Shown here piece after piece: positions 1 through 64,000 of a stretch of DNA of 64,000 nucleotides; the stretch's first letter is position 1; every line of letters starts with the position of its first letter. The translations under genes were made by a program, and so were the position numbers. This DNA comes from Asparagopsis taxiformis (lineage: Eukaryota > Rhodophyta > Florideophyceae > Bonnemaisoniales > Bonnemaisoniaceae): positions 34,894 to 98,893 of the forward strand of contig JALQPE010000582.1 in the NCBI GenBank assembly GCA_030407315.1, given 5' to 3'. Below the pieces are notes generated by a model that saw nothing but the letters and a program-made list of their open reading frames with translations, was not told the DNA's origin and searched no databases.

Positions 1-1768
1 GGTGCATAGTATCAATAGGGAAAGAAGAAAACGGAAAAACAGTGTCAAGTTCCATAACACTTGTCTTCCTCTTAATGCCAGTTTCCACATTGATCTTGCG
101 TTTCTGCGCAGATGTCATGCACGGATTTTCTAACGATTCCCATGTACCATTCACGGACTCTTCTGATCTGCAGTCCAAATTTTCGGGATCATAAAGCCGT
201 TCGTATTTCGATCTCTTACCATTGGATACTCTTATCTTCGAAGGGAAGTAGTAGTGATTTGAACCGCTTAGGCGAAAGCCGACAATCTCGCAGAAGCGAC
301 ACGGACACTTTCCGTTAGATCCTGTAAGTCCGGCAAGTTTAGCTACTGCTGGAGAGTCTCCAGTAACCCATAAAACATGCACACGGACCTTTCGTACTGA
401 TCCATCCCAGAATTTGATCGGCGTTCCTCCGTTGCGATTGATTTTGGATACCTCTTCCAAAAGTGGTTGAAGGAAAGTGTGCAGTAGAACAGGCTCCTTC
501 GGGCCCTTTATGACTCCCAAAGGTATAACATTCCACATGAGGAATCTCATCTGCGGTGGGAGGTTATGGACAAGAGCGACAATTGGCCAACAGTCATATT
601 TCCTGTTTCCATAAGGTTGGAATCCATCACATGATAGGGAAATGAAAATATCGTTTTCTATCATGTCATCACCACCTAGAGATGATACAATTTTCTTGAA
701 CAACCATCCACTGAAAAAGTCATCAATGTATTCCTCACCATCCGCTGACTTGGACTTCTTTCTCCTCTCCATGTAATCATATAGTACCTTACATGTGTTT
801 TCATTTTGGACCCAAGCTCGAATTCGAGGTAGAAGAGGGAGATAATCAAACGAAGTTATCTCGGAAAATTCATCCCTTTCAAGGCAAACAATGCATCCGC
901 TGAAACTTCCCGGTGACTCCGAAATCATAACTCCACCATCGTTTAATTCGATGTCAGCTTTGTTGAGAAGCATGTGTCCTCTACAAGTTAGATAGGAAAT
1001 CGGGAGGAGATTAGAATACTTTGCCATGTTTCGACGTATCGTTTTCCATGACTTGTACGATGAAGAGATATTTTCGAGTACAGTGTCCATCACGGTTGCT
1101 GGAAGAGAGAACTTGACACCAAAGTACACCCATTTCTTATTCGAGTCACACCACGATTTGAATCTCACACGGTTAAAGGCTCTTGTAGAGAAATTGTTAG
1201 TTTCGTTCTGATGATTTTCTGTCTGTTCCATTTCGAGAACTTCATCTTCTTGGGATATAGGGATTGTAGTTAACGGATCTTGAACATCTTGCAGTGCACA
1301 GCTCGGGTCTGCGAGAAGAGAACTCATCTTTTCAAGCGCTTCTTCGGTGGAAGACTCAAACATAAAGGAGGAATCAGAATCCCCTTCGAAACTACTAGAA
1401 CCAGGTCTGCCAAAATCATGACGTTCTGACTCGACATCCGCTTCGTCTCCACTGCAACCTACGTCCTCGTATTGTTCCATATGATTTCCGCCGTTGTTTT
1501 CGTCATATACATCCGTTTCTATACTGCGTAGCCTCTTTGCCTTCATATTTTCGAGCAATCTTTCCTCTTGTAAACGATAGAAGCGATTAGAAACACTCTG
1601 AGAAGCAGAAAAGGTATGCCTTGGCCCTCGTGGTAGCTTGGGGAGGCCGAGAGATGTCCTCTTTCTGTTTGATATCGCACGGTGGCGCTTCATTGTGCTT
1701 TTGTCTACGGGTTTTCCCGGGGGCCGACAACGACATCCATATTCTGCCAAACACACGAATCTGTCCAT
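1..1768 (-). CDS. Tnp2-like (CACTA/KDZ superfamily) DDE transposase, C-terminus beyond window
   Basis: The minus strand is open from an ATG at 1766-1768 to the left edge (589 codons, no stop), so only the window truncates it. A Cys-rich head (C6, C12, C14, then TMKRH ending at residue 29) looks like a small zinc-binding motif. An acidic linker follows. The catalytic core shows CDGFQPYG (Asp about residue 381), WPIV (about 394), NLPP (about 402) and TGDSPAVAKLAG (Asp about 471), then CPCRFC (about 488). This order and spacing match the Tnp2 transposase family of CACTA/En-Spm and related KDZ/Plavaka elements, which cut and paste DNA with a DDE triad. The third acidic residue would lie off the window. 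It is divergent from the gene at 2066. The family is fairly sure; the exact clade is not. Confidence 0.8.
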   Translation of the reverse strand, partial: MDRFVCLAEYGCRCRPPGKPVDKSTMKRHRAISNRKRTSLGLPKLPRGPRHTFSASQSVSNRFYRLQEERLLENMKAKRLRSIETDVYDENNGGNHMEQYEDVGCSGDEADVESERHDFGRPGSSSFEGDSDSSFMFESSTEEALEKMSSLLADPSCALQDVQDPLTTIPISQEDEVLEMEQTENHQNETNNFSTRAFNRVRFKSWCDSNKKWVYFGVKFSLPATVMDTVLENISSSYKSWKTIRRNMAKYSNLLPISYLTCRGHMLLNKADIELNDGGVMISESPGSFSGCIVCLERDEFSEITSFDYLPLLPRIRAWVQNENTCKVLYDYMERRKKSKSADGEEYIDDFFSGWLFKKIVSSLGGDDMIENDIFISLSCDGFQPYGNRKYDCWPIVALVHNLPPQMRFLMWNVIPLGVIKGPKEPVLLHTFLQPLLEEVSKINRNGGTPIKFWDGSVRKVRVHVLWVTGDSPAVAKLAGLTGSNGKCPCRFCEIVGFRLSGSNHYYFPSKIRVSNGKRSKYERLYDPENLDCRSEESVNGTWESLENPCMTSAQKRKINVETGIKRKTSVMELDTVFPFSSFPIDTMH

Positions 1769-2031
1769 TTCCGCTTTCCTGTCACAGCGGTGAGTTTCGA
1801 TGGATGCAAAGAGTTGCAGAATAGTTAGTGCAGACGCAAATCCACTCCGAGCTATCTACTTTTGAACAGAGATTATGCTTACAGTTTTCCTATGGATATA
1901 TTCTGTGATCCATCGAAGACAGAAGAGTGAGCAATTGTGATACGAAAAAAGGGAAAACGGTAAACTGCACCAATGAATCTCCAAGCGAAACAGTTAGATG
2001 GAAAAAGTTCAATGCTGCGTTGAGCTTGGTC

Positions 2032-2039
2032 TATAAAAG
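2032..2039 (+). promoter_or_regulatory. TATA box for the 2066-3124 gene
   Basis: TATAAAAG lies in the roughly 300-bp divergent gap between the transposase start (1768) and the basic-protein gene. It is only 34 bp from the ATG at 2066, which would leave almost no leader if transcription starts about 30 bp downstream. Translation may therefore really begin at the in-frame ATG at 2168. Confidence 0.5.
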
Positions 2040-2065
2040 CTAGTATCGTCGCTAGTTGAGGCTTG

Positions 2066-3124
2066 ATGGAGTTCAGGGAATGTAACAAGCTTTCCTCATC
2101 CGGCATAGGATACTACTTCACAGCAAACCCTGTATCAGCAAAAGACAGTGAAAATCAAACAACCATAATGCCTGAAAGAAGAGGAAACCTCTTTCCTATT
2201 CCACCACCGACTAGGTGCCAAACTGACAGCTTACCTGTTAATGAAAACGGAAAAGGGAAAGATATCTTTCGATTTGTCAATGTTTCTAAGTATCTGTACG
2301 AGTTTATCACGAAGCATAACGCAAAACATGAAGGAGATGAACTTATGACCTACCAGACGTTCACTGACGATTGCACACATCGCCAGCGCAATACCAGAGC
2401 AAAGAACATCATTGCGTCACTATTGAACAAGAACCTCGTCGATGATTTTGGAACCAAGACCTACTGTCAGAGTCTTGCAGAACATCCGCGCGAAATGGAA
2501 AACTTAATCGAACTTGCCTCTCAAAACACTTCCTTGCATGTATTTTCACAGACTGAAAACCACTGGGCAATTAGAAAGCTCATTGAAGAGAGGATGGCAA
2601 CAAGGAAAAGGTCAGCAGAGGGTGCAAGGAAGAGTGGAAGTAGAGAAAGGTCCTGTAACATTCAAGGAAGTATAGGAAATGAGTTGAAAAGGGTCTCAAA
2701 CTGGGAAGGTGGTATCAGATCAGGACGTGTTGCCAAAAAGGATGGTAGAAGTGCAGAAGTTGGCCGCTTACGTACGTTCGCTTCTAGATCGAGGAATCGG
2801 AAGAACTCAAGTTCATTGAAGAAGCCGGAGGAGAGAGTGATCAAAAAATGTATCAGAAAGAAACATTATCAGAATTACAAGGATAGTGATTCCTCTGAGT
2901 CTGCGAATACTTCAAGAACCGGCAGCTCATCTTCTGGAAGCGGATATGGAAGTGAAAAGAGTGAGGAAATATCCGCGAAACCTCTCAAGAGACCTAGAAG
3001 TCCTGAGAAGCGTTCTCAAAAGCATGCAAAAGGAATCAAGAGGAAAACTTACAGGACCAAAGTGAGAAGGGAGAACCACAGGAAAGAAGCGAGCGAGGGT
3101 GATCTAGCCGATCAATCGGATTGA
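2066..3124 (+). CDS. hypothetical basic Ser/Arg/Lys-rich protein next to the transposase
   Basis: ORF of about 352 residues from ATG 2066 (alternative ATG 2168 giving 318 residues, preferred on TATA spacing). I do not recognise the fold. Residues about 75-185 are ordinary mixed sequence, predicted helical. From about residue 185 the protein becomes low-complexity and strongly basic, with Ser/Arg and Ser/Gly clusters and several nuclear-localisation-like runs (KRPRSPEKR, KKCIRKKH), which suggests a nuclear nucleic-acid-binding protein. It is transcribed away from the Tnp2-like transposase with under 300 bp between them. CACTA elements often carry a second, DNA-binding gene (TnpA type), and this could play that part, but that is inference from position only. 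Confidence 0.6.
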   Translation: MEFRECNKLSSSGIGYYFTANPVSAKDSENQTTIMPERRGNLFPIPPPTRCQTDSLPVNENGKGKDIFRFVNVSKYLYEFITKHNAKHEGDELMTYQTFTDDCTHRQRNTRAKNIIASLLNKNLVDDFGTKTYCQSLAEHPREMENLIELASQNTSLHVFSQTENHWAIRKLIEERMATRKRSAEGARKSGSRERSCNIQGSIGNELKRVSNWEGGIRSGRVAKKDGRSAEVGRLRTFASRSRNRKNSSSLKKPEERVIKKCIRKKHYQNYKDSDSSESANTSRTGSSSSGSGYGSEKSEEISAKPLKRPRSPEKRSQKHAKGIKRKTYRTKVRRENHRKEASEGDLADQSD

Positions 3125-3459
3125 AAAGTAAGATAGTTAGCTTACCTGAGTAGATCCAATTGTTCTTCAATTGAATGTGATGCATTAAAGGATATGCGAG
3201 CGGACTCGACAAGTGTGACTTCTCCATCTATCTCTCCCTCAAGCACAGGCTGAAAATGCAAACCTTCCACTCTAGATTATTCCGACTGCTTTTCCCGGAG
3301 AGTGCAAAGAGAGAATGCATAGCTTTAGCCGTTCCACACAATCACCATATGTGAATCTTGTACCGTTGCTGTGGTCTTCTGGTTATACGCAGAATGGACA
3401 GCTGTTGGGAAGTACACCAAATTGCGATGGCGGGAATATTTTTGACGATTTAATTAAAA

Positions 3460-3725
3460 TAGATTATAACATTTAGTTCCAGCTAAAATTGTAAAATTTT
3501 CCAAAATGCGCTTTTCTACATGAAAAACTACCGGCATTAAGCCGGTAGTGAAGCTAGAGCTACTTTCGCATTCGATTTCGCCCTGGACAATGAACCCCAT
3601 CTTTGTGACGACCATTCCACTCCTCTGCAAGTAGTCCACGCCCAGATTCGAACCCGCTGCCCCACGGTCATCCCAGAGATTTTTACCGGCTTGGCTATTC
3701 AACCACACGGAGGGTCGTGGGCACA
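3460..3725 (-). repeat. candidate tRNA-derived SINE
   Basis: On the minus strand an A-box-like TAGCCAAGCCGGT (plus 3685-3697) is followed 44 nt later by a B box, GGGTTCGAATC (plus 3645-3655). This is the internal RNA polymerase III promoter layout of tRNA-derived SINEs. The sequence around the boxes does not fold into a proper tRNA: the T stem does not pair. The downstream body holds a perfect 8-bp hairpin (CTACCGGC/GCCGGTAG, about 3529-3549) and ends in an AT-rich stretch near 3460. The intergenic stretch 3125-3990 shows nothing else. Confidence 0.45.
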
Positions 3726-3989
3726 TGGGGCCTAGAACGTAATATCAATTGGGAACAATCAATCTAGCCAAATGGGCTTCATTTTGATAGAACTATCTAT
3801 CTCTTAGTTCTTTATAATCGAATAGTTCGCAAAGACAGATGCTTTATCATTACGTGTCCGAAACGTGACTTCGTTTCAATTTCCACCGAGCGCCGAGTCG
3901 GAGACATGAACGCTCAACCTTTCCTGCTCACACTCACTTTATCCCAGTCCCTAGGAGCTAAAGAGCCCCCTCTTACTCCGCTCCGTCGA

Positions 3990-4890
3990 TTAAATGATGC
4001 TTCCAGTGGCACCTCTGACCATTAATGGCTTTGACCAGATGTGTCCTCCAGCATTAGATTTACTAGCAAGTCTAAATTTGCAGATGACTTCAACAAGCCC
4101 TCGTTTTCCCTTGGTAGTTGCTTTCCAGGCGAAGCGTATACTGCTGGCACACTTTCGGAAGATGTTGCCGAGTGTCAAGCTTTTTCAAAAATCTCAGCGG
4201 TTCCGATTATCCCTTGTTGTACCCTACGATGCAGAGACAAATTCTGGGTACCTTGCTCGACGACGCAAAAGACTTTCGTCGAAACTTTTTCAGTATCGAC
4301 AGTACCACAGATAATTGGGACAAGTTCCATCTGCAACGTTTGCGAAACTTTTTCGTGGACGAAGCCTTTTCAGATTACAGTACAGATGGTCGATTGCTCA
4401 ATAGCAGAGTTCCAAACTTGCTTGCTATTTCGAAAAGTGTTCCATTCAAGAGCATCATAGGATCCACATGGATGATCGTCTCGCATGGTTTTGTACAATA
4501 TTCCGTTGATTCCGATCTTTCACGTCAATTTATTGTCACCTTGGGGCTCCTACGAGCCTGTGATGACCATTATTTCATTACACTCGCCTACAAAAGTCCG
4601 CGCTTCAAGCCCACAATGATTGGAGGCTATTTGAGAAAAGACTTCTGGCATCATGAAGGCTGCGATCTAGCTCGCATCTGTTGGTCTTGGAAGAAAAGCG
4701 GCCTGATGGCAATAACCGTTTTCGGAAATGCTCGACTACAGTTTCAGTTTTCATGCAAGAAAATTTGCGCAAACCGATTAGCAACTAATGGATATTATTG
4801 ACGAGCTTGCAAGCGACCCCGAGAGACAGAAGCGTGTTCAAACTCAAATCAATGCCATGCTGAAAGAGTCTGGACCGGATTCGAGATAAG
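3990..4890 (+). pseudogene. decayed coding remnant, family not recognised
   Basis: Protein-like sequence runs through three overlapping plus-strand frames. The frame open at 4041 reads SKSKFADDFNKPSFSLG. The frame open at 4118 reads DDAKDFRRNFFSID and VDEAFSDYSTDGRLLNSRVP. Later frames end in ELASDPERQKRVQTQINAML just before a TAA near 4888. Switching frames several times without a clear intron suggests a frameshifted pseudogene. No domain was recognised. The following stretch, 4891-5279, shows no gene I can support. Confidence 0.35.
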
Positions 4891-5279
4891 GAAGGTTATT
4901 TGTCCCATTTTGAAAAGCTTATTTAACTGTGACTGCTGTTGTAGAAAATTAATGGATGCCGGGCAATGCTCACGACTGGAATGAATATATATGGACGAAG
5001 ACAGGGGTGAGCCAATATAATTTGTTGCAAATGTCTACCATCTTGTGTTGCAAGTCCCAAACTGATGGTTCCTGTGATAGTTGTATGAATTTGTAGAAAC
5101 AGAATGGACTAGGAAAGTTCCTGACCCATTTCATGTTCGCATCCCTTGTAAATGTTTTGTTCGCTGCTGTAGTAAAATCGATCGCATTCATTGCACACTG
5201 CTAGCTAACTTCAGCCAAGTCGGTAGACCATGGAGCATCATAGACATTGAACTATTTCAAGCAGAATAATGTGCTTTCG

Positions 5280-5991
5280 TCACGCAATTTGATCGCTCGC
5301 TGTGAGGCAACGATACAATGCCATCAATTTTTCAGTACCGAGTGATTTCAACGTTCGCTGATTTCTTTCCAAGATCCCGTCCGTTCGCCCTTCCTCGACA
5401 TACATATCTGCCATAGGTGCTCTCAACGAATTAATGATAGCGTACGGAGGGCGTTTGACGAAATTGATTGCATCATGATAGTTCTCTGCATTTCCCCATT
5501 GATGGAAGGGATGAAAGCACACGAGCATGAATTCATCGACAAGATTGTCGTCCTGTTCAACATAGCTCTCGAGATCAAACGACAGGGCATGGAACCTATA
5601 AAAGTCACCGACGGCAAATTTGGGCAGCACAATAAGTGTTGTCTATACGCTCTCTGCAGAGGATTTAAGCAGGAAATTAATCTCGGATAATACTGTTCTA
5701 AACACACCGGAATCATAGTCTGCTTGCGGAATGGACACTTGGAACGTGTTTTCGTTTAGAACAGCCTCTGCAAACGGACGGGCAGAGATTCAACCCGCAC
5801 ACTAAGACGCGAGCCCATGCAATTGTGCGGGCTTCAACCGATATTGAGCTTTCGATCGCGTCGATGCAGCATCGTGCTGGATGATTTGTGGATGTGAGCG
5901 GTGCACAGGGTCGCAGGGGACATCTGTTGTGGTAGAAAGACATTGGGGATTTGTTAGAAGAAAACCGACGTGGTGAGTGGTTCGGGTGCAT
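5280..5991 (-). pseudogene. DUF1415 family protein, broken by a frameshift and a stop
   Basis: Read on the minus strand, the N-terminal part carries the GLNLCP signature of the DUF1415 family. The C-terminal part carries the family's other landmarks: LIVLPKFAVGDFYRF, VCFHPFHQW, an RPPYAIINSLRAP block, and an ERNQRTLKSLG tail ending at 5280. The two halves are in different frames. At plus about 5773-5782 a 4-bp unit is doubled (CCGTCCGT on the coding strand), which breaks the frame just after LCP. Further on, a TAG stop near 5647 interrupts the frame just before TTLIVLP. DUF1415 proteins are small, found in bacteria and algae, with no assigned reaction. Both lesions must be real for this to be a dead gene; an assembly error could fake one. 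Confidence 0.7.
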
Positions 5992-6350
5992 GTACGCTGA
6001 ATTATCTTCATAGCTAAAGAGTTGGCGTAACTCTCTAATATCATCAAACAGTCGATGGTGCCTTGTAATCTTTCAGCATGATGAACTTCGAAATCTAAGA
6101 TGGCAGGAGAACATTTATGCCATTCAAACCTACATATTCTGAATTAATCACATTTCCACCTTTATGTCACGTCACGTTTATCATATCCCGTAAGTGCCTT
6201 CAACTTTTTGAATTTGAAATGTCGCGCTCAATACAAATCGAATTTTCGTTTCAATATCTCCCGACCAAGTTTGCAGAGAACTCAACTCACTACTCCTTCA
6301 CGAGACCGTCAAGTCGCTTCCTACCCCAAGCTCGAGTACGACGGCACAAC

Positions 6351-9300
6351 ATGGAAGCATCCTGCGACTGGCTTCTGAAAACGCCCGAACAGGCCGACTT
6401 GTCTTTATTGCGAACTGTGCTCGCGAAACACCGCGCTCAGGATGACACGTTTGATTTACTAGAGCTATCCTCTTTCATGCCGGAGAGAAAAATTTCGCAG
6501 TTCTCCCAGTTCCTTCGCAAAACACTCACACAGGCTAGTGAGAACATCAGCGACGTTCTCGAGGAGGAACATGCGCAGCATATATATGCGATATCGCAAT
6601 TATACACGCAGTCTCAGATATCTTTTGGCTCATCGTGCAGAATAGCGTTACAATCATCTCCCCATCGGTACGAGACGTTGTGGTCGATCTAAACGCTATC
6701 CTCCTCGCGTTGCCAGAGGGTCAGGCGCAGAATCAGGTCGCCAAAATATGCGAGTGGCTCTTCCATTCCGGCGACGATGCACAGCGTGAACTTGTCGTCC
6801 CTCAGACTATGCTCTACTTGCTTCTGATCAGCTTCGGAGACGAGAGCATGTTTGTGCGCAAGGACGATACCAAGCCTGTCAGACCCGGCGGCACTACGGC
6901 AGATGTGAAGAGAGTTTACAAAATGCGTGATGCTTTGAATATGTTTGAGCTGTCTCAAGATGTGCCCGATACAGATACTATTTGAACCTTGCTTTTGTGT
7001 CGTGCCACTTCCGCAATTTATCTCTGTCTTGAAGATGGTCAAAAATTTCTCGCTCACTTTCTCACTTTGGAAGATATTCAAGAAGCCTTCTTCAATGCAC
7101 TCCTCAACCAACTCGCTTTCATTCGAAAATCTCGCGCTGATTTCTTTGGCAGAGTCTTCCTGCTCGAGTGGAAACTGGAAAATTCGCAGTCCATTTCCCG
7201 AATGTTTAGGACTATTACTGAGAAAGCACTTTTTCTGGCACAGAACCGTTTGCATCAAACTTGAGAATAGTCTTGTCAGCTTGTCATGTCAACAAGCGTA
7301 CCAAGGGGGTGGATGAGCTTTTGGATCAAAACATATGTACCAATCTTATTCAAAAAATTCTGATGGTCACCAACCCGTTTGTGCGCCGCAATGCCGTCAT
7401 CATCTTGGCCGAGGCTTTTCTAATTCACACCCCGAGCGCGTTGATGGAAGAAATCGAGAAAGCTATAGCATTCCAATGCGTCAAATTCCTTGATTTGCTT
7501 CATGACCCCTCTCCAATCGTCCGCCGTGCAACAGTCCAGGGCGTTTGTGGTGTAATCGGTCTTTTATGGGAGCTCGTACCTCTTGCTACTGCTAAAAAGA
7601 TGGTCCAGCTCATTACGACAAAGTCGGCATTCGATTCCTCTTCAGCTCAAGTGCGTATTTCTGTCTTTGAGGGCATCAAATCCCTACTGGACAACCATTT
7701 CACAGACAGCCATTTAGCAGTGGCCTTGTCCGGATTGGGCAGTCTCATTGATGACAATATTGAGAGAGTTCGAATTGTTGTTCTTGACCTTCCGGTGGTA
7801 TTGAAAGCACAGAGAATAGTATCAATGCGGTGTTTTGATGCGGTCCCTGTGAAAGATCTTCTCCGGCGCCTTCCGAATGAATCTCCACCAGTCGCCTCGA
7901 GAATAATGAATCTCATCCTGTACTCATATTTTCCGCAGGATAGAACAGGTAAGACCACTGAATATATTTCTGCAAACCAAGTACGGTCATGCTATTCCAT
8001 GCTGGAGAATAGTAACGAGGCCTGCCGATATTTCTACAGGAGTTTGAATCTCTATGAGTCTCTAGGACCGATTTGAGAATTTGCACTGAGATTGTCTGCC
8101 ATAGCAATTGAGGCACCACTCATCACTTCTTCCACTGGGAAACGATCGAAACAGCGAAAGCGAGAACGTCGTAAAGCATCTGGCCGAGGACAGGGAAAAA
8201 GACCAAGGAATAGGTTGAATGACGAAAATGAAGAGCCTCCGGATGTCAACATTCCTCGAAACAGAGATGACCTAGATTCGCAGGACAAAAATCACTTGAC
8301 ACCCCAGATGATATCGATGTCGCCAAGCGTGCAAAAATCAGCAAATGCAGAACTCAACACCTATGTTGAGGAGATTTTTGCTGGTGAAGCTTTGAAACCA
8401 CTGTTGATTCCTCAGGGAAACAACCCTCAATCCCGTGCAGCATGTTGGAGAATCGCCAGCTGCGTATCTCCAGGCAAGGTGAAGCCAATCAACACATTCT
8501 GGCGCGAACAGCTTGATTCAGCTCTTGATTGGCATGAACGCGAAGGGAAAGCAATAAAATATCAAGCAAGCGTGGTGACGTCACTTATTTTCTGTGGTGT
8601 GCGGTGGAATAAGATATCCGAACTTGGGGCGGCATTCTCAAGATGAGCTGATGGTGCAGTTTCAGGCCACCTCGCTCCACGACTGAGCGCAAAGTCAAGA
8701 AAAACAACAAGGAAGTATGGTCGCAGAAAGAATACCGCGACATCAGATTCACAGAAAATTGACTCGAGAGCCTGCGGGTTTGAAGCTAGGGCTACTCTGT
8801 TAAGGGCATTTCGTTCAGCGGCGTTAGAGCTCACCGAAAATTTGGAGTTGAGGGAAGAGTTTTCCGATTCTTGGCAATGTCTTCTCAGAAGTCTGGCTAA
8901 GCTATGAAGGATTTCCCCAGCGGTGCAGTGCAACTCGTGAGTGAAATTTGAAGAGGGTGTCTAGGTGCCATTGACTATGTGCTGGATGATTTTGATACCA
9001 GTGGTGGTACAAGAGATCTCCCTGGCTCTGCATTACTGCTGTAGTGCTCAACGGCGGTATGGCGACTAGTTTTGTGTGCGACAAGCGATACATCTCCTAA
9101 CGCAGAGTTGTTGGGAGAACTTCAAGAAATGTTGAAATGGTGTAGTGGTGTATCACTACTTGAACGAGCATCAAAGGTTGATGAATCATTACTGTATGCA
9201 TTATCCAGGGTATAAGTTGCCCACTACGCAGATGGTATCCGACCTGGATACATCACCAGACCCGATCTGCTTTGTGTCGAATCGTTGGTGAAAAGGGTTT

Positions 9301-10135
9301 CAGATTATTCACGTAGTTCAGATGCGCACAAAATGACGCGTCCTATAGCGGAATTTCTGCGATTGGCATTTCAACTGCAAGAACAATACGTATTCAAGAC
9401 ATCGGCAAACGATGAGGAACAGGATAGCTCCGACCGTCTTGCCCATGAGAAAACCGTGACTTGGTGCTGAGCACATCGTGTAGAATGATGAGTTCCTGTA
9501 AGGTTGCACAGAACAAACTAACAGGTCAGCCTGCAAATCTTGATATACTTGGAGAGTTTTTGAGTGATGTGCTCATTTCATTCTGTGTTCTGGGCAGTAA
9601 CGAAACCTTTCGGAATACGATAAGGGGAACCATGCCGAGCTACCCTACGTCAGTAGACGCGTCAGAAAATAATTTCTTTGCCTCAGTGATTTGCAACATT
9701 TTAAGGAATCCGGTTATAATGGGCCTACGCGGCGGAAAAACATGTCGCTTGCCTCTGAAGTTTTCGAGGAAGTTGTGACTTGGATGAAAAACGATGCGGC
9801 CAAAACAGACTTCCAACAATCCCTGGCTAACCTGTCATGTTTCTTTACCAACTGTATTTTCACATGCTACGAAGACAATGGGGCTCCACAGCCATCCGCC
9901 GTTGAATTTTTTGTGACCATGGAAACAATATTCTCTGTTGAATTTGACAATACAGAGAAAGCGTTCACGGTCACCGAAAGGAACAGAAAGATTCTGCAGC
10001 GGATTTAGGCTTCGATCCAGCTCAAGAAGAGGGGGAAGAAGAGACAAACGAACAGTCGCAACCTGCAACCTACATCAGAAGAGAACTAGCATTGGCAGTA
10101 TGAAGCTCTGCATCTCTAAACGTTGTAAAAATTGA
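6351..10135 (+). pseudogene. NCAPG2: condensin-2 complex subunit G2 (CAP-G2) pseudogene
   Basis: A long plus-strand protein, best started at ATG 6351, resembles the HEAT-repeat subunit CAP-G2 of condensin II, the complex that compacts mitotic chromosomes. The most telling block is 7640-8070, where HEAT helices FDSSSAQVRISVFEGIKSLL, IERVRIVVLDL and SRIMNLILYSYF, then a CRYFYRSL segment, follow the order seen in animal CAP-G2. The gene is broken: a frame change near 6650, an in-frame TGA at 6983-6985, another frame change near 7261, in-frame TGAs at 8074-8076 and 8644-8646, then many stops between 8650 and 9690. Protein-like fragments reappear at 9285-9470 and 9691-10008 (EVVTWMKNDAAKTDF), so decay reaches the C-terminus. 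Several TGA stops could come from CGA (Arg) by C-to-T change. No convincing introns explain the breaks. Confidence 0.75.
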
Positions 10136-10216
10136 AGTTGGCTATTCCTCGCCAAAATTCCTCCAGATGATACTATACAGCCACGATTATGTCCAACATC
10201 AGCTCACAACCAGAAC

Positions 10217-11310
10217 CTACATCAGTATTCGTCGACCAGACAGCGAGTCCATGTCACCCGGTGAAATCGGTGCAACATCCATGCTTTCGTCCGCACCTGG
10301 CGCAGCATAGCCCTGGTACCTTCGTAGCACTTTGAACGCCATGAGCGCCACAGCCAGAAAAACAGCGATGGAAATGCCTTGAAAAAGAACAGTTTGGAAA
10401 GGAATATCTGTTTTCGTCTGAGATTAGACCTACATTGCCAGTGTCAAGATTCTTCTTTCTCACTAGAAACGTCCTTGTTACGGAGGCGAACCTACGCATA
10501 CCGGTCATGCATTCCCGTCGAGTGGCAAGCGGGCCCGGGACAGTGCGGTTGTCTGTCAATGCTTAATATTGTGAAATTGGACAGTAGTAGTCATCAAATC
10601 CCGGAAGTATTACTGCAGCTCCGAAATATTCTACAAGCACTGTGAGCTTACCGTCACTGGCTTCGTGCAATTCCCTCATCACGGTGGACTTTTACGGGGG
10701 ATATAAGCCTTTAAAGACGCCCATCGCGGACAGAGCGACTTAAAGCATTGTGTCATGCGCAGAATACAGCACAACTTGAAACTTTTCGGGGTTCTTGTGG
10801 GAGCACGCCCTTGTCATGTATATTAGTAAGAGCCATGAGCTCTTTGATGTCATTGAGGAGGCCCGAGCGTAAACGATTAACCTCTTTACCGTCGTTCCCA
10901 TACTTCCGAAGCCAATTGGACAAGTTTCTGGCGTGGGACAATAATTCGGGAGTGGCACACTTTTGCAAGGGAACTCCGTGCGCAGAATGTACATTCCAGG
11001 TACCAGATAGATCGGATAGGTCGAATAGAGTAAACACGTCCTTACTACCCGTAACCCTTTTGACCGCATTTAAAACGGCTGCATTTTGGGGATTCACTTC
11101 GCGGAATCGTGCAGAGGCTCTTTTCTCGGTCACGAGAGCGTCATGACTTGGACAGTGTATGTCTGTAATAAGCATGTCTTCCATCTCTGTTGATGTCTTA
11201 TGAACGGGAATGATCTGAATACGATGCGGTAAGCCAAACTCCATTTCGGTGGGGGCATCATGACCAATATGCTCGCCAACGTCGGGGAAACTTGCTATGC
11301 TCTTTAAATC
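10217..11310 (-). pseudogene. histidine acid phosphatase (lysosomal/type-I membrane kind), truncated and frameshifted
   Basis: The minus-strand frame 11244-10753 matches the middle of histidine acid phosphatases: PHRIQIIPVHKT, a CPSHDAL segment, and the RLRSGLLNDI helix. It then shifts to a frame with the catalytic YSAHDTM motif (plus about 10750-10770), and again to VALSAMGVFKGLYPP. A TAA at plus 10691-10693 follows the PP, where the family has Tyr. Farther on, a frame encodes a hydrophobic span (ISIAVFLAVALMAF) followed by a short tail containing GYAAPGADE and ending at 10217, which is the membrane anchor and cytosolic tail layout of lysosomal acid phosphatase. The N-terminal RHGxRxP nucleophile motif is absent upstream, where repeats and the next gene begin. 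So it is a dead, 5'-truncated copy. Confidence 0.7.
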
Positions 11311-11447
11311 TTACAAATATCCTCGATTTACTATTCTGAAAAAAAAGTTCTATGTAATCTCTCTGTATCATCTATGAGACCTCCTCATATCATCCCAAAA
11401 AATCATCAGTGCTCCTTGAATCCTCGTTTTGAACCCATTCGACTCCA

Positions 11448-11453
11448 TATATA
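11448..11453 (+). promoter_or_regulatory. possible TATA box before the ParB-oxygenase gene
   Basis: TATATA sits 60 bp upstream of the ATG at 11513, similar to the spacing in the cysteine-rich genes at the right end. Against it, the reading frame continues sensibly upstream of the ATG to a pyrimidine-rich tract ending in CACTAG at about 11491. That could be an intron acceptor instead, so the promoter call is weak. Confidence 0.3.
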
Positions 11454-11512
11454 CTCCTTATATCATCTAGTTCGCTTGCTGTTGTCCACTAGGGGAGGAC
11501 CTGCGCAACAAT

Positions 11513-14500
11513 ATGTTGGCTGTGGGGTATGTGAGCTCTTCGCGTATCACTGTGACGGTGCTGAGGTCGCAGAACACGCATCTGCCCGCCGACACGCGTC
11601 TGTTCCAGAATGGCAAATTCCATGCCAATGCGAACGTGACCGTGATCGACGGACTGCATCGTCTCAATGCTATGCATAGCATTGCCGATGACTTCACGCG
11701 CCTCACCCGTATGCACAGAACCAAGCTGCCACAGGACGCAAACCGCTTGCGCTGGGTTACTCAGCCTCTGGATGTGTACTACCTTCGCCGCAAGGACGAC
11801 AGTGATCTTCAGCCTCATGAGATCATCCACAAGAGTGCAGAGTCGAACCATACGACTGGGACGCAACTGACGGAGCGCTCCCTGGTTCGAATCTTGTCGT
11901 CCATCCAGCAGTTCATCCGTACGATTGCTGTTGCAAATAACGTGGAAAACGCTGGCGACTTGCGTGAGTCTGATGTCATCCGAACATTGTTCGAGGCGCA
12001 GTTCATGGGGATGATGAATTCAACGAACACGGCCCGGCGGTGGACGCGTTTGGCTATAGCAACGCTGAAGCATCCTGTTCTCGACGAAGTGTTGCGTGAG
12101 CTGAACAATTCCGAGCGCCGCAACGAGATTGGGATAACGCACCTGGACCACAAGATAGTGCGCGAGTTGCTGGAAGAAAACTTTGTCTTCGTCTTGCGTG
12201 GTCTTTCGGAGTACTTGAACCCTGCTCATGGTGGACGTCCGGATGGACGCTTTGACGTGAACGACTTCTATACATACGTCCGTCGCGTGACTGCAATAGC
12301 AAATTCTCTGTACGCTGCGTATGGGCGCCCAAAGAGTATTATGCGCAAGTCATTTCTGAGCACAGAGATGGCAATTGGGTCGGTTAAGCAGCCGAAGGAG
12401 TTGCAATGGCATCTCACCAATGCCATTGCAATGTATAGAGGGGACGACCGGAGCAGTGAGGTTCGAATGCGACGGAGAACCACGCGTTTACAGGATTTGG
12501 AAACCAACTTGAAAGAGTTTTTCAATCCGACATTGAAGAAGAAGACTAAGGCTCGACGCAAACGCCGCCCTTCTGCTGCCAATGTGAGACTCACTCACAA
12601 GAAGCAGCGGAATGTCGAACATGAGCCTGCTTCGCATGGCATCCGCCGCCGTTCACAGCGACTTCGCTCGACGGGGAGCACACGCCTCGAGGAAGAAGAG
12701 CCGGTTGTGGTACAACAATCCGCCGGGGAAGAAGAGCAGGCCGTTGTTGATAAACCCACCGATCAACAACAAGCCACTGCTTCCGGTGATGAGGTTGACG
12801 AAGACTCCGCCCGTTCCCCCGATTCTGCCGTTGAGATTGTCCCCCAAGATAACCAACGTGCTGGTGCGACTCCCTCCAACCAAGAATCTGTCCATACCGC
12901 TTCGGACGAGGAAGACAAACAGGGTGCAGACGTGGGCCAAGTCGAAAGCAAGGGGGTCCGCGAAGTGACAATTACATTCACTGTTCCGGAAGGAGTGGAA
13001 GTCGATGAAGACGGTTACATCGTTCGTGACTCTCCTTCTGAACACGACCTCCTGTTCGACGACCGGATGCCATCTCTTCCCGACGATTTCGAAGTCAAAG
13101 ACCGAGCTGAAGGGCATCATCTGGCGCAGCGTCCCGCGGACGTCATCGCATCGGTGAGGGTTGGCTGTCTGCCCCCGATTGAGCTCAGGTTGTTATTGGA
13201 GAGTGTGGAAATCGATGAGGAGGGCAGAGAGGTGAGGTATTTGAAACAAGTGGCGATGGACCCTGTGTTTGAGGGGCTGCATATTCCGGAACAACATCGG
13301 GCTCGTCATCTTGTTTTCGAGATCGACACCATCTATCCGATGTTTTTCGCAGCGTGGAAGATGGCTGCCAAGGCGATGTGTGAGCCTACATCGACTTTTC
13401 TACCCTCGAGGCTGGACTTCGCCCAGGTTGCGCGAATGTCTACAAGCTGGAAGGATTCGTATGAGGCCGGCACTGGTATGGCGTACTTCCACAATTGCCG
13501 AACGGAAATCAACGAGCGAGGGTATACGGTGATGCACAATTTCGCGGATGTAAGCTACCTCGATGCGTCGGACAAGTTCCCATTTGACTTGGGTCTCATG
13601 GAAGAAATTCCTAACCAGGAATTGTTTCGGTACTTTTTGGGAACGTGGGAGGGGGAGGAGGTGCACAAGGACCCTGGGAACCGGCAGCTGTGGAGTCCCA
13701 TTGTCAATACTGGGGACGATGAAACAGATGAGAAGAACCGGAATGAGGGGAGGGCTCGCTTCACGTCTACGCGCCACTGCCTGGTTGACTATGCCGAGAA
13801 CGATGAGACGCATATCGACCGGTTCAAGTTTGTGACGCGGCGAGCCCTGCTGGATGTGTGGTTGGGAATCCTTGTCCGGCTGATAGGGCTGGAGGAGTGC
13901 GGTTTACCGGGAGAAAAACTTGTCATGCCGGCATCTGGGGGACGGTTTTTGATAACGGGAAAGGGGTGTCCTCGGCAGGTCCCACACAATGATTTCCCTG
14001 TTCCTCCTCGCGACCGCAAAGATCAACTTCCGGGTTACTTTGTTATTGCCAACGGAGATGACCCATTCCCTATCTGGGTGTGTCCAGGGTCCCACAAGTA
14101 CGTCTTTTCCAAAGCGCTGGAATTAGATATGTACGCCAAGACGATGAAGCTGAAGAAGGTAATCGTTCCGCCACGTTCAGTCTTCATCGGTCACGGCCAT
14201 GTACAACATGCCGGGGCAGGGCATGTCGACAGAGTTGTGTCACACACGACAACGAGGTATCACACGTATTTCAGGAATGCGTCGTATCCGATTCCCGACA
14301 ATGTTTCGTTTGGTTTCATCAGGCGGTTGGGATTCGAAGAAGAAGTAATCGCCAATGCTCCGCGCCGGTCTGCCAGGCAAAGTCAACCGGCACCTGTCAA
14401 TGTTCGCCACAAGACAGTTGTTCCCATCCCGGTCAAGAAAGATCGTAGGCCGAAGACAGGGCAACTCGGAATCATGCGGATGAAGACGACAGAAGCTCCC

Positions 14501-14635
14501 AAGAAGAGAACCCTCACACCGGGTCAAAAATTCATCTTGAGCTATTCAACTCCACAGTTGCCGATAACGCCTATTCTGCCGGGAGATCCTGAATATAGTG
14601 AGGACGAAGAGGAAGAACAATTTTCCGACGGCTAG
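11513..14635 (+). CDS. ParB/sulfiredoxin-like domain fused to a 2OG-Fe(II) oxygenase-like domain (intact copy)
   Basis: Single ORF of 1040 codons. Residues 1-60 carry the ParB/sulfiredoxin superfamily core with VIDGLHRLNAMHS (Asp46-His49). A helical region follows to about 340, then a basic patch (KKKTKARRKRRP), then a long acidic, disordered linker (about 375-530). The C-terminal domain from about 620 shows PHNDFP (H825, D827) and VQHAGAGH (H899), followed by TTTRYHTYF. This H-x-D...H...R pattern is typical of double-stranded beta-helix 2-oxoglutarate/iron dioxygenases. An acidic tail ends the protein. The first ATG lies inside the expected ParB helix. Upstream residues GEDLRNN fit the family but follow a TAG in a CACTAG that may be a splice acceptor, so a 5' exon may be missing. 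The substrate is unknown; a nucleic-acid base or protein is plausible. Broken relatives lie at 24.6 and 29.3 kb. Confidence 0.65.
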   Translation: MLAVGYVSSSRITVTVLRSQNTHLPADTRLFQNGKFHANANVTVIDGLHRLNAMHSIADDFTRLTRMHRTKLPQDANRLRWVTQPLDVYYLRRKDDSDLQPHEIIHKSAESNHTTGTQLTERSLVRILSSIQQFIRTIAVANNVENAGDLRESDVIRTLFEAQFMGMMNSTNTARRWTRLAIATLKHPVLDEVLRELNNSERRNEIGITHLDHKIVRELLEENFVFVLRGLSEYLNPAHGGRPDGRFDVNDFYTYVRRVTAIANSLYAAYGRPKSIMRKSFLSTEMAIGSVKQPKELQWHLTNAIAMYRGDDRSSEVRMRRRTTRLQDLETNLKEFFNPTLKKKTKARRKRRPSAANVRLTHKKQRNVEHEPASHGIRRRSQRLRSTGSTRLEEEEPVVVQQSAGEEEQAVVDKPTDQQQATASGDEVDEDSARSPDSAVEIVPQDNQRAGATPSNQESVHTASDEEDKQGADVGQVESKGVREVTITFTVPEGVEVDEDGYIVRDSPSEHDLLFDDRMPSLPDDFEVKDRAEGHHLAQRPADVIASVRVGCLPPIELRLLLESVEIDEEGREVRYLKQVAMDPVFEGLHIPEQHRARHLVFEIDTIYPMFFAAWKMAAKAMCEPTSTFLPSRLDFAQVARMSTSWKDSYEAGTGMAYFHNCRTEINERGYTVMHNFADVSYLDASDKFPFDLGLMEEIPNQELFRYFLGTWEGEEVHKDPGNRQLWSPIVNTGDDETDEKNRNEGRARFTSTRHCLVDYAENDETHIDRFKFVTRRALLDVWLGILVRLIGLEECGLPGEKLVMPASGGRFLITGKGCPRQVPHNDFPVPPRDRKDQLPGYFVIANGDDPFPIWVCPGSHKYVFSKALELDMYAKTMKLKKVIVPPRSVFIGHGHVQHAGAGHVDRVVSHTTTRYHTYFRNASYPIPDNVSFGFIRRLGFEEEVIANAPRRSARQSQPAPVNVRHKTVVPIPVKKDRRPKTGQLGIMRMKTTEAPKKRTLTPGQKFILSYSTPQLPITPILPGDPEYSEDEEEEQFSDG

Positions 14636-14639
14636 ATAG

Positions 14640-14880
14640 CTTAACAACTACTACTTTGGTAAACAATTATCGAGAATATAATCATCTCCTTTATCACTTC
14701 CAATCTATGAACCTAGTATAATGTACTTCCGTTCCATGCTTTCAAACTAGATTGTCCATTCCCTCGTGGGTTGGAGCATGATTTCCAGGACGATTCCCTC
14801 ACATCTCTAGACTCGATGGTCTATGGTAGAAATAGCAGAACAATTGGGTTTGTACGTGCTTCATCGCCTACTTGCTTCCG
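14640..14880. other. AT-rich spacer, no feature seen
   Basis: Noncoding stretch between the oxygenase gene's stop and the tandem repeats. It probably contains the gene's 3' end; no hairpin or clear poly(A) signal stood out. Confidence 0.4.
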
Positions 14881-16330
14881 GTAATGGGTGGACGTGCACG
14901 ATACACGATCAACCTCAAATGGACGTCCGGTGGATGTCCAGCTCAGATGCATTGCTGGCCAGCCCAGAAACTCTACAATTCAGGGCAGAAAAAAATATTG
15001 CAAAAAACATCGATTTGGGCGGTCGATTGTGCCGTACGGCACACCCCCATCTCAAAAACATGTTCACATGTGCATGTTTTTGAGAATAGCCCAAATTTTA
15101 ATTCAAATCAGGGTGTCTAATTTGGCCATAACGGCCCCAGGAACCGGCCGCCGCCCCGAGCGGGGCCATCACTGGCTTCTGTAAGCACTAACTGTAAGCC
15201 AAAATCGCGTCTTACGAAGGTTCGATTCCAGGCTTGAAGCCTAAGTTATGCTTGGGTGACATCTTTTTCCCTGTTTCATCATGGTCCCGCCTTACTCCCT
15301 CAACACAAACACTACTCACCTATCACGTTACTCATATTCCGTGTACTTTGTATTAGTAGTGAACCCGCTGGCTTAGTTTCTGCAATGCGTGGATGTAGGC
15401 AGCACACGACCAACCTGAAATGGACGTCCGGTGGATGTCCAGCTCAGATGCATTGCTGGCCAGCCCAGAAACTCTACAATTTCGGGCACAAAAAAATATT
15501 GCAAAAAACATCGATTTCAGCGGGTGGATTGTGCCGTACGGCACACCCCCATCTCAAAAACATGTTCACATGTGCATGTTTTTGAGAATAGCCCAAATTT
15601 TAATTCAAATCAGGGTGTCTAATTTGGCCACAACGGCCCCAGGAACCGGCCGCCGCCCCGAGTGGGGCCATCACTGGCTTCTGTAAGCACTAACTGTAAG
15701 CCAAAATCGCGTCTCACGAAGGGTCAATTTCAGGCTCAATACGCCAGGGACAGGTCTTGGTCCTTGTTCCATCATGGTCCCGCCTCACTCTCTCACGACC
15801 AACCTGAAATGGACGTCCGGTGGATGTCCAGCTCGATTGCACTGCTGGCCAGCCCAGAAATTCTAAAATTTCGGGCACAAAAAATCTTGCAAAAATCAAC
15901 GATTTGGGCGGGTCGATTGTGCCGTACGGCACACCCCCATCTCAAAAACATGTTCACATGTGCATGTTTTTGAGAATAGCCCAAATTTTAATTCAAATCA
16001 GGGTGTCTAATTTGGCCACAACGGCCCCAGGAACCGACCGCCGGCCCCGATCGGGGGCTATCACTGGCGTCTGTAAGCACCAACTGTAAGCCGGAGCCGG
16101 CTGCCGCCCCGATCGGGGCTATCACTGGCTTCTATTAGCACCAACTGTAAGCCAAAATCGCGTCTCACGAAGGGTCGATTTCAGGCTCAACACGTCAGGG
16201 AAAGGTCTTGGTCCTTGTTTCATCATGGTCCCGCCCCACCCTCTCGCGACCAACCTGAAATGGACGTCCGGTGGATGTCCAGCTCGATTGCATTGCTGGC
16301 CAGCCCAGAAATTCTAAAATTTCCGAAAAA
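14880..16330. repeat. tandem/interspersed repeat, three full units and one partial
   Basis: A unit of about 350 bp occurs at about 14885-15240, 15405-15745 and 15790-16175, with its first 80 bp again at about 16250-16330. Each starts near ATGGACGTCCGGTGGATGTCC. Each contains the perfect palindrome GTGCCGTACGGCAC, then a hairpin CTCAAAAACATG...CATGTTTTTGAG, then a GC-rich CGGCCGCCGCCCCG block, and ends in CTGTAAGCACTAACTGTAAGCC. Copies are mostly identical, with small indels, so the array is young or homogenised. Any ORFs here are repeat-derived. The first copy also has a GGTTCGATTCC sequence resembling a Pol III B box, degraded in the others. I cannot assign it to a known element. Confidence 0.75.
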
Positions 16331-16639
16331 TCAATTTGGTGGCCCAGCATCTCCTGTGCCGAAAATTCCCGCACTCAGTTCTGATATACGTCTAGACGTG
16401 TTTCCCACTTGTACGCATCAGGGAAGGCGTCACGGAAGGTTGACACTACGCTACTTGTGTACCGCGTCGTCTGAAATAGCGAGTAGTGTTTGTTGTATAG
16501 TTGTGGAGTATGCGTCTAGTGGTTTGTAAAGCTTGCAGAACGGGATAGGGATGTGGGTGGCCCTATTTTATGAATACATGAGTACCAATATTCAGGGTTG
16601 ACAAAGCGGAAAGGCATAGGCTCATACATGTTTGAGATT

Positions 16640-17640
16640 GCATAGTAGAGAAAATATTTTCATCGAAATTTACATGGAGCTGATGGAGGTTTTAAGGATG
16701 AGGTATGAGAGGAAGAAAATTCTTCTGTGGTATGAGGATGTGTTCTGTGGGGGGATGGAATCTTGGGATGGTACAGGGGGAGGTGGAAATGTACGGAGTG
16801 CGGGTTTAGAATGGATTGTGATTCGGAGAGGAGTGCCGACAAGCATATTATGGGGATTGGGGAGACGCTGCGGGGTGTTGGGGTAGTGAGGGCGGAGGAG
16901 GTGTTTAGGTGGGACCGTAGGAGGGTGCGGTTGAAGGCGCCGAGAGGAGGGGTTTTTAGGAAAGTGAGGAGAAAGAAGGGGAGGGGGTGGCGTCTGTTCT
17001 GGCTGTGGTGAGTGGGGATGTGATGGAGAAGAAGGGGGTTATTGTATTTGGGGAGGGAGGGGAGTGGGAGGAAGGGTGCGAAGTGGGGGGTTGATATGTG
17101 TTTCAGAGCGGGGAGGTTTCTGGGGATACGGCGGGGGAGCCACCCCGCAGTGCGGGAGCGTGGGCCGGTGGTGGTGGTGTATACGGTATCGAAGATGCGG
17201 ATGGCGTGGGGGCATGGAGCAGCTGAGGGAGGGAGGGGTGGAGCAGGTCGGGTACGGGATGGGGAGTGAGAGGTTTTGGAAGAGTAAGCTGCAGGGGAAG
17301 TTTGTGTAGAGGGCGAAGGAGAGGGGTTGAGGGTACTGAAGAACAATACGTTTCAAAGGTGATGGGGGAGAGCATGGTCGAGGAGATAGGGGGTGTTTTG
17401 CCCTATTCTGAGGTAGTATGAGGACTGGTTATACGAAATCTGTACGGTAGAGCAGAAAAGTAGGTATGGAATGGAGGTGTGCACCGTGGAAGCGGGGATA
17501 GGTATCTGAAAATGCGTGCTAGAGTGGTATTGGGGGTGTTTGAGGTACAGTACGGGGGAGGTGAGCACCACAGGAAGGGGGTGTGAGCGAGAGGATGAAA
17601 AAATTAAAGACGAAATTGGAGTCGACCGACAAGGAAAAAT
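16640..17640. other. strongly strand-asymmetric G-rich region
   Basis: The plus strand is very G-rich and C-poor for about 700 bp (16740-17340), with many GGGGAGG/GAGGGTG runs, and less so to 17640. All long frames here are Pro/Ser/His-rich on the minus strand (for example 16660-17346). They look like products of composition rather than a protein family; similar Pro-rich minus frames occur in the copia element at 53-56.5 kb. It may be a decayed element or a G-quadruplex-prone spacer. No gene is supported. The stretch 16330-16640 also shows nothing definite. Confidence 0.4.
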
Positions 17641-18170
17641 AGAGTGGTCGCCGTGATGGATGCGGACATCCATGTCGAGCACGGCGGCAGAAATTTCTGG
17701 GGTCGAAATTTTTGAATTTCTGAACCGGCGCCCGTCCTAGGTGGACATAGACATGGTGGAAGTCCATCCCGAGGGGGACATCCGTGGTACTAGAAACAAT
17801 GAATGTCGCCCTAGTAATACTAGACGTACTAGACCGCATGGACGTCCGGTTCTAGGCGGACATCCAAAAATACTGGAGAACATGGACGTCCGCCTAGTAA
17901 TACTAGGTGTACTAGAGGTTGTGGACGTCCGCGTCCATTTCCGAGAACACAGACGTTACTGCCTGTGGCAGTGCAGTGTACTACCTGGAAGTGCTACCTG
18001 TGGCAGTACATTTCACTACCTGGAACTAGTGCTTGAGACAGTACAATTTACTGCCGGGAAGTCTATACTGAACCAGTAAATTGTAGTGCCTGGCGGTACT
18101 GACTCGGACAGAACGGGAAAGTAGTAGAATATGATGCCTAGGGTAATACTTTCTAGTGCCTACAATTGAT
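17640..18170. repeat. array of short palindromic motifs (left array)
   Basis: Two motif families are packed here. From 17640 to 17940, variants of TGGACGTCCG / GGACATCC alternate with CCTAGTAATACTAG. From 17955 to 18110, GGCAGTA and TACTGCC alternate, often as loose palindromes; the stretch at about 18033-18055 reads GACAGTACAATTTACTGCC. Nearly the same sequence (GGCAGTACAATTCACTGCC) is found at 51.45 kb. Clusters of short direct and inverted motifs are typical of the subterminal regions of CACTA-type transposons, where the element's DNA-binding protein docks. That role is inferred. Confidence 0.6.
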
Positions 18171-18633
18171 GTTCAGGACGATAGAATGAGGTGGAATGCC
18201 ATTCCAGCCGCATGTTCAGGCATCTGGCTACGAAATGTCGGGCAGAATGGAGTATCTCTCTCGGTGGTCTTCATAGAAGTGTATAGGGATAACCAAGTGT
18301 GATCTAAAAGGATGTCAGAATTTTTATGTAGCAAGGAAAACGATGCCTGAAGGATTGTTTCAGTTTTATCATTAGACTAGACTACACATCATATCGAACT
18401 ATCGTATCTAAAATCTTACTATCTCTACAGCGAGGACTATTGTGCAAGCAAATCGAGTTCCTTACTCTTTCAAAATTACATGTGATGTTCAGACAGGAGG
18501 GCAATAAACACCATTACAGATGATTTGCAACAGGTTAGCATTCGGATATAGAAAAGCATTGTAAAGGATGAGAAGAAAATGAGTATGTACGGAATGAACA
18601 AACTTACCATCATTGAACTATTTTTGCGTGCAA

Positions 18634-18703
18634 AGGTATTGGTTGTAGGTTGGAATGACGAAAGCTTGCAAGCTTTCGTCATTCCAACCTATAACCAATA
18701 CCT
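18634..18703. repeat. 70-bp near-perfect palindrome
   Basis: Two 35-bp arms starting AGGTATTGG and meeting at AAGCTTG|CAAGCTT, with one mismatch and no loop. It could form a cruciform or a long RNA hairpin. It is intergenic and may be a miniature inverted-repeat element. Confidence 0.8.
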
Positions 18704-18956
18704 ATGCCAGAATCATTTGCAATCAATAGACTAGAATAAGATCAGCGAAGAACGATATTTATGGTTAGTGCACTATCTTTCATGGAAAGCATGTGGAAAG
18801 AAATGAGAGAGGGGAAAGATACCTACTCGACAACGTACCAGCCTTACCTGTCATCTTCATGATAACCGGATGATGAAATGGTCCTATACGTCGCGCATCA
18901 ACAGCCTTAAATAGACAGCTCATCCACTCAAAATGACCTCGTCGTAACTGGAAGGC

Positions 18957-19013
18957 AGATGATTTGGCAGACGATGATGTGGCAGATGATTTGGCAGCGG
19001 ATGATCTGTCAAA
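18957..19013. repeat. short minisatellite
   Basis: About four copies of an imperfect GATGATTTGGCA unit in tandem. Otherwise 18180-20330 shows no supported gene, only small ORFs with no recognised family. Confidence 0.55.
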
Positions 19014-19769
19014 TTTTCTGGACGTGATAAATTAGCAGAAATAGAAATCATGCCCCTACGCAATGTCAAACCAACCTAAATGTCTTGGTATTGATGTTTA
19101 GCTGCATACTGAAGGAGAAACATCGAATAAATGCTGTAAATTAGAGTAGTAGACTATCCGAAAGAGAATTGCAACCGTGTTCTCATCTATATATAGTTTA
19201 TTACCATAACAAGATTACTATTGAGGCCTATTATACCATGTACTGAAGCTAAATTGTAAATGATTCGTGTATTTCATTCAGAAAAGGAAGCAGGAATCGT
19301 TGGAGGCATGAAAGCTCGCTGAAGAACCCAACATGGGAAATCAAGTCACCTGTTCCTTGAGTTAGGTAGGACACTAGTCAGTGTGAAGTTTTTGATAAGA
19401 TGTAACGGTAAGAAAATATAGGTACCATAAACTATTGCAGTGGCCTGGTTAAAAAGAGACGGATACCATCTTATTAGTTGCCTACTAGTTGACATTAATC
19501 CACAATTTGTGCAAGGTTCTCTCGAATCCAAAGAGAAGAGATGAAACGAACAGCTGTTCGGAAGAAAGGTACACCTCGAAGAACCCGGAGAAGGTTTGAA
19601 TCATTGCCAATCCCATACGAAAGTGGGACAAGGCACGGAAATGGGGAAACCCCGTGTCAGCGATCAGTCCTCTAGACCTCATGGTAAACACTAGATTCCT
19701 GTTCTTATAACACCATACCCCGACCAACCAATAAGATAGTAACATTCCACAGAGACCAAAGCTCCCAAC

Positions 19770-20100
19770 TACAAGGGAAGCTTACAGCAACCACTCCTAC
19801 GAGGCTACTTACAGCTTTCCACATACCTTACACCACCTAGGAGACACTTGAGCAGGCTACTTACATGTTGTGATACACCTACAACACCTGTCATGTGACT
19901 GACACGGTTACTTACAAGATTACATGGCTTTTTCAGCCACTTTCGCCCCACTTACAGGGTTACTTACACACATACGCCCGTGTGACAGGTAACTTACAAC
20001 TGTAACTGACGGAAACCTCGTTTTTTCAATGAAATTTCAACTGTAAGCTTACATGTAAGAAATGTAAGCCTACACTGTAAGCCGCCCTGCGGGGCCCGGT
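19770..20100. repeat. irregular array of CTTACA/TGTAAGC motifs
   Basis: GGTTACTTACA-like words recur at about 30-60 bp spacing, on both strands. They end in ACATGTAAG and CTGTAAGCC next to a GC-rich block. CTGTAAGCC also ends each repeat unit at 15.2-16.2 kb, and a similar word lies inside the nested LTR at 54.07 kb, so this is a genome-wide repeat word of unknown role. The array lies just upstream of the promoter of the second transposase. Confidence 0.45.
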
Positions 20101-20340
20101 CGCGCCCGGCTCCAGGTTTCCACGTGTCAGGGGTTCCTGCCGGCCTCTTACACGTGTGACATTGCTGGACTCGAACACGTGGCCCTCCCTGTCACACTCT
20201 CCTTATGACCGTTTCCAGATCCGCCACCACCAACAATATCTCCCATTCTCCTCTCCTATTGGTTGATCTCCCGATGCCTACTCCTCGTAGCTCCTCGTAG
20301 TTACCCTTCATTTTACCCCTCCTAGAGCTACCTCCTAGTC

Positions 20341-20347
20341 TATATAA
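20341..20347 (+). promoter_or_regulatory. TATA box of the second transposase gene
   Basis: TATATAA in a pyrimidine-rich context (CTCCTAGTC upstream, CTACCCTCC downstream), about 190 bp before the ATG at 20530. Confidence 0.55.
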
Positions 20348-20529
20348 ACTACCCTCCGCTCCCCACCTCAGGGATTCGGAGGTACCTTCGACCGGAACAC
20401 CTTCTCCCAAGTTGTGCCTTAACCCCCACACCCCGCTAGTTTCGAACGAAACATTCGAGGTTCACGCCGATATACCGGACGAAAACGTCGGAAAAGCATC
20501 TGCTGAAGACGAGAATATTTCTAGTGGCA

Positions 20530-23500
20530 ATGGAGAAGAGCACATTGGATTTTTTTGAGGCTGGAAAAGTTACCAGAGAAGAAGAAACGATAGGCTCTGA
20601 GGAAAGCTCGGCCGAGAGCTGTGATGACCACGACGGAGAAGAGGCAGCGGAAGATGACCGCGGACTTGTGGATAAACTGCTGACCTGGCCAATATTCTCT
20701 GCAATAATATTGCTTAGTGGAACGTTACGGATGAAACGCAAGGACTATGAAGGTATGCGTGAGATGTCTAATTTCAAGCGGGACATTTCGGATCAAGCAC
20801 CTAACGACTCGTACATGAGGAAAGTCATTTTACCGTTCATTCTGAAAACATGTTTCCCACAAAGCATGGATACAACGTGTGAAATAGATGTAACAAAAAG
20901 CGGCTCTAGGCTTGGAAAGATGTCTCCAGGACTGTCTAGTAGCCGTAGAGCTCATTGTACTACATCGGTACGAGTCGTGCTACCGAGCACATGGGCGGAA
21001 AGGGATATACAGACCGGACCCATTCTGGACTGCATAAAGTCTACTAAAAGGGATAATAGTGATGAAAGAGAAGATGAAGCATATCAAATTGCTTCAGAAA
21101 GTATTGAAAACTCTTTCATTGTCAAATGCCGTTCAGCTGTTCTGAATGACCCATTCCATCGCATTTCGTCGCATTTCGGTAAGTGCATCAGATCATGACG
21201 GTCACAAGATGCACAGAAAGGTATACGCCCGACATGGAGACGAGTTGAGGATCATATGTATGCCGACGACAAATCAAGAGGCCCTGGTGGCTAACCTGGG
21301 AGGAGCCAGAACGAAACAGGGAAAGAACATCGAAACTGGAAAGAATTCTAGGAGCAGAAGAAGTTTTGCAGCAAGGAGTGACTGGAGAATTGAAGCTATC
21401 ATCATTGCAAGTTATCTTGCAACCGGAGAAGAACAACAAGAATCAAATATGGAAGATGTGATAGGCCCGCAAATCGATGCAATGGAAGAAACTGAGAAAA
21501 GAAATGCGAGGCGTCTCGTCTCCACCACAACGCTCGACGGAGAACATTGCAACAATGATATTCGGGCAGGTGACGCTATCACTCTGTTTCGGCCAAAAGT
21601 AAGTCTGATGGGAGCACATTTGAAGAGTTACTACTCGTGAACAGACATCTGAAAAAGGGACGCTCTGAACATGCGACTTTTCTCATTTGCTCCACAAGGG
21701 GAGCAACTGGGCAGCTACATCGCGAACAAATTCGGGTGAAAGACGTCCAGCTCATAGGAGCTCCAGACAAGAGGTCTAGATGGCACCCCGGCTCTAAACG
21801 TATGGATGCCTGCAGTGAGGGGAATCTTTCAGATGGCAGGAAATATATCGTATACCGATTTCTGCTATATGCTGATGACTTCCAGCCGTTCACAAGCCGG
21901 AAAGGAAGTTTTGGTGGCTGCTATATGCTTCCATTAGGCATACAGCCAAGCAAGAGAGCAAGCTTCCACGCAGTCCGCGTTCTTGGATTCGTTCCCCGGG
22001 AGTTTCAACAAATGTTGTAATTGAGAGAGTTGTACCCGACATTGTGAAGGGAAGTACAGACGGTTTTCCAGCGAAAGATGCAAATGGAGAAGATGTGGTC
22101 ATATTCCTGGATCCTGTTGGATTTATCGGAGATTACCCAGCTGTTTCGCATACTCTGGATGTCCGTGGACACACCAGTAATACACCATGCCATAGCTGCA
22201 TTTTCGAAAAGCAAGATATGAGCAGCAGTGGAGGTTCACGAAATGCATACACAGCATTGCTAAACAGTCAGATGAGTACGCATGCCCGAGGAATGCACCG
22301 AAACAAGCTTGTGAGGGAAGTCGCATCGCGAGATCAGCTCAAAGTTCTTGGACTAAGCCTAGATCCGATTGAGAATAAGGCACTCCATAATTTGAGTGAA
22401 TCCCTTAATCGTGTGCGGAGAGGAGTTCCTACAAACGAAGAAGGAGTTCCAGTTGTTCCTTGTCAATTCGATCCATATCGCTCTGCTGTAGTTGCCCCAG
22501 ACCATCTGCTCTCCGGACTGGCTCAAGATGTGATGAATGCGACAATCACTGCAGCAACACCTGTACTTCGAAATGTTGGGGAAACAGTTCTACTGAATAC
22601 CCTCCGAATGTTCTGTTTGAGTAGTCAGAGTCAGGTATTCGGGCAGAACTACCTATTATCGATGAACATGAGCGATATATTCGCTGTTCTCGTTGTAGCT
22701 CCCCAAGCATTTTATTCGGCATTTCGTATCGTCATCGGGAACTCTTGGGACGGGTATGAAAAACTTGAACGTATTCTTCGTTTGCTGAAAAAGTTTCAAA
22801 TGGTTGTTGCCAGCATTCGATTCATCCCAACATGGTGGATAGATGGACTTGAGTCAACCAGGAGGTTCGAGGCCGAGAATGGCGGACGTCATGACCACAT
22901 TCTAGCTCTTGTTTCAGACTATATGAAAGAACTGCATGAGGTATGCAAGAAGGATCCTATTGCAATGAAACATCTGGACAAACCGAACTTGCATCGGTTG
23001 ATAGAATTTTGCGTACATACATTACCAGCTTTTGGAGCTGCGAAACATGTGGAAGAGCTTTTATTCGAGAGAATGCACCAGCCTGTTAAAAGAGGGGTTC
23101 GAAACTCGAACCATAAGAATGAACATCTGTCATCAATGGAGCTCATCATGGCCGATGACAGGCTCGCACGAATAGCCATCACGCTGGGTGCGGTAGGTCA
23201 CAATACAAAACAATGGACGTCGGATGATTGCAGACGCGTGTATTTTGCACTAGGAAAAGGAATTTCGGAGAGTCCACATGCGACAGAAGAGGCAGCAAAA
23301 AGATGCTTCTTAAGTCCTGTATTCCGTCTCATATCAGAGAGGAGCAGTACTATGGTGAGCACCCACTGTCCAATCACGCGGTGGCGAGGGGAATCTGTTG
23401 AAGACGCGAAAAATGTTCCGGCAGAAGAAACCGTCATGATGGCAAGGATACGTAAAGCTTCTGAAACTTTTCTCAGAACCAGACAGGTAAACGGGTCTCA

Positions 23501-24032
23501 ACATGGTGAACGACTATGGTGGCTCACTGCTGCACAAAGAGTGCGCACTAGTCATGAGGGATCTGAGAGCGAATCGAGGTTAGGGCGTGCTGAACCTGGA
23601 AGCATCATTCAAGCAGTGTGCACAGATGGATGGTATGATGCTGGTATAGTAGTACCCGCCCATAGCAGGACGAGCATGGAGGAATTCACATGTTCCAGAC
23701 GTGTCCTTTTCGTCACATTGTCCTTTTTTATTGTGGTAGGGCAAGGAGAGGAGAAGAAGGCAAAGAAATGGAAGCAGAAAACTCCATATGCTGTCTGCAT
23801 TCCCTTGACATGCACTGGAGACGGTATGTACCGGAAAGGTGGGAATGATACTATAGTTCACGTTGAAATGAACGACGGGGTCCGAGAAGTTTTGCACGTA
23901 CATAACTGCGAGTCAGGAGTTTGTTCATACGATAGACAAAGTGGCATTGTAGAGCACAATAGTGATATTCTTTCTGGTGGTGAAGTGAGCGTCTTAACTA
24001 GAGAAGATGGATACCCACCACGTTCAGCATAG
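20530..24032 (+). pseudogene. DDE transposase of the KDZ/Plavaka/Tnp2 supergroup, frameshifted
   Basis: Coding sequence in at least four frame segments: 20530-21198, about 21200-21600, about 21640-22000, and 22044-24032. The N-terminus is acidic. The core shows LYADDFQPF (first Asp, about 21870) with GSFGGCYMLP, then FLDPVGFIGDYPAVSH (second Asp, about 22130) followed by RGHTSNTPCHSC. Farther on, PDHLLSGLAQDVM and a putative catalytic Glu in ELLFERMHQPVKRGVR (about 23060) complete a DDE-type pattern. The 662-aa last ORF is intact. It differs from the transposase at 1-1768, so two families are present. Joins need single-base changes; GTAAGT words at about 21179 and 21599 suggest mini-introns, but no acceptor restored the frame cleanly. 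It is followed by the ParB-oxygenase gene on the same strand. Confidence 0.65.
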
Positions 24033-24289
24033 AGTGTTCCAGCACAGTGTTTAATACATCAGTAAACTTTCGTAATTCATTTAGCAGCAGTCCTGATCAA
24101 GTCTTCCAACAAATGCTATACAAAATTTGTACATGTCGTTTGAAGAATAGAGTGGGATTTTGTTCCATGCGCACAAATAAAGTGTGTTTTGCGAAGAGCG
24201 TCCGCACTTACGTACGTATGACGCCATTGGTACTAGAGATGGAGCCGCGAGTTGCAGGACTCCTAGTTCCACAAAGTTGAGTTCGCATA

Positions 24290-24360
24290 ATCCAATGGAG
24301 AGCCGGCACCTGGCCAATGAAGTAGAAAATAATACCCGGTATAGTTTTCTGGCTCCAGTG
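24290..24360. repeat. degenerate copy of the AATAATACC palindrome repeat
   Basis: Contains AAAATAATACCCGGTATAG with arms resembling the other copies (CCAATGG, GCACCTGGCC). It sits between the transposase stop and the next gene's start. Confidence 0.55.
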
Positions 24361-24634
24361 ACAAGTGGAGTACTATGATTCACGGCAATGGGATGGTTTT
24401 GGGAACGAAGGAATTGTGTGTGGGAAGTCCTTCGTCGAGGAATGACAGATGGCCGAATACAATTGGAGCGCGTGGAAGGTGCATCAATAACTGATATTTC
24501 ACGTTTAGACGTGTAGGGAGATCGTTTCCCGCTAAATACCACCTTGAAAGAGGAATATCTCTTGATCGTGTAGTCGGAGAGAAAAGGTGTCTTTGTCATC
24601 CTGAACGGCTTCTCTACGCATCCAAATCTTTGCA

Positions 24635-27600
24635 ATGGCCGGAAGCGACACTGAACGCGCTGCGGAACCAAAGGATACCGTCGAAAGCGTTGCAGAGAGA
24701 CTTGCAACGACGGTAGGCGGTGATAAAACACCCTCCGGAGGTTCTGCTGATGGAGGGGCTCCGTCTGCAGCGGGAAAAGAGACGGCAGATAGCCAGACAC
24801 CCATTCAGGGAGCAGACGCTGCCATGATAGAGGCAGCAAAAACCCTTGGTGATATATCACCATCTGGGAAAAACACTCTACGCTTTCCATCTACTCCTGG
24901 GACGGTGAAATCGAAAAAACAGGGAGAGGTCTAACGTCCGTGAAGGCGAGGGGAGTCCTTCTGGCATGGAAGCATCAGAAGAGTCTGTTATGGGGATTGA
25001 CATCAACATTGTCGAATGCAGGACTGAACCTAAAATGATCAATCCGCTAGATGTTGCCAAACCGGAATCAACTTCTCGTCTTGTGCAGGAGGCCAGAGTG
25101 CGCGATCTGGTCAGCAAAATATCTACCGAGGGGTTTCTGGAAACTGGCACCCGAATGACCATCTGTGAAACAATGGGGTCAGACGGACGGAATAAACTGC
25201 AGTGCATTGATGGAGGTCATCGTATCAGCGCTTTGCAGTCGATTGTGGAAAACAAACCGACAGTTGCTGATCGATGGAGACTGAGGAGCATTAGCGTTGA
25301 CTTCATCCGACCACCTGGAACCCGTGAAATCTTTCATCCTCTTGAAGTTATGCGAATATCGCAGAAGCTGAACGAAAAGACTCATGACGTTATAGAAGTT
25401 TCTATTGCTGACCACGTCTGTACGGTCATGAAGTTCATGATGATGAAGGGCTTGATGAAGGCGAAGGTAAATGTGTGCACAAAAGTTGTAGTCGAGAACA
25501 AGGTCATTCCAGGTTGTCAGGAAGGAATTATGATGAAGTACGTTTCGATTGCGCAGGGCTTCGGAGACGTAAATAACCCGGCGTTCGAACATTGGTCAGC
25601 TATCCCAAGTCGATTTGCAACTGAAACTAGTCCGCCAGACTCGAAGAATATGCAGGGATGCACTGTGGACGTCCTATTCGCTTCTGCGTTTCGAAAAGCT
25701 TCGGTGGACACCAAACTTGTCATTCTAGAGCTCACTGCAATGTGGACGATGTGGAAACGTAGGAAAGGAGATGGTGGTATAAGTCTAAAGACATGCGCGC
25801 AAAAGTGGTGCTACAGCATGTGTGAAATTTATGACATACTTGAGAAAGCTGTACGGAAAGAAAACTCCTGGCATTCCTCACCTCATCCATGTTTCAGGAA
25901 GTTACATGAAGTACCGGAGCCAGGTGGACGAACACGAAAAACCATACGATATCGCATTTTGACTGTCCTCAAAGATTTCTATCCTTCGACGCACCAACTG
26001 GGAGAGGTATACGTGCAGCATTGACGCGGTCTATGATGAAAGAAATCCGTTATGTGGTTTTCAACGGCTCAATTCTATCGGATGACTCTCTCGACCATTC
26101 CGTCGCGCCTGAAATAGGTGTGCAGGAAAGGCGGACTAGGCGAAAATCCTTGGAAGGGAATACTGCACCTCAACCACGACAACAATCCGCATCGTATGGT
26201 GATACTTCAAATGCTGCCATTGATCGCTCGGACGTGGTACAGAGTCCAAATGTACTTACCCAACAGCAGACACAGGGCAGTCTGGAAATATCGGATCGTG
26301 TTAACGCTGAGGTCGGTGCTGCAACACAGGTTGGTGAAGAGGCGACAGGGAAAGCGGCAGATTCCGAAAGCGCAAAGCAGGTTACAACGGACCGCGCAGT
26401 GACTACTGCGCCTACCGAGAACAATTCTTCGAAACCTGGAGATTGTGAAGTTGGGGATGTGTTGCAGAAGAACGTAGGAACTCAAGAGCTTGAACCAACT
26501 GGTGCAAATCGAGGAAGAAATGACCACGGTGATGAAAATGACCTGCAACAATCACCTAGCCCAGTGGCAGCCGGAAGTGCCACGCTCAGACCAGAGCAGG
26601 GTGGAAAGTCGCCGGCGAATATGTCAGTTGGTCATCCAAGAACTGGTCGAGATGGTGAAGGAGGTCCTGAATCTAGGAAGAGCGATGGGTCTGGAACGAA
26701 AGATGTCCGCGAAGAAAAATGTCCCGAACATTCTTCTGGAAGGACAACGGAGGACCAGATGAAAGGTGTACGAAATCAGGGTGATGGCACTGGAGACGCT
26801 ATGTTATCTACAGCGGATGTCGGCCTACCTGTTTTACCTGAGCTGGAGGACACGGAAACACATGTTACCAGTTCTACGCCTAGGAAGTTGATGAAAGCCA
26901 AGCACAGCAGTGGTTTCGTGCCCTTAAAGGCAAAGCCGAGGAATACGGAGACGCCGCCAATGATTCTACGATCCAAACGGAAATTGGTGTATGTCACCCC
27001 TCAAGAGGTTATTGACCTGGTGGGAGAGGATACCAGCAGGCCGCGGCAGAAGAAGAAGCAAAAGATGCGTGAAGACGCAAATTTGCAATCCGGCAAAGAC
27101 GCTGCAGTCCACGCGGTTCAAGGAGGTCAGTATTCGGACAGGCAACAAAATGATGTCCCTGACAAAGATGTGGAGGAAGGTATAGAAGCGAAACTGCCTG
27201 TTATCATTCATCCCGACAGTCGAATGAAATACTATGTGAATGGGAAACTGGTCGATACGCTTCGAGCCGAGGTCGCTGAAGCAGCAGCGAGTGCCTATTC
27301 GGCACAAAATGTTTCCGCTGAGTTTCTCTCGAGGGCTTATTTCCGAGAGAAACGAAATGAAATAGACTTGGTTGGGTTTACAATTCTGGACGGAATATTC
27401 AAGTCTTCTACTACTGCAGATGCGATCCACGAACTGCTCCTTCATTTTTCTGCGTTGTTTGAGGAACGTCTCGAGGATGCCAAGAAGAACTCTGAATCCG
27501 GTGACACCCGCAGAGATCCGGACTGGACACCGTGGTGCATGGCTATGATGGATGGGAAAAACTCTGATGAAGAAGGTGAGAAGGGCAGAGGAATCTTTAT

Positions 27601-28155
27601 AACAAAGCGGAAGAGCTTATGTGATGACCTCGAGGATAACAATAATAATCTCTATCGGAAGAAGATGATTGTTGAGCTCGGTCTAGGTATTTGTGCGGAA
27701 GGTTTGGAATTGAGGACTAGTGGGAAGGACCCGATGGCCTTCCCCAGCACTGGAACTACTTTAGTGCTGACTGGAGAGCGGACTAAACCTCGTGCTGGAC
27801 ATACAGACTATGAAGTGGGAATCGATGAAGTTAACAGTCCCCCTTCTCCGCCATCCTACTTCATGATGTCAAGCGGCGCAGATGGATTCGGCCTCGTGCT
27901 TGCACCCTACAGTCATGTCTGTTTATCCCATCCCAACAGAGAGTTTACAGAGTTCCAATGAAGAGGTGTGAAGTACCACCATATTCTGTTCTTGTCTGCC
28001 GAGGGGATGTTTATCACCACGAGGAAGGATTTGAGAGCATAAGGGTCTTCAATACAAGTTCCCGATCCGATCTCACATATTCCTCAAAACTGAGCAGCAT
28101 CAAAGTGAAGAAGGAGAATATGTCGTTGGACATTGGGAGGGCAATTCGAAATTGA
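24635..28155 (+). pseudogene. ParB/sulfiredoxin-like plus 2OG-Fe(II) oxygenase-like gene, second copy, frameshifted
   Basis: ATG at 24635 opens a 100-codon acidic Ala/Gly/Ser-rich head that shifts frame near 24930. The frame open at 24966 holds the ParB-like core, with RVRDLVSKISTEGF and CIDGGHRISALQS (about 25203), then a helical region to 26024. The frame from 26021 begins with about 320 residues of polar, disordered sequence and a basic patch (RPRQKKKQK). The oxygenase-like domain follows with H-T-D at 27800-27808 and SGADGFGLVLAPYSHVCL. At 27958-27961 the frame changes again (ATGA overlap) before PPYSVLVCRGDVYHHEEGF, which holds the distal His (about 28014). Three one-base breaks make a working protein unlikely unless frames are bridged. 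The domain order equals the intact copy at 11.5 kb. Confidence 0.65.
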
Positions 28156-28489
28156 AGTGATGAAGGGCATCTGTCCAGCCGTGTTGAAGCCTTAGTTGGG
28201 TATGAATCCGTAGAGTAATAAACACAATTCCAATAGAACATGATAAAAGAGATACTGCATGGATTCTTTATATAGTCAGATCAACTTCACAAATGTAACA
28301 AACACCACATGCAGAAAGCTATTCTCCACAGAAAGCTCTACCTACAGGAGCTGCAAATTCTAAACCTCTTCAGTAGATGCAAGAAACGATAGCAGATAGT
28401 AAAACCTGGTATTATATTACATCGTTCACTATCCCCGGTAAAATTTTCAGTTCCTGAGAACAGGAGTCTGGCCGGGTATAAAGTTGGGT

Positions 28490-28850
28490 GGGTGTAGACC
28501 AAGTGCACCAACCCCATTGCCTGGGGGTACTCCGGATAACCTCAGCCAATGGCGTTGGTGCACCTGGCTTTTGGGAGGCCAAAATAATACCGGGTATTAT
28601 TTTGGTCGGTATAGACCAAGTGCACAACCCCATTGGCCGAGGTTGTCCAAACTACCAACCGGCCAATGGCGTTGGTGCACCTGGCTTTGGGAGGCCAAAA
28701 TAATACCGGGTATTATTTTGGGGTCGTATAACCAAGTGCACCAACCCATTGGCCGAGGTGGTCCAAACTACCACCGGCCATGGCGTTGGTGCACCTGGCT
28801 TTTGGGAGGCCAAAATAATACCGGGTATTATTCCTAGTGCTCAAGAGTGC
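28490..28850. repeat. 116-bp tandem repeat carrying the AATAATACC palindrome, three units
   Basis: Three units spaced 116 bp apart, with palindromes at 28579-28605, 28695-28721 and 28811-28832. Each unit has ACCAAGTGCACCAACCC, then a CCGGCCAATGGCGTTGGTGCACCTGGC segment, then GGAGGCCAAAATAATACC and the reverse half. A weak copy may lie at 28405-28445. The rest of 28160-29280 shows no gene. Confidence 0.8.
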
Positions 28851-29287
28851 AGTGCACTCATTGGCCGAAGCCCCACTTATTCGTGGTTCATGTTGTACAG
28901 ACGCATTTGGTATGTACGCTCAGCTCCACGAGTTGGTGCAAATGCTGGAAGTATGTGACTTCAGCATTATGTAGTTATTACTTGAGTGGTTTTGGGTAAT
29001 CACCATGACCAACTCGTACCTGTTTAGCCACTTTGAGTATGAACTCGTCGTATAGCGATTGTATTTGGCCGCAGAAATTACTGAATTTCGAGTATTACTC
29101 TTGATCTGAGTCAAGTGGTCTAGAAATAAACAAAAATTGAAATCAGAGTTGAAACGGATTGTTCACGTTGATCCTTTATCAGACTGCAGTAGCGAAATAA
29201 ATCTATCTTAATCGTCTCTGTATCGTCGTTATCGGGGTCGTACACTCAATCAAGCTTCTCTCCATTCCTGCTTTCCCTCATCCTTCA

Positions 29288-32019
29288 ATGGCTCCTCGCA
29301 CTCGCTCCAAACCCTCTGCCCCGCCCCTGCTCGCGCTTCGACTCGCGGTCGGGCCCTCCGCGCGCTCTCTCGCCCCTTCTCGCAGCCCTGGTCACGATAA
29401 CTCTGTCACCGCCGAGGTTCAGTTGTCAGACTGTCCCAAAGCTGACCACAGGCTGTCTCCCTTGGATTTGCACAGACCCCCCCTATTCTCTCGTCATATT
29501 AGGGAAGGGAGAGTGCTTGAGCTGAAGGAGAAGTTCTTGAGGGAAGGATTCACCTCCTCAATCTCCCGAATCCTTGCCTGCAAAATGCTCCTTCCTAGTG
29601 AAGGCAGCACAACCCCCACCCTTCAAACGTTTTACATCGATGGTGGCCATCGCGTTGCGGCTCTCCAGAAGTGCATTCGTGAAGACCCGGAAGGGCAACA
29701 TCCGTATGCTGCTTCATTCAGGAACATCGATGTGGCTTTGATCAGGCGCCCAGGGACAGAAAGAAGTTTCCGATGAGTACTTCACACCTTTTGAAGTACT
29801 CGGGCTGTCCATTCAAGCAAACACACTCACACATGATGTTTGCCCTTGTTTCTTTGGCAGACCGAGTGTGTTCTGTGGTCCAACTGCTCACGACCAAGGA
29901 CATGCTGGGTGAACCGAATCGGAAGTGCATTCAGGTCATCATGGACAGCCAGTTGTCGATATCGAAACTGGGCTACCAAGCCATCAACAAGCACGTGACT
30001 GCTGCGAAAGGCTTCCGGACTGTGAACAACAAAGCGCTTGAGTTCTGGAGTTCCGTACCGAGCATGTTCACCAAGGAAATTCTCGCTGCGGAACAGGAAA
30101 GGGCCGTTAAAGAAGGCCGTGACATCAACGACGATGTCTTCAAGCAGTCCGTAGACATGTATGGCTGCAACATGGATCTCGTTTTCATGGCAGACTTCCG
30201 TCGCGGCTCGGAGTATCAGCAAAGGTTCATCTTGCTCATAACAGCTCTCTGGACACGCATGCGAGATCTGCGTCAGTTGAGTAGGACGACAAGAGGATTT
30301 GGTAATCCTTTCGTTCGTGTTTTGATTGAAGTGTTCAAGATGTCCGAGCCGGTTGCTGCTCACAAAATGATGGAGCCTCCGCTCGAGCATTTCTACTCCG
30401 AGCTCAAGAACACTGGGTCAGGAAAGGAGACTGTTATTGCGAACAGTATCGCTGAGACCCTCCTGCACTTCAATACCGACGAAAACAGCGGTACGAAGCA
30501 TGCTCCTCGTCTCCGACGAAATGTAATGAGCAGCTTCGCTTTTTCCCACGGGCGTTGTGGACATGGAGAAGACCAAAGGGTCATTGTTCACAATGAACAG
30601 CCATCTGAAGATGCGCCGAAGCCATCTACGCCCCAATCAGAGAGCCTTCTACCCCTTCTACCCGTTTTGGTCCTACTCCTCCTGCCCCTTCTACCCCTCC
30701 TGCTCCTTCTACCCCTCCTCCTCCTGCCACTTCCGTTCCTGCAGTTGAGCAGGCTCAAGGAACCCCTGATGCCACTGTGGCAGGTTCTGAGAAGCAATTG
30801 GGATCTGTTCTCCTCCGTCTCCCTCTCAATGCACCACCGCTTGCGGTGAATGAGCCAGTCGAGACACTTCGCAGTCGAAACGGCAGAGAACGGAGAGTTC
30901 ACGGGGTTGGCGACAATGAGGCAGAGTCGGAGGAAGAAGAGGAGAGCCCCTTCCGAAAGCGCAGAAGACTGGAAGCTAACCGTACGGTGAACGTTCAACC
31001 GAGGAGATTCCATTGTTCAGCGATGAGCAGGAAAATCCCCTCCCGACAGGGTAGTCGATGAACGGATTATGGATATTCTCCCGAACACCATACCGTCAGA
31101 CTCTAGGGTCAAGTACTATATCGACAGCAAGCTGTACGAAACAATCCGACAGGAGATTTTGAGTGCAGCTGCTGCCGATATGAATTGTATAGCGTGCAGT
31201 GGTCCAGCTTGCTGTGCAGAGAAGTTCTTTGCAACAGCTAGGTCAACTCTCAATCTCTTGGGTGCCCATGTACTCAGTGGTATCTTCCGTTCTTCGACTG
31301 TGGGCAACGCAGCACATGAACTGTTCACGTTCTACGCCCAGAAGTTCAAACCTGTTCATTCTTTTGCTGAAGACAGTTCCAATGATCCCTGGCATCAGAT
31401 TCGAAACAAGGGTGAGGTAACAGCAGAGCAACAGGCCTCTCGTTTGGGAAGGTTCTCTATCTCAAGGAAGAAGATTTGCGACGATCTCGAGCAGATGGAT
31501 GAACATCAATTCAAGAACAAGATGATTCTCGAGGTCGGCAAAGCAATCTGTGCCGAGCTAATGTACTTGGGCCTAGGACTCCATGAGCCTGTGGCCTTTC
31601 CTAAAACCGGTTTACGTCTTTTGCTGACCTCTGATGGTGCTCCAGATCAAGACTTGCACACAGACCTACCGGTGGTCATCAATGATTCCGATTTCCCACC
31701 TGGAAGATCGTACTTTCTGATGGCAAGCGCGGCTGATGGGTTCTGGCTTCGTGGAGCGTATTTCAGCCACGTCTGTTTGACGCGTGCAGACGCTGAGAAG
31801 TACAAGACGCCTGTTATGGACATCTACGTCCCACCGTATTCTCTCTTCATCGGTCGTGGTGACTTCTACCATGGAGGCAAAGGATTCAGTAGTTCACCGG
31901 AAAATCGCCTAACATATGGTCTTCCGGTTCGTTCTCATCTCTACCTTTTAAGTGACGAAGAAGAATTGGCGGATGCTATCGAAACAGTCAACTACTGGGA
32001 TGCACCTAGTGCGCGATAA
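29288..32019 (+). pseudogene. ParB/sulfiredoxin-like plus 2OG-Fe(II) oxygenase-like gene, third copy, frameshifted
   Basis: ATG 29288 gives an Arg/Pro/Ala-rich head and a ParB-like core with YIDGGHRVAALQKC (about 29634), ending at a TGA at 29774-29776. Family sequence continues in another frame (DEYFTPFEV, about 29769) and then in a third (SLADRVCSVVQLL, about 29850) up to about 30600. A Pro/Thr-rich linker changes frame again, giving the acidic and basic stretch 30777-31061. The oxygenase-like domain is one clean ORF, 31069-32019, with LHTDLP (H at 31657), SAADGFWLRGAYFSHVCL, and IGRGDFYHGGKGF (distal His at about 31870), then NRLTYGLPVRSHL. Base composition and similarity show it is closer to copy two than to copy one. 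Probably dead. Confidence 0.65.
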
Positions 32020-32339
32020 TCTGCAAGAATACTGCTTTGCCTCTCCCTCTACAGGCAGTATCTGCCAATCCTAAGCTAGCTTCGGTAGTATACTTCCTTT
32101 ACCACAACTAAATCTACTCCTATTCATGACTTTGAAAATATTAGCACGGTCAGTCTACTGCACTATTACAGTTCCTCTACCTCTCACCCCGCATAGCTTC
32201 TACACCCTACATCGTACAGACTGATCTCTTTCCTTTCCTACATGCATGGCACAGTTTTGCAAGACTGCCACAATTCCACATCACTCGAGTAACCAAGGTC
32301 TTGAATTGTTCTTCTTAGTATACTAACTATAGTTGAGAT

Positions 32340-32500
32340 GCAAACCTGGCAGCAATTCCATTGGCTGCCGCTGCGTTCATGACAGCCAATGGCAGAGCTG
32401 CACTTGGGCTGGCCACACCCAAAATAATACCGGTATTATTTTGGCATGGCAAAGCCCAGGTGCAGCACTATCATTGGGCGTGGGCTGACTGGCACCGCTC
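32340..32500. repeat. AATAATACC palindrome repeat with long inverted arms
   Basis: The centre, 32419-32444, is a perfect 26-bp palindrome (CCAAAATAATACC and its complement). Outside it, GCTGCACTTGGGCT on the left answers AGCCCAGGTGCAGC on the right, so the whole unit is a hairpin-forming element. It lies between two genes that converge. The rest of 32020-32616 shows no gene. Confidence 0.8.
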
Positions 32501-32616
32501 AGCAAATGAAAGTCTGTTATTATCGCTCAGGTAGATTGTAGTACTACAACGTTGTACGAGTTCAGATGCAAGACTTTTTATTGCTGATGGTACTCTTGAT
32601 ATCTGTAATTGGACGC

Positions 32617-34069
32617 CTAAACTGTCCTACTTCTCTGCAGTCCAGTAGCGCGATCCATAGTCAACGAATATCTCTTCCCAGCTCGAACATCTACTACAAC
32701 CTGCGCTAGGATGAGATCAGGTTTTGCTACTGCATACTTGAAGTCGCAAGTAGGATTGACGTCTTTGTGAACTCGGAACTCTGCATTTTTTCTGCGTTGC
32801 ACATTTGCAACGCTCTCCATTCCGTCAATGGTCCTACTGTCGTTGAGGTAGCTGCAGACATTGTATTCCGCTGGTACAAGATATATCTTGTCGACCGGTT
32901 CTTCTTCTCCGATGACACTGGTCTCCATCTCCATGTTGACGTTTTGGAATCTTTCACCAGTACAACCGAACCCGTCCGGTCCGTACAAGCGACTGCGTTG
33001 CGGTTCATTCTCCCCAATCTTCCCGTATAAAATTGTCCCATTATACCATCCAACAACAGAGCCCCTCTCTAAATCTTCTGCGGCAAAAACCCCCAATCCT
33101 CCCTCTCGAACTGTCGATGCAGCAACAATAACGTTGTGAAAGGAGGCATCTACTGCAAGCATCATCTCAGGGTCAACGGAGAAAACCTTGCCTAAATCTT
33201 CTACGCCCCATTCATTCATTGGGACTTCGGCAAGTCTTCGGAGCATGCTTTGATCCCGCGCAACAGAGGAGACAAATCGCAAACATATGCAGTGGTAGTG
33301 AAGATACCGACGGGAATCCATCAGGCGCATCACTTCGATGTCGAAGTCTTTCACTTCCTACATTGCTCCTTATCGAGTAATTCCATTCTTTGTTAGCGAG
33401 AATACTCGATATGTCATTTTTGGTTGCCTCCCCAAAAACTCCATCTCGACCTTGCCTAAAAAAGCAATCCAGCAACAACGGCTGAGCTGATCCATAGCAT
33501 TTGGCGTCTTTTTCACATCCAATAAACTTGCGATACAGACCATCTCTCATTGTCATGCAAGCTATTGCAGTAGAATACGTTCCGGAGAATAGATCTACCA
33601 CAATGTCTCCTGGCTTTGAAAACCTTGAAATAAGCTCTCGAAGTATGGACAGAGGCTTCTGCTCCGCACGTAGCCTTTTGTCTTCGAAGTTCAATGACTC
33701 ACCAGGTCCGAGCTTTGGGCAGTTGTCGATTGCGTTCACGTACCCTGGATGTCGTGAAAGGTCACGGTTATGCAAAGAATAATCAACCATTTCAAACGCG
33801 GCAGCTCCCATCCCACGTTTGAAACTGTGCACAACAAACTCGTGAATGTTGTGTAATGAACACGATTTGTTCATTGGGTTTTGGATGAATACGTAGGGAC
33901 GACGGCTTAGAATGAGAGGAACATCGTCTGTACGCATGGATTGTTCCCCGCTTTCTGCATTTTGAAGAGCTTCTCCCCACCCAACCAACTGTTTGATACA
34001 GGAAAATATCAGGGCATGTCCTCCAGGGCGCAGCATTCGAGAAATGTCCTTTCCAGTACGAAACATTTG
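32617..34069 (-). pseudogene. 3' part of the split ParB-DNA methyltransferase-SET gene
   Basis: Downstream half of a minus-strand gene cut by the gypsy element. It opens with a segment containing RMLRPGGHALIFSC, which follows motif IV in beta-class DNA methyltransferases. It then has the AdoMet-binding motif I, PGDIVVDLFSGTYSTAIAC (about 33565-33610), and KFIGCEKD. A frame change near 33355-33395 leads to a SET-like domain: GGLGVFAAEDLERGSVVGWYNG (about 33045-33115), NVCSYLND, and an NAEFRVHKDV...VVDVRAGKRYSL region ending near 32640. SET domains methylate lysines, mainly on histones. A DNA methyltransferase and SET domain in one chain is unusual. Convergent with the 29.3-32.0 kb gene. Confidence 0.7.
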
Positions 34070-34074
34070 TGCGC
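34070..34074. repeat. target site duplication of the gypsy element (left)
   Basis: TGCGC directly before the LTR's TGTGGAAC; the same five bases follow the other LTR at 44794-44798. Confidence 0.95.
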
Positions 34075-34733
34075 TGTGGAACAACGTTAGTTCTAGATAG
34101 CTGGTACGAGCTACGGACACGCTGTCCTTACGAAACGAAACGAGCAGTCCACCCGCTGGTGTTTGACTGTATTGTTAGAACGGTAGAAGGTAGAGTGGTT
34201 AGCGAGTAGACACGAGCGTCACGACGCAACAATCCACGCGAGGATTACGTTAGCGAACGAGGTGGTACGTCACCGGAGGCGCTCTCAACCAAGCCCGGAG
34301 GTACTACACGCAATCAGCCTTACGTGCGGCGATGGGTAGGGAGTACGCAGCTCGACGGAGACGAAGCCTCGCTAGGCAAAACGTAAACGTAAAACGTAGA
34401 AGTCAGTCGTAGACTAGAGCCGTTGCTCGATCGTTGTCTTGTCCCCTTTCCCTCCCGGCACGATGCCAATACCTATATGGCCACGATGGCATCGCTTTAC
34501 AGTGTAAACACTGCTCGTAACGTCCCCGAATGGGAAAGGACCTTGTGGGTCACACGTAGGGACCCGTTGGTCCGTTGGCCGTTGCCAATACGTTCGTTGC
34601 ACACGTGTGCCGGTTGCGCGCGCGCATGCGCCAGCAATGTTCGTGCATTGCTGTCGCCGGTCGTATCCGCCGAAATTCGAATTCCGCGGAAAACGTAAAT
34701 ATTTGCGATTTCGGACTCGCCACGTATACTACA
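34075..34733 (-). repeat. 3' LTR of the gypsy element
   Basis: 659 bp, TGTGGAAC...TATACTACA on the plus strand. It differs from the partner LTR at three seen sites. Confidence 0.97.
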
Positions 34734-34751
34734 CAGCCCCACCCCCACACG
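34734..34751 (-). other. polypurine tract
   Basis: On the coding strand GTGTGGGGGTGGGGCTG abuts the 3' LTR, as expected for the plus-strand primer site. Confidence 0.75.
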
Positions 34752-37103
34752 TGGACGTCCCGGCCACGCGAGGCCCGTCAGGACGCGCCTGAGACACGGG
34801 GCCGTGGCGCCTTTTCGGGTACAACTGCGGACGTGGCAGTTGTCCCGAAAAATCTCGTTTAAACGTACGCGGCCCGGTTGGCTGATCGAATCGCCACGGC
34901 GCCGGAGCGCGCGCGTGCGCTCCGGCTCTTTCGTAATCATCGCGGCCCGCCCGTTGGCGTCGTTCCGTGGTTAGTCGTAGGCCTCGTAGGCTCTAGCATC
35001 GTGTTGCTTCGTAAACTTCGTCTTGTTTCTTTGCGTAATCGCATGGCTCCGTTGAGCTTCGAAATACGTGTTGGCAGGTCGTCTGCAGCGGGGGAGGGGT
35101 AAGCGTTAAGCCCTTCCCCACAATTTTTTGTGGTGGCGTCTACCCCGTTGGGTGTCGTAGAGCTTACGCAGCTCGTCTTTCGCGTTCGCGACGGCGCGTG
35201 CCCGTTGGCAGGTTCGTAACACACGTAACTATTCGGCAAAGCGGCGGCGCGTAGCGGCGGCTTTTCACTGCGAGTGGTACGTTAACCTCGACCGTAGAGC
35301 CCGTTGGCGTGCGTATCATTTAGTAACTAACTCAGAAATCGTTTCCGCCGTCGTTTCTCGTCCGGATAACCCCGTCGGGTGTCGAATTTCGTTGAGCGTT
35401 CGAGCTCTTTAGCGCGTAGCACGTCGGTGCTAATTTTAATTTGCTCCGATGAGCTGGACGGAGAATTCGCCAAACGTCAGGCCGACTCGCGCGTGAGTTG
35501 GCTTGACGTTTCACGCCGTTGCGTGTACGCGGCAGTGCGTCGTGCGTCGCAGTTCCGTTGACAACGTCTTTGCCGGCGGGCTTGGCTTTTCGTATAGCCG
35601 TTAACACCGTTGGCGCCGTCGCGCTTCACGTTCCCGCGGCTTCACGTTAGCCGGTGGCGCAACCGTTGCGCTAGTCCGCTTCGCGTGGTGGCGTCGTTCG
35701 CCGCGGCGTCCAAGGAGCGTTTCGTTAGCTCATCCGTTATGTGGTGCGACGTGCACCTGGGCATACGTAATGCTCGCCCTCTACGCCGTTGCGTAATTTC
35801 GTTTATTCGACTTGCGAACCCGACGGGGACGCGATTGACGAAGTCGTTTCGCACGCCCGCGGGCGTTTGAGGCTGTTACGTGAGCCAGGTTCGTCGGCAG
35901 ACGTTGCCTTCAGCTGTGCCGTTTACGTTGGCTACCAGCTTGTACGCCGTCGCGTATTCGTATTTCGTTTCGTCCGTTCGACCCGTAGTGTACGTCGTTA
36001 TCGTTAGCGACGTCCGCGTACCTCGCTCGTCTCCTGGCCGACGTGGCCGGCGGCGCGTGCGCCTTCGAATGCGTACGAGGTTGAAGCTTCGTTAGCTTTT
36101 ACGGTTGCGACGCGGACGTGCGCGTCTTAGTCTTCGTGACCGTACGTGGTCTACCGGCCTTTCGGGTTTATTCGTGCGTTTCGACTAGCCGGCGGGCTTT
36201 TCGCTTTCGCGCGTCGTTCATTATGCCCGCGTGGCAGGACACCGTTGTGTCGTTTCGTGGTTGCCGTACGTGGCTACCGTGTTCGGCGTCGTGCCTCACG
36301 ATGGCGATTCGGTTCGCCGTCCGTCGTCGCGGCCTCGTTGGCTCGTCGTTCGCACGCTTTACTCGCGCGCTTCGTGCGCTGAGACCCGTTGGTCTAATTC
36401 GTCGGCTAACGTATAGCTTCGTTCCGCTTCGTGCGTGAAGTTTCGTAATGAGGCCGTTGCCATCTTCGTTGGGGACGCGTCCGTCCTACGTCGTTTCTCC
36501 GCCTTCCGGCGTCACGTTGCCGTTAGCTCGCGAGCTGTTGGCGTTGACCTCGTTGGTCGATGCGACTCGTTGTCAGCGGTTGTCCACGGGGACGTACGAT
36601 GGCTCACGTGACGTGCCAGAATTACGAAATTTTCGGGGCACGCGTGTCCCGAGATTTGGCCAGGTTAGCGCACTGTAATCGGCCCGATTTTTCGTACCGT
36701 GCGTCCATGGCCCGCTGGCCCAAGTATAATTTTTCGCGCGAAAAATCTGACGTGTTGTCCGTCCGTGGCCCGTGGTGTCGTCACCTTTGCCCGTGGGGCG
36801 GTCAACACTGTCGAGCCAGTCGTGGCTCTTCACATCGTGTGAATCGTCTGCGCGTGGACTCGTCGTCCAATCTTTCGTTGGCGCTCGTGCCTCCACCAAC
36901 GTATGGTGTCGAAAACGAAAAGAGCGACGGCTCTAGCACGCATCGCGCCCCCCCCAACGCAAGGGTGGACGTCCCGGCCACTCGTTGTGCCTTCGCTGCT
37001 CGTTCGTGCGGCTCGTCGCCTTCGTTTGTTGCATCGTGCGACGTCGCGCACGCGTGCGCTTAACCCGACGCTCGTGTGCGTTTTCGGGGGCCGTCGTGGC
37101 CTT
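34752..37103 (-). other. long 3' noncoding region of the gypsy element
   Basis: About 2.35 kb between the integrase/chromodomain stop and the polypurine tract. No minus-strand ORF of note; the plus-strand frames are Arg/Ser/Val-rich shadows of a CGT-rich composition. GGTGGACGTCCCGGCCAC occurs near both ends of it (about 34752 and 36965). Such spacers in plants may hold antisense genes or regulatory RNA; here nothing is recognised. Confidence 0.6.
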
Positions 37104-38375
37104 TCATGTTGTTGCTCGTCGCACGCGTGCGAAGTATCGAGAGACGCTCTCTTCAGATACGTTCCGGCGGGGCTCCCACGTAGGGTTACGATACCCGACC
37201 CACTTCACGAGGAAGTCTAGGGTGCCGTCATCGTTTACGCGATGGTTGAGTAGGTCGTCTACTACATACGCCGGACCGTCGCGGTTCTTGTCGAGGTCTG
37301 CCTCGGTGGCATCGTATGGCTCCGGCGGGGGCGCGTTCGCCGGCGTTGGCGCGTACGCAACGCGGTCCGAGTTGACACGTTCAACTACGTCTCCTCGTTG
37401 GATGACGAACGTTCGTACGTCGTTACGTAGTACGCGAAACGGTCCCAACGCGTGGTTGCCGAGCTTCGTGCCCTTCGTGGTCCCGTCCGTCGGGTCGATG
37501 AATACGTATTCTCCCGCGCGGATGTTTCGATTCGAGACACGGACTCGTTTGTCGAAATTTCGTTTATAACGTGCCTGCGCGGCCGTCAGCGTTCGATACG
37601 CGTTATCCATCGTTGTGGCGAGCTCACGCACGTAAGTGGCTCGCCCTCCCCCGTCGGGTAGTTCGCGGTTCGTTACCGACGTGTGTAGCGCCAACGGTGG
37701 CGGTGGATTCGTGAGAATCAAGTCGAAGGGCGTCGTGCCCGTGCTCGAATGCACATGCGTGTTGTACGCAAACGTTAACGCCGATGCGTATCGATCCCAG
37801 TCGTTCTGGTTTTCGTTCACGTAATTGCGCAGCATCGCCAGGATCGTCCTGTTGTAGCGCTCCACCTGCCCGTTCGTTTGGGGGTGGTACGTCGACGTAA
37901 AGACGTTCGTCACGCCGATTTCGTTGCAGACGCGCTGGAAAAACTTAGCAGCGAACTGCTTTCCGTTATCGCTTATGAGCGTCCGTGGGGGTCCATACGA
38001 GAAGACCCACGCGTTGACGAACGCGCTCGCCACGTTGGCGGAATCGATATTTCGTAGAGGTACGACTCTAGTCAGCTTCGTGAAGCGGTCCGTTATAACG
38101 AGAATAAATCGGTTGCCACGCGTGGTCTTCGTCAGCGGACCTAGTATGTCGATACATAGGTCTCGCAGCGGCTCCGTAGCCGGAAATAAACGTAACGGGT
38201 TCGTCCGTTTGCGAAGCTTCACGCGGTTCTTCGCACATCCAACGCAGTTTCGTACTGTTGCGTGGATGTCGGCGGCCATCGCGGGCCAGTAGTACGTCCT
38301 CCGTAGGGTATAGTACATACGCGTTTGTCCGGGATGTCCAGCGAGGACGTGGTGGTGCGTTAACTCCAGCAGCCG
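37104..38375 (-). CDS. gypsy integrase with C-terminal chromodomain
   Basis: The frame is open from about 38375 (first ATG at 38318). The zinc-binding HHCC module appears as ELTHHHVLAGHPG and CVGCAKNRVK. The catalytic Asp residues are in DILGPLTK and SDNGKQFAAKF, and the Glu is in GQVERYNRTILAM. The last 60 residues form a chromodomain, VVDDLLNHR...FLVKWVGY...TWEPRRNV, which in chromoviruses guides insertion to heterochromatin marks. Upstream, pol is in another frame (38360-38695), so one base is off near 38375. Confidence 0.9.
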   Translation of the reverse strand, partial: RLLELTHHHVLAGHPGQTRMYYTLRRTYYWPAMAADIHATVRNCVGCAKNRVKLRKRTNPLRLFPATEPLRDLCIDILGPLTKTTRGNRFILVITDRFTKLTRVVPLRNIDSANVASAFVNAWVFSYGPPRTLISDNGKQFAAKFFQRVCNEIGVTNVFTSTYHPQTNGQVERYNRTILAMLRNYVNENQNDWDRYASALTFAYNTHVHSSTGTTPFDLILTNPPPPLALHTSVTNRELPDGGGRATYVRELATTMDNAYRTLTAAQARYKRNFDKRVRVSNRNIRAGEYVFIDPTDGTTKGTKLGNHALGPFRVLRNDVRTFVIQRGDVVERVNSDRVAYAPTPANAPPPEPYDATEADLDKNRDGPAYVVDDLLNHRVNDDGTLDFLVKWVGYRNPTWEPRRNVSEESVSRYFARVRRATT

Positions 38376-38493
38376 CGGCCGTAACGAGCCGGCACAACGA
38401 TTTGTGTACGTTCCTCGTCGTGAGGGTTCCGGCGTCGGAGTAAGCCATCGTGGCCTTCGAAGAATGCAGCGTCCTGCGTCTCGGACTGTCGTG

Positions 38494-40521
38494 TCAGTAT
38501 CGTTTGACAGAACGCGTCCTCGCGTTGAGCTTCGATAAGCTCGTCCCTCGTAATGGGAAGCTGAACGTCAGCTGGTGGCACGCGTGCCGAATCGTCTTCA
38601 GCAGCGCGCTGTTCGTCGAGGAAATCCGGTTCCTCGTCAAGAACGTCATCGAGCGACGCGTCGCGGTTGAACTCGAGGCCATCGTGGCTAGCCATCGTGG
38701 CTGGTGTTGTTCGTCACGAGTCTCGTTCGACGGGTCGTCGTGACCCCCGGCATTCGTTGCCTTTTTACGTACGGACGTCGTTCGTCCTTGCCCGTTTCGT
38801 GTGGGTTGTCGACGACTGCGAGTCGTCACGAGGACCGCGTCCCCGTACGATGGTACGTCATCGTCAACGGGTCGACCGTCGTCATACGTAGATATCACAC
38901 GTGATAAAGCGTCAGGTACCTGGTGCACGCGCCCAGGCCTGTACGTAACTTCGAAATCGAATTCGGCAACGCGTAGCCTCCATCGTAGTAGTCGTCCGGA
39001 CGCGTCCGTCAACGTCATCAGCCAACGTAAGGCTTCGTGGTCCGTACGTACGGTGAACCGCTGACCCTCTACGTAGGGTCGGAGCGACGTTATCGCCCAG
39101 ACGACGGAGTAACACTCGCGCTCGGTCGCCGAGTAACCACGTTCGGTTTCGTTAAGGGTCTTCGACCAGTACCCAATCGGAACCCATTCGTTGGGCTTAT
39201 CTTCGTTCTGCTGCTGGAGCAACGTAGCTCCCAGCTGATACGCCGACGCGTCGGTATCGATCATGAACGGACGTCCCGCCTTCGGAAGGTGCAATACTGG
39301 TGGCGACACCAGTATTGTCTTCAACGTTTCGAACGCATTCGTTTGCGCGTCCGTTGGGTTCGTCCAATCGGGGGAAGCGTCCTTCTTCAACATCGTGTTG
39401 AGTGGCCGAGCGATCTCGGCATACGCCTTTACGAAACGGCGGTAAACGTTGGCCGCGCCCAAAAACGATCGACATTGCGTCTTGTCGCGTGGGAACGTAG
39501 CCGTACGAAAGGCTTCCTTGTTCCGAGCTGCGACGTGCAGCTTCCCTGGGGTGATCACGTGCCCCAGGTAGTCAACTCGTGGTTGAAAGAACGAGCACTT
39601 CGTGAGCTTTAACGTTACTCCCGCTGCGCGTAGCAGGGAAAGCACCTGGTCAACGTGACCCAGGTGAGACTCGAGGTCTTTCGAAAAGACGATTACGTCG
39701 TCTAAGTAGACAAGGCACGATTGCCAACGTACTCCGGAGAGGATTATGTCCAACGTCCGCTGAAACGTAGCGGGGGCATTTCGTAGCCCGAATGGCATTC
39801 GCACGTAGCGATACGTTCCCATGAAAGACGTAAACGTTGTCTTATCACGGTCCTCGGCGGAGACGGGCACTTGCCAGTAACCGGCGTTACAGTCGAGTGT
39901 CGTGAAGATGGCGGCGTCGCCAAGCGAATCGAGGCAATCTTCCATACGAGGAAGTGGATACGAATCAGCGATCGTTTTCGCGTTCAAACGCCTGTAGTCG
40001 ACACAGAAACGTAAGGATCCGTCCTTCTTCGGCACCAACACGATTGGTGACGCCCATTCGCTGGACGCGGGTTCGATAACCCCTTCGTTGAGCATCTTCG
40101 TGATCTGCTCCTCGGCTATCGTACGTAAAGCCGGACCCTGACGATAGGGCATTGAACGTATGGGCCGCGTGCCCGGTTCGAGTTCGATTCGATGCTCCGT
40201 AGCATTGATTTCGCCGAGGCGTCCGCTCGTCCACATTGACGAATGTGTCACTAGCATCTCGTTGATGCGCTTTCGTAAATCCTCGTCGTCGAGGTGCGAC
40301 AAATCGATTGTCGACTGCCAATCCGTGGCGGGGTCGTTCCCCTTTTCGTTGACCAACGGGTCTGGCGTTTCGTCGCCCAACCCGTTCGTATTTGCCCGCG
40401 TCGTCGCGTCGACTAGCGGTAGGTTCAAAACCTTCGCGAGGGCTTCGCCGCCCTCACGTTTGAGTGGGACGATTCCCAACGGGGAGCGTACCGCGTACGC
40501 AATCGTTGCGCCTTTCGGCAA
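38494..40521 (-). CDS. gypsy reverse transcriptase / RNase H
   Basis: ORF of 675 codons. RT domain: VPKKDGSLRFCVDYRRLN, the polymerase motif LVYLDDVIVFSK (about 39695-39720), and PRVDYLGHVI. RNase H: PFMIDTDASAYQLGATLL and VRTDHEALRWL. After the RNase H domain, the natural continuation toward integrase (DGLEFNRDASLDDV) lies in a different frame, 38360-38695, so the last 60 or so residues of this ORF are out of frame. The ORF's start overlaps the protease frame by 97 bp; PKGATIAYAVRSPLG is its first typical segment. Confidence 0.93.
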   Translation of the reverse strand: MPKGATIAYAVRSPLGIVPLKREGGEALAKVLNLPLVDATTRANTNGLGDETPDPLVNEKGNDPATDWQSTIDLSHLDDEDLRKRINEMLVTHSSMWTSGRLGEINATEHRIELEPGTRPIRSMPYRQGPALRTIAEEQITKMLNEGVIEPASSEWASPIVLVPKKDGSLRFCVDYRRLNAKTIADSYPLPRMEDCLDSLGDAAIFTTLDCNAGYWQVPVSAEDRDKTTFTSFMGTYRYVRMPFGLRNAPATFQRTLDIILSGVRWQSCLVYLDDVIVFSKDLESHLGHVDQVLSLLRAAGVTLKLTKCSFFQPRVDYLGHVITPGKLHVAARNKEAFRTATFPRDKTQCRSFLGAANVYRRFVKAYAEIARPLNTMLKKDASPDWTNPTDAQTNAFETLKTILVSPPVLHLPKAGRPFMIDTDASAYQLGATLLQQQNEDKPNEWVPIGYWSKTLNETERGYSATERECYSVVWAITSLRPYVEGQRFTVRTDHEALRWLMTLTDASGRLLRWRLRVAEFDFEVTYRPGRVHQVPDALSRVISTYDDGRPVDDDVPSYGDAVLVTTRSRRQPTRNGQGRTTSVRKKATNAGGHDDPSNETRDEQHQPRWLATMASSSTATRRSMTFLTRNRISSTNSALLKTIRHACHQLTFSFPLRGTSLSKLNARTRSVKRY

Positions 40522-41312
40522 TCGCGGTCCTTCTTCGTGAAGTTCGACACGATAATAGAGAACGTCTCTCTGGGTCCTACGTCGACCACTCCGTTGGCTA
40601 TACGAAGCCCATGCCGGAATTGCACCGACGCTTTCGGTTCGAGGAACACGAGTCCGGTCGCATCCGTCGTCACGTTGACGGTCCGTTGCGACATCGCCGG
40701 TACACGCGTGTACTTCGTCAGGCGAACCGAAAACGTTCGGCTCGGCCGATTCGAGGCCGCGTTACGCTCGCGGCGCTTCGGGTGTTCCACGTTTGGATTC
40801 GTTTCCCCTTCCTCCTCGTACGGAGTTTTCGTATCGCCCTCCGCGATAATGGGTATCGTATCCCCTCGATGGAGGTCGATTGTCTGCGCTCGACAGCGTA
40901 TAGCATCGACATGCTTCGACATGAACGACGTGCCCATTATGACGGGAACAGCCAGCGTGTTGGCTACGAAGAATTTTACGCGGAACAGCGAGTTCCCCAA
41001 CCTGACACGAAGCAGGATGGCGCCTTCGATAGGCAAACGTCGCCCGTTGGCGTCTCCGAGCTTCGGTAGCTCTTCGTCACGTAGACAGCGGTCGACCCAG
41101 TCGTAGGGTAGTAAACTTGTTCGTATCAAGTTGTAGCCGCTGCACGTATCCATCGCGATGGTAATCGCCCTCATCACGTTGAGGTCTAGTCCGATCGTTC
41201 CGGATACGATATAATGCTTCGACGCAAGTAGGCACGTATGCCCGTCGAGGACCAACGGTTCGGTCCTGACCGGCGCGCGGTCTACGTCTTCGCTAGCGAT
41301 TCGTCGCTTCAC
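40425..41312 (-). CDS. gypsy aspartic protease region
   Basis: Frame of 295 codons with the retroviral-type protease motif as IAMDTCSGYNLI (about 41125-41165; DTC in place of the usual D-S/T-G) and the distal PVIMGTSFM segment. It lies between gag and RT and overlaps the RT frame, so a frameshift or read-through is needed to join pol. Confidence 0.7.
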   Translation of the reverse strand: MKRRIASEDVDRAPVRTEPLVLDGHTCLLASKHYIVSGTIGLDLNVMRAITIAMDTCSGYNLIRTSLLPYDWVDRCLRDEELPKLGDANGRRLPIEGAILLRVRLGNSLFRVKFFVANTLAVPVIMGTSFMSKHVDAIRCRAQTIDLHRGDTIPIIAEGDTKTPYEEEGETNPNVEHPKRRERNAASNRPSRTFSVRLTKYTRVPAMSQRTVNVTTDATGLVFLEPKASVQFRHGLRIANGVVDVGPRETFSIIVSNFTKKDRDCRKAQRLRTRYAPRWESSHSNVRAAKPSRRF

Positions 41313-41627
41313 CGTATGAGCCCGTATGGCTTCTTTTGCGTCGACACGCTTCGTATAAGCCGCGTGCTTGGCTTTCTCGCGCTCGGAAGCGTCGTGCTTC
41401 CGGGTAGCGCGTCTCGCTCGTCTGCGAGGCTTCCTCTTCGTGTGAGGTTCGTTCGTCCCGTCGGACTTCGTTTCCCCCCACGTCGGGTGTCGTGTGACTC
41501 GAGTTGGCCTTCGCGGCCGTGAGCTTTACGTAACTCTCGTTCATCGGTGAGCCTGCGGAGGACCAATCATCGACGTCGGTCGTCCCCCTTTCACGTAAGG
41601 GTTCAGGCGATGTGGGTGGCTCGTGAC

Positions 41628-44030
41628 CTACATCGCCTGGTCGTTTTCCGGCGCGGGGCCGTTCGACACGTCGTCGTCGTGAGCCCACGAAGCTCGTTCG
41701 TCATCGTGACTCGTTTCCACCTCGAGTGGTGTTTCGTCAGCGGAGGTCGTCACGTAGACTCCGCTGCGGCCATTACGCTGGCCATTTCGTTCGTTCGCCC
41801 ACGGGCGGGGGTCACGTCGGTCATTACGAAAGTCGCCGCGGCGCCTGTCGAAGGGCCTTCCCCCGTCACGATTGGGGTTTCGGAGTATCGTAGGCGGCGT
41901 GCCGTACCTCCGCGGGGTCACGTTCCCTCGCTCAGCAGGTCGTTCCTGGTTACGTTTGGCCATTCGTTGGCGGAAGTACTCAGCCTGACGTGGGTTGCTC
42001 TTCACGTGGAAGAGGTAGTACTTGTACGCGAAAAAGATCCGTTGATCTGGCGTCAGACGCGGACACGTAAACGTCGAGTGGCCATCTTCGCGGCATGACC
42101 AACACGACAGCGTCCAGTAATCATTCGGGATTACGGAGTGCGCCAATTGCGTCTGCTCGCTCGTGAGCTTCGGCACGTCCTCGCATGGACGGTTCAATCG
42201 AGCTTCGAGCTCGTCCGGCTTTTCGTTTGCCGTTTTCGTATCGTTGGGCGGCGGCCCGTTCGTGAAGAGGATCGCCTCCAAGTTCTCGGCAACGTGAGCC
42301 GCAGCGAGCGACACGTCGTCATCATCCCTCGCGGGGATGTTCGGGTTACCATCGTGGTAACTGGGCTCGCTAGCCCGTTCATTACGTAAGTACGCGGACT
42401 CATCGTAGTCCGCGAACTTCCTCGACTCGTGGTCGGAAATAGCCAACGTAGGCTTCACCGGAAACCGCACTTTCGGTTTCGCGGCTGACGCGACAGCTGC
42501 CGTACGTGCACGGAAGGTCGTTCCTTCGGCCGTCGCCAATCGTCTCACAACGGTGAGGTCGTTCCTCTCTCGTTCGGGGAGTGACCGGAGTCGTTCCGTC
42601 ACGGCTGCCCGCGTCGAGGGCAGCAAACCACGTACGTAGTGGTGAACGAGGAGTCGATCCGTAAACACGTAGTTGCACGCCCGCGTGGCGGTGTCGAGTC
42701 TATCAGCGTACTGATTCTCGTCCTCGTTAGGACTCTGCGTGATCATCGTGACCTTTTCGTAGGCCTCCTGCAGCACGTCGTCTTGCAGGTATCGTTTGAT
42801 CAACGCGTTGATCACGTGAGGCCACGAGAACCTCTTCGTCGGATCAGTCGTGATCACACCAGTCGTACACTGGGAATCGTAGAACCGTCGGGCGTCCCCT
42901 TCGAGGAAGAAGTGCAGCGCACGTACTGCCACTCCCTCGCACACTCCGAGTGTGCTGAACCCATCACGTATTTGGGCGAGGAATCCGAGTAACGTAATCG
43001 GATTCCGGCCGGAGAACGGCTTTAACGTAGGGAAAAGTCCCTCCAGCTCACGTTTGAGCTTATGTACGCTTTGACTCTCGTTCACGTAGAGATGTTCACG
43101 TACATCGTTAAGTCGGTACATGCGGTACGACACCACGTTCGCAAATGCGTCGAGCATTGTCGTGTGCTCTGCCAACGCGTGGCAAACGGGTCCGAGGGCG
43201 TTCCCTGGTAAGCGTACCGCGTCGGCACGTTCGTTTTCGTGGACTCGCGTGTCCGTCGTGCCGAACGTTCCCAGCCACGGAATGTACGTCTCACGTGGCG
43301 GGGGAGCTCTCGTATCGAATTGCGCAGCTCGTGCTGCGTCCGCCGACCGCGCGTGGTCTGGCGTGTCGTTAAAACGTAATTGCCTTCGTGGCGTCTCGTT
43401 GGGGTTGGCGATGGCTCGTTGCACTGTCGCCCCCCTTCCGTACGTGGTCGGGGTCGTCGGACCGGGTGTTGGTGGGTATCCTCCCGGAACGGCCGGGGAG
43501 GATTGCGAGTTATAGGCGCGCGAGCCTTCGTAATTCGGATCGCTTCCGCTCGGCGGAGCGGAACGTCCGGCGACGATTTCGTTGAATACTACGACAAACG
43601 AGTCGAGTCTTCCCTCCACGGCGGAGAGGCGGTTTCGTAAATCTTCGTTTTCCCGTTCGAGGGTCGCTGAGCGTTCACGTAACGCACGAGCTTCGCGCTC
43701 CGAGACTCCGAGTCTCTGCCTTACGGCTTCGTCGACGGCCGCGTCGCTCGCCCTTTCGATGTGACCTCGAAGGTCTTCGTACACTACGCGTAGTGCCGTG
43801 GGAGTCACGTTCCCTTCGTTGAGCTGACCGCGCGTTGCGGGGTCCATACTCACGGACTCAAACGGGCTTACCGTACGTGGTAGCTGGCCGATCGCCTCGA
43901 TATCCGGCGGGATAGATCGATCAGTCGCGAAGATCGCTTCTGCTGACAAGGCCACGTCGGCTTCGGCGTCCGCTGACGTTGGCAACGGTTGCCTGGGCGA
44001 CGCGCTGGAATTCGACACAGCGTAATTCAT
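41628..44030 (-). CDS. gypsy Gag with zinc knuckle
   Basis: Start chosen at ATG 44030; the frame is open to 44084 without an earlier ATG. Central helical segment with FSGRNPITLLGFLAQIRDGF and a long Gag-like domain. One zinc knuckle, CWSCREDGHSTFTC (about 42065-42105), fits C-x2-C-x4-H-x4-C. An Arg-rich tail follows. A coiled coil sits at about residues 120-190 (REARALRERSATLERENEDL). Forms the virus-like particle. Confidence 0.9.
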   Translation of the reverse strand: MNYAVSNSSASPRQPLPTSADAEADVALSAEAIFATDRSIPPDIEAIGQLPRTVSPFESVSMDPATRGQLNEGNVTPTALRVVYEDLRGHIERASDAAVDEAVRQRLGVSEREARALRERSATLERENEDLRNRLSAVEGRLDSFVVVFNEIVAGRSAPPSGSDPNYEGSRAYNSQSSPAVPGGYPPTPGPTTPTTYGRGATVQRAIANPNETPRRQLRFNDTPDHARSADAARAAQFDTRAPPPRETYIPWLGTFGTTDTRVHENERADAVRLPGNALGPVCHALAEHTTMLDAFANVVSYRMYRLNDVREHLYVNESQSVHKLKRELEGLFPTLKPFSGRNPITLLGFLAQIRDGFSTLGVCEGVAVRALHFFLEGDARRFYDSQCTTGVITTDPTKRFSWPHVINALIKRYLQDDVLQEAYEKVTMITQSPNEDENQYADRLDTATRACNYVFTDRLLVHHYVRGLLPSTRAAVTERLRSLPERERNDLTVVRRLATAEGTTFRARTAAVASAAKPKVRFPVKPTLAISDHESRKFADYDESAYLRNERASEPSYHDGNPNIPARDDDDVSLAAAHVAENLEAILFTNGPPPNDTKTANEKPDELEARLNRPCEDVPKLTSEQTQLAHSVIPNDYWTLSCWSCREDGHSTFTCPRLTPDQRIFFAYKYYLFHVKSNPRQAEYFRQRMAKRNQERPAERGNVTPRRYGTPPTILRNPNRDGGRPFDRRRGDFRNDRRDPRPWANERNGQRNGRSGVYVTTSADETPLEVETSHDDERASWAHDDDVSNGPAPENDQAM

Positions 44031-44120
44031 AGACCGTCGTCTGTAGCGTAGCACGTAGCTTTTCGTTAACGTAAAAGAGCTCAACCTCGTTGGTTGTCGT
44101 TATGCTCGTAGCAACTTCTA

Positions 44121-44134
44121 GGTCGAGAGACCAG
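44121..44134 (-). other. candidate primer binding site of the gypsy element
   Basis: Just inside the 5' LTR, the coding strand reads C then TGGTCTCTCGACC. The TGG start is as expected for pairing with a tRNA's CCA end; I could not name the tRNA. Confidence 0.5.
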
Positions 44135-44793
44135 TGTGGAACAACGTTAGTTCTAGATAGCTGGTACGAGCTACGGACACGCTGTCCTTACGAAACGAAA
44201 CGAGCAGTCCACCCGCTGGTGTTTGACTGTATTGTTAGAACGGTAGAAGGTAGAGTGGTTAGCGAGTAGACACGAGCGTCACGACGCAACAATCCACGCG
44301 AGGATTACGTTAGCGAACGAGGTGGTACGTCACCGGAGGCGCTCTCAACCAAGCCCGGAGGCACTACACGCAATCAGCCTTACGTGCGGCGATGGGTAGG
44401 GAGTACGCAGCTCGACGGAGACGAAGCCTCGCTAGGCAAAACGTAAACGTAAAACGTAGAAGTCAGTCGTAGACTAGAGCCGTTGCTCGATCGTTGTATT
44501 GTCCCCTTTCCCTCCCGGCACGATGCCAATACCTATATGGCCACGATGGCATCGCTTTACAGTGTAAACACTGCTCGTAACGTCCCCGAATGGGAAAGGA
44601 CCTTGTGGGTCACACGTAGGGACCCGTTGGTCCGTTGGCCGTTGCCAATACGTTCGTTGCACACGTGTGCCGGTTGCGCGCGCGCATGCGCCAGCAATGT
44701 TCGTGCATTGCTGTCGCCGGTCGTATCCGCCGAAATTCGAATTCCGCGGAAAACGTAAATATTTGCGATTTCGGACTTGCCACGTATACTACA
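44135..44793 (-). repeat. 5' LTR of the gypsy element
   Basis: 659 bp, nearly identical to 34075-34733. Confidence 0.97.
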
Positions 44794-44798
44794 TGCGC
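44794..44798. repeat. target site duplication of the gypsy element (right)
   Basis: TGCGC, matching 34070-34074. Confidence 0.95.
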
Positions 44799-46859
44799 TA
44801 TTGATGTCATCATAGTCTGAATTGGTCTTGCCTTTCTCCCTCCGCGTGTTGAAGGGTGGATCGGTGAGCACAAGTTGTGCTTGTCCATCAATAGTATTCC
44901 CTGAAAGCATGCCAATGGAATCAGTGTTAACCTGGTGCACTAACCTCGAGGCTGTACAGTTGTAAGCCACGCAAAATCTCTTCATGACCTTTTTCAATTG
45001 CACAATATGATCCGGTACCCCCTCTTCCTCACCCACTGCCTCCGCTGACGGTGTATCCTCCGCAACATCTTGCATAACCGTGTCCATTGCGGACGAAGCC
45101 CTCCCATCCATGCTGGATTTATACTGGGATCCAGAGTCATTGGTAGGTTTCCTTCCACCTGTACCTAAACGGCGAGTGCTGTGCTGCATTGATTCATTCG
45201 ACTCAAGACGATCTCTTTCTCGAGAAAGAGATCTGGATGCTGCGTTGCGCTGTTCAGTCTCGTAGAGAATTTTCAAGTCGGAGACATCAACTGGCTTCAC
45301 ACGCATTTCACGGTTCCAGTTCTTCCATACCTTGAGTCTTTCGTGACCATCCAATGCGATGGATTGTTCAATTCTTGCTTCGATGAAGGCGTTCAATCCG
45401 AACCGGTCAGGCTGATGGAAAATTTAGTGCGCAGCCCTTCCATCTGGTTCGTACTTGATCCGAATACATCAATGCCTATCATACAGTCATACACAGACAC
45501 TAGTACGGCTTCTGTCAAAGACCTCAACCTTGCATCAACAGAGATATCCAAAGTGCCTGGATAACCTGCATTCTCGCGGAGTTTCACTACCGGGGACGGA
45601 AGCAGAAGATCTGAGTAGTGGTCAGGATGTGCCCACCCGTCAGTACGATTAGCAAAACAGATGAATTGGAATTTCTCAGAGTCGAAAACCATGTATGGGC
45701 GACATATCATGTAGGCGCTTTCGAAGCCCAGAATCATCGCTGTTGTATCCCAGGCAGACATGACCCTTTCCAAAACGACACCCACAGACTCTCCGTTTGC
45801 TCTTGTGCGCTGGAAAGGGGCGAATGTAGAAGTCTCTGTATCCCTCCCAGTTCTACGACGCTTCCTACCCCGGCGAATGGGTGCATTTCTGCGTCTAGTG
45901 AGGGCAATGTGCACAAATGAAATCATAAACATCAGCCTTCCAAATACTTTGTCTTCTTCTGTTAATGTTCTACCCTGTGCACTTCTTCCAGAACGAAAAT
46001 ACTCACAGGTGAGGACTTCGCGACACAATGGAGAAGCAATTTCACCACTTGTAGACATCCCAAACAACTGCTCGCCGACTGATGCTCTTTTCTCGAGAGA
46101 TGTGGGAAACTCCTTCATCGCAAAATTGTTCTGAACTTCCACCGGCCTTCCCCATACAATACAGAACAACTGCCACAGACAGCGAACCATTTTGGGATTG
46201 GGTTCTTCTATGCGACTGTAGGGGCGAAGCACACGAAGAATTGACAAGCAACTCTCGTACTGTGGCTGCCTCAGCACAGTTTCTGCCAAATATTCGCGCT
46301 GAGATCCCACGGCGAGCCATCGCCTAATGGATGGCATATTCACGTCGCGAATTGTAACCATGCTTGAGCTTCCTTGTTTTTCACCTGCGTTTCGCTCCCA
46401 GTACCCATCTCTAAGATCCAAAGTAAGATTCAGGTACTCAATGAAAGTCATCCTCTTCTGCCTGGATGCCATATCGTTCGCGTTTGATGCTTTCACACTA
46501 TCTAGAAGGAAAGCAGCACTTGTAATCGGAGATATGTCGACTTCTTCTTCAATCATAGGAACAGTGAAATCACGCGGAAGCTCACCGTTCTCTATGAGCT
46601 TGATTACAGCTTTCGAACGATGCGCACCATCCAGCACCTCTACCTCACCGGCAATGATCCGACCGGTAATTGGGTTGTTGTCATTGTGGCCGTAAACCTG
46701 AATGCTCTCGGCAATAACATCGACGTGCCTGTAGTCGATTTCTCGAATCTCGACATATCTTTTGATCTTGAATGGGTCGATGTGCAATAGCCCATTGCGC
46801 CGCTCACCATGAAGGGGACGCCCAGAGGTGCTCGCTGTATTTCTCTTCTCAGAGGCCAT
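44799..46859 (-). pseudogene. 5' part of the split ParB-DNA methyltransferase-SET gene
   Basis: ATG at 46857-46859. Residues about 30-110 form a ParB/sulfiredoxin-like domain (IREIDYRHVDVIAESIQVYG, EVLDGAHRSKAVIKL). A helical region with a basic patch (RRGRKRRRTGRD) runs to 45393, where the frame shifts by one base (TGA at 45393-45395; family sequence resumes as NAFIEARIEQ). After a Ser/Arg-rich linker comes the methyltransferase catalytic motif IV, VLTDPPFNTRR (about 44841-44875). Motif IV before motif I is the beta-class order of N6-adenine/N4-cytosine DNA methyltransferases. The gypsy LTR begins right after the DDINSA codons. ParB domains fused to such methyltransferases are known from phages and bacteria, so an ancient transfer is likely. 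Confidence 0.75.
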
Positions 46860-47101
46860 CGAGAAATAGATTCTTCACCTCAATCAGCCACCAGCAGAAA
46901 ACAATCTTCTCTCCTACCTGCTGTTAAAAACCTTCGGCAACGATCTTGATAAACCTTAAATGCACAGTTAAAGAGTTAACCTGAATATTTTCAGGTATAC
47001 TTTGGCTAGGTAGGGTACGTAATGAGGAATAATTAGGTTCTTCGGCGGCCTTTCAATACAATTATTTCGCCAACGGACATTTCCATTTTTGTTTTGAATT
47101 T

Positions 47102-47173
47102 GAAGTCCCCTCGAGAGATTGAGTTTGAAATCTGCCATCGGAGATTTCAAAACCAATCTCTTGAGAGGACTTC
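47102..47173. repeat. hairpin-forming inverted repeat, 32-bp arms
   Basis: Arms GAAGTCCCCTCGAGAGATT... and ...AATCTCTTGAGAGGACTTC with about four mismatches and an 8-base loop GCCATCGG. It lies in the divergent gap 46860-47590 between the ParB-methyltransferase gene and the 47591 gene; may be a small inverted-repeat element or a regulatory hairpin. Confidence 0.75.
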
Positions 47174-47465
47174 ATCTTCTGTTCGAACTTGTAGACTCGT
47201 TCTTACAACCAGTATATAAATATACATATTGATTTCACTGCATCATTCTCGATCCCTGCGTCTCTTTATACATACACGTCTAGGTTCCGTTATATTGCCA
47301 CAGCGAAAAATACACCCAATCTACTGGTAATGGCTTCGAGCAGCTCGGAATAAGATCTTTATTATATGGTGATGAATGTTGAAGAGAGATGATCATCACG
47401 ATGTTGGTCTCCCATGTCGCTTGGGACAGGTGTTAGTAATTTATAACCGTTACGAGTTATGCAAG

Positions 47466-47473
47466 TATAAAAA
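47466..47473 (+). promoter_or_regulatory. TATA box of the 47591 gene
   Basis: TATAAAAA about 120 bp upstream of the ATG. A second TATATAAA lies farther up at about 47213. Confidence 0.5.
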
Positions 47474-47590
47474 TAGTAACCTACCAATTTTCTCTCTATC
47501 ATTCCACACGGATACAAGCTGTACAGTTTCGTCATCTTTCCTGTTTCCTCAGTCGATACCTCTTCCATTCTTTTCCTGGGAATACCCATT

Positions 47591-48979
47591 ATGCAAGACC
47601 CAACAGACTTTGTCTCCGAAGGATCATTCATTGAAGTAGAATGGAGTTTACGAACGAGAGGAAGGAAACAGAAAAAGGTTTGGTGGGGCGCCAAAGTTTT
47701 GAGTACTGCCAAGCCGGACGCGTCCAGAGAACATCGTTTGACTGGAAACTTGTTTGTTACGCTGCAATATCAATCTGAACACGGTTTCGACCAGTCAGTC
47801 TCTACAGCAAAATTATTCAAGAACAATTCGCTGCTGGACATTGACTCTGGAAACATGCTACGTTGGAGGTTTGGAGAGCAACTAGCACTAGAGCAGACGA
47901 TCTCGTCTGCGGGTGAAGACAGTTTCCATAAAAAAGACTGCAAAGAAAACTTGTTGAGTCGATCCAAGTCCGAGCCGCGCTTAGTTTGCGATGAGAGTCC
48001 TCCTGGTCCTAACATCAATGAGGACATATCCAAGCTGTTTCAAAAGGTATCCTACCTCGAAAGGCAGATTCTCAACTGTCGCGGTTCATCAAGCGCTACT
48101 GGACCCATCTTCGGAAACTTTGTGTGCGACTACCTGTTCCAGAGAGTTGGCTTAAAACTGGACAAACCCCTGTCCTCCAAAATCACGAAGTCTGAAACAG
48201 GCCGGGAAGTGAGCTCCTTGGTGCAAGACTATGTGACGGCAAGAGCAGATTGCTCGCTTGAACAGTTTTTACAACTTTCCAGGCTATGCGAAGAGAAGAA
48301 CAACCCAAACACAATTTTCCTGCCGAGCGTCGAGGCGGTTCGAATTTCAACTGGGAGAGATAAAGAGCTATCGATCCACTTTGGAACATACTATGACCTC
48401 TGCAATACTTTAGCTCCTTCCATGTCTACATGCACGAACTCTACTATCCTCAAGTGGAAGAAAACACGACACGATTCTGGGTCTTCTGTCATTAGAGTTT
48501 TGGGAACTCTAGCAGACAGTGCTTCAGAAGATTTTATTCCATCTACAAAGGCTGTTCTTGTTGGTTCCTCTTTATACAGGAGATCTGAAAACATGAGTAG
48601 TACTGTCGTTCTTACTCGAGAATCTGATGAATACGACTATGTCAATTGCAGCTATTCGTATCCTTTGGAAGCTCGCTTCCTCTCAAGTCGAGAAATGCAG
48701 GAGAACTTTGAGCTGCCGGATAGCAAAAATTTCAAACTGGCCAACTCGTTCTCACTGACCTGGAAACCTGTTCAAGGCCCTCGTCCATATGGAACTTTCG
48801 AGCGCGTTCTCAAGAATGTTGTGTTGGGAACTGCATACTTGAACCTCCCAGCATGCATTTTCAGTGGACACACCATCTGCAGCGAGCTAGACACAATTGG
48901 ACATGACGTTATCGTTGGACAGAATAGTTCCCCTGTCGATGCACCTCATCCTACCGTACACGATGTCGCCTCCGAGTAA
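47591..48979 (+). CDS. hypothetical 462-aa protein with possible Tudor/agenet-like N-terminus
   Basis: Intact ORF from the first ATG after the TATA box. Residues 8-75 read as a small beta-barrel: GSFIEVEWSL, KVWWGAKVLS, LFVTLQYQ, GFDQSVSTAKLF. That pattern (E-V-x-W, W-W-G-A-x-V) is like Tudor/agenet chromatin readers, but the resemblance is by eye and weak. Then a short linker, a helix at about residues 140-155 (ISKLFQKVSYLERQI), and about 300 residues with no recognised domain. No membrane segment or signal peptide. It is divergent from the ParB-methyltransferase gene and convergent with 49585-51108, with palindrome repeats at the convergence. Confidence 0.6.
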   Translation: MQDPTDFVSEGSFIEVEWSLRTRGRKQKKVWWGAKVLSTAKPDASREHRLTGNLFVTLQYQSEHGFDQSVSTAKLFKNNSLLDIDSGNMLRWRFGEQLALEQTISSAGEDSFHKKDCKENLLSRSKSEPRLVCDESPPGPNINEDISKLFQKVSYLERQILNCRGSSSATGPIFGNFVCDYLFQRVGLKLDKPLSSKITKSETGREVSSLVQDYVTARADCSLEQFLQLSRLCEEKNNPNTIFLPSVEAVRISTGRDKELSIHFGTYYDLCNTLAPSMSTCTNSTILKWKKTRHDSGSSVIRVLGTLADSASEDFIPSTKAVLVGSSLYRRSENMSSTVVLTRESDEYDYVNCSYSYPLEARFLSSREMQENFELPDSKNFKLANSFSLTWKPVQGPRPYGTFERVLKNVVLGTAYLNLPACIFSGHTICSELDTIGHDVIVGQNSSPVDAPHPTVHDVASE

Positions 48980-49089
48980 AACGTTTTCTATCTTTTCTAG
49001 ATGGGTCTACAAGACTGTTCAGAGTTAGTCAACCTCGATTAAGTCGATGGTATCCATCGATACATGCTCCGTATCTTTCTGGCCTGTTC

Positions 49090-49275
49090 CTTCGTCCAGG
49101 GACTGTCTGCATTCTGTAACAATGATTGCCCTCCACTTGGCAAAATATCCCTGAAAATAATACCGGGTATTATTCTTAGGTTTCGTCCAGGGATCGCCTG
49201 TAGCCGGTACGAATGATTGCCCTCCACTTGGCAAAATATTCCTCAAAATAATACCCGGTATTATTTTCCGCACTA
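49090..49275. repeat. two tandem units with the AATAATACC palindrome
   Basis: Two roughly 90-bp units: TCCAGGGA...GATTGCCCTCCACTTGGCAAAATAT...AAAATAATACC. Palindromes are at 49154-49174 and 49245-49267 (the second with centre CCCGG). The unit's outer sequence differs from that at 28.5 kb, but the palindrome core is the same. It sits between two converging genes; the rest of 48980-49584 shows nothing. Confidence 0.8.
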
Positions 49276-49584
49276 CTCTGCCAGGTGGAGCTACGGCATT
49301 GGATGGGACTGCACAGGCCCCGAAGCTACTAGAGGCGTGCTCAATGACAGGGTAAAACTCTTAACCGTAGTAGACATGACGCTTTCTAGTCGCAGAGTGA
49401 GCTGAAAAATAAGAACGATAGCTATTGTTTCCAGTACACCATGTAGTACGTAGCATGCTGCGGTGCACCTTTTCCACGCACATCCTAGACAGTTTCACAT
49501 CTAAAGGTTTTTATTTCTCTTAAGTCTCTCGTAGTAGTCGGTTCCCTTCAAAGGCTATGAAACTTTACTTCTACGCTTCCATTA

Positions 49585-51108
49585 TCAATCTTCCTCATCA
49601 AGGAAAACTTCAACGTAGCTTTCACTCCCATCTTCTTCATTTCCATGTCCGCTATCCTCCTCAAACGCGGTACTACGCTGTTCCAAGTGTTGTTCATCGA
49701 ATTTTTCGTTAGTAATTGTCAGTACATCTTCACAGAGATGCCTCTTACAGATTCGGTCACTCGGCAACATCGCCTTTCCTAATTGTTTGAGCTCGTCTTG
49801 TACACTTTCTTCGAAGGTCTGACCTGATTGTACCTTGAAAATTCCTAGAATCCCGGAAGCGATTGCATAGACAAATCTGAGTGAATTGCAGGAACGTCGC
49901 AGGAAAACCATTCTACTCGTGCATTGAAGGAAAGCAATTGCAGTGTTCAGGGCTACCTCCAGGATATTGATTCTCCTTCGAATCATCCTTTTGGCCACAC
50001 ATCCCGATATCTCGACTTCGTACTGAATGATGACAACCATCTCTTTCCGCTCAGCGATGAATTGTATCAAGATCTCGGAATTCTTGTCATCCACAACTTT
50101 CCGTTCCTCAGGCCTTAGATTTCCGTTGGTCACACGGGTATCGGGGATAACATCCATATCTCGAATGAGATCGTGAGTTGGAAACTCGAAAGTGATAGAG
50201 GCGTCCGTTTCCAAGACTAGAGCGAACCCCAGTTCGACAAGGAATCGATGGCGCACCTGCTCTCTAGACTTGTTCAGGAAACCGAGCACCTTTGTCAGCG
50301 CAACTTTCGTAACAGCCAAAGATATTTCACGCTTGCTCAACTGTCCACCATTTCCATCTGTTTTCCTCCGCTTCCTAGCCCCTCCGTCAATGCTTCCTGC
50401 AGGCTGGTTTCGGCCATCGCCAGTGGCACCATAAACAACTTCTTCGATTATTTTGTCCGGAATGTACTTGTTCTCCTTCCAGACGTTGAACGCATTCGAA
50501 TCGCGTCCAGAGCTCGAGCCTTCCACTGTACGGCCTGTACCCGACTTTTCCTTCTGAATGTTCCGCAGGAGAGACATCACCACTTGGAATCGAAGCTCGA
50601 TGTTGTTCTTCCCGGTGTTGGATTGGAACACATCTCTCTTGTCATTGCTCTGCTTCGCAAACATCATTGCAGAGAGCAGCCTGCAACCACGGAGGTCGTA
50701 GATTCCTTGGTTGGTGTAAATTGTCGCCCCAGCATCAATCTTGTCGACCAGCAAAGGTACAACAGTTCCAAATACTGCACACAGAAAATTGTAAGAAAAC
50801 GATAGTTCTGCTGACTGCGAGATGCGCAAACGGTCCCTGTCCTTGTCAGTCATCCCCTTCTTCGAATTGCCCTGACTCTGCTGTAATAAACCATCACAGA
50901 TGTCTTTCACACCCTGTAATTCCGTTACTATAAACTCGACGCGACTCATCAGCTTTTCGATTTGCTGGCGTTGGGACGTTCGATCATCGTCGATTTCATC
51001 CATCCTCTCCCCAATACGACGAACTTCCCCAGTCACTGTCCTGAATCCCTCTCGAATAATCCCTGCTAGGCAGTCATTTGGATTTTCCTCACGACGCTGA
51101 GATTCCAT
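49585..51108 (-). CDS. hypothetical 507-aa coiled-coil protein
   Basis: Intact ORF from ATG 51108. Residues 15-75 form a heptad-rich helix (EVRRIGERMDEID, QQIEKLMSRVEFIVTELQGV), probably a coiled coil for oligomerisation. The middle includes a basic Gly/Arg/Lys patch (GGARKRRKTDGNGG) that could be a nuclear signal. Several helices follow and a strongly acidic Glu/Asp tail closes it. No known family recognised. In CACTA-type elements a second protein binds the subterminal motifs; this gene lies next to the right palindrome array and could do so, but this is position-based inference. Confidence 0.6.
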   Translation of the reverse strand: MESQRREENPNDCLAGIIREGFRTVTGEVRRIGERMDEIDDDRTSQRQQIEKLMSRVEFIVTELQGVKDICDGLLQQSQGNSKKGMTDKDRDRLRISQSAELSFSYNFLCAVFGTVVPLLVDKIDAGATIYTNQGIYDLRGCRLLSAMMFAKQSNDKRDVFQSNTGKNNIELRFQVVMSLLRNIQKEKSGTGRTVEGSSSGRDSNAFNVWKENKYIPDKIIEEVVYGATGDGRNQPAGSIDGGARKRRKTDGNGGQLSKREISLAVTKVALTKVLGFLNKSREQVRHRFLVELGFALVLETDASITFEFPTHDLIRDMDVIPDTRVTNGNLRPEERKVVDDKNSEILIQFIAERKEMVVIIQYEVEISGCVAKRMIRRRINILEVALNTAIAFLQCTSRMVFLRRSCNSLRFVYAIASGILGIFKVQSGQTFEESVQDELKQLGKAMLPSDRICKRHLCEDVLTITNEKFDEQHLEQRSTAFEEDSGHGNEEDGSESYVEVFLDEED

Positions 51109-51419
51109 CTTCCGTCAAACTTCGCCTCTCCTTCCAATCGCAGAGTGTCACTCCAAACGCTTTTCCTGCAACGAGAATGCTAGCAATAGTAACAAATAAT
51201 GCCAACTACTCTACTCATATCCTCGGAAAACGACCGATTTTCTCCTACCTTTTTTGTAACGGTCATTTCCATGTGACCATGCATCCTCTACACTTCTCAC
51301 TACTAGTAGCTTCAGAATAGTTTCCTCTCTTCTCTACTTGAACTCACATGCGAACACGTTGTACAACCCTATCCTGGACAACTATTGCAACATTGAATCT
51401 CAGAAAATACCAATCACCA

Positions 51420-51785
51420 ATTACTATCAAGGCAGTACTTGCAGGCAGTACAATTCACTGCCGGAGCCAGTATATTTTACTGCCTGATTCTAATGCCAGG
51501 TCATTTGCCAGGGCAGTACTGTATGGCAGTACATTCCATTGCAAAAATCATCAAAAATCACTGCATTGCACTACTGCCCTGTGGTACCAGCAAAAATCAC
51601 TAGAATTTGCTATCGTACAGTACTGAATTCTGCTACATACCGTACTGCCAGGAAATTTTGTATTTTACTGCCTGCAGCACTAGAACTGAAAAAATTAAAA
51701 TAGTAATTTTACTGCCTGAGGCACTACATTGCTCAGACAGTGATTTTTACTGCCTCAGGCAGTAAATTTACTACATTTTTTGATC
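51420..51785. repeat. array of GGCAGTA/TACTGCC palindromes (right array)
   Basis: About 15 GGCAGTA or TACTGCC words, many paired as TACTGCCTGAGGCAGTA-like palindromes. GGCAGTACAATTCACTGCC near 51451 closely matches the left array at 18.03 kb. Its far end abuts the broken copia reverse-transcriptase frame at about 51786. The stretch 51109-51420 is AT-rich with no gene. Confidence 0.7.
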
Positions 51786-53030
51786 TCAAACCCAGTAGTG
51801 TTTCTGGAGGTCGCCGCGAACATTGCAGCGTGTTTTGCGGGAAATGGGGTTGCCATCAGAGTCTGTCTTAGTCTTTAGCACTGTTTTGTAAGGGAGGATT
51901 TTTGTATTTGGTGGTAGCGATGAGCGCGGAACATATGTAATCGTACCTCTTTGTTCGAGGTTTTCGAGTTCTGCATCCCATGATTTTGCACATTCCGCGC
52001 TATCGGGCGCTTGTCTGGCTTCGGATAGTGTTTTCGGTGATGTAAAGTTTTGTGATGTAACGGGTTGTGTGGCATGGTGTGCTTGAGGTGGTAATGATGA
52101 GGTTGATACTGTTCTAGTCGGGTCGGTATGAGGATCATACAGTTTGAAATCGTGAACCCTGCATCGCGACACTGTGTTGGTGGATTTGTCATATACATAG
52201 TAGTGAGTGGTATCGTAGCGGCCTAAGTATTGCATTAATGTTGCTCTGGGTTGTAGTTTGGTGAGTGGTCGGCGGTTGAAGACGTATCCATATTGGCCAA
52301 ATGGGAGGAAGTTGGAGACGTCGGGGATTGAGTTGGTCCAGAGTGATATGGGCGTTTGGCCATGGGCTGAGTGGGGAGCGTGATTATGGTGTTCGGTGGC
52401 TGCTCGTAGCGCATAATCCCACAGTTGATGTGGCAATTGTGACGAGTGGAGCATTGAGCGGACAGTGTCTAGAAGAGTTCGGTTGACTCTTTCGGCCAAT
52501 GAATTCTCTTGTGGGGTATAGGGTGTGGTGGGGTGCGTAGTGACATGTGCCTGGTTGTAGAATGTTTGAAGATCGTTCGAGAAGTATTCACGGCCATTGT
52601 CCATTGTAATGTCAGTTATACGATACGGCGTGGTGTGGTGGATGTGTGATATAAAATCTTTGAGATGTGCTGCCGCCAAATTTTTGCGAGGTGCAATGTG
52701 AACGTGGAGATATCGGCTATATTCGTCTATGAACGTCGCAAAGTATAGGTTCTTGTCGAGAGATGCAACAAGGAATGGTCCGCAGATGTCAGTGTGTATG
52801 TGGGAGCATAGAGAGGCTGAGCGTTTCCTGGGATGGAAAGGGGCGGAAACTTGTTTACCGACTGCGCATCCGGTACAGGTAATTTTTGGCGGTGGTTCTT
52901 TTAAAGTGTCAGGGAGACCAGTGACGAGTCCTTTGATGGCTAGTTGATGGATTCGTGAGGGGTGTAAGTGTCCGAGGCGAAGGTGCCAATTGTGGTAGTC
53001 TTGGACTTTTCGTGTGTGGTTTAGGTGTCA
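51786..53030 (-). pseudogene. copia integrase and start of reverse transcriptase
   Basis: Open frame from about 53030 with no early ATG, so part of a polyprotein. Zinc module WHLRLGHLHPSRIHQLAIKG and CTGCAVGK. Catalytic residues in HTDICGPF, MDNGREYF and NSLAERVNRTLLDTV. Then the linker and the RT entry RKTRCNVRGDLQKHYW, where the element is broken off. Between 53030 and 53670 the minus frames are Pro/Thr/His-rich with stops, a worn polyprotein stretch. Confidence 0.85.
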
Positions 53031-53674
53031 CGATTGAAGGTGTGACCTGTTGTGTGGGTGTTGCTGAACGGGTCTTCTCGGTGTGTGTGGTGGAGACAAT
53101 GTTCTGTGTTCGTGGATGAGACGAGGAATGCGTGGGTGTGGGGGGCATCGGAAGGGGTTTGGTGGGCTGGGATGGTGCGGGTGGTTTAGCGGTTGATGCA
53201 GAGCGGTGTAACGGTGTAGTGGATGTGGGTTATGGCGTATTTGGTCTGCGTGGCGGAGGACTGGGTGTGAGGAGATTTGGTTGTGGTGGGGGTGGACGTT
53301 TGACGGATGTTGGTCGAGTAGTTCTAGGGGGAATATTAGAAACGTGTTTTGTGGTACGGACGGTATTGCGCGTCGCAGCGCGGAATGGTTTGGGGACGGT
53401 GGCGTGTGCTTTTGGGGGTGTTTGCCGTGATTGGGTAGGTGGTTTGGCAGAGGATTTCGGCAGTTGGTATGTGCGGATGCCATGACATTGTGAGATATGT
53501 TTAGCTGTGAGTGTTCTATTTAACTCATGCGAGTTGTCACGTTTGCGTTTGGTGCCACGAGTAGCAGTGAGAAAGTACAGTCCATGATGTCGTGGAGCTT
53601 TGGCTTGTGTGATCTCTGGAGGTGGGGGCGGTTGTGGTTTTGTTATGTATGCAGCCAGTTTCTGGAAAACAACA

Positions 53675-54945
53675 TGTGGGACTCGTCCCGTATTGCGCTG
53701 CGAGCGGTCGCGGGAGGGACAATTCCAGGCGTCTGGAATGGGCGCCAGGAAGGGTCGCTTAAGCGGTACGCTCGAGAGCGTGAGTGGGTGCTCGATAGGG
53801 AATCAGCCGCGAAGAGCCGCGTTGGGAATCAATGGCCGCGGTGACGTGGCAAGGCAATTGTCGCCCAAGGGCGAATGGGCGCGTGCCGCCTTGCATTGGC
53901 ACCGGGCCACATTGCTTGCGCGGGACCCTTCGGCGAGCGTGCAACGTGTAGCGATATAGGCGCGATTAGTCACACACGTGTGCGAGCGGGAGGATTCTCC
54001 CGTTACAGTTGTGCACGTGTATGTTACGGCTAGCCGTTTCTATTAGTTTACACGTAGCAACGTAGCAGCTTACTCTGTAAGCCCCTGGGCCGCATAAACA
54101 CCCCACAAGGTCCATTGGACGCCGGACCGGGACCATGGGTCCTGGTCCGGTCCCGGCAGTCTCGTTGACCATTTAAGGTCAACGGATTGACCACTAAGCT
54201 ACAATAAAGGTAGATCGTCTCGGTTCCAAATCTTTCGACCGTGGTCGTTTAACTTACAACTAAACGGCGGCGGCAGTTCCCTTACCGATACCCGCTGCTC
54301 CGTCTCGATCTCCAATTGGGGATCGCTCGCACATTTCCCCAATTGCCCGCCGCGAGCCTCCTCCGGCGGGAGTGCACGTGGATTGCCCTAGAGCATTTCG
54401 TCTCCACGGTAGTGGAGAACCTTCCCGCTTCTTTTAACGCCGCTAGGCGACCGGGAGGGGCCTTCCGCCCACCGGGACAAGGCTACCGACTGGGAGTGCT
54501 GTCGGTTGGCACCCCCAGCCGGTCAACCGAAGCCAACGCCCGCAGGCTTTTCAACGGTCCTGACCGCTGCCGTCAGTGGTATCACAGTTGCGGAATACGT
54601 CGTGTGAAAACCACGCGTGGAGGCGACCACAATCCCCGCGGGGATCCATCGCGTTAAGTGCCTAGTTAACCCTTGAGTGGGTTGAGGACGGCCACAGCCG
54701 ATAGATCCCTCCGGCAGGTTAGATCCAGCCGTCCCGGACCCCGCTCTACCACCCGCTACCGGGTTGGGAGACAGGTGTCCGGGCTCCGAGGGATCGATCC
54801 ACCCGACACAGCCCTCGGGCTACTAGGATCGCACGAGGCGTCAACCTCGTGGAATCGGTGCTCTCACTCGTGAGTTCGAAGCCTTATCCCTATCCTCTAA
54901 TCCTCCTCGGAGGTATAATCCATCCACAAGGGCTAAGGTCCTACA
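53675..54945. mobile_element. solo LTR nested in the copia element, 1271 bp
   Basis: Starts TGTGGGAC and ends GTCCTACA, i.e. TG...CA with near-matching inverted ends. CAACA is repeated on both sides (53670-53674 and 54946-54950) as a 5-bp target duplication. Removing it rejoins the copia protease (LLSVGQLTCHHD) to VVFQKLAAYI in one frame, proof of insertion. No long ORF inside, so it is a solo LTR or a terminal-repeat miniature element. Its family has no full copy in this window. It contains a hairpin GTTGACC...GGTCAAC at about 54161-54180 and an AATAAA at about 54203. Confidence 0.85.
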
Positions 54946-54950
54946 CAACA

Positions 54951-55402
54951 TCGTGGTGGCAAGTGAGTTGTCCGACAGAAAGGAGATCGTGAGGGGCGGT
55001 GGGGAGACATACTGCCTTAGGGATGTTAAGCAATGTGTCGTTGTTCACACGTATGGTGGCTGGTCCTTGGTGTGTTGTTAGCACATGGTCGCCGTTGGCT
55101 GTTATGGAGGGGTTGGTGAGTGGTTTCATAGTTGGTTGGGGGTGGCGTAAATGTGTCGGTGTAGCGCCAGAGTCCAGTAAGTAAAAAGAAGAGGAGGAGT
55201 CATTTATTGAACTGTCTGTCACATTTGGTTCATGCTGATACTCAGATGATGTGGTGGCTCTGTCGTTGTGTTGTGATGGTGGAGAAGTATGGGATGATTG
55301 TGGTAATTGGTATATGGTCGGTGGTGTGTGAGGCGGTATGTCATAGTGCGGTTCGGTGTTGTGTATGATTGGGGGCATGTGTTGTGGGTTGTAGTGATCC
55401 AT
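54951..55402 (-). pseudogene. copia aspartic protease region
   Basis: Contains YLLDSGATPTHLRHP, the copia protease active site, and the typical DLLSVGQLT segment before the solo LTR interrupts it. The upstream Pro/His/Ser-rich part belongs to the Gag-protease linker. Confidence 0.8.
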
Positions 55403-55428
55403 GGTGATGGTGGAGTGGGAGAATGGGG

Positions 55429-56440
55429 CTATGGCATGTGCGTTGTGTGGTGAGTTAATAGGGTTGTTTCGCGCATTTTGCTTCTGAATAAGGTTACGTC
55501 TGGTGTAGCAGGATAGAGTCGAGTGGGTCGTGGTGCCGTGAAGGGTACACCATTGGCCGTGGTAACCAGTCGGGGCGGGATATGTGTGGCAAGAGTGGGT
55601 CTTGGTGGGGGATAGGTGTATTTTGGTTTGTGGTGTGCCCGGGGTGAGGGGTGCCGTTGGTGACGTGGGAGAGGGGGGAGGAAAGATTGAACAGGCGGTT
55701 GAGTCGAAGGGGGGTGGAGGGGTGTGTGATGGTTGAGGGATTGGTATGTCGGTGAGGGTATGTGGTGTGAGAATGTGGGAGTGGGGGCTGTGGGAGTAGC
55801 TTTGTCATGTTCGAAAAGCATATTATAGACGAGTGCTAGAGATGGGCGTCTTCCGTCGTGGAAGTTGTGGAAATTGGCGAGTTCTCTGAGTAGAGAGTAC
55901 CATTCAGGTAAGTGATGTAAGCCATTAAGTACGAATTGTACGGTTGTTTGTTCGTCATCAATGTTTGGAAATGCCGAGTTTAACATGATGTCGCGAAGTT
56001 CATTATGTTGATCAATGTAGTCTTGTATAGGAGCGCCCTGTGAGTGCTTGAGCTCGTTTGCACGTCGCCGGAGATTTGCTTCAGAGTGTTGTGGGGGGAT
56101 TATTGATAACTTGTCCTTGAGATAGTGATAGAGGATAGTTGGGGGGCTATTGATAAGGGTGGGGCTGATGGTCTTGAGAATGTCTTTTGAGAGGTGTGGG
56201 AGTATGAGCAGTCTGGTGAGTGCAGTCTTGTGATGGTATTCTTGTCGAGCGATCAGATCGTCAGGGATAGTTGGTTGTGGGCCATGGAGGTAGGGAAGGA
56301 GGTTGTGGATAGTGGCGAGGCTGTCCACAGTGTGGATCCACTGTAAGAGGTTGCTGTGAGTGAGCGGGGGAATGTCGAAATGGGTGGGGGTGGGTAGAGA
56401 AAGAGATGGGGAAGAGGAGGGTGCGGGGAGAGATGGGTTT
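55429..56440 (-). pseudogene. copia Gag
   Basis: Open frame from about 56440, with LLQWIHTVDSLATIHNLLPYL, ILYHYLKDKLS, and LNSAFPNIDDEQTTVQFVLNGL, which match copia Gag. An ATG at 56463 is in a different frame, so one base is off. The usual CCHC knuckle was not found. The C-terminal part is Pro/His-rich. Confidence 0.75.
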
Positions 56441-56657
56441 TGTTTGTGAGGGTGGTTGCGTCATGTTGATGATGGGGGAGGGGGTTGGTGAAAGTTCAAG
56501 GAGGGCTTGGGGAAGGTGTTCAAGTTCGAGTTGTCGTTGGCGCCGAATGTTGTAGCGCATGCGGCGATCAGCTCGTGGATCGGGTTGGGATGGTGGCGGT
56601 ATCGTGGCGATATTAGTAGAGGCGTGGGAGGGTGGGATGTGTTAGGGATCGGTAACG

Positions 56658-56674
56658 TCTGGGCTCATAACCTG
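56658..56674 (-). other. copia primer binding site, complementary to an internal tRNA-Met segment
   Basis: The plus strand reads CTGGGCTCATAACCTG, which is the anticodon arm of a methionine tRNA (CAT anticodon). The minus strand (GGTTATGAGCCCAG) would therefore pair with a cleaved half-tRNA, as in Drosophila copia. It directly adjoins the LTR. Confidence 0.65.
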
Positions 56675-56806
56675 TTGAATGTGTTGTGTGATCGTCGTCG
56701 CTTGGACTACATTTTATTGTCTGTTCATCGTCCTTGTGACAGTTTAAATACTCTTGTTAGTGTACTGTAATTGTATCTGCTGTAATTATGGGATGATCAT
56801 CCGACA
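56673..56806 (-). repeat. copia 5' LTR, about 134 bp
   Basis: Plus-strand limits TGTTGAAT and CATCCGACA, so TG...CA. On the coding strand TATTTAAA (about 56745-56752) precedes AATAAA (about 56710-56716), a sensible U3-R-U5 order. The outer end is inferred without a partner LTR or target duplication. Confidence 0.5.
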
Positions 56807-57390
56807 TTGAGCTCCCCGGCGGTGCGTATGACAGGCTGTCTTGTATTAGCATCCTGACAGATCTCACATTTCCTTTGTTCGAAACTTTTTCAACTGTTTT
56901 AAAGAATTGAAATTTTACAATGTCGACATGACGAAGACATCAACGCAACAACCTTGATAGCCAACAGTCCAATGCAAACCGTTTTATATTTACTAACCCC
57001 CTGTGAATTGTTTATTTGAATGTTACAGCGAACGGGGGAAACGGGCATGACACGTTGTACCCCATTCCAGTCGAATCACGCACACCGGCGCATATGCGAA
57101 AACAGAGTATAAAACGAACTTCGCCATGAAAAGCTGTGCAATAGTTTAAGGGTGTCTTATAATTACTGTCCGCACTGTAGTTGCTTGGTCGTTTATTCCC
57201 CCCCCCCCCCCCGCGATCGTCGGCGGAGGTTTATCTATGTTTATAAGAGCATCACGTAAGGACAGAATAACGAAGTCAGGAGAAAGGATTATCCTCTAAC
57301 ATACTTCAACCACTGCAGAAACTCTGGCGTGTTTCTCGCACGAAGCGCGCGGCAGCGCGCAGGGGGCCCTTGTTCACCCGAGTAACTATT
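56807..57390. other. spacer with a poly-C run, no gene
   Basis: Holds 15 consecutive C bases at 57198-57212 and a TATAAAA at 57108-57114 with no ORF after it. Nothing else supported. Confidence 0.5.
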
Positions 57391-58791
57391 CTACCAGTCT
57401 GAAATGCGGCCTCGAGGACAAGAATTTCCCCCATCTGCACTACCCATAATCTCTTCTCCCAGGTACGGTACAGAGCTTGTAGCATCCATCGATAAATGCA
57501 GTACTCCAGACCGATCTGTTTTCACAAGGCCCACAGAGAAGTTTGTCTTTCTCCTCCTCCCGTTACAATCGTCTCCTCGGATCTCTCGATCGAATGCACT
57601 ATACATCGCTGCAGGATAGTCCAGTGGAACGTTGATCACTTTTCGCACACATCTGCTGAATATGACGACAAGAAAAGCAAGTCCTAATACAACTATCAGC
57701 GGAGTGACGAGCGTTGTATTGATGACTAAAGTGTTGACTGCCTCAACGTCTTCATTGTCTTGGACCATGCCGACATCTCCAGGGAGTCCCATTGCTATCA
57801 TGGCAATCACTCTCCCGGCTTGATCAAAATTCGGTTGAATACCAGTAGGGGCCTGATGACTTCCAAGCGTTTGTCTGAAGTAATCTAACATCAGAAACAT
57901 TCGTAGACTACACCCAATACAGCCAGACTCTGTGAATGTATTATTACCGATCATGACCATTGATGAATATCTGACATCAAGTGCTGGCTTTGGCTTGGAA
58001 ATGTCTGAGAAGACGGTCAAAAATCCATCTCCAGAGTTGAGGAACTCCAAGCAGACAAAAGAAGTGGAATTGGGAGGAAAAACGAAATGTATACAATGTC
58101 TTACATGTGTTCCATTTTCTCTTCGCTTACCAAGGAACTCACGATCAAGTTCAACGTCAACATATTCAGCATTACTTGCAACAATTTCCGACATAACTTT
58201 GCTGGATAATGCAGTACCAGTTTCCTTCCCTATTCCATTATTTGTTCTCGCGCAACTGAATGCATGTGCTTCTGTAGTCCCCAACGTGCATGGATTATCA
58301 AACACAAAACCAGTACTACTGCCAGTGTAGCACCTTCCATCTGCCCGTACCCTTACTTCATGCAATTTACTCCCTTCCAAACGCAAACATGCTTCCATCA
58401 CACCCATCTCGATACTCAACATTTCATTGTCATATACATCTTCAACAGAGGTTGAGAGTCCTCTAAGCTGAATTTGACTTCCCCTCTCCCTGTTCTCCAA
58501 TTCATACTCAAATGCAAACTCTGCCAGTAGCAATACAGCCAGAATCGTCGAAAACGCAATCAACTTCCATAAGAATCCAAACACGCCGCCGAGAATCGGC
58601 CCAGAGAAATCGCGCCGAGTGCCAAAGCCAGTCCATATTCGAACTGGCCTGCCAGACTTGACAATTCTCTGGGCTCGGATGCGGTTTATTTGGTCCAAAG
58701 CGGGTTCTATGACTGCAACGATGAGAATTTCAAGCAACAGAAATTTGATAACATTTGCCAGCCCCGAGTTGATTTGAATTCGCCATGACAT
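57391..58791 (-). CDS. hypothetical membrane protein, 466 aa
   Basis: Intact ORF, ATG at 58789-58791. Two hydrophobic spans near the N-terminus (about residues 11-30, FLLLEILIVAVIEPAL; and 66-92, GGVFGFLWKLIAFSTILAVLLLAEFAF). A long region with six or more Cys and N-glycosylation sequons (NGT, NST, NNT, NTT) looks extracytoplasmic. A third span at about residues 364-384 (LVTPLIVVLGLAFLVVIF) precedes a basic cytosolic tail. No known family was recognised. It lies 600 bp from the cysteine-rich secreted protein cluster and may act at the cell surface with it. Confidence 0.7.
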   Translation of the reverse strand: MSWRIQINSGLANVIKFLLLEILIVAVIEPALDQINRIRAQRIVKSGRPVRIWTGFGTRRDFSGPILGGVFGFLWKLIAFSTILAVLLLAEFAFEYELENRERGSQIQLRGLSTSVEDVYDNEMLSIEMGVMEACLRLEGSKLHEVRVRADGRCYTGSSTGFVFDNPCTLGTTEAHAFSCARTNNGIGKETGTALSSKVMSEIVASNAEYVDVELDREFLGKRRENGTHVRHCIHFVFPPNSTSFVCLEFLNSGDGFLTVFSDISKPKPALDVRYSSMVMIGNNTFTESGCIGCSLRMFLMLDYFRQTLGSHQAPTGIQPNFDQAGRVIAMIAMGLPGDVGMVQDNEDVEAVNTLVINTTLVTPLIVVLGLAFLVVIFSRCVRKVINVPLDYPAAMYSAFDREIRGDDCNGRRRKTNFSVGLVKTDRSGVLHLSMDATSSVPYLGEEIMGSADGGNSCPRGRISDW

Positions 58792-59259
58792 ATCGAAAGC
58801 TCTGCAGTGATAGGTTGGTCCTATTCAAGAATAGAGTGGTTTTGGCACTACCTGATGTGGCAGCTGGGTGTCCTCAAGTTGAATAGAATATTTTATACTG
58901 CTCTGAAGTGAATTTCAAATTCGTCAGCAGGCATCGCAAAGAACGCGCAGCTTCCCTGAGAGTAGTGAAATGAATAGTCTTTCCAAGGCATGGTACATGT
59001 GCATAAATACCAATGAAGGAGGACAAAAATAGGTTGCTTTAGCGCCGTATAGACATATTGAAACGCTGAAATGTGGGTTGTCTGCTCATTTTCGTATTGC
59101 GCGAGGTAAAACCCCTGCTTCCAAATTTAGAAGCGTGCAGACTGCTATGATTATAGATTGGAACAATGAAAAGAAATGGTATTGTTGCCGGTAACGATGG
59201 GAGCTCGGGGATATGCTATACAACTTTGCTTCATCATTGGTATGATGTGTATCATCCGC

Positions 59260-59646
59260 TTATTGTACAATTCTTTCATAGTGGAAGCGACTAAATCGAC
59301 CTGGTGGACTAGGCGTACATTGCACAGCGCCACGTTCCGAAATTGTGCCCATAGGACACCTTTGGCACATTGATGATGAGTTATCCGATTTGAAGGTTCC
59401 AGGAGAGCATCGTCGACACATATTTCTACGAAAATCGCTTCCAGGAGGACACATTGATGCTGTAGTGTCTGTGCAATCTTGAATAGTTGTTGAGCCTTCT
59501 GGAGCAAATGTGTCTGTGGGACATAGTGTGCACTCATTGTTGAGATTTGCCGAGCTGAAGGTAGCGGGTGGGCAGGTTACACATTGCATTCCATTTGTAC
59601 AAAGCATGATACCTGGCGAACTGAAGGAGCCAATAATTGGCTTCAT
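59260..59646 (-). pseudogene. partial duplicate of the cysteine-rich gene at 60763-62496
   Basis: About 110 residues, from TNGMQCVTCPPATF to ERGAVQCTP, nearly identical in DNA and protein to residues about 125-240 of the 577-aa protein (plus about 61800-62140). The duplicate has an unrelated head, a Cys-to-Ser change (CTPSPPG), and ends soon after. So it is a truncated, fairly recent copy. 58792-59260 holds only its worn downstream flank. Confidence 0.85.
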
Positions 59647-60010
59647 ATCAAATTGAGACTCTCCGGAGGGACTAAGCGTCGAAAATGACAGAATATGTAT
59701 GCATCACATACATGTTGTCGCATGTCGTAAGCGAGTGTACGACAGAGATTATAACAATAAATCTGTAGTTGTTATCACCCCGGAAATTATATATTCACAC
59801 TTGAATAGACGAGAGGTCGTCGCAAGCTCAGTTCACAATATTCAAAATCACGTCATCGTCATGATGTGGATTGAGTGCCTACAAGAAAGGCCTATCGGTT
59901 CTCTTCAAGAAAGCTGATTTGAAAGAGGTTTGTTGTCTTCTTTTCGTTCTTGAATTACACCCTCTCGCTTTACGAGTCACAAGTTTTGCAGCGATACTCA
60001 TTCTAAACTA

Positions 60011-60502
60011 TTACAACTCTGTTGCGTTGTCTCTACTCATCGAGAAATGATATGATACTGGAGAGTCTCGAATAGCTGTGTCATCAACAGTAATTTGGTA
60101 GAGCTTGTTTCGATTCCAGTCGTGGGACGACCATACACCAAGGGTTTGGTGGACGAGTCGGTGAAGATGTAGCACGAAAGTGGTATCTTCGAGGTTGAAC
60201 TCGGCGTTTAGGTTGGCCGAGATAATCCTCATACATAAAACAAACATGCATTGTCCCAGAAGATTTTGCTTGTATATTGTACTGTTCTAGAAGGGTAGAT
60301 TCATTCCATGCCGCTTGAATACAAGGGTAGATCGCAGTGCTATTGTGTCTGAAACGAGATGATATGTTCGTAGAAATTGTATGACTGGATCAGAAGCATT
60401 CAAAGCGAGGTGTTGGCTCAACCTAATTGATGAGTGACAGTATTTCATACTGCGTTGGGTGGTATGTGTGCATTGGTGATCACATCCGTTGCAAGTTTTC
60501 AA
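60011..60502 (-). pseudogene. small broken ORF, function unknown
   Basis: Two minus ORFs, 60287-60502 and 60011-60247, share one frame and are parted only by a TAG at 60287-60289. Together about 160 residues, including LHRLVHQTLGVWSSHDWNRNK. No family recognised. Nearby 59647-60010 and 60503-60762 show nothing. Confidence 0.35.
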
Positions 60503-60762
60503 GGCGCCACGGATACATGTGTGAGCTCCTTATACACAACGGGGTTGACAACTTGTAACCATTAACAGAGGAGCGTGTAGACGCGCACGCAATTCATCAA
60601 CCGTCGACAAGAGATATCATGAGATAGAGACAATCATTGCTGAAATTTGTCTGCATATGCAAAATATTTCTCATGCAAGTGGCGTGATGCGGCAACAACT
60701 CCAGCCATTTATCGTGTACCCAGTTTTCTGATCAATTTCTCCTAAACCATGACAGGCTGTCT

Positions 60763-62496
60763 CTAAACCAAAAAGCTCAAACACCGCGTCTGTCCTTGGT
60801 CATATGTAAACGTACCCGGTGGACAGCGCTCGCAATGTGCCGCCCCACTCGAGTCTACGAAACTATCGATCGGGCACAGCTCGCAAAAATCGCTTCCCCC
60901 CCTTGCATTGAACGAGCCCGGTTCGCATTTCAGACACTCCTGATCCAAGCGTCCACTAAACGTGCCAGCCGGACAGAGTCGGCACGCACCACCTTGCATT
61001 CCCCTGCCTTCACCACACGCGCATTTGGACCCGTCTTCCGGATCTCGCGACATTCCGTTGGGACATCGTCGACAAGTGAGTCCGTCACTGAAGAAATTGA
61101 AATTGCAGTCGTCACACACAAATGTCCGGAATGGATCTGAACGCGGCCTCGCGCCTGGACGGCATCTCCTGCACGTTTGGTTGGGCGGCGTGCTTCTTCT
61201 GCATATCCTTGGAACGCAAATTGCCGGTCCAAATTCTCCCTCTCGATTGAATCCGACCGGGCATCCGGTTTGCTCGTCGCGACACGAATCGATGTTCTGT
61301 AATGAGAATGAGAAGAAGAACAAATCACGAGGGCCGATATTCGTGGATGTGCCAGGTGGACATGCGATGCATTTGGTCCCATCTTCGGATGGAATCAGGT
61401 TGTCTGGACATCTCTCACACTCGCTCATTCCGCTTCTCGGCGCCACAAATCCTACTTCACACGGCGAACATGACGTGAATGAGCCGGCAGTACCGGGCGG
61501 GCATGGCTCACAGGAACCGCTCTCGGTCATAATTGTACCGCCAATACATTCGCACTGGAAGAAGACCATCGACCATTCCGCAGGACAGCGCTTGCACTCG
61601 GTAGCATTGTTTTCAGCTGCGATGAGACCAGGCGGACATGCTTCACACATTCCAGTTTCAAGATTTATACGATGTCTACCATCTTCACATCGCACACATG
61701 CCCCGGATGCATTCTCGATGGCATCTGGTGGGCACGGTCCGTTGATTCGTCTGCAAATGGTAGATCCGGTTCCTAGCGAAGTGGTGCCTCGTACACATCG
61801 TTCACATTCATTGGAGAAGCGACTGAATCGACCTGGTGGACATGGCGTACATTGCACAGCGCCACGTTCCGAAATTGTGCCCATAGGACATCCCTGACAC
61901 AATGATGATGAGTTGTCCGGTTTGAAGGTTCCAGGAGAGCATCGTCGACACATATTTCTGCGAAAATCGCTTCCAGGAGGACACATTGATGCTGTAGTGT
62001 CTGTGCAATCTTGAATAGTTGTTGAGCCTTCTGGAGCAAATGTATCTGTGGGACATGGTGTACACTCATTGTTGAGATTTGCCGAGCTGAAGGTAGCGGG
62101 TGGGCAGGTTACACATTGCATTCCATTTGTACTTAGCATAGTGCCTGGACCACATTTGAGGCATTGCTCAACGCTGTTGGCACCAGGGCGGGATTGTGTT
62201 TCTGGTGGACAAGATTGGCAGCCAGAGCCTGGCGCACTGAAGGTGTCGGCTGGACAGGGTAGACACAAGTCACGGCCTTGTGAGCCAGTACTGACAGTAG
62301 TTGTTCCAGCTGGACATGGGAGGCAGGAATCAGCCTCGAATCGGGATTGGAATGTTGCCACAGGGCAAGGTGAGCATGAGTCTGCGTTTCGGAAGGAACC
62401 TGGTCGGCATCTTTGGGATAAGGCGGGTGTGAGGACAGAGAAGCAGATGAAAAGAAGTGAGATCACAGATGAGGGAGAAATGCGTCGAGGTTTCAT
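60763..62496 (-). CDS. secreted cysteine-rich protein with Eph-receptor-like (GCC2/GCC3) repeats
   Basis: Intact 577-aa ORF. Signal peptide of about 27 residues (SVISLLFICFSVLTPALS). The rest is about ten repeats of the pattern C-x2-C-P-x-G-T-F/x...C-x2-C (CPPATFSSANLNNECTPCP, CPAGTFSGRLDQECLKC, CPPGTFTYDQGQTRC), the ephrin-receptor-like GCC2/GCC3 module, which folds by disulfides. No transmembrane segment after the signal, so probably secreted or wall-bound. A TATA-like AATATAAC lies about 65 bp upstream (plus 62557-62564). Divergent from a related gene at 62784, so a tandem family. Role unknown; adhesion or recognition would be a guess. Confidence 0.85.
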   Translation of the reverse strand: MKPRRISPSSVISLLFICFSVLTPALSQRCRPGSFRNADSCSPCPVATFQSRFEADSCLPCPAGTTTVSTGSQGRDLCLPCPADTFSAPGSGCQSCPPETQSRPGANSVEQCLKCGPGTMLSTNGMQCVTCPPATFSSANLNNECTPCPTDTFAPEGSTTIQDCTDTTASMCPPGSDFRRNMCRRCSPGTFKPDNSSSLCQGCPMGTISERGAVQCTPCPPGRFSRFSNECERCVRGTTSLGTGSTICRRINGPCPPDAIENASGACVRCEDGRHRINLETGMCEACPPGLIAAENNATECKRCPAEWSMVFFQCECIGGTIMTESGSCEPCPPGTAGSFTSCSPCEVGFVAPRSGMSECERCPDNLIPSEDGTKCIACPPGTSTNIGPRDLFFFSFSLQNIDSCRDEQTGCPVGFNREGEFGPAICVPRICRRSTPPNQTCRRCRPGARPRSDPFRTFVCDDCNFNFFSDGLTCRRCPNGMSRDPEDGSKCACGEGRGMQGGACRLCPAGTFSGRLDQECLKCEPGSFNARGGSDFCELCPIDSFVDSSGAAHCERCPPGTFTYDQGQTRCLSFLV

Positions 62497-62731
62497 GGTT
62501 GGGAGAAGATTGGGGGAGGGATGCAGTGTGTGCAGATTGGTGTTGTGTGAGTCTATGTTATATTCACAAAAGAGATTTCAGGAGGATCCATTGTGGAAGG
62601 GTGAATCAATGTGCATTGGAAGCATTCACCGCTGTGTCTCGTGACGAAGCCCTTTTCGGGTAGCGTACAGTGCATCCCATCGAATGCTCAGCCCAGCATC
62701 ATGTTTGATCCGTATCGTCACGTATGAAACG

Positions 62732-62740
62732 TATAAATAA
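62732..62740 (+). promoter_or_regulatory. TATA box of the 62784 gene
   Basis: TATAAATAA, 52 bp before the ATG, mirrored by the one for the divergent 62496 gene. The 62497-62783 gap is the shared promoter region. Confidence 0.65.
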
Positions 62741-62783
62741 TCGCGGACCACCGTCTACCAGATATCACATTCACACACACATC

Positions 62784-63824
62784 ATGGCTTTTTCTCACCC
62801 ACCTGCCTGCTATTTGCTTTGGTGCTGCTTCAAGCCGTCACCGATGCAAACGGCCAACGCCCGCCCTGTCCGCGAGGGCGCACTCTGGTCGACGGCGTGT
62901 GTGTAGACTGTCCAACTGGAACCTTTTCACAAGACGGACTATGCATCCCGTGTCCACCGGGACAGTTTAATCCGCGTCCCAGAGCGCCGTCCTGTCGAAT
63001 TTGTCCACCCGGCTCATTCGCAAGCGAACTAGCAACCGTTCGTTGCCAACTATGCCATGCCGCGAAATTCTGCCGCTCTCAACTTTGGCTCCGCTGAATG
63101 TCGCGCCTCCTGTCTGTCCGGCTGTCCGCAATGCGCCCCTGGTTTCGGTTTCAATCGTGACACCAGGACGTGCCAACGATGCGCCGCAGATCGAATCAGT
63201 GCTGACTATAGTGCGACGCCATGCTTCCCGTGCAGCACTGGCGCTGTTCCCAATGCACAGCACACGAAATGCATATGTCCCGCAGGAATGCTGGTGCAGA
63301 AACTCAGCGCCGGCGTCAGTTTTCGCAAATGTTTCGACGGGGCTACATACTCCGGACGGCGAAATCTGTCGGTGTGAGGCGGACCGAATTGCAGTGCGCA
63401 GTCAGAACACGTTTCAGAATCCGGAATTGATCGAATGTCGATGCGGTCTCGGTATGAAGAGTGTGAACGGCACGTGCGAAACGTGCACCGATGAGGATCG
63501 AGGAATAATTTCGAGTGCAACGTTTGTGAAACAGGATCGGGGGTTAGGAACGGTCGGTGTCGACCGTGCAGAGGGAACAGTGTTCAGCCTGTGAGAGGTG
63601 TGCGCACATGCCAACCGTGCGCCGATGGATTGGTGGCCACCCAAGATAAAACGCAATGCATTTGCGCGCCTGGAAGCGGACGCGATGCGGATGGCAAGTG
63701 TGTGACGTGCGCTGCAGGGTCGGTCAGCACTCGAGAAGGGATTTGTGTGAGATGCCAAGGATCACTCATCAGCCGCAGACCAGGCTCGAGCAAATGCTCA
63801 AGTTGTCGAGAGTTGGACTGGTAA
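62784..63824 (+). pseudogene. cysteine-rich GCC2/GCC3 paralogue, frameshifted
   Basis: ATG 62784 starts a signal-like segment (MAFSHPPACYLL), and the cysteine repeats follow in changing frames. One frame gives CPTGTFSQDGLCIPCPPGQF, the next CPQCAPGFGFNRDTRTCQRC, then CRCGLGMKSVNGTCETC, then CAPGSGRDADGKCVTC, ending at 63824. Breaks are near 62820, 63070, 63350 and 63490, each of one or two bases. The module type matches the gene at 60763-62496, from which it diverges. Probably a dead copy; introns are not evident. 63825-64000 shows nothing. Confidence 0.75.
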
Positions 63825-64000
63825 CGCATCCAACACAAGATGCTCTCGGAGGGCGTGAGCAGGATAAGTGTTGCTGCAAAATGGTGCTTTTCATGAGATT
63901 TTCGACTTTTAAATAGAAATTGGCTTGAAACAGTCCAGCAAGGCTGCAATCCGTCACGTGATGGCCCGAGCGCGTCTCAACACCTTCGCGGGAGATGCCC

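Follow-up and report, generated by a model that had tools for sequence, protein, structure and literature searches.

A high-copy CACTA-like transposon of Asparagopsis taxiformis as the very likely carrier of a predicted ParB-like, DNA methyltransferase and SET fusion gene

We analysed a stretch of 64,000 nucleotides from Asparagopsis taxiformis (the window) and found that a gene predicted to encode a ParB-like part, a beta-class N6_N4 methyltransferase and a SET domain on one chain is a real fusion, and that it is almost certainly cargo of a high-copy, CACTA-like DNA transposon of about 24.5 kb with near-identical copies. No described example of this three-domain fusion was found in the open-licence literature searched, and the original statement that none was known is not contradicted there. 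We consider it probable that the transposon carries its own epigenetic kit, perhaps palindrome-targeted, although both enzymatic activity and targeting are read from sequence. The features of the window are listed in Table 1.

The fusion had originally been taken for a single host gene destroyed by a gypsy insertion, and the window alone does have that appearance. However, when the window's own genome was searched (141.5 Mb, 3156 contigs), the N-terminal part of the fusion was present in 87 scored copies of 98-100% identity, 58 of which had an uninterrupted 1174-aa frame, while 29 lacked the exact full frame. The high copy number, common precise ends and differing flanks of these copies refute the host-gene reading, to which we attach next to no probability. 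The left boundary was identical, with different flanking bases, in all ten of the copies listed (nine and the window), and the right end was identical in contigs C1579, C629 and C1894. Each transposon end had 40 scored matches in the genome, those to the 80-nt left end being among 304 candidates. The window element is continuous with C718, C1579 and others, and on the right it agrees with C629, C1894 and C812 as far as the cut end, beyond which the element goes on in those three and the window diverges.

The terminal inverted repeats, CACTAC...GTAGTG (CACTACTGAGTTTGAGAT vs CACTACTGTGTCTGAAAT), were identical at 15 of 18 positions, as in CACTA/EnSpm elements. The CMCT clade (EnSpm, Plavaka and others) is described in PMC12730594 as having CA..TG ends, C(2)C and H(3-4)H motifs in the transposase and a target site duplication (TSD) of 2-5 bp. 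The CA..TG ends of this clade are present in the carrier transposon; a 3-bp TSD was absent from all five complete copies (C337, C75, C2295, C1984 and C1579, with C464 left out), and two of them, C337 and C2295, had a 2-bp flank match. The homologous transposase-like ORF of C1579 (P0001) aligned with the Tnp2 segment of a PF02992 transposase at window positions 2-1855 (BLASTP, 2e-4), and had a C(2)C motif (residue 234) and H(3-4)H motifs (residues 265 and 542), which also arise by chance. This ORF had no direct Pfam match, none of the 38 PF02992 places in the genome lay on C1579, and DUF4218, as a CACTA marker, gave three weak matches in the genome, none over the cut-off and none on C1579.

That the block might instead be an endogenous virus or a phage-derived island is very improbable. 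In PHROG the methyltransferase did match a phage family best (phrog_67, 2e-23), and there was one distant phage match at 22.6% identity, but the ends are of CACTA type and an ORF is Tnp2-like. Moreover, scans of viral contigs, which were pattern-based and would miss distant relatives, confirmed no relative of the fusion, the fusion alignment, the oxygenase alignment or the transposase-like ORF. No capsid or replication genes were noticed among the ORFs of the element copy, and no prokaryotic relative of the fusion alignment was confirmed among 54 pattern matches.

Table 1. Features of the carrier transposon and its insertions in the window
Feature	Position	Strand	Remarks
Window copy of CACTA-like transposon	17955..51800	-	left end 51800; right end cut at 17955 by other sequence
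Part of right subterminal region	17955..19654	.	repeats dense at both ends of C1579 copy
Insert of ~776 bp in window copy	19655..20429	.	absent from C629, C1894, C812
Divergent Tnp2-like transposase region	20440..24032	+	ORFs 20440-21198, 21879-24032
Remnant of palindrome array 4	24332..24342	.	
ParB-like / probable 2OG-Fe(II) oxygenase gene 2	24909..27961	+	frame-broken in window
Palindrome array 3	28545..28832	.	116-bp units
ParB-like / probable 2OG-Fe(II) oxygenase gene 1	29201..32019	+	frame-broken in window
Remnant of palindrome array 2	32427..32437	.	114-bp repeat
SET part of fusion gene	32617..33357	-	SET 0.041 on window piece, under Pfam cut-off
Methyltransferase AdoMet part (VVDLFSGT)	33284..34074	-	open frame 33212-34174; N6_N4_Mtase 2.2e-10
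Gypsy element inside methyltransferase domain	34075-44793	-	10,719 bp; TSD TGCGC both sides
Linker and methyltransferase motif IV (TDPPF) of fusion gene	44799..45423	-	
ParB-like N-terminal part of fusion gene, DGAHR motif	46416..46859	-	surrounding open frame 45393-46874; PHROG 1033 on intact copy
ORF of 499 aa	47480..48979	+	
Palindrome array 1	49089..49263	.	sites 49160, 49251; limits approximate, converted from C1579 copy
ORF of 509 aa	49585..51114	-	no Pfam match over cut-off
Left terminal inverted repeat, starts CACTAC	51783..51800	-	

Motif IV and motif I of the methyltransferase do flank a gypsy element, as originally proposed. Its 659-bp LTRs (34075-34733 and 44135-44793) differ by three mismatches, its 5-bp TSD lies at 34070-34074 and 44794-44798, and its reverse transcriptase (RVT_1), RNase H, integrase and chromo domains were over the Pfam cut-offs; other copies in the same genome run uninterrupted across the insertion point. 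It had further been claimed that removal of the element and one TGCGC would bring the gene into one frame, and this held for the stretch around the insertion but not for the whole gene, since three further single-base changes, near 45.4, 33.3 and 32.7 kb, shift the frame of the window copy. The first of these was probably inherited, because a 493-aa frame spanning the same residues as in the window is found in C1711 and C1851 too. The gypsy element struck one copy that was already frame-shifted.

In the protein of an intact copy (L011), profile searches placed both N6_N4_Mtase (1.2e-13) and SET (2.2e-5) above the Pfam cut-offs, and the SET part alone matched at 6.8e-7 over the whole PF00856 model. 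Assignment to the beta class follows from a PF01555 match above the cut-off and from DPPY/F preceding FxGT. The ParB-like part of the intact copy is a tentative assignment, with a match to PHROG 1033 (6.3e-5) and none in Pfam; its AlphaFold model was poor (pLDDT 46) and gave no significant structural match. The motif DGxHR is common to this part and the window's three other ParB-like ORFs, and is present in the families aligned. The proposed three-domain protein thus stands, its domains lying together on one chain with significant methyltransferase and SET matches. The SET part contains GxG and GEEIFVDYG, and has NDSR at the position of NHSC, the motif in most SET domains, a replacement that makes SET activity uncertain. 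DNA transposons with SET genes have been described before (PMC12730594), so the presence of SET on a mobile element is in itself no novelty.

Throughout the genome, 2605 first-look candidates for N6_N4_Mtase were found, and all 150 scored matches were over the cut-off. Three families only 19-24% identical to the fusion family have retained TDPP and F(S/A)GT. In a further family, eight places have a methyltransferase and a SET match on one strand at a distance of 402-403 bp, six of them (C23, C67, C178, C266, C279 and C1862) with the same open-frame length; at least one other predicted amino-methyltransferase family is therefore also fused to SET. We found no candidate C5 DNA methyltransferase in the genome, and a PAP2 search of it gave 12 matches and no haloperoxidase cluster. 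The A. taxiformis L6 assembly has been described as 142 Mb in 3308 contigs with 33.48% DNA transposons, and a figure legend of the same source names site-specific and adenine-specific DNA methyltransferases on the L6 contig with the mbb gene cluster (PMC12115072).

Two other cargo genes have ParB-like N-termini. Gene 1 is a single 1006-aa frame in the C1579 copy and is split in the C1572 copy, and gene 2 has an 1184-aa frame in C1579. As an HxD...H...R motif was present in all three divergent oxygenase-like paralogues, both genes probably encode 2OG-Fe(II) oxygenases. For the oxygenase-like proteins, sequence searches of Pfam, NCBIfam, PHROG and PDB gave nothing informative, and the AlphaFold model of the oxygenase part was too poor to use (pLDDT 32). 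A TET/JBP identity finds no support, with zero Tet_JBP (PF12851) candidates in the genome.

The four intergenic arrays have the palindrome AATAATACCSGGTATTATT in common, for which we counted 2333 sites genome-wide and none for the reversed control. In the C1579 copy it occurs in four of seven non-coding regions and is absent from both terminal regions; all 26 of the 12-mers common to at least three non-coding regions derive from it (in some cases including one flanking base), and no 12-mer is common to at least three ORFs. Across ten stretches, 113 of 115 palindrome sites lay after the element start, and the other two were in a second, inverted copy. The shuffle expectation for the 13 core sites was 0.01, a value that ignores tandem duplication, and the four arrays are not all independent, since array 2, when inverted, is about 72-76% similar to array 3. 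The palindrome did not occur in ten 3.6-kb stretches surrounding other methyltransferase genes, a comparison that decides nothing because three 4.5-kb stretches of the fusion gene's own family also lacked it.

In the epigenetic reading that we favour, the methyltransferase-SET protein and the two oxygenase-like proteins would bind the arrayed palindrome through their ParB-like N-termini, after which the methyltransferase would write N6-methyladenine or N4-methylcytosine onto the element DNA. The SET domain would modify a histone or another local protein, and the oxygenase-like proteins would erase or alter the marks. The net effect would be an element-specific chromatin state that permits expression and movement of the element, in a host where we detected no C5 DNA methyltransferase. 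Judged by its sequence, the fusion protein is likely to methylate DNA catalytically. Targeting through the palindromes is a tentative proposal that we would put at somewhat below even, and the pro-element (anti-silencing) direction is more tentative again. The most complete version, in which one chain binds the palindrome array and writes both DNA (6mA/4mC) and histone-type marks, ParB-linked oxygenases edit them, and the host has lost C5 methylation, we regard as unlikely; if it were true, the genome's DNA methylation would belong to its transposons.

Methylation state controls transposition in such cases as Dam and IS10, or Spm TnpA, and the methyltransferase could similarly serve the transposition cycle, with the methylation state of the ends gating transposase binding or cutting and with SET and ParB as accessories. 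Consistent with this, the two ends of the C1579 copy are rich in subterminal ACTGCC/GGCAGT repeats, at 18.6 and 8.5 per kb compared with 0.4 mid-element, and the same element bears a methyltransferase and a transposase-like ORF. We nevertheless find this explanation unlikely, as the palindromes are internal, with none in either terminal region, and as it leaves the SET domain and the two oxygenase-like genes unexplained.

Alternatively, the arrays might be neutral satellites, and the cargo passive or decaying, so that the fusion would have no present function. The range in repeat number of array 2, from 2.6 to 33.8 units (nine copies where reported), the three frame changes that the window copy has besides the gypsy element, and the 29 scored copies without an exact full frame are all compatible with such decay. 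There was also no measurable constraint among copies: the fusion ORF varied in only seven codons (two synonymous, five not) among ten copies chosen for their full frame, so that selection between copies is not demonstrable. However, the full frame is kept in two thirds of the scored copies (58 of 87), no 12-mer word other than the palindrome is common to at least three non-coding regions, and a second family retains a methyltransferase with SET, and we judge passive cargo to be quite improbable.

Transposons carrying one epigenetic enzyme are known already. A fused DNA- and histone-type writer, with probable oxygenases and palindromic arrays of the element's own, would open element-encoded epigenetic control to direct testing, and if the host is truly without C5 methylation it would offer a natural case of element-written 6mA/4mC as a silencing or anti-silencing mark. 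Phage DNA methyltransferases, among which ParB fusions occur, resemble the present protein in the methyltransferase domain (phrog_67), but we know of no phage example with SET and a eukaryotic transposon context.

By analogy, the logic of the proposed kit may be compared with that of VANC, bdelloid N4CMT and TET-bearing fungal transposons. VANC of VANDAL transposons acts in anti-silencing on its own copies via short motifs in variable non-coding tandem repeats (PMC5735166); a TE-encoded protein and tandem non-coding motifs are found here too, and the logic may be the same, although our candidate proteins are enzymes of other kinds. The bdelloid rotifer N4CMT likewise joins a bacterial-type permuted N6_N4_Mtase (PF01555) to a chromatin domain in a eukaryote without canonical C5 methyltransferases, but is described as a host gene with a histone-reading chromodomain (PMC8885841), whereas the present fusion is transposon cargo with a SET domain of histone-writing type and a ParB-like N-terminus. 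The TET/JBP fungal transposons (EnSpm, Plavaka) are similarly CA..TG-ended DNA transposons with a DNA-modification oxygenase, here a probable one, and we found no mention of a methyltransferase fusion for them in PMC12730594; unlike theirs, our oxygenase-like genes are ParB-like at the N-terminus, in a genome without a Tet_JBP candidate. HarbingerS and MuDR, named in the same paper, also bear SET on a DNA transposon but belong to other superfamilies, and no DNA methyltransferase fusion is mentioned for them there. Retrotransposons encoding C5 DNMT or Dam-like enzymes share with our element a TE-borne DNA methyltransferase in many copies, and the term 'SET domain' has zero occurrences in the paper describing them (PMC5890265).

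The remaining two ORFs listed in Table 1 were compared among copies as well. The 499-aa ORF had a pN/pS of 0.34 (12 variant codons, ten copies), and the 509-aa ORF had a pN/pS of 0.088 (11 variant codons in nine of ten copies, the one with an indel being left out).

In the window, the ParB-like / DNA methyltransferase / SET fusion gene contains a gypsy element with its target site duplication, exactly as inferred in the original prediction, and the ORFs of this element encode reverse transcriptase, RNase H, integrase and chromo domains. Contrary to what had been proposed, its removal would not restore the gene: three single-base frame changes are present in this copy as well, which is therefore not open end to end even without the gypsy element. 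On the window pieces of the gene, the methyltransferase match was significant (2.2e-10) and the SET match was not (0.041).

Coordinates of the features of the window and of the complete element in contig C1579
Feature	Location	Strand	Details
Gypsy element	window 34075-44793		10,719 bp; LTRs of 659 bp with 3 mismatches between them; TSD TGCGC on both sides
Fusion gene pieces	window 45393-46874, 44557-45423, 33212-34174, 32617-33357	minus	open frames; gypsy within gene
Canonical Tnp2 transposase	window 2-1855	minus	PF02992; frame of 1071 aa in C582, also in C609
ParB-like/oxygenase-like ORF	window 11471-14635	plus	1054 aa; ~10 kb from the Tnp2 transposase
Copia-type integrase ORF	window 51786-53027		gag_pre-integrs and rve domains
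Ephrin_rec_like protein	window 60763-62577	minus	604 aa; nine cysteine-rich repeats
Complete element	C1579 20163-44647		24,485 bp; ends ...CAGTAGTG, then T
ORFs of complete element	C1579		509 aa; 499 aa; 1174-aa fusion; 1006-aa and 1184-aa ParB-like/oxygenase-like; transposase-like region of 399 + 847 aa

The 493-aa N-terminal piece of the window gene, used as a query against the genome of the window (141.5 Mb in 3156 contigs), gave 87 scored matches from 1304 first-look candidates, at 98-100% identity with the window itself counted; 58 of the 87 had an uninterrupted frame of exactly 1174 aa. Ten further copies, picked from those having this frame, were compared, and the fusion ORF was without indels in all ten, one of them aligning over 3519 of 3522 bases. 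Only 7 codons varied (2 silent, 5 not), and selection cannot be tested among copies this similar. In the intact copy L011 (1169 aa counted from the ATG), the methyltransferase and SET domains that had been predicted both scored above the Pfam cut-offs (N6_N4_Mtase, 1.2e-13 at 662-879; SET, 2.2e-5 at 1013-1161, and 6.8e-7 over model positions 1-105 when the SET part was searched alone). In the N-terminus, predicted to be ParB-like, residues 38-131 matched a ParB-like phage family (6.3e-5), and the methyltransferase part matched phrog_67 (2e-23).

The gene had been taken for a host gene broken by the gypsy insertion, but the 87 scored copies, together with the common ends and different flanks of those compared, place it instead as the cargo of a DNA transposon, accompanied by companion genes and target-like arrays. 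Nine fetched copies and the window started at an identical base, with CACTAC, after differing flanks (a tenth, which begins at its contig end, was omitted from this comparison); the flanks of C718 and C9 both derive from a single other repeat, into which the two copies lead at separate positions and in opposing orientations. The right end of the complete element was identical in C629 and C1894, and 15 of 18 bases agreed between the inverted ends. In searches with the left 80-nt end, 304 candidates yielded 40 scored matches, at 98-100% identity; the right end likewise had 40 scored matches, from 340 candidates, each of them 100% identical. A T followed GTAGTG in 8 of 8 right ends read, and the base preceding the left CACTAC varied; the true right end may extend one base further.

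The transposase-like region of the complete element had no match in a Pfam search, and aligned by BLASTP (E 2e-4) with the Transposase_21/Tnp2 protein at the start of the window (PF02992, 9.3e-16) over its Tnp2 segment, including GDxPAV...PCxxC. As a 3-bp target duplication was found in none of the five paired copies (C1579, C337, C75, C2295 and C1984, with C464 left out), we term the element CACTA-like rather than EnSpm; a 2-bp match between flanks was seen in two of the five. The 509-aa ORF had a pN/pS of 0.088, from 11 variant codons. The left end of the window transposon adjoins a copia-type integrase ORF, as if the transposon were placed inside a copia copy, and its right end is cut off at 17955 by other sequence.

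Both ParB-like companion genes, and the third such ORF in the window, have DGxHR near the N-terminus; close to their C-terminal ends they carry H(T/N)D...H...R, the signature of 2OG-Fe(II) oxygenases. The companion genes are probable members of this class on the basis of the C-terminal motif; no further support came from family libraries, PDB sequences or a usable model, and the genome had no Tet_JBP candidate. Companion gene 1 was a single frame in C1579 and split in C1572. The third ORF and the window Tnp2 gene are possibly parts of another CACTA-type element whose cargo is similar.

Short tandem arrays (units of ~91, 114, 116 and 105 bp) were present in four of the seven non-coding regions of the complete element, all with the palindromic core AATAATACCSGGTATTATT, one arm of which was imperfect in the fourth array; arrays 2 and 3 were alike in inverted orientation. 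The 11-bp core occurred 13 times against 0.01 expected from shuffles, which ignore tandem duplication, so that the evidence consists of four arrays and not 13 sites. All 26 of the 12-mers common to at least three non-coding regions derived from the palindrome (some with one flanking base), and no 12-mer was common to at least three ORFs of the element. Exact sites numbered 2333 across the whole genome, against zero for the reversed control; in ten fetched stretches, 113 of 115 exact sites lay past the element start and the other two in a second, inverted element copy. The second array ranged from 2.6 to 33.8 units across the nine copies where it was reported. The longest, in C718 (stretches L009-L010), had 33.8 units of the 114-bp repeat, compared with 2.6 to 10.8 in the eight other measured copies. 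Distinct from the palindrome, ACTGCC/GGCAGT was concentrated at the element ends (18.6 per kb at the left end and 8.5 at the right, compared with 0.4 in the middle). The palindrome was absent from ten 3.6-kb stretches around other methyltransferase genes (several near-identical), and likewise from three 4.5-kb fusion-family stretches, so its absence near the former permits no inference.

The mobile cargo, its domain content and the arrays were observed directly; judged by domain family, the methyltransferase part would catalyze DNA amino-methylation, the SET part protein methylation and the oxygenase-like parts oxidation. The ParB-like parts may guide these enzymes to the palindromes, given the element layout and the resemblance to VANC, a protein described as having binding sites that, like the palindromes here, are tandemly repeated in variable fashion within the non-coding DNA of its own transposon (PMC5735166). 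We propose this targeting tentatively and, with slightly less confidence still, lean toward a net effect that would favor the element rather than restrain it, because all enzymes in the model are element-encoded. Transposons carrying epigenetic enzymes are already known: fungal EnSpm, Plavaka and KDZ transposons are described as carrying TET/JBP oxygenases, and HarbingerS and MuDR families SET genes (PMC12730594), and retrotransposons DNMT or Dam-like enzymes (PMC5890265). Bdelloid N4CMT, described in animals without canonical C5 methyltransferases, belongs to the same methyltransferase family, but its partner is a chromodomain (PMC8885841). We did not find the ParB/methyltransferase/SET fusion, or this combination of parts, described in the titles and abstract starts of the open-licence papers listed on SET, ParB or DNA methyltransferases on transposons and on red-algal adenine methyltransferases and transposons. 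The architecture is real and striking; it had been misplaced in a broken host gene.

A genome search for N6_N4_Mtase scored 150 of 2605 first-look candidates, all 150 over the cut-off and in several frame lengths. DGxHR, TDPP and F(S/A)GT were kept in three families, the first and two others that share 24% and 19% identity with it, and a profile of the three found DpnA, CcrM, RsrI and N4-cytosine methyltransferases in PDB (best 1.4e-16). In L041, from another ParB-methyltransferase family, a cysteine- and histidine-rich C-terminal stretch, finger-like by eye and without a Pfam match, replaces SET, which suggests that C-terminal modules are exchanged. The SET search scored 150 of 1661 candidates: ten of these resemble host genes and score 50-101 bits, and the other 140 score 33-36 bits and are repeat-like, many of them lying in frames of roughly 1084 or 1154 aa. 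At eight places a methyltransferase and a SET match lay 402-403 bp apart on one strand, with equal open-frame length in six, which indicates a methyltransferase-SET fusion in at least one further family. The genome had no candidate C5 DNA methyltransferase (PF00145; control detected in 10 of 14 genomes), an absence that is provisional because exons are read singly in this search and parts of the assembly may be missing. Elsewhere in the window, the 604-aa Ephrin_rec_like protein is a probable product of the host, either secreted or at the cell surface.
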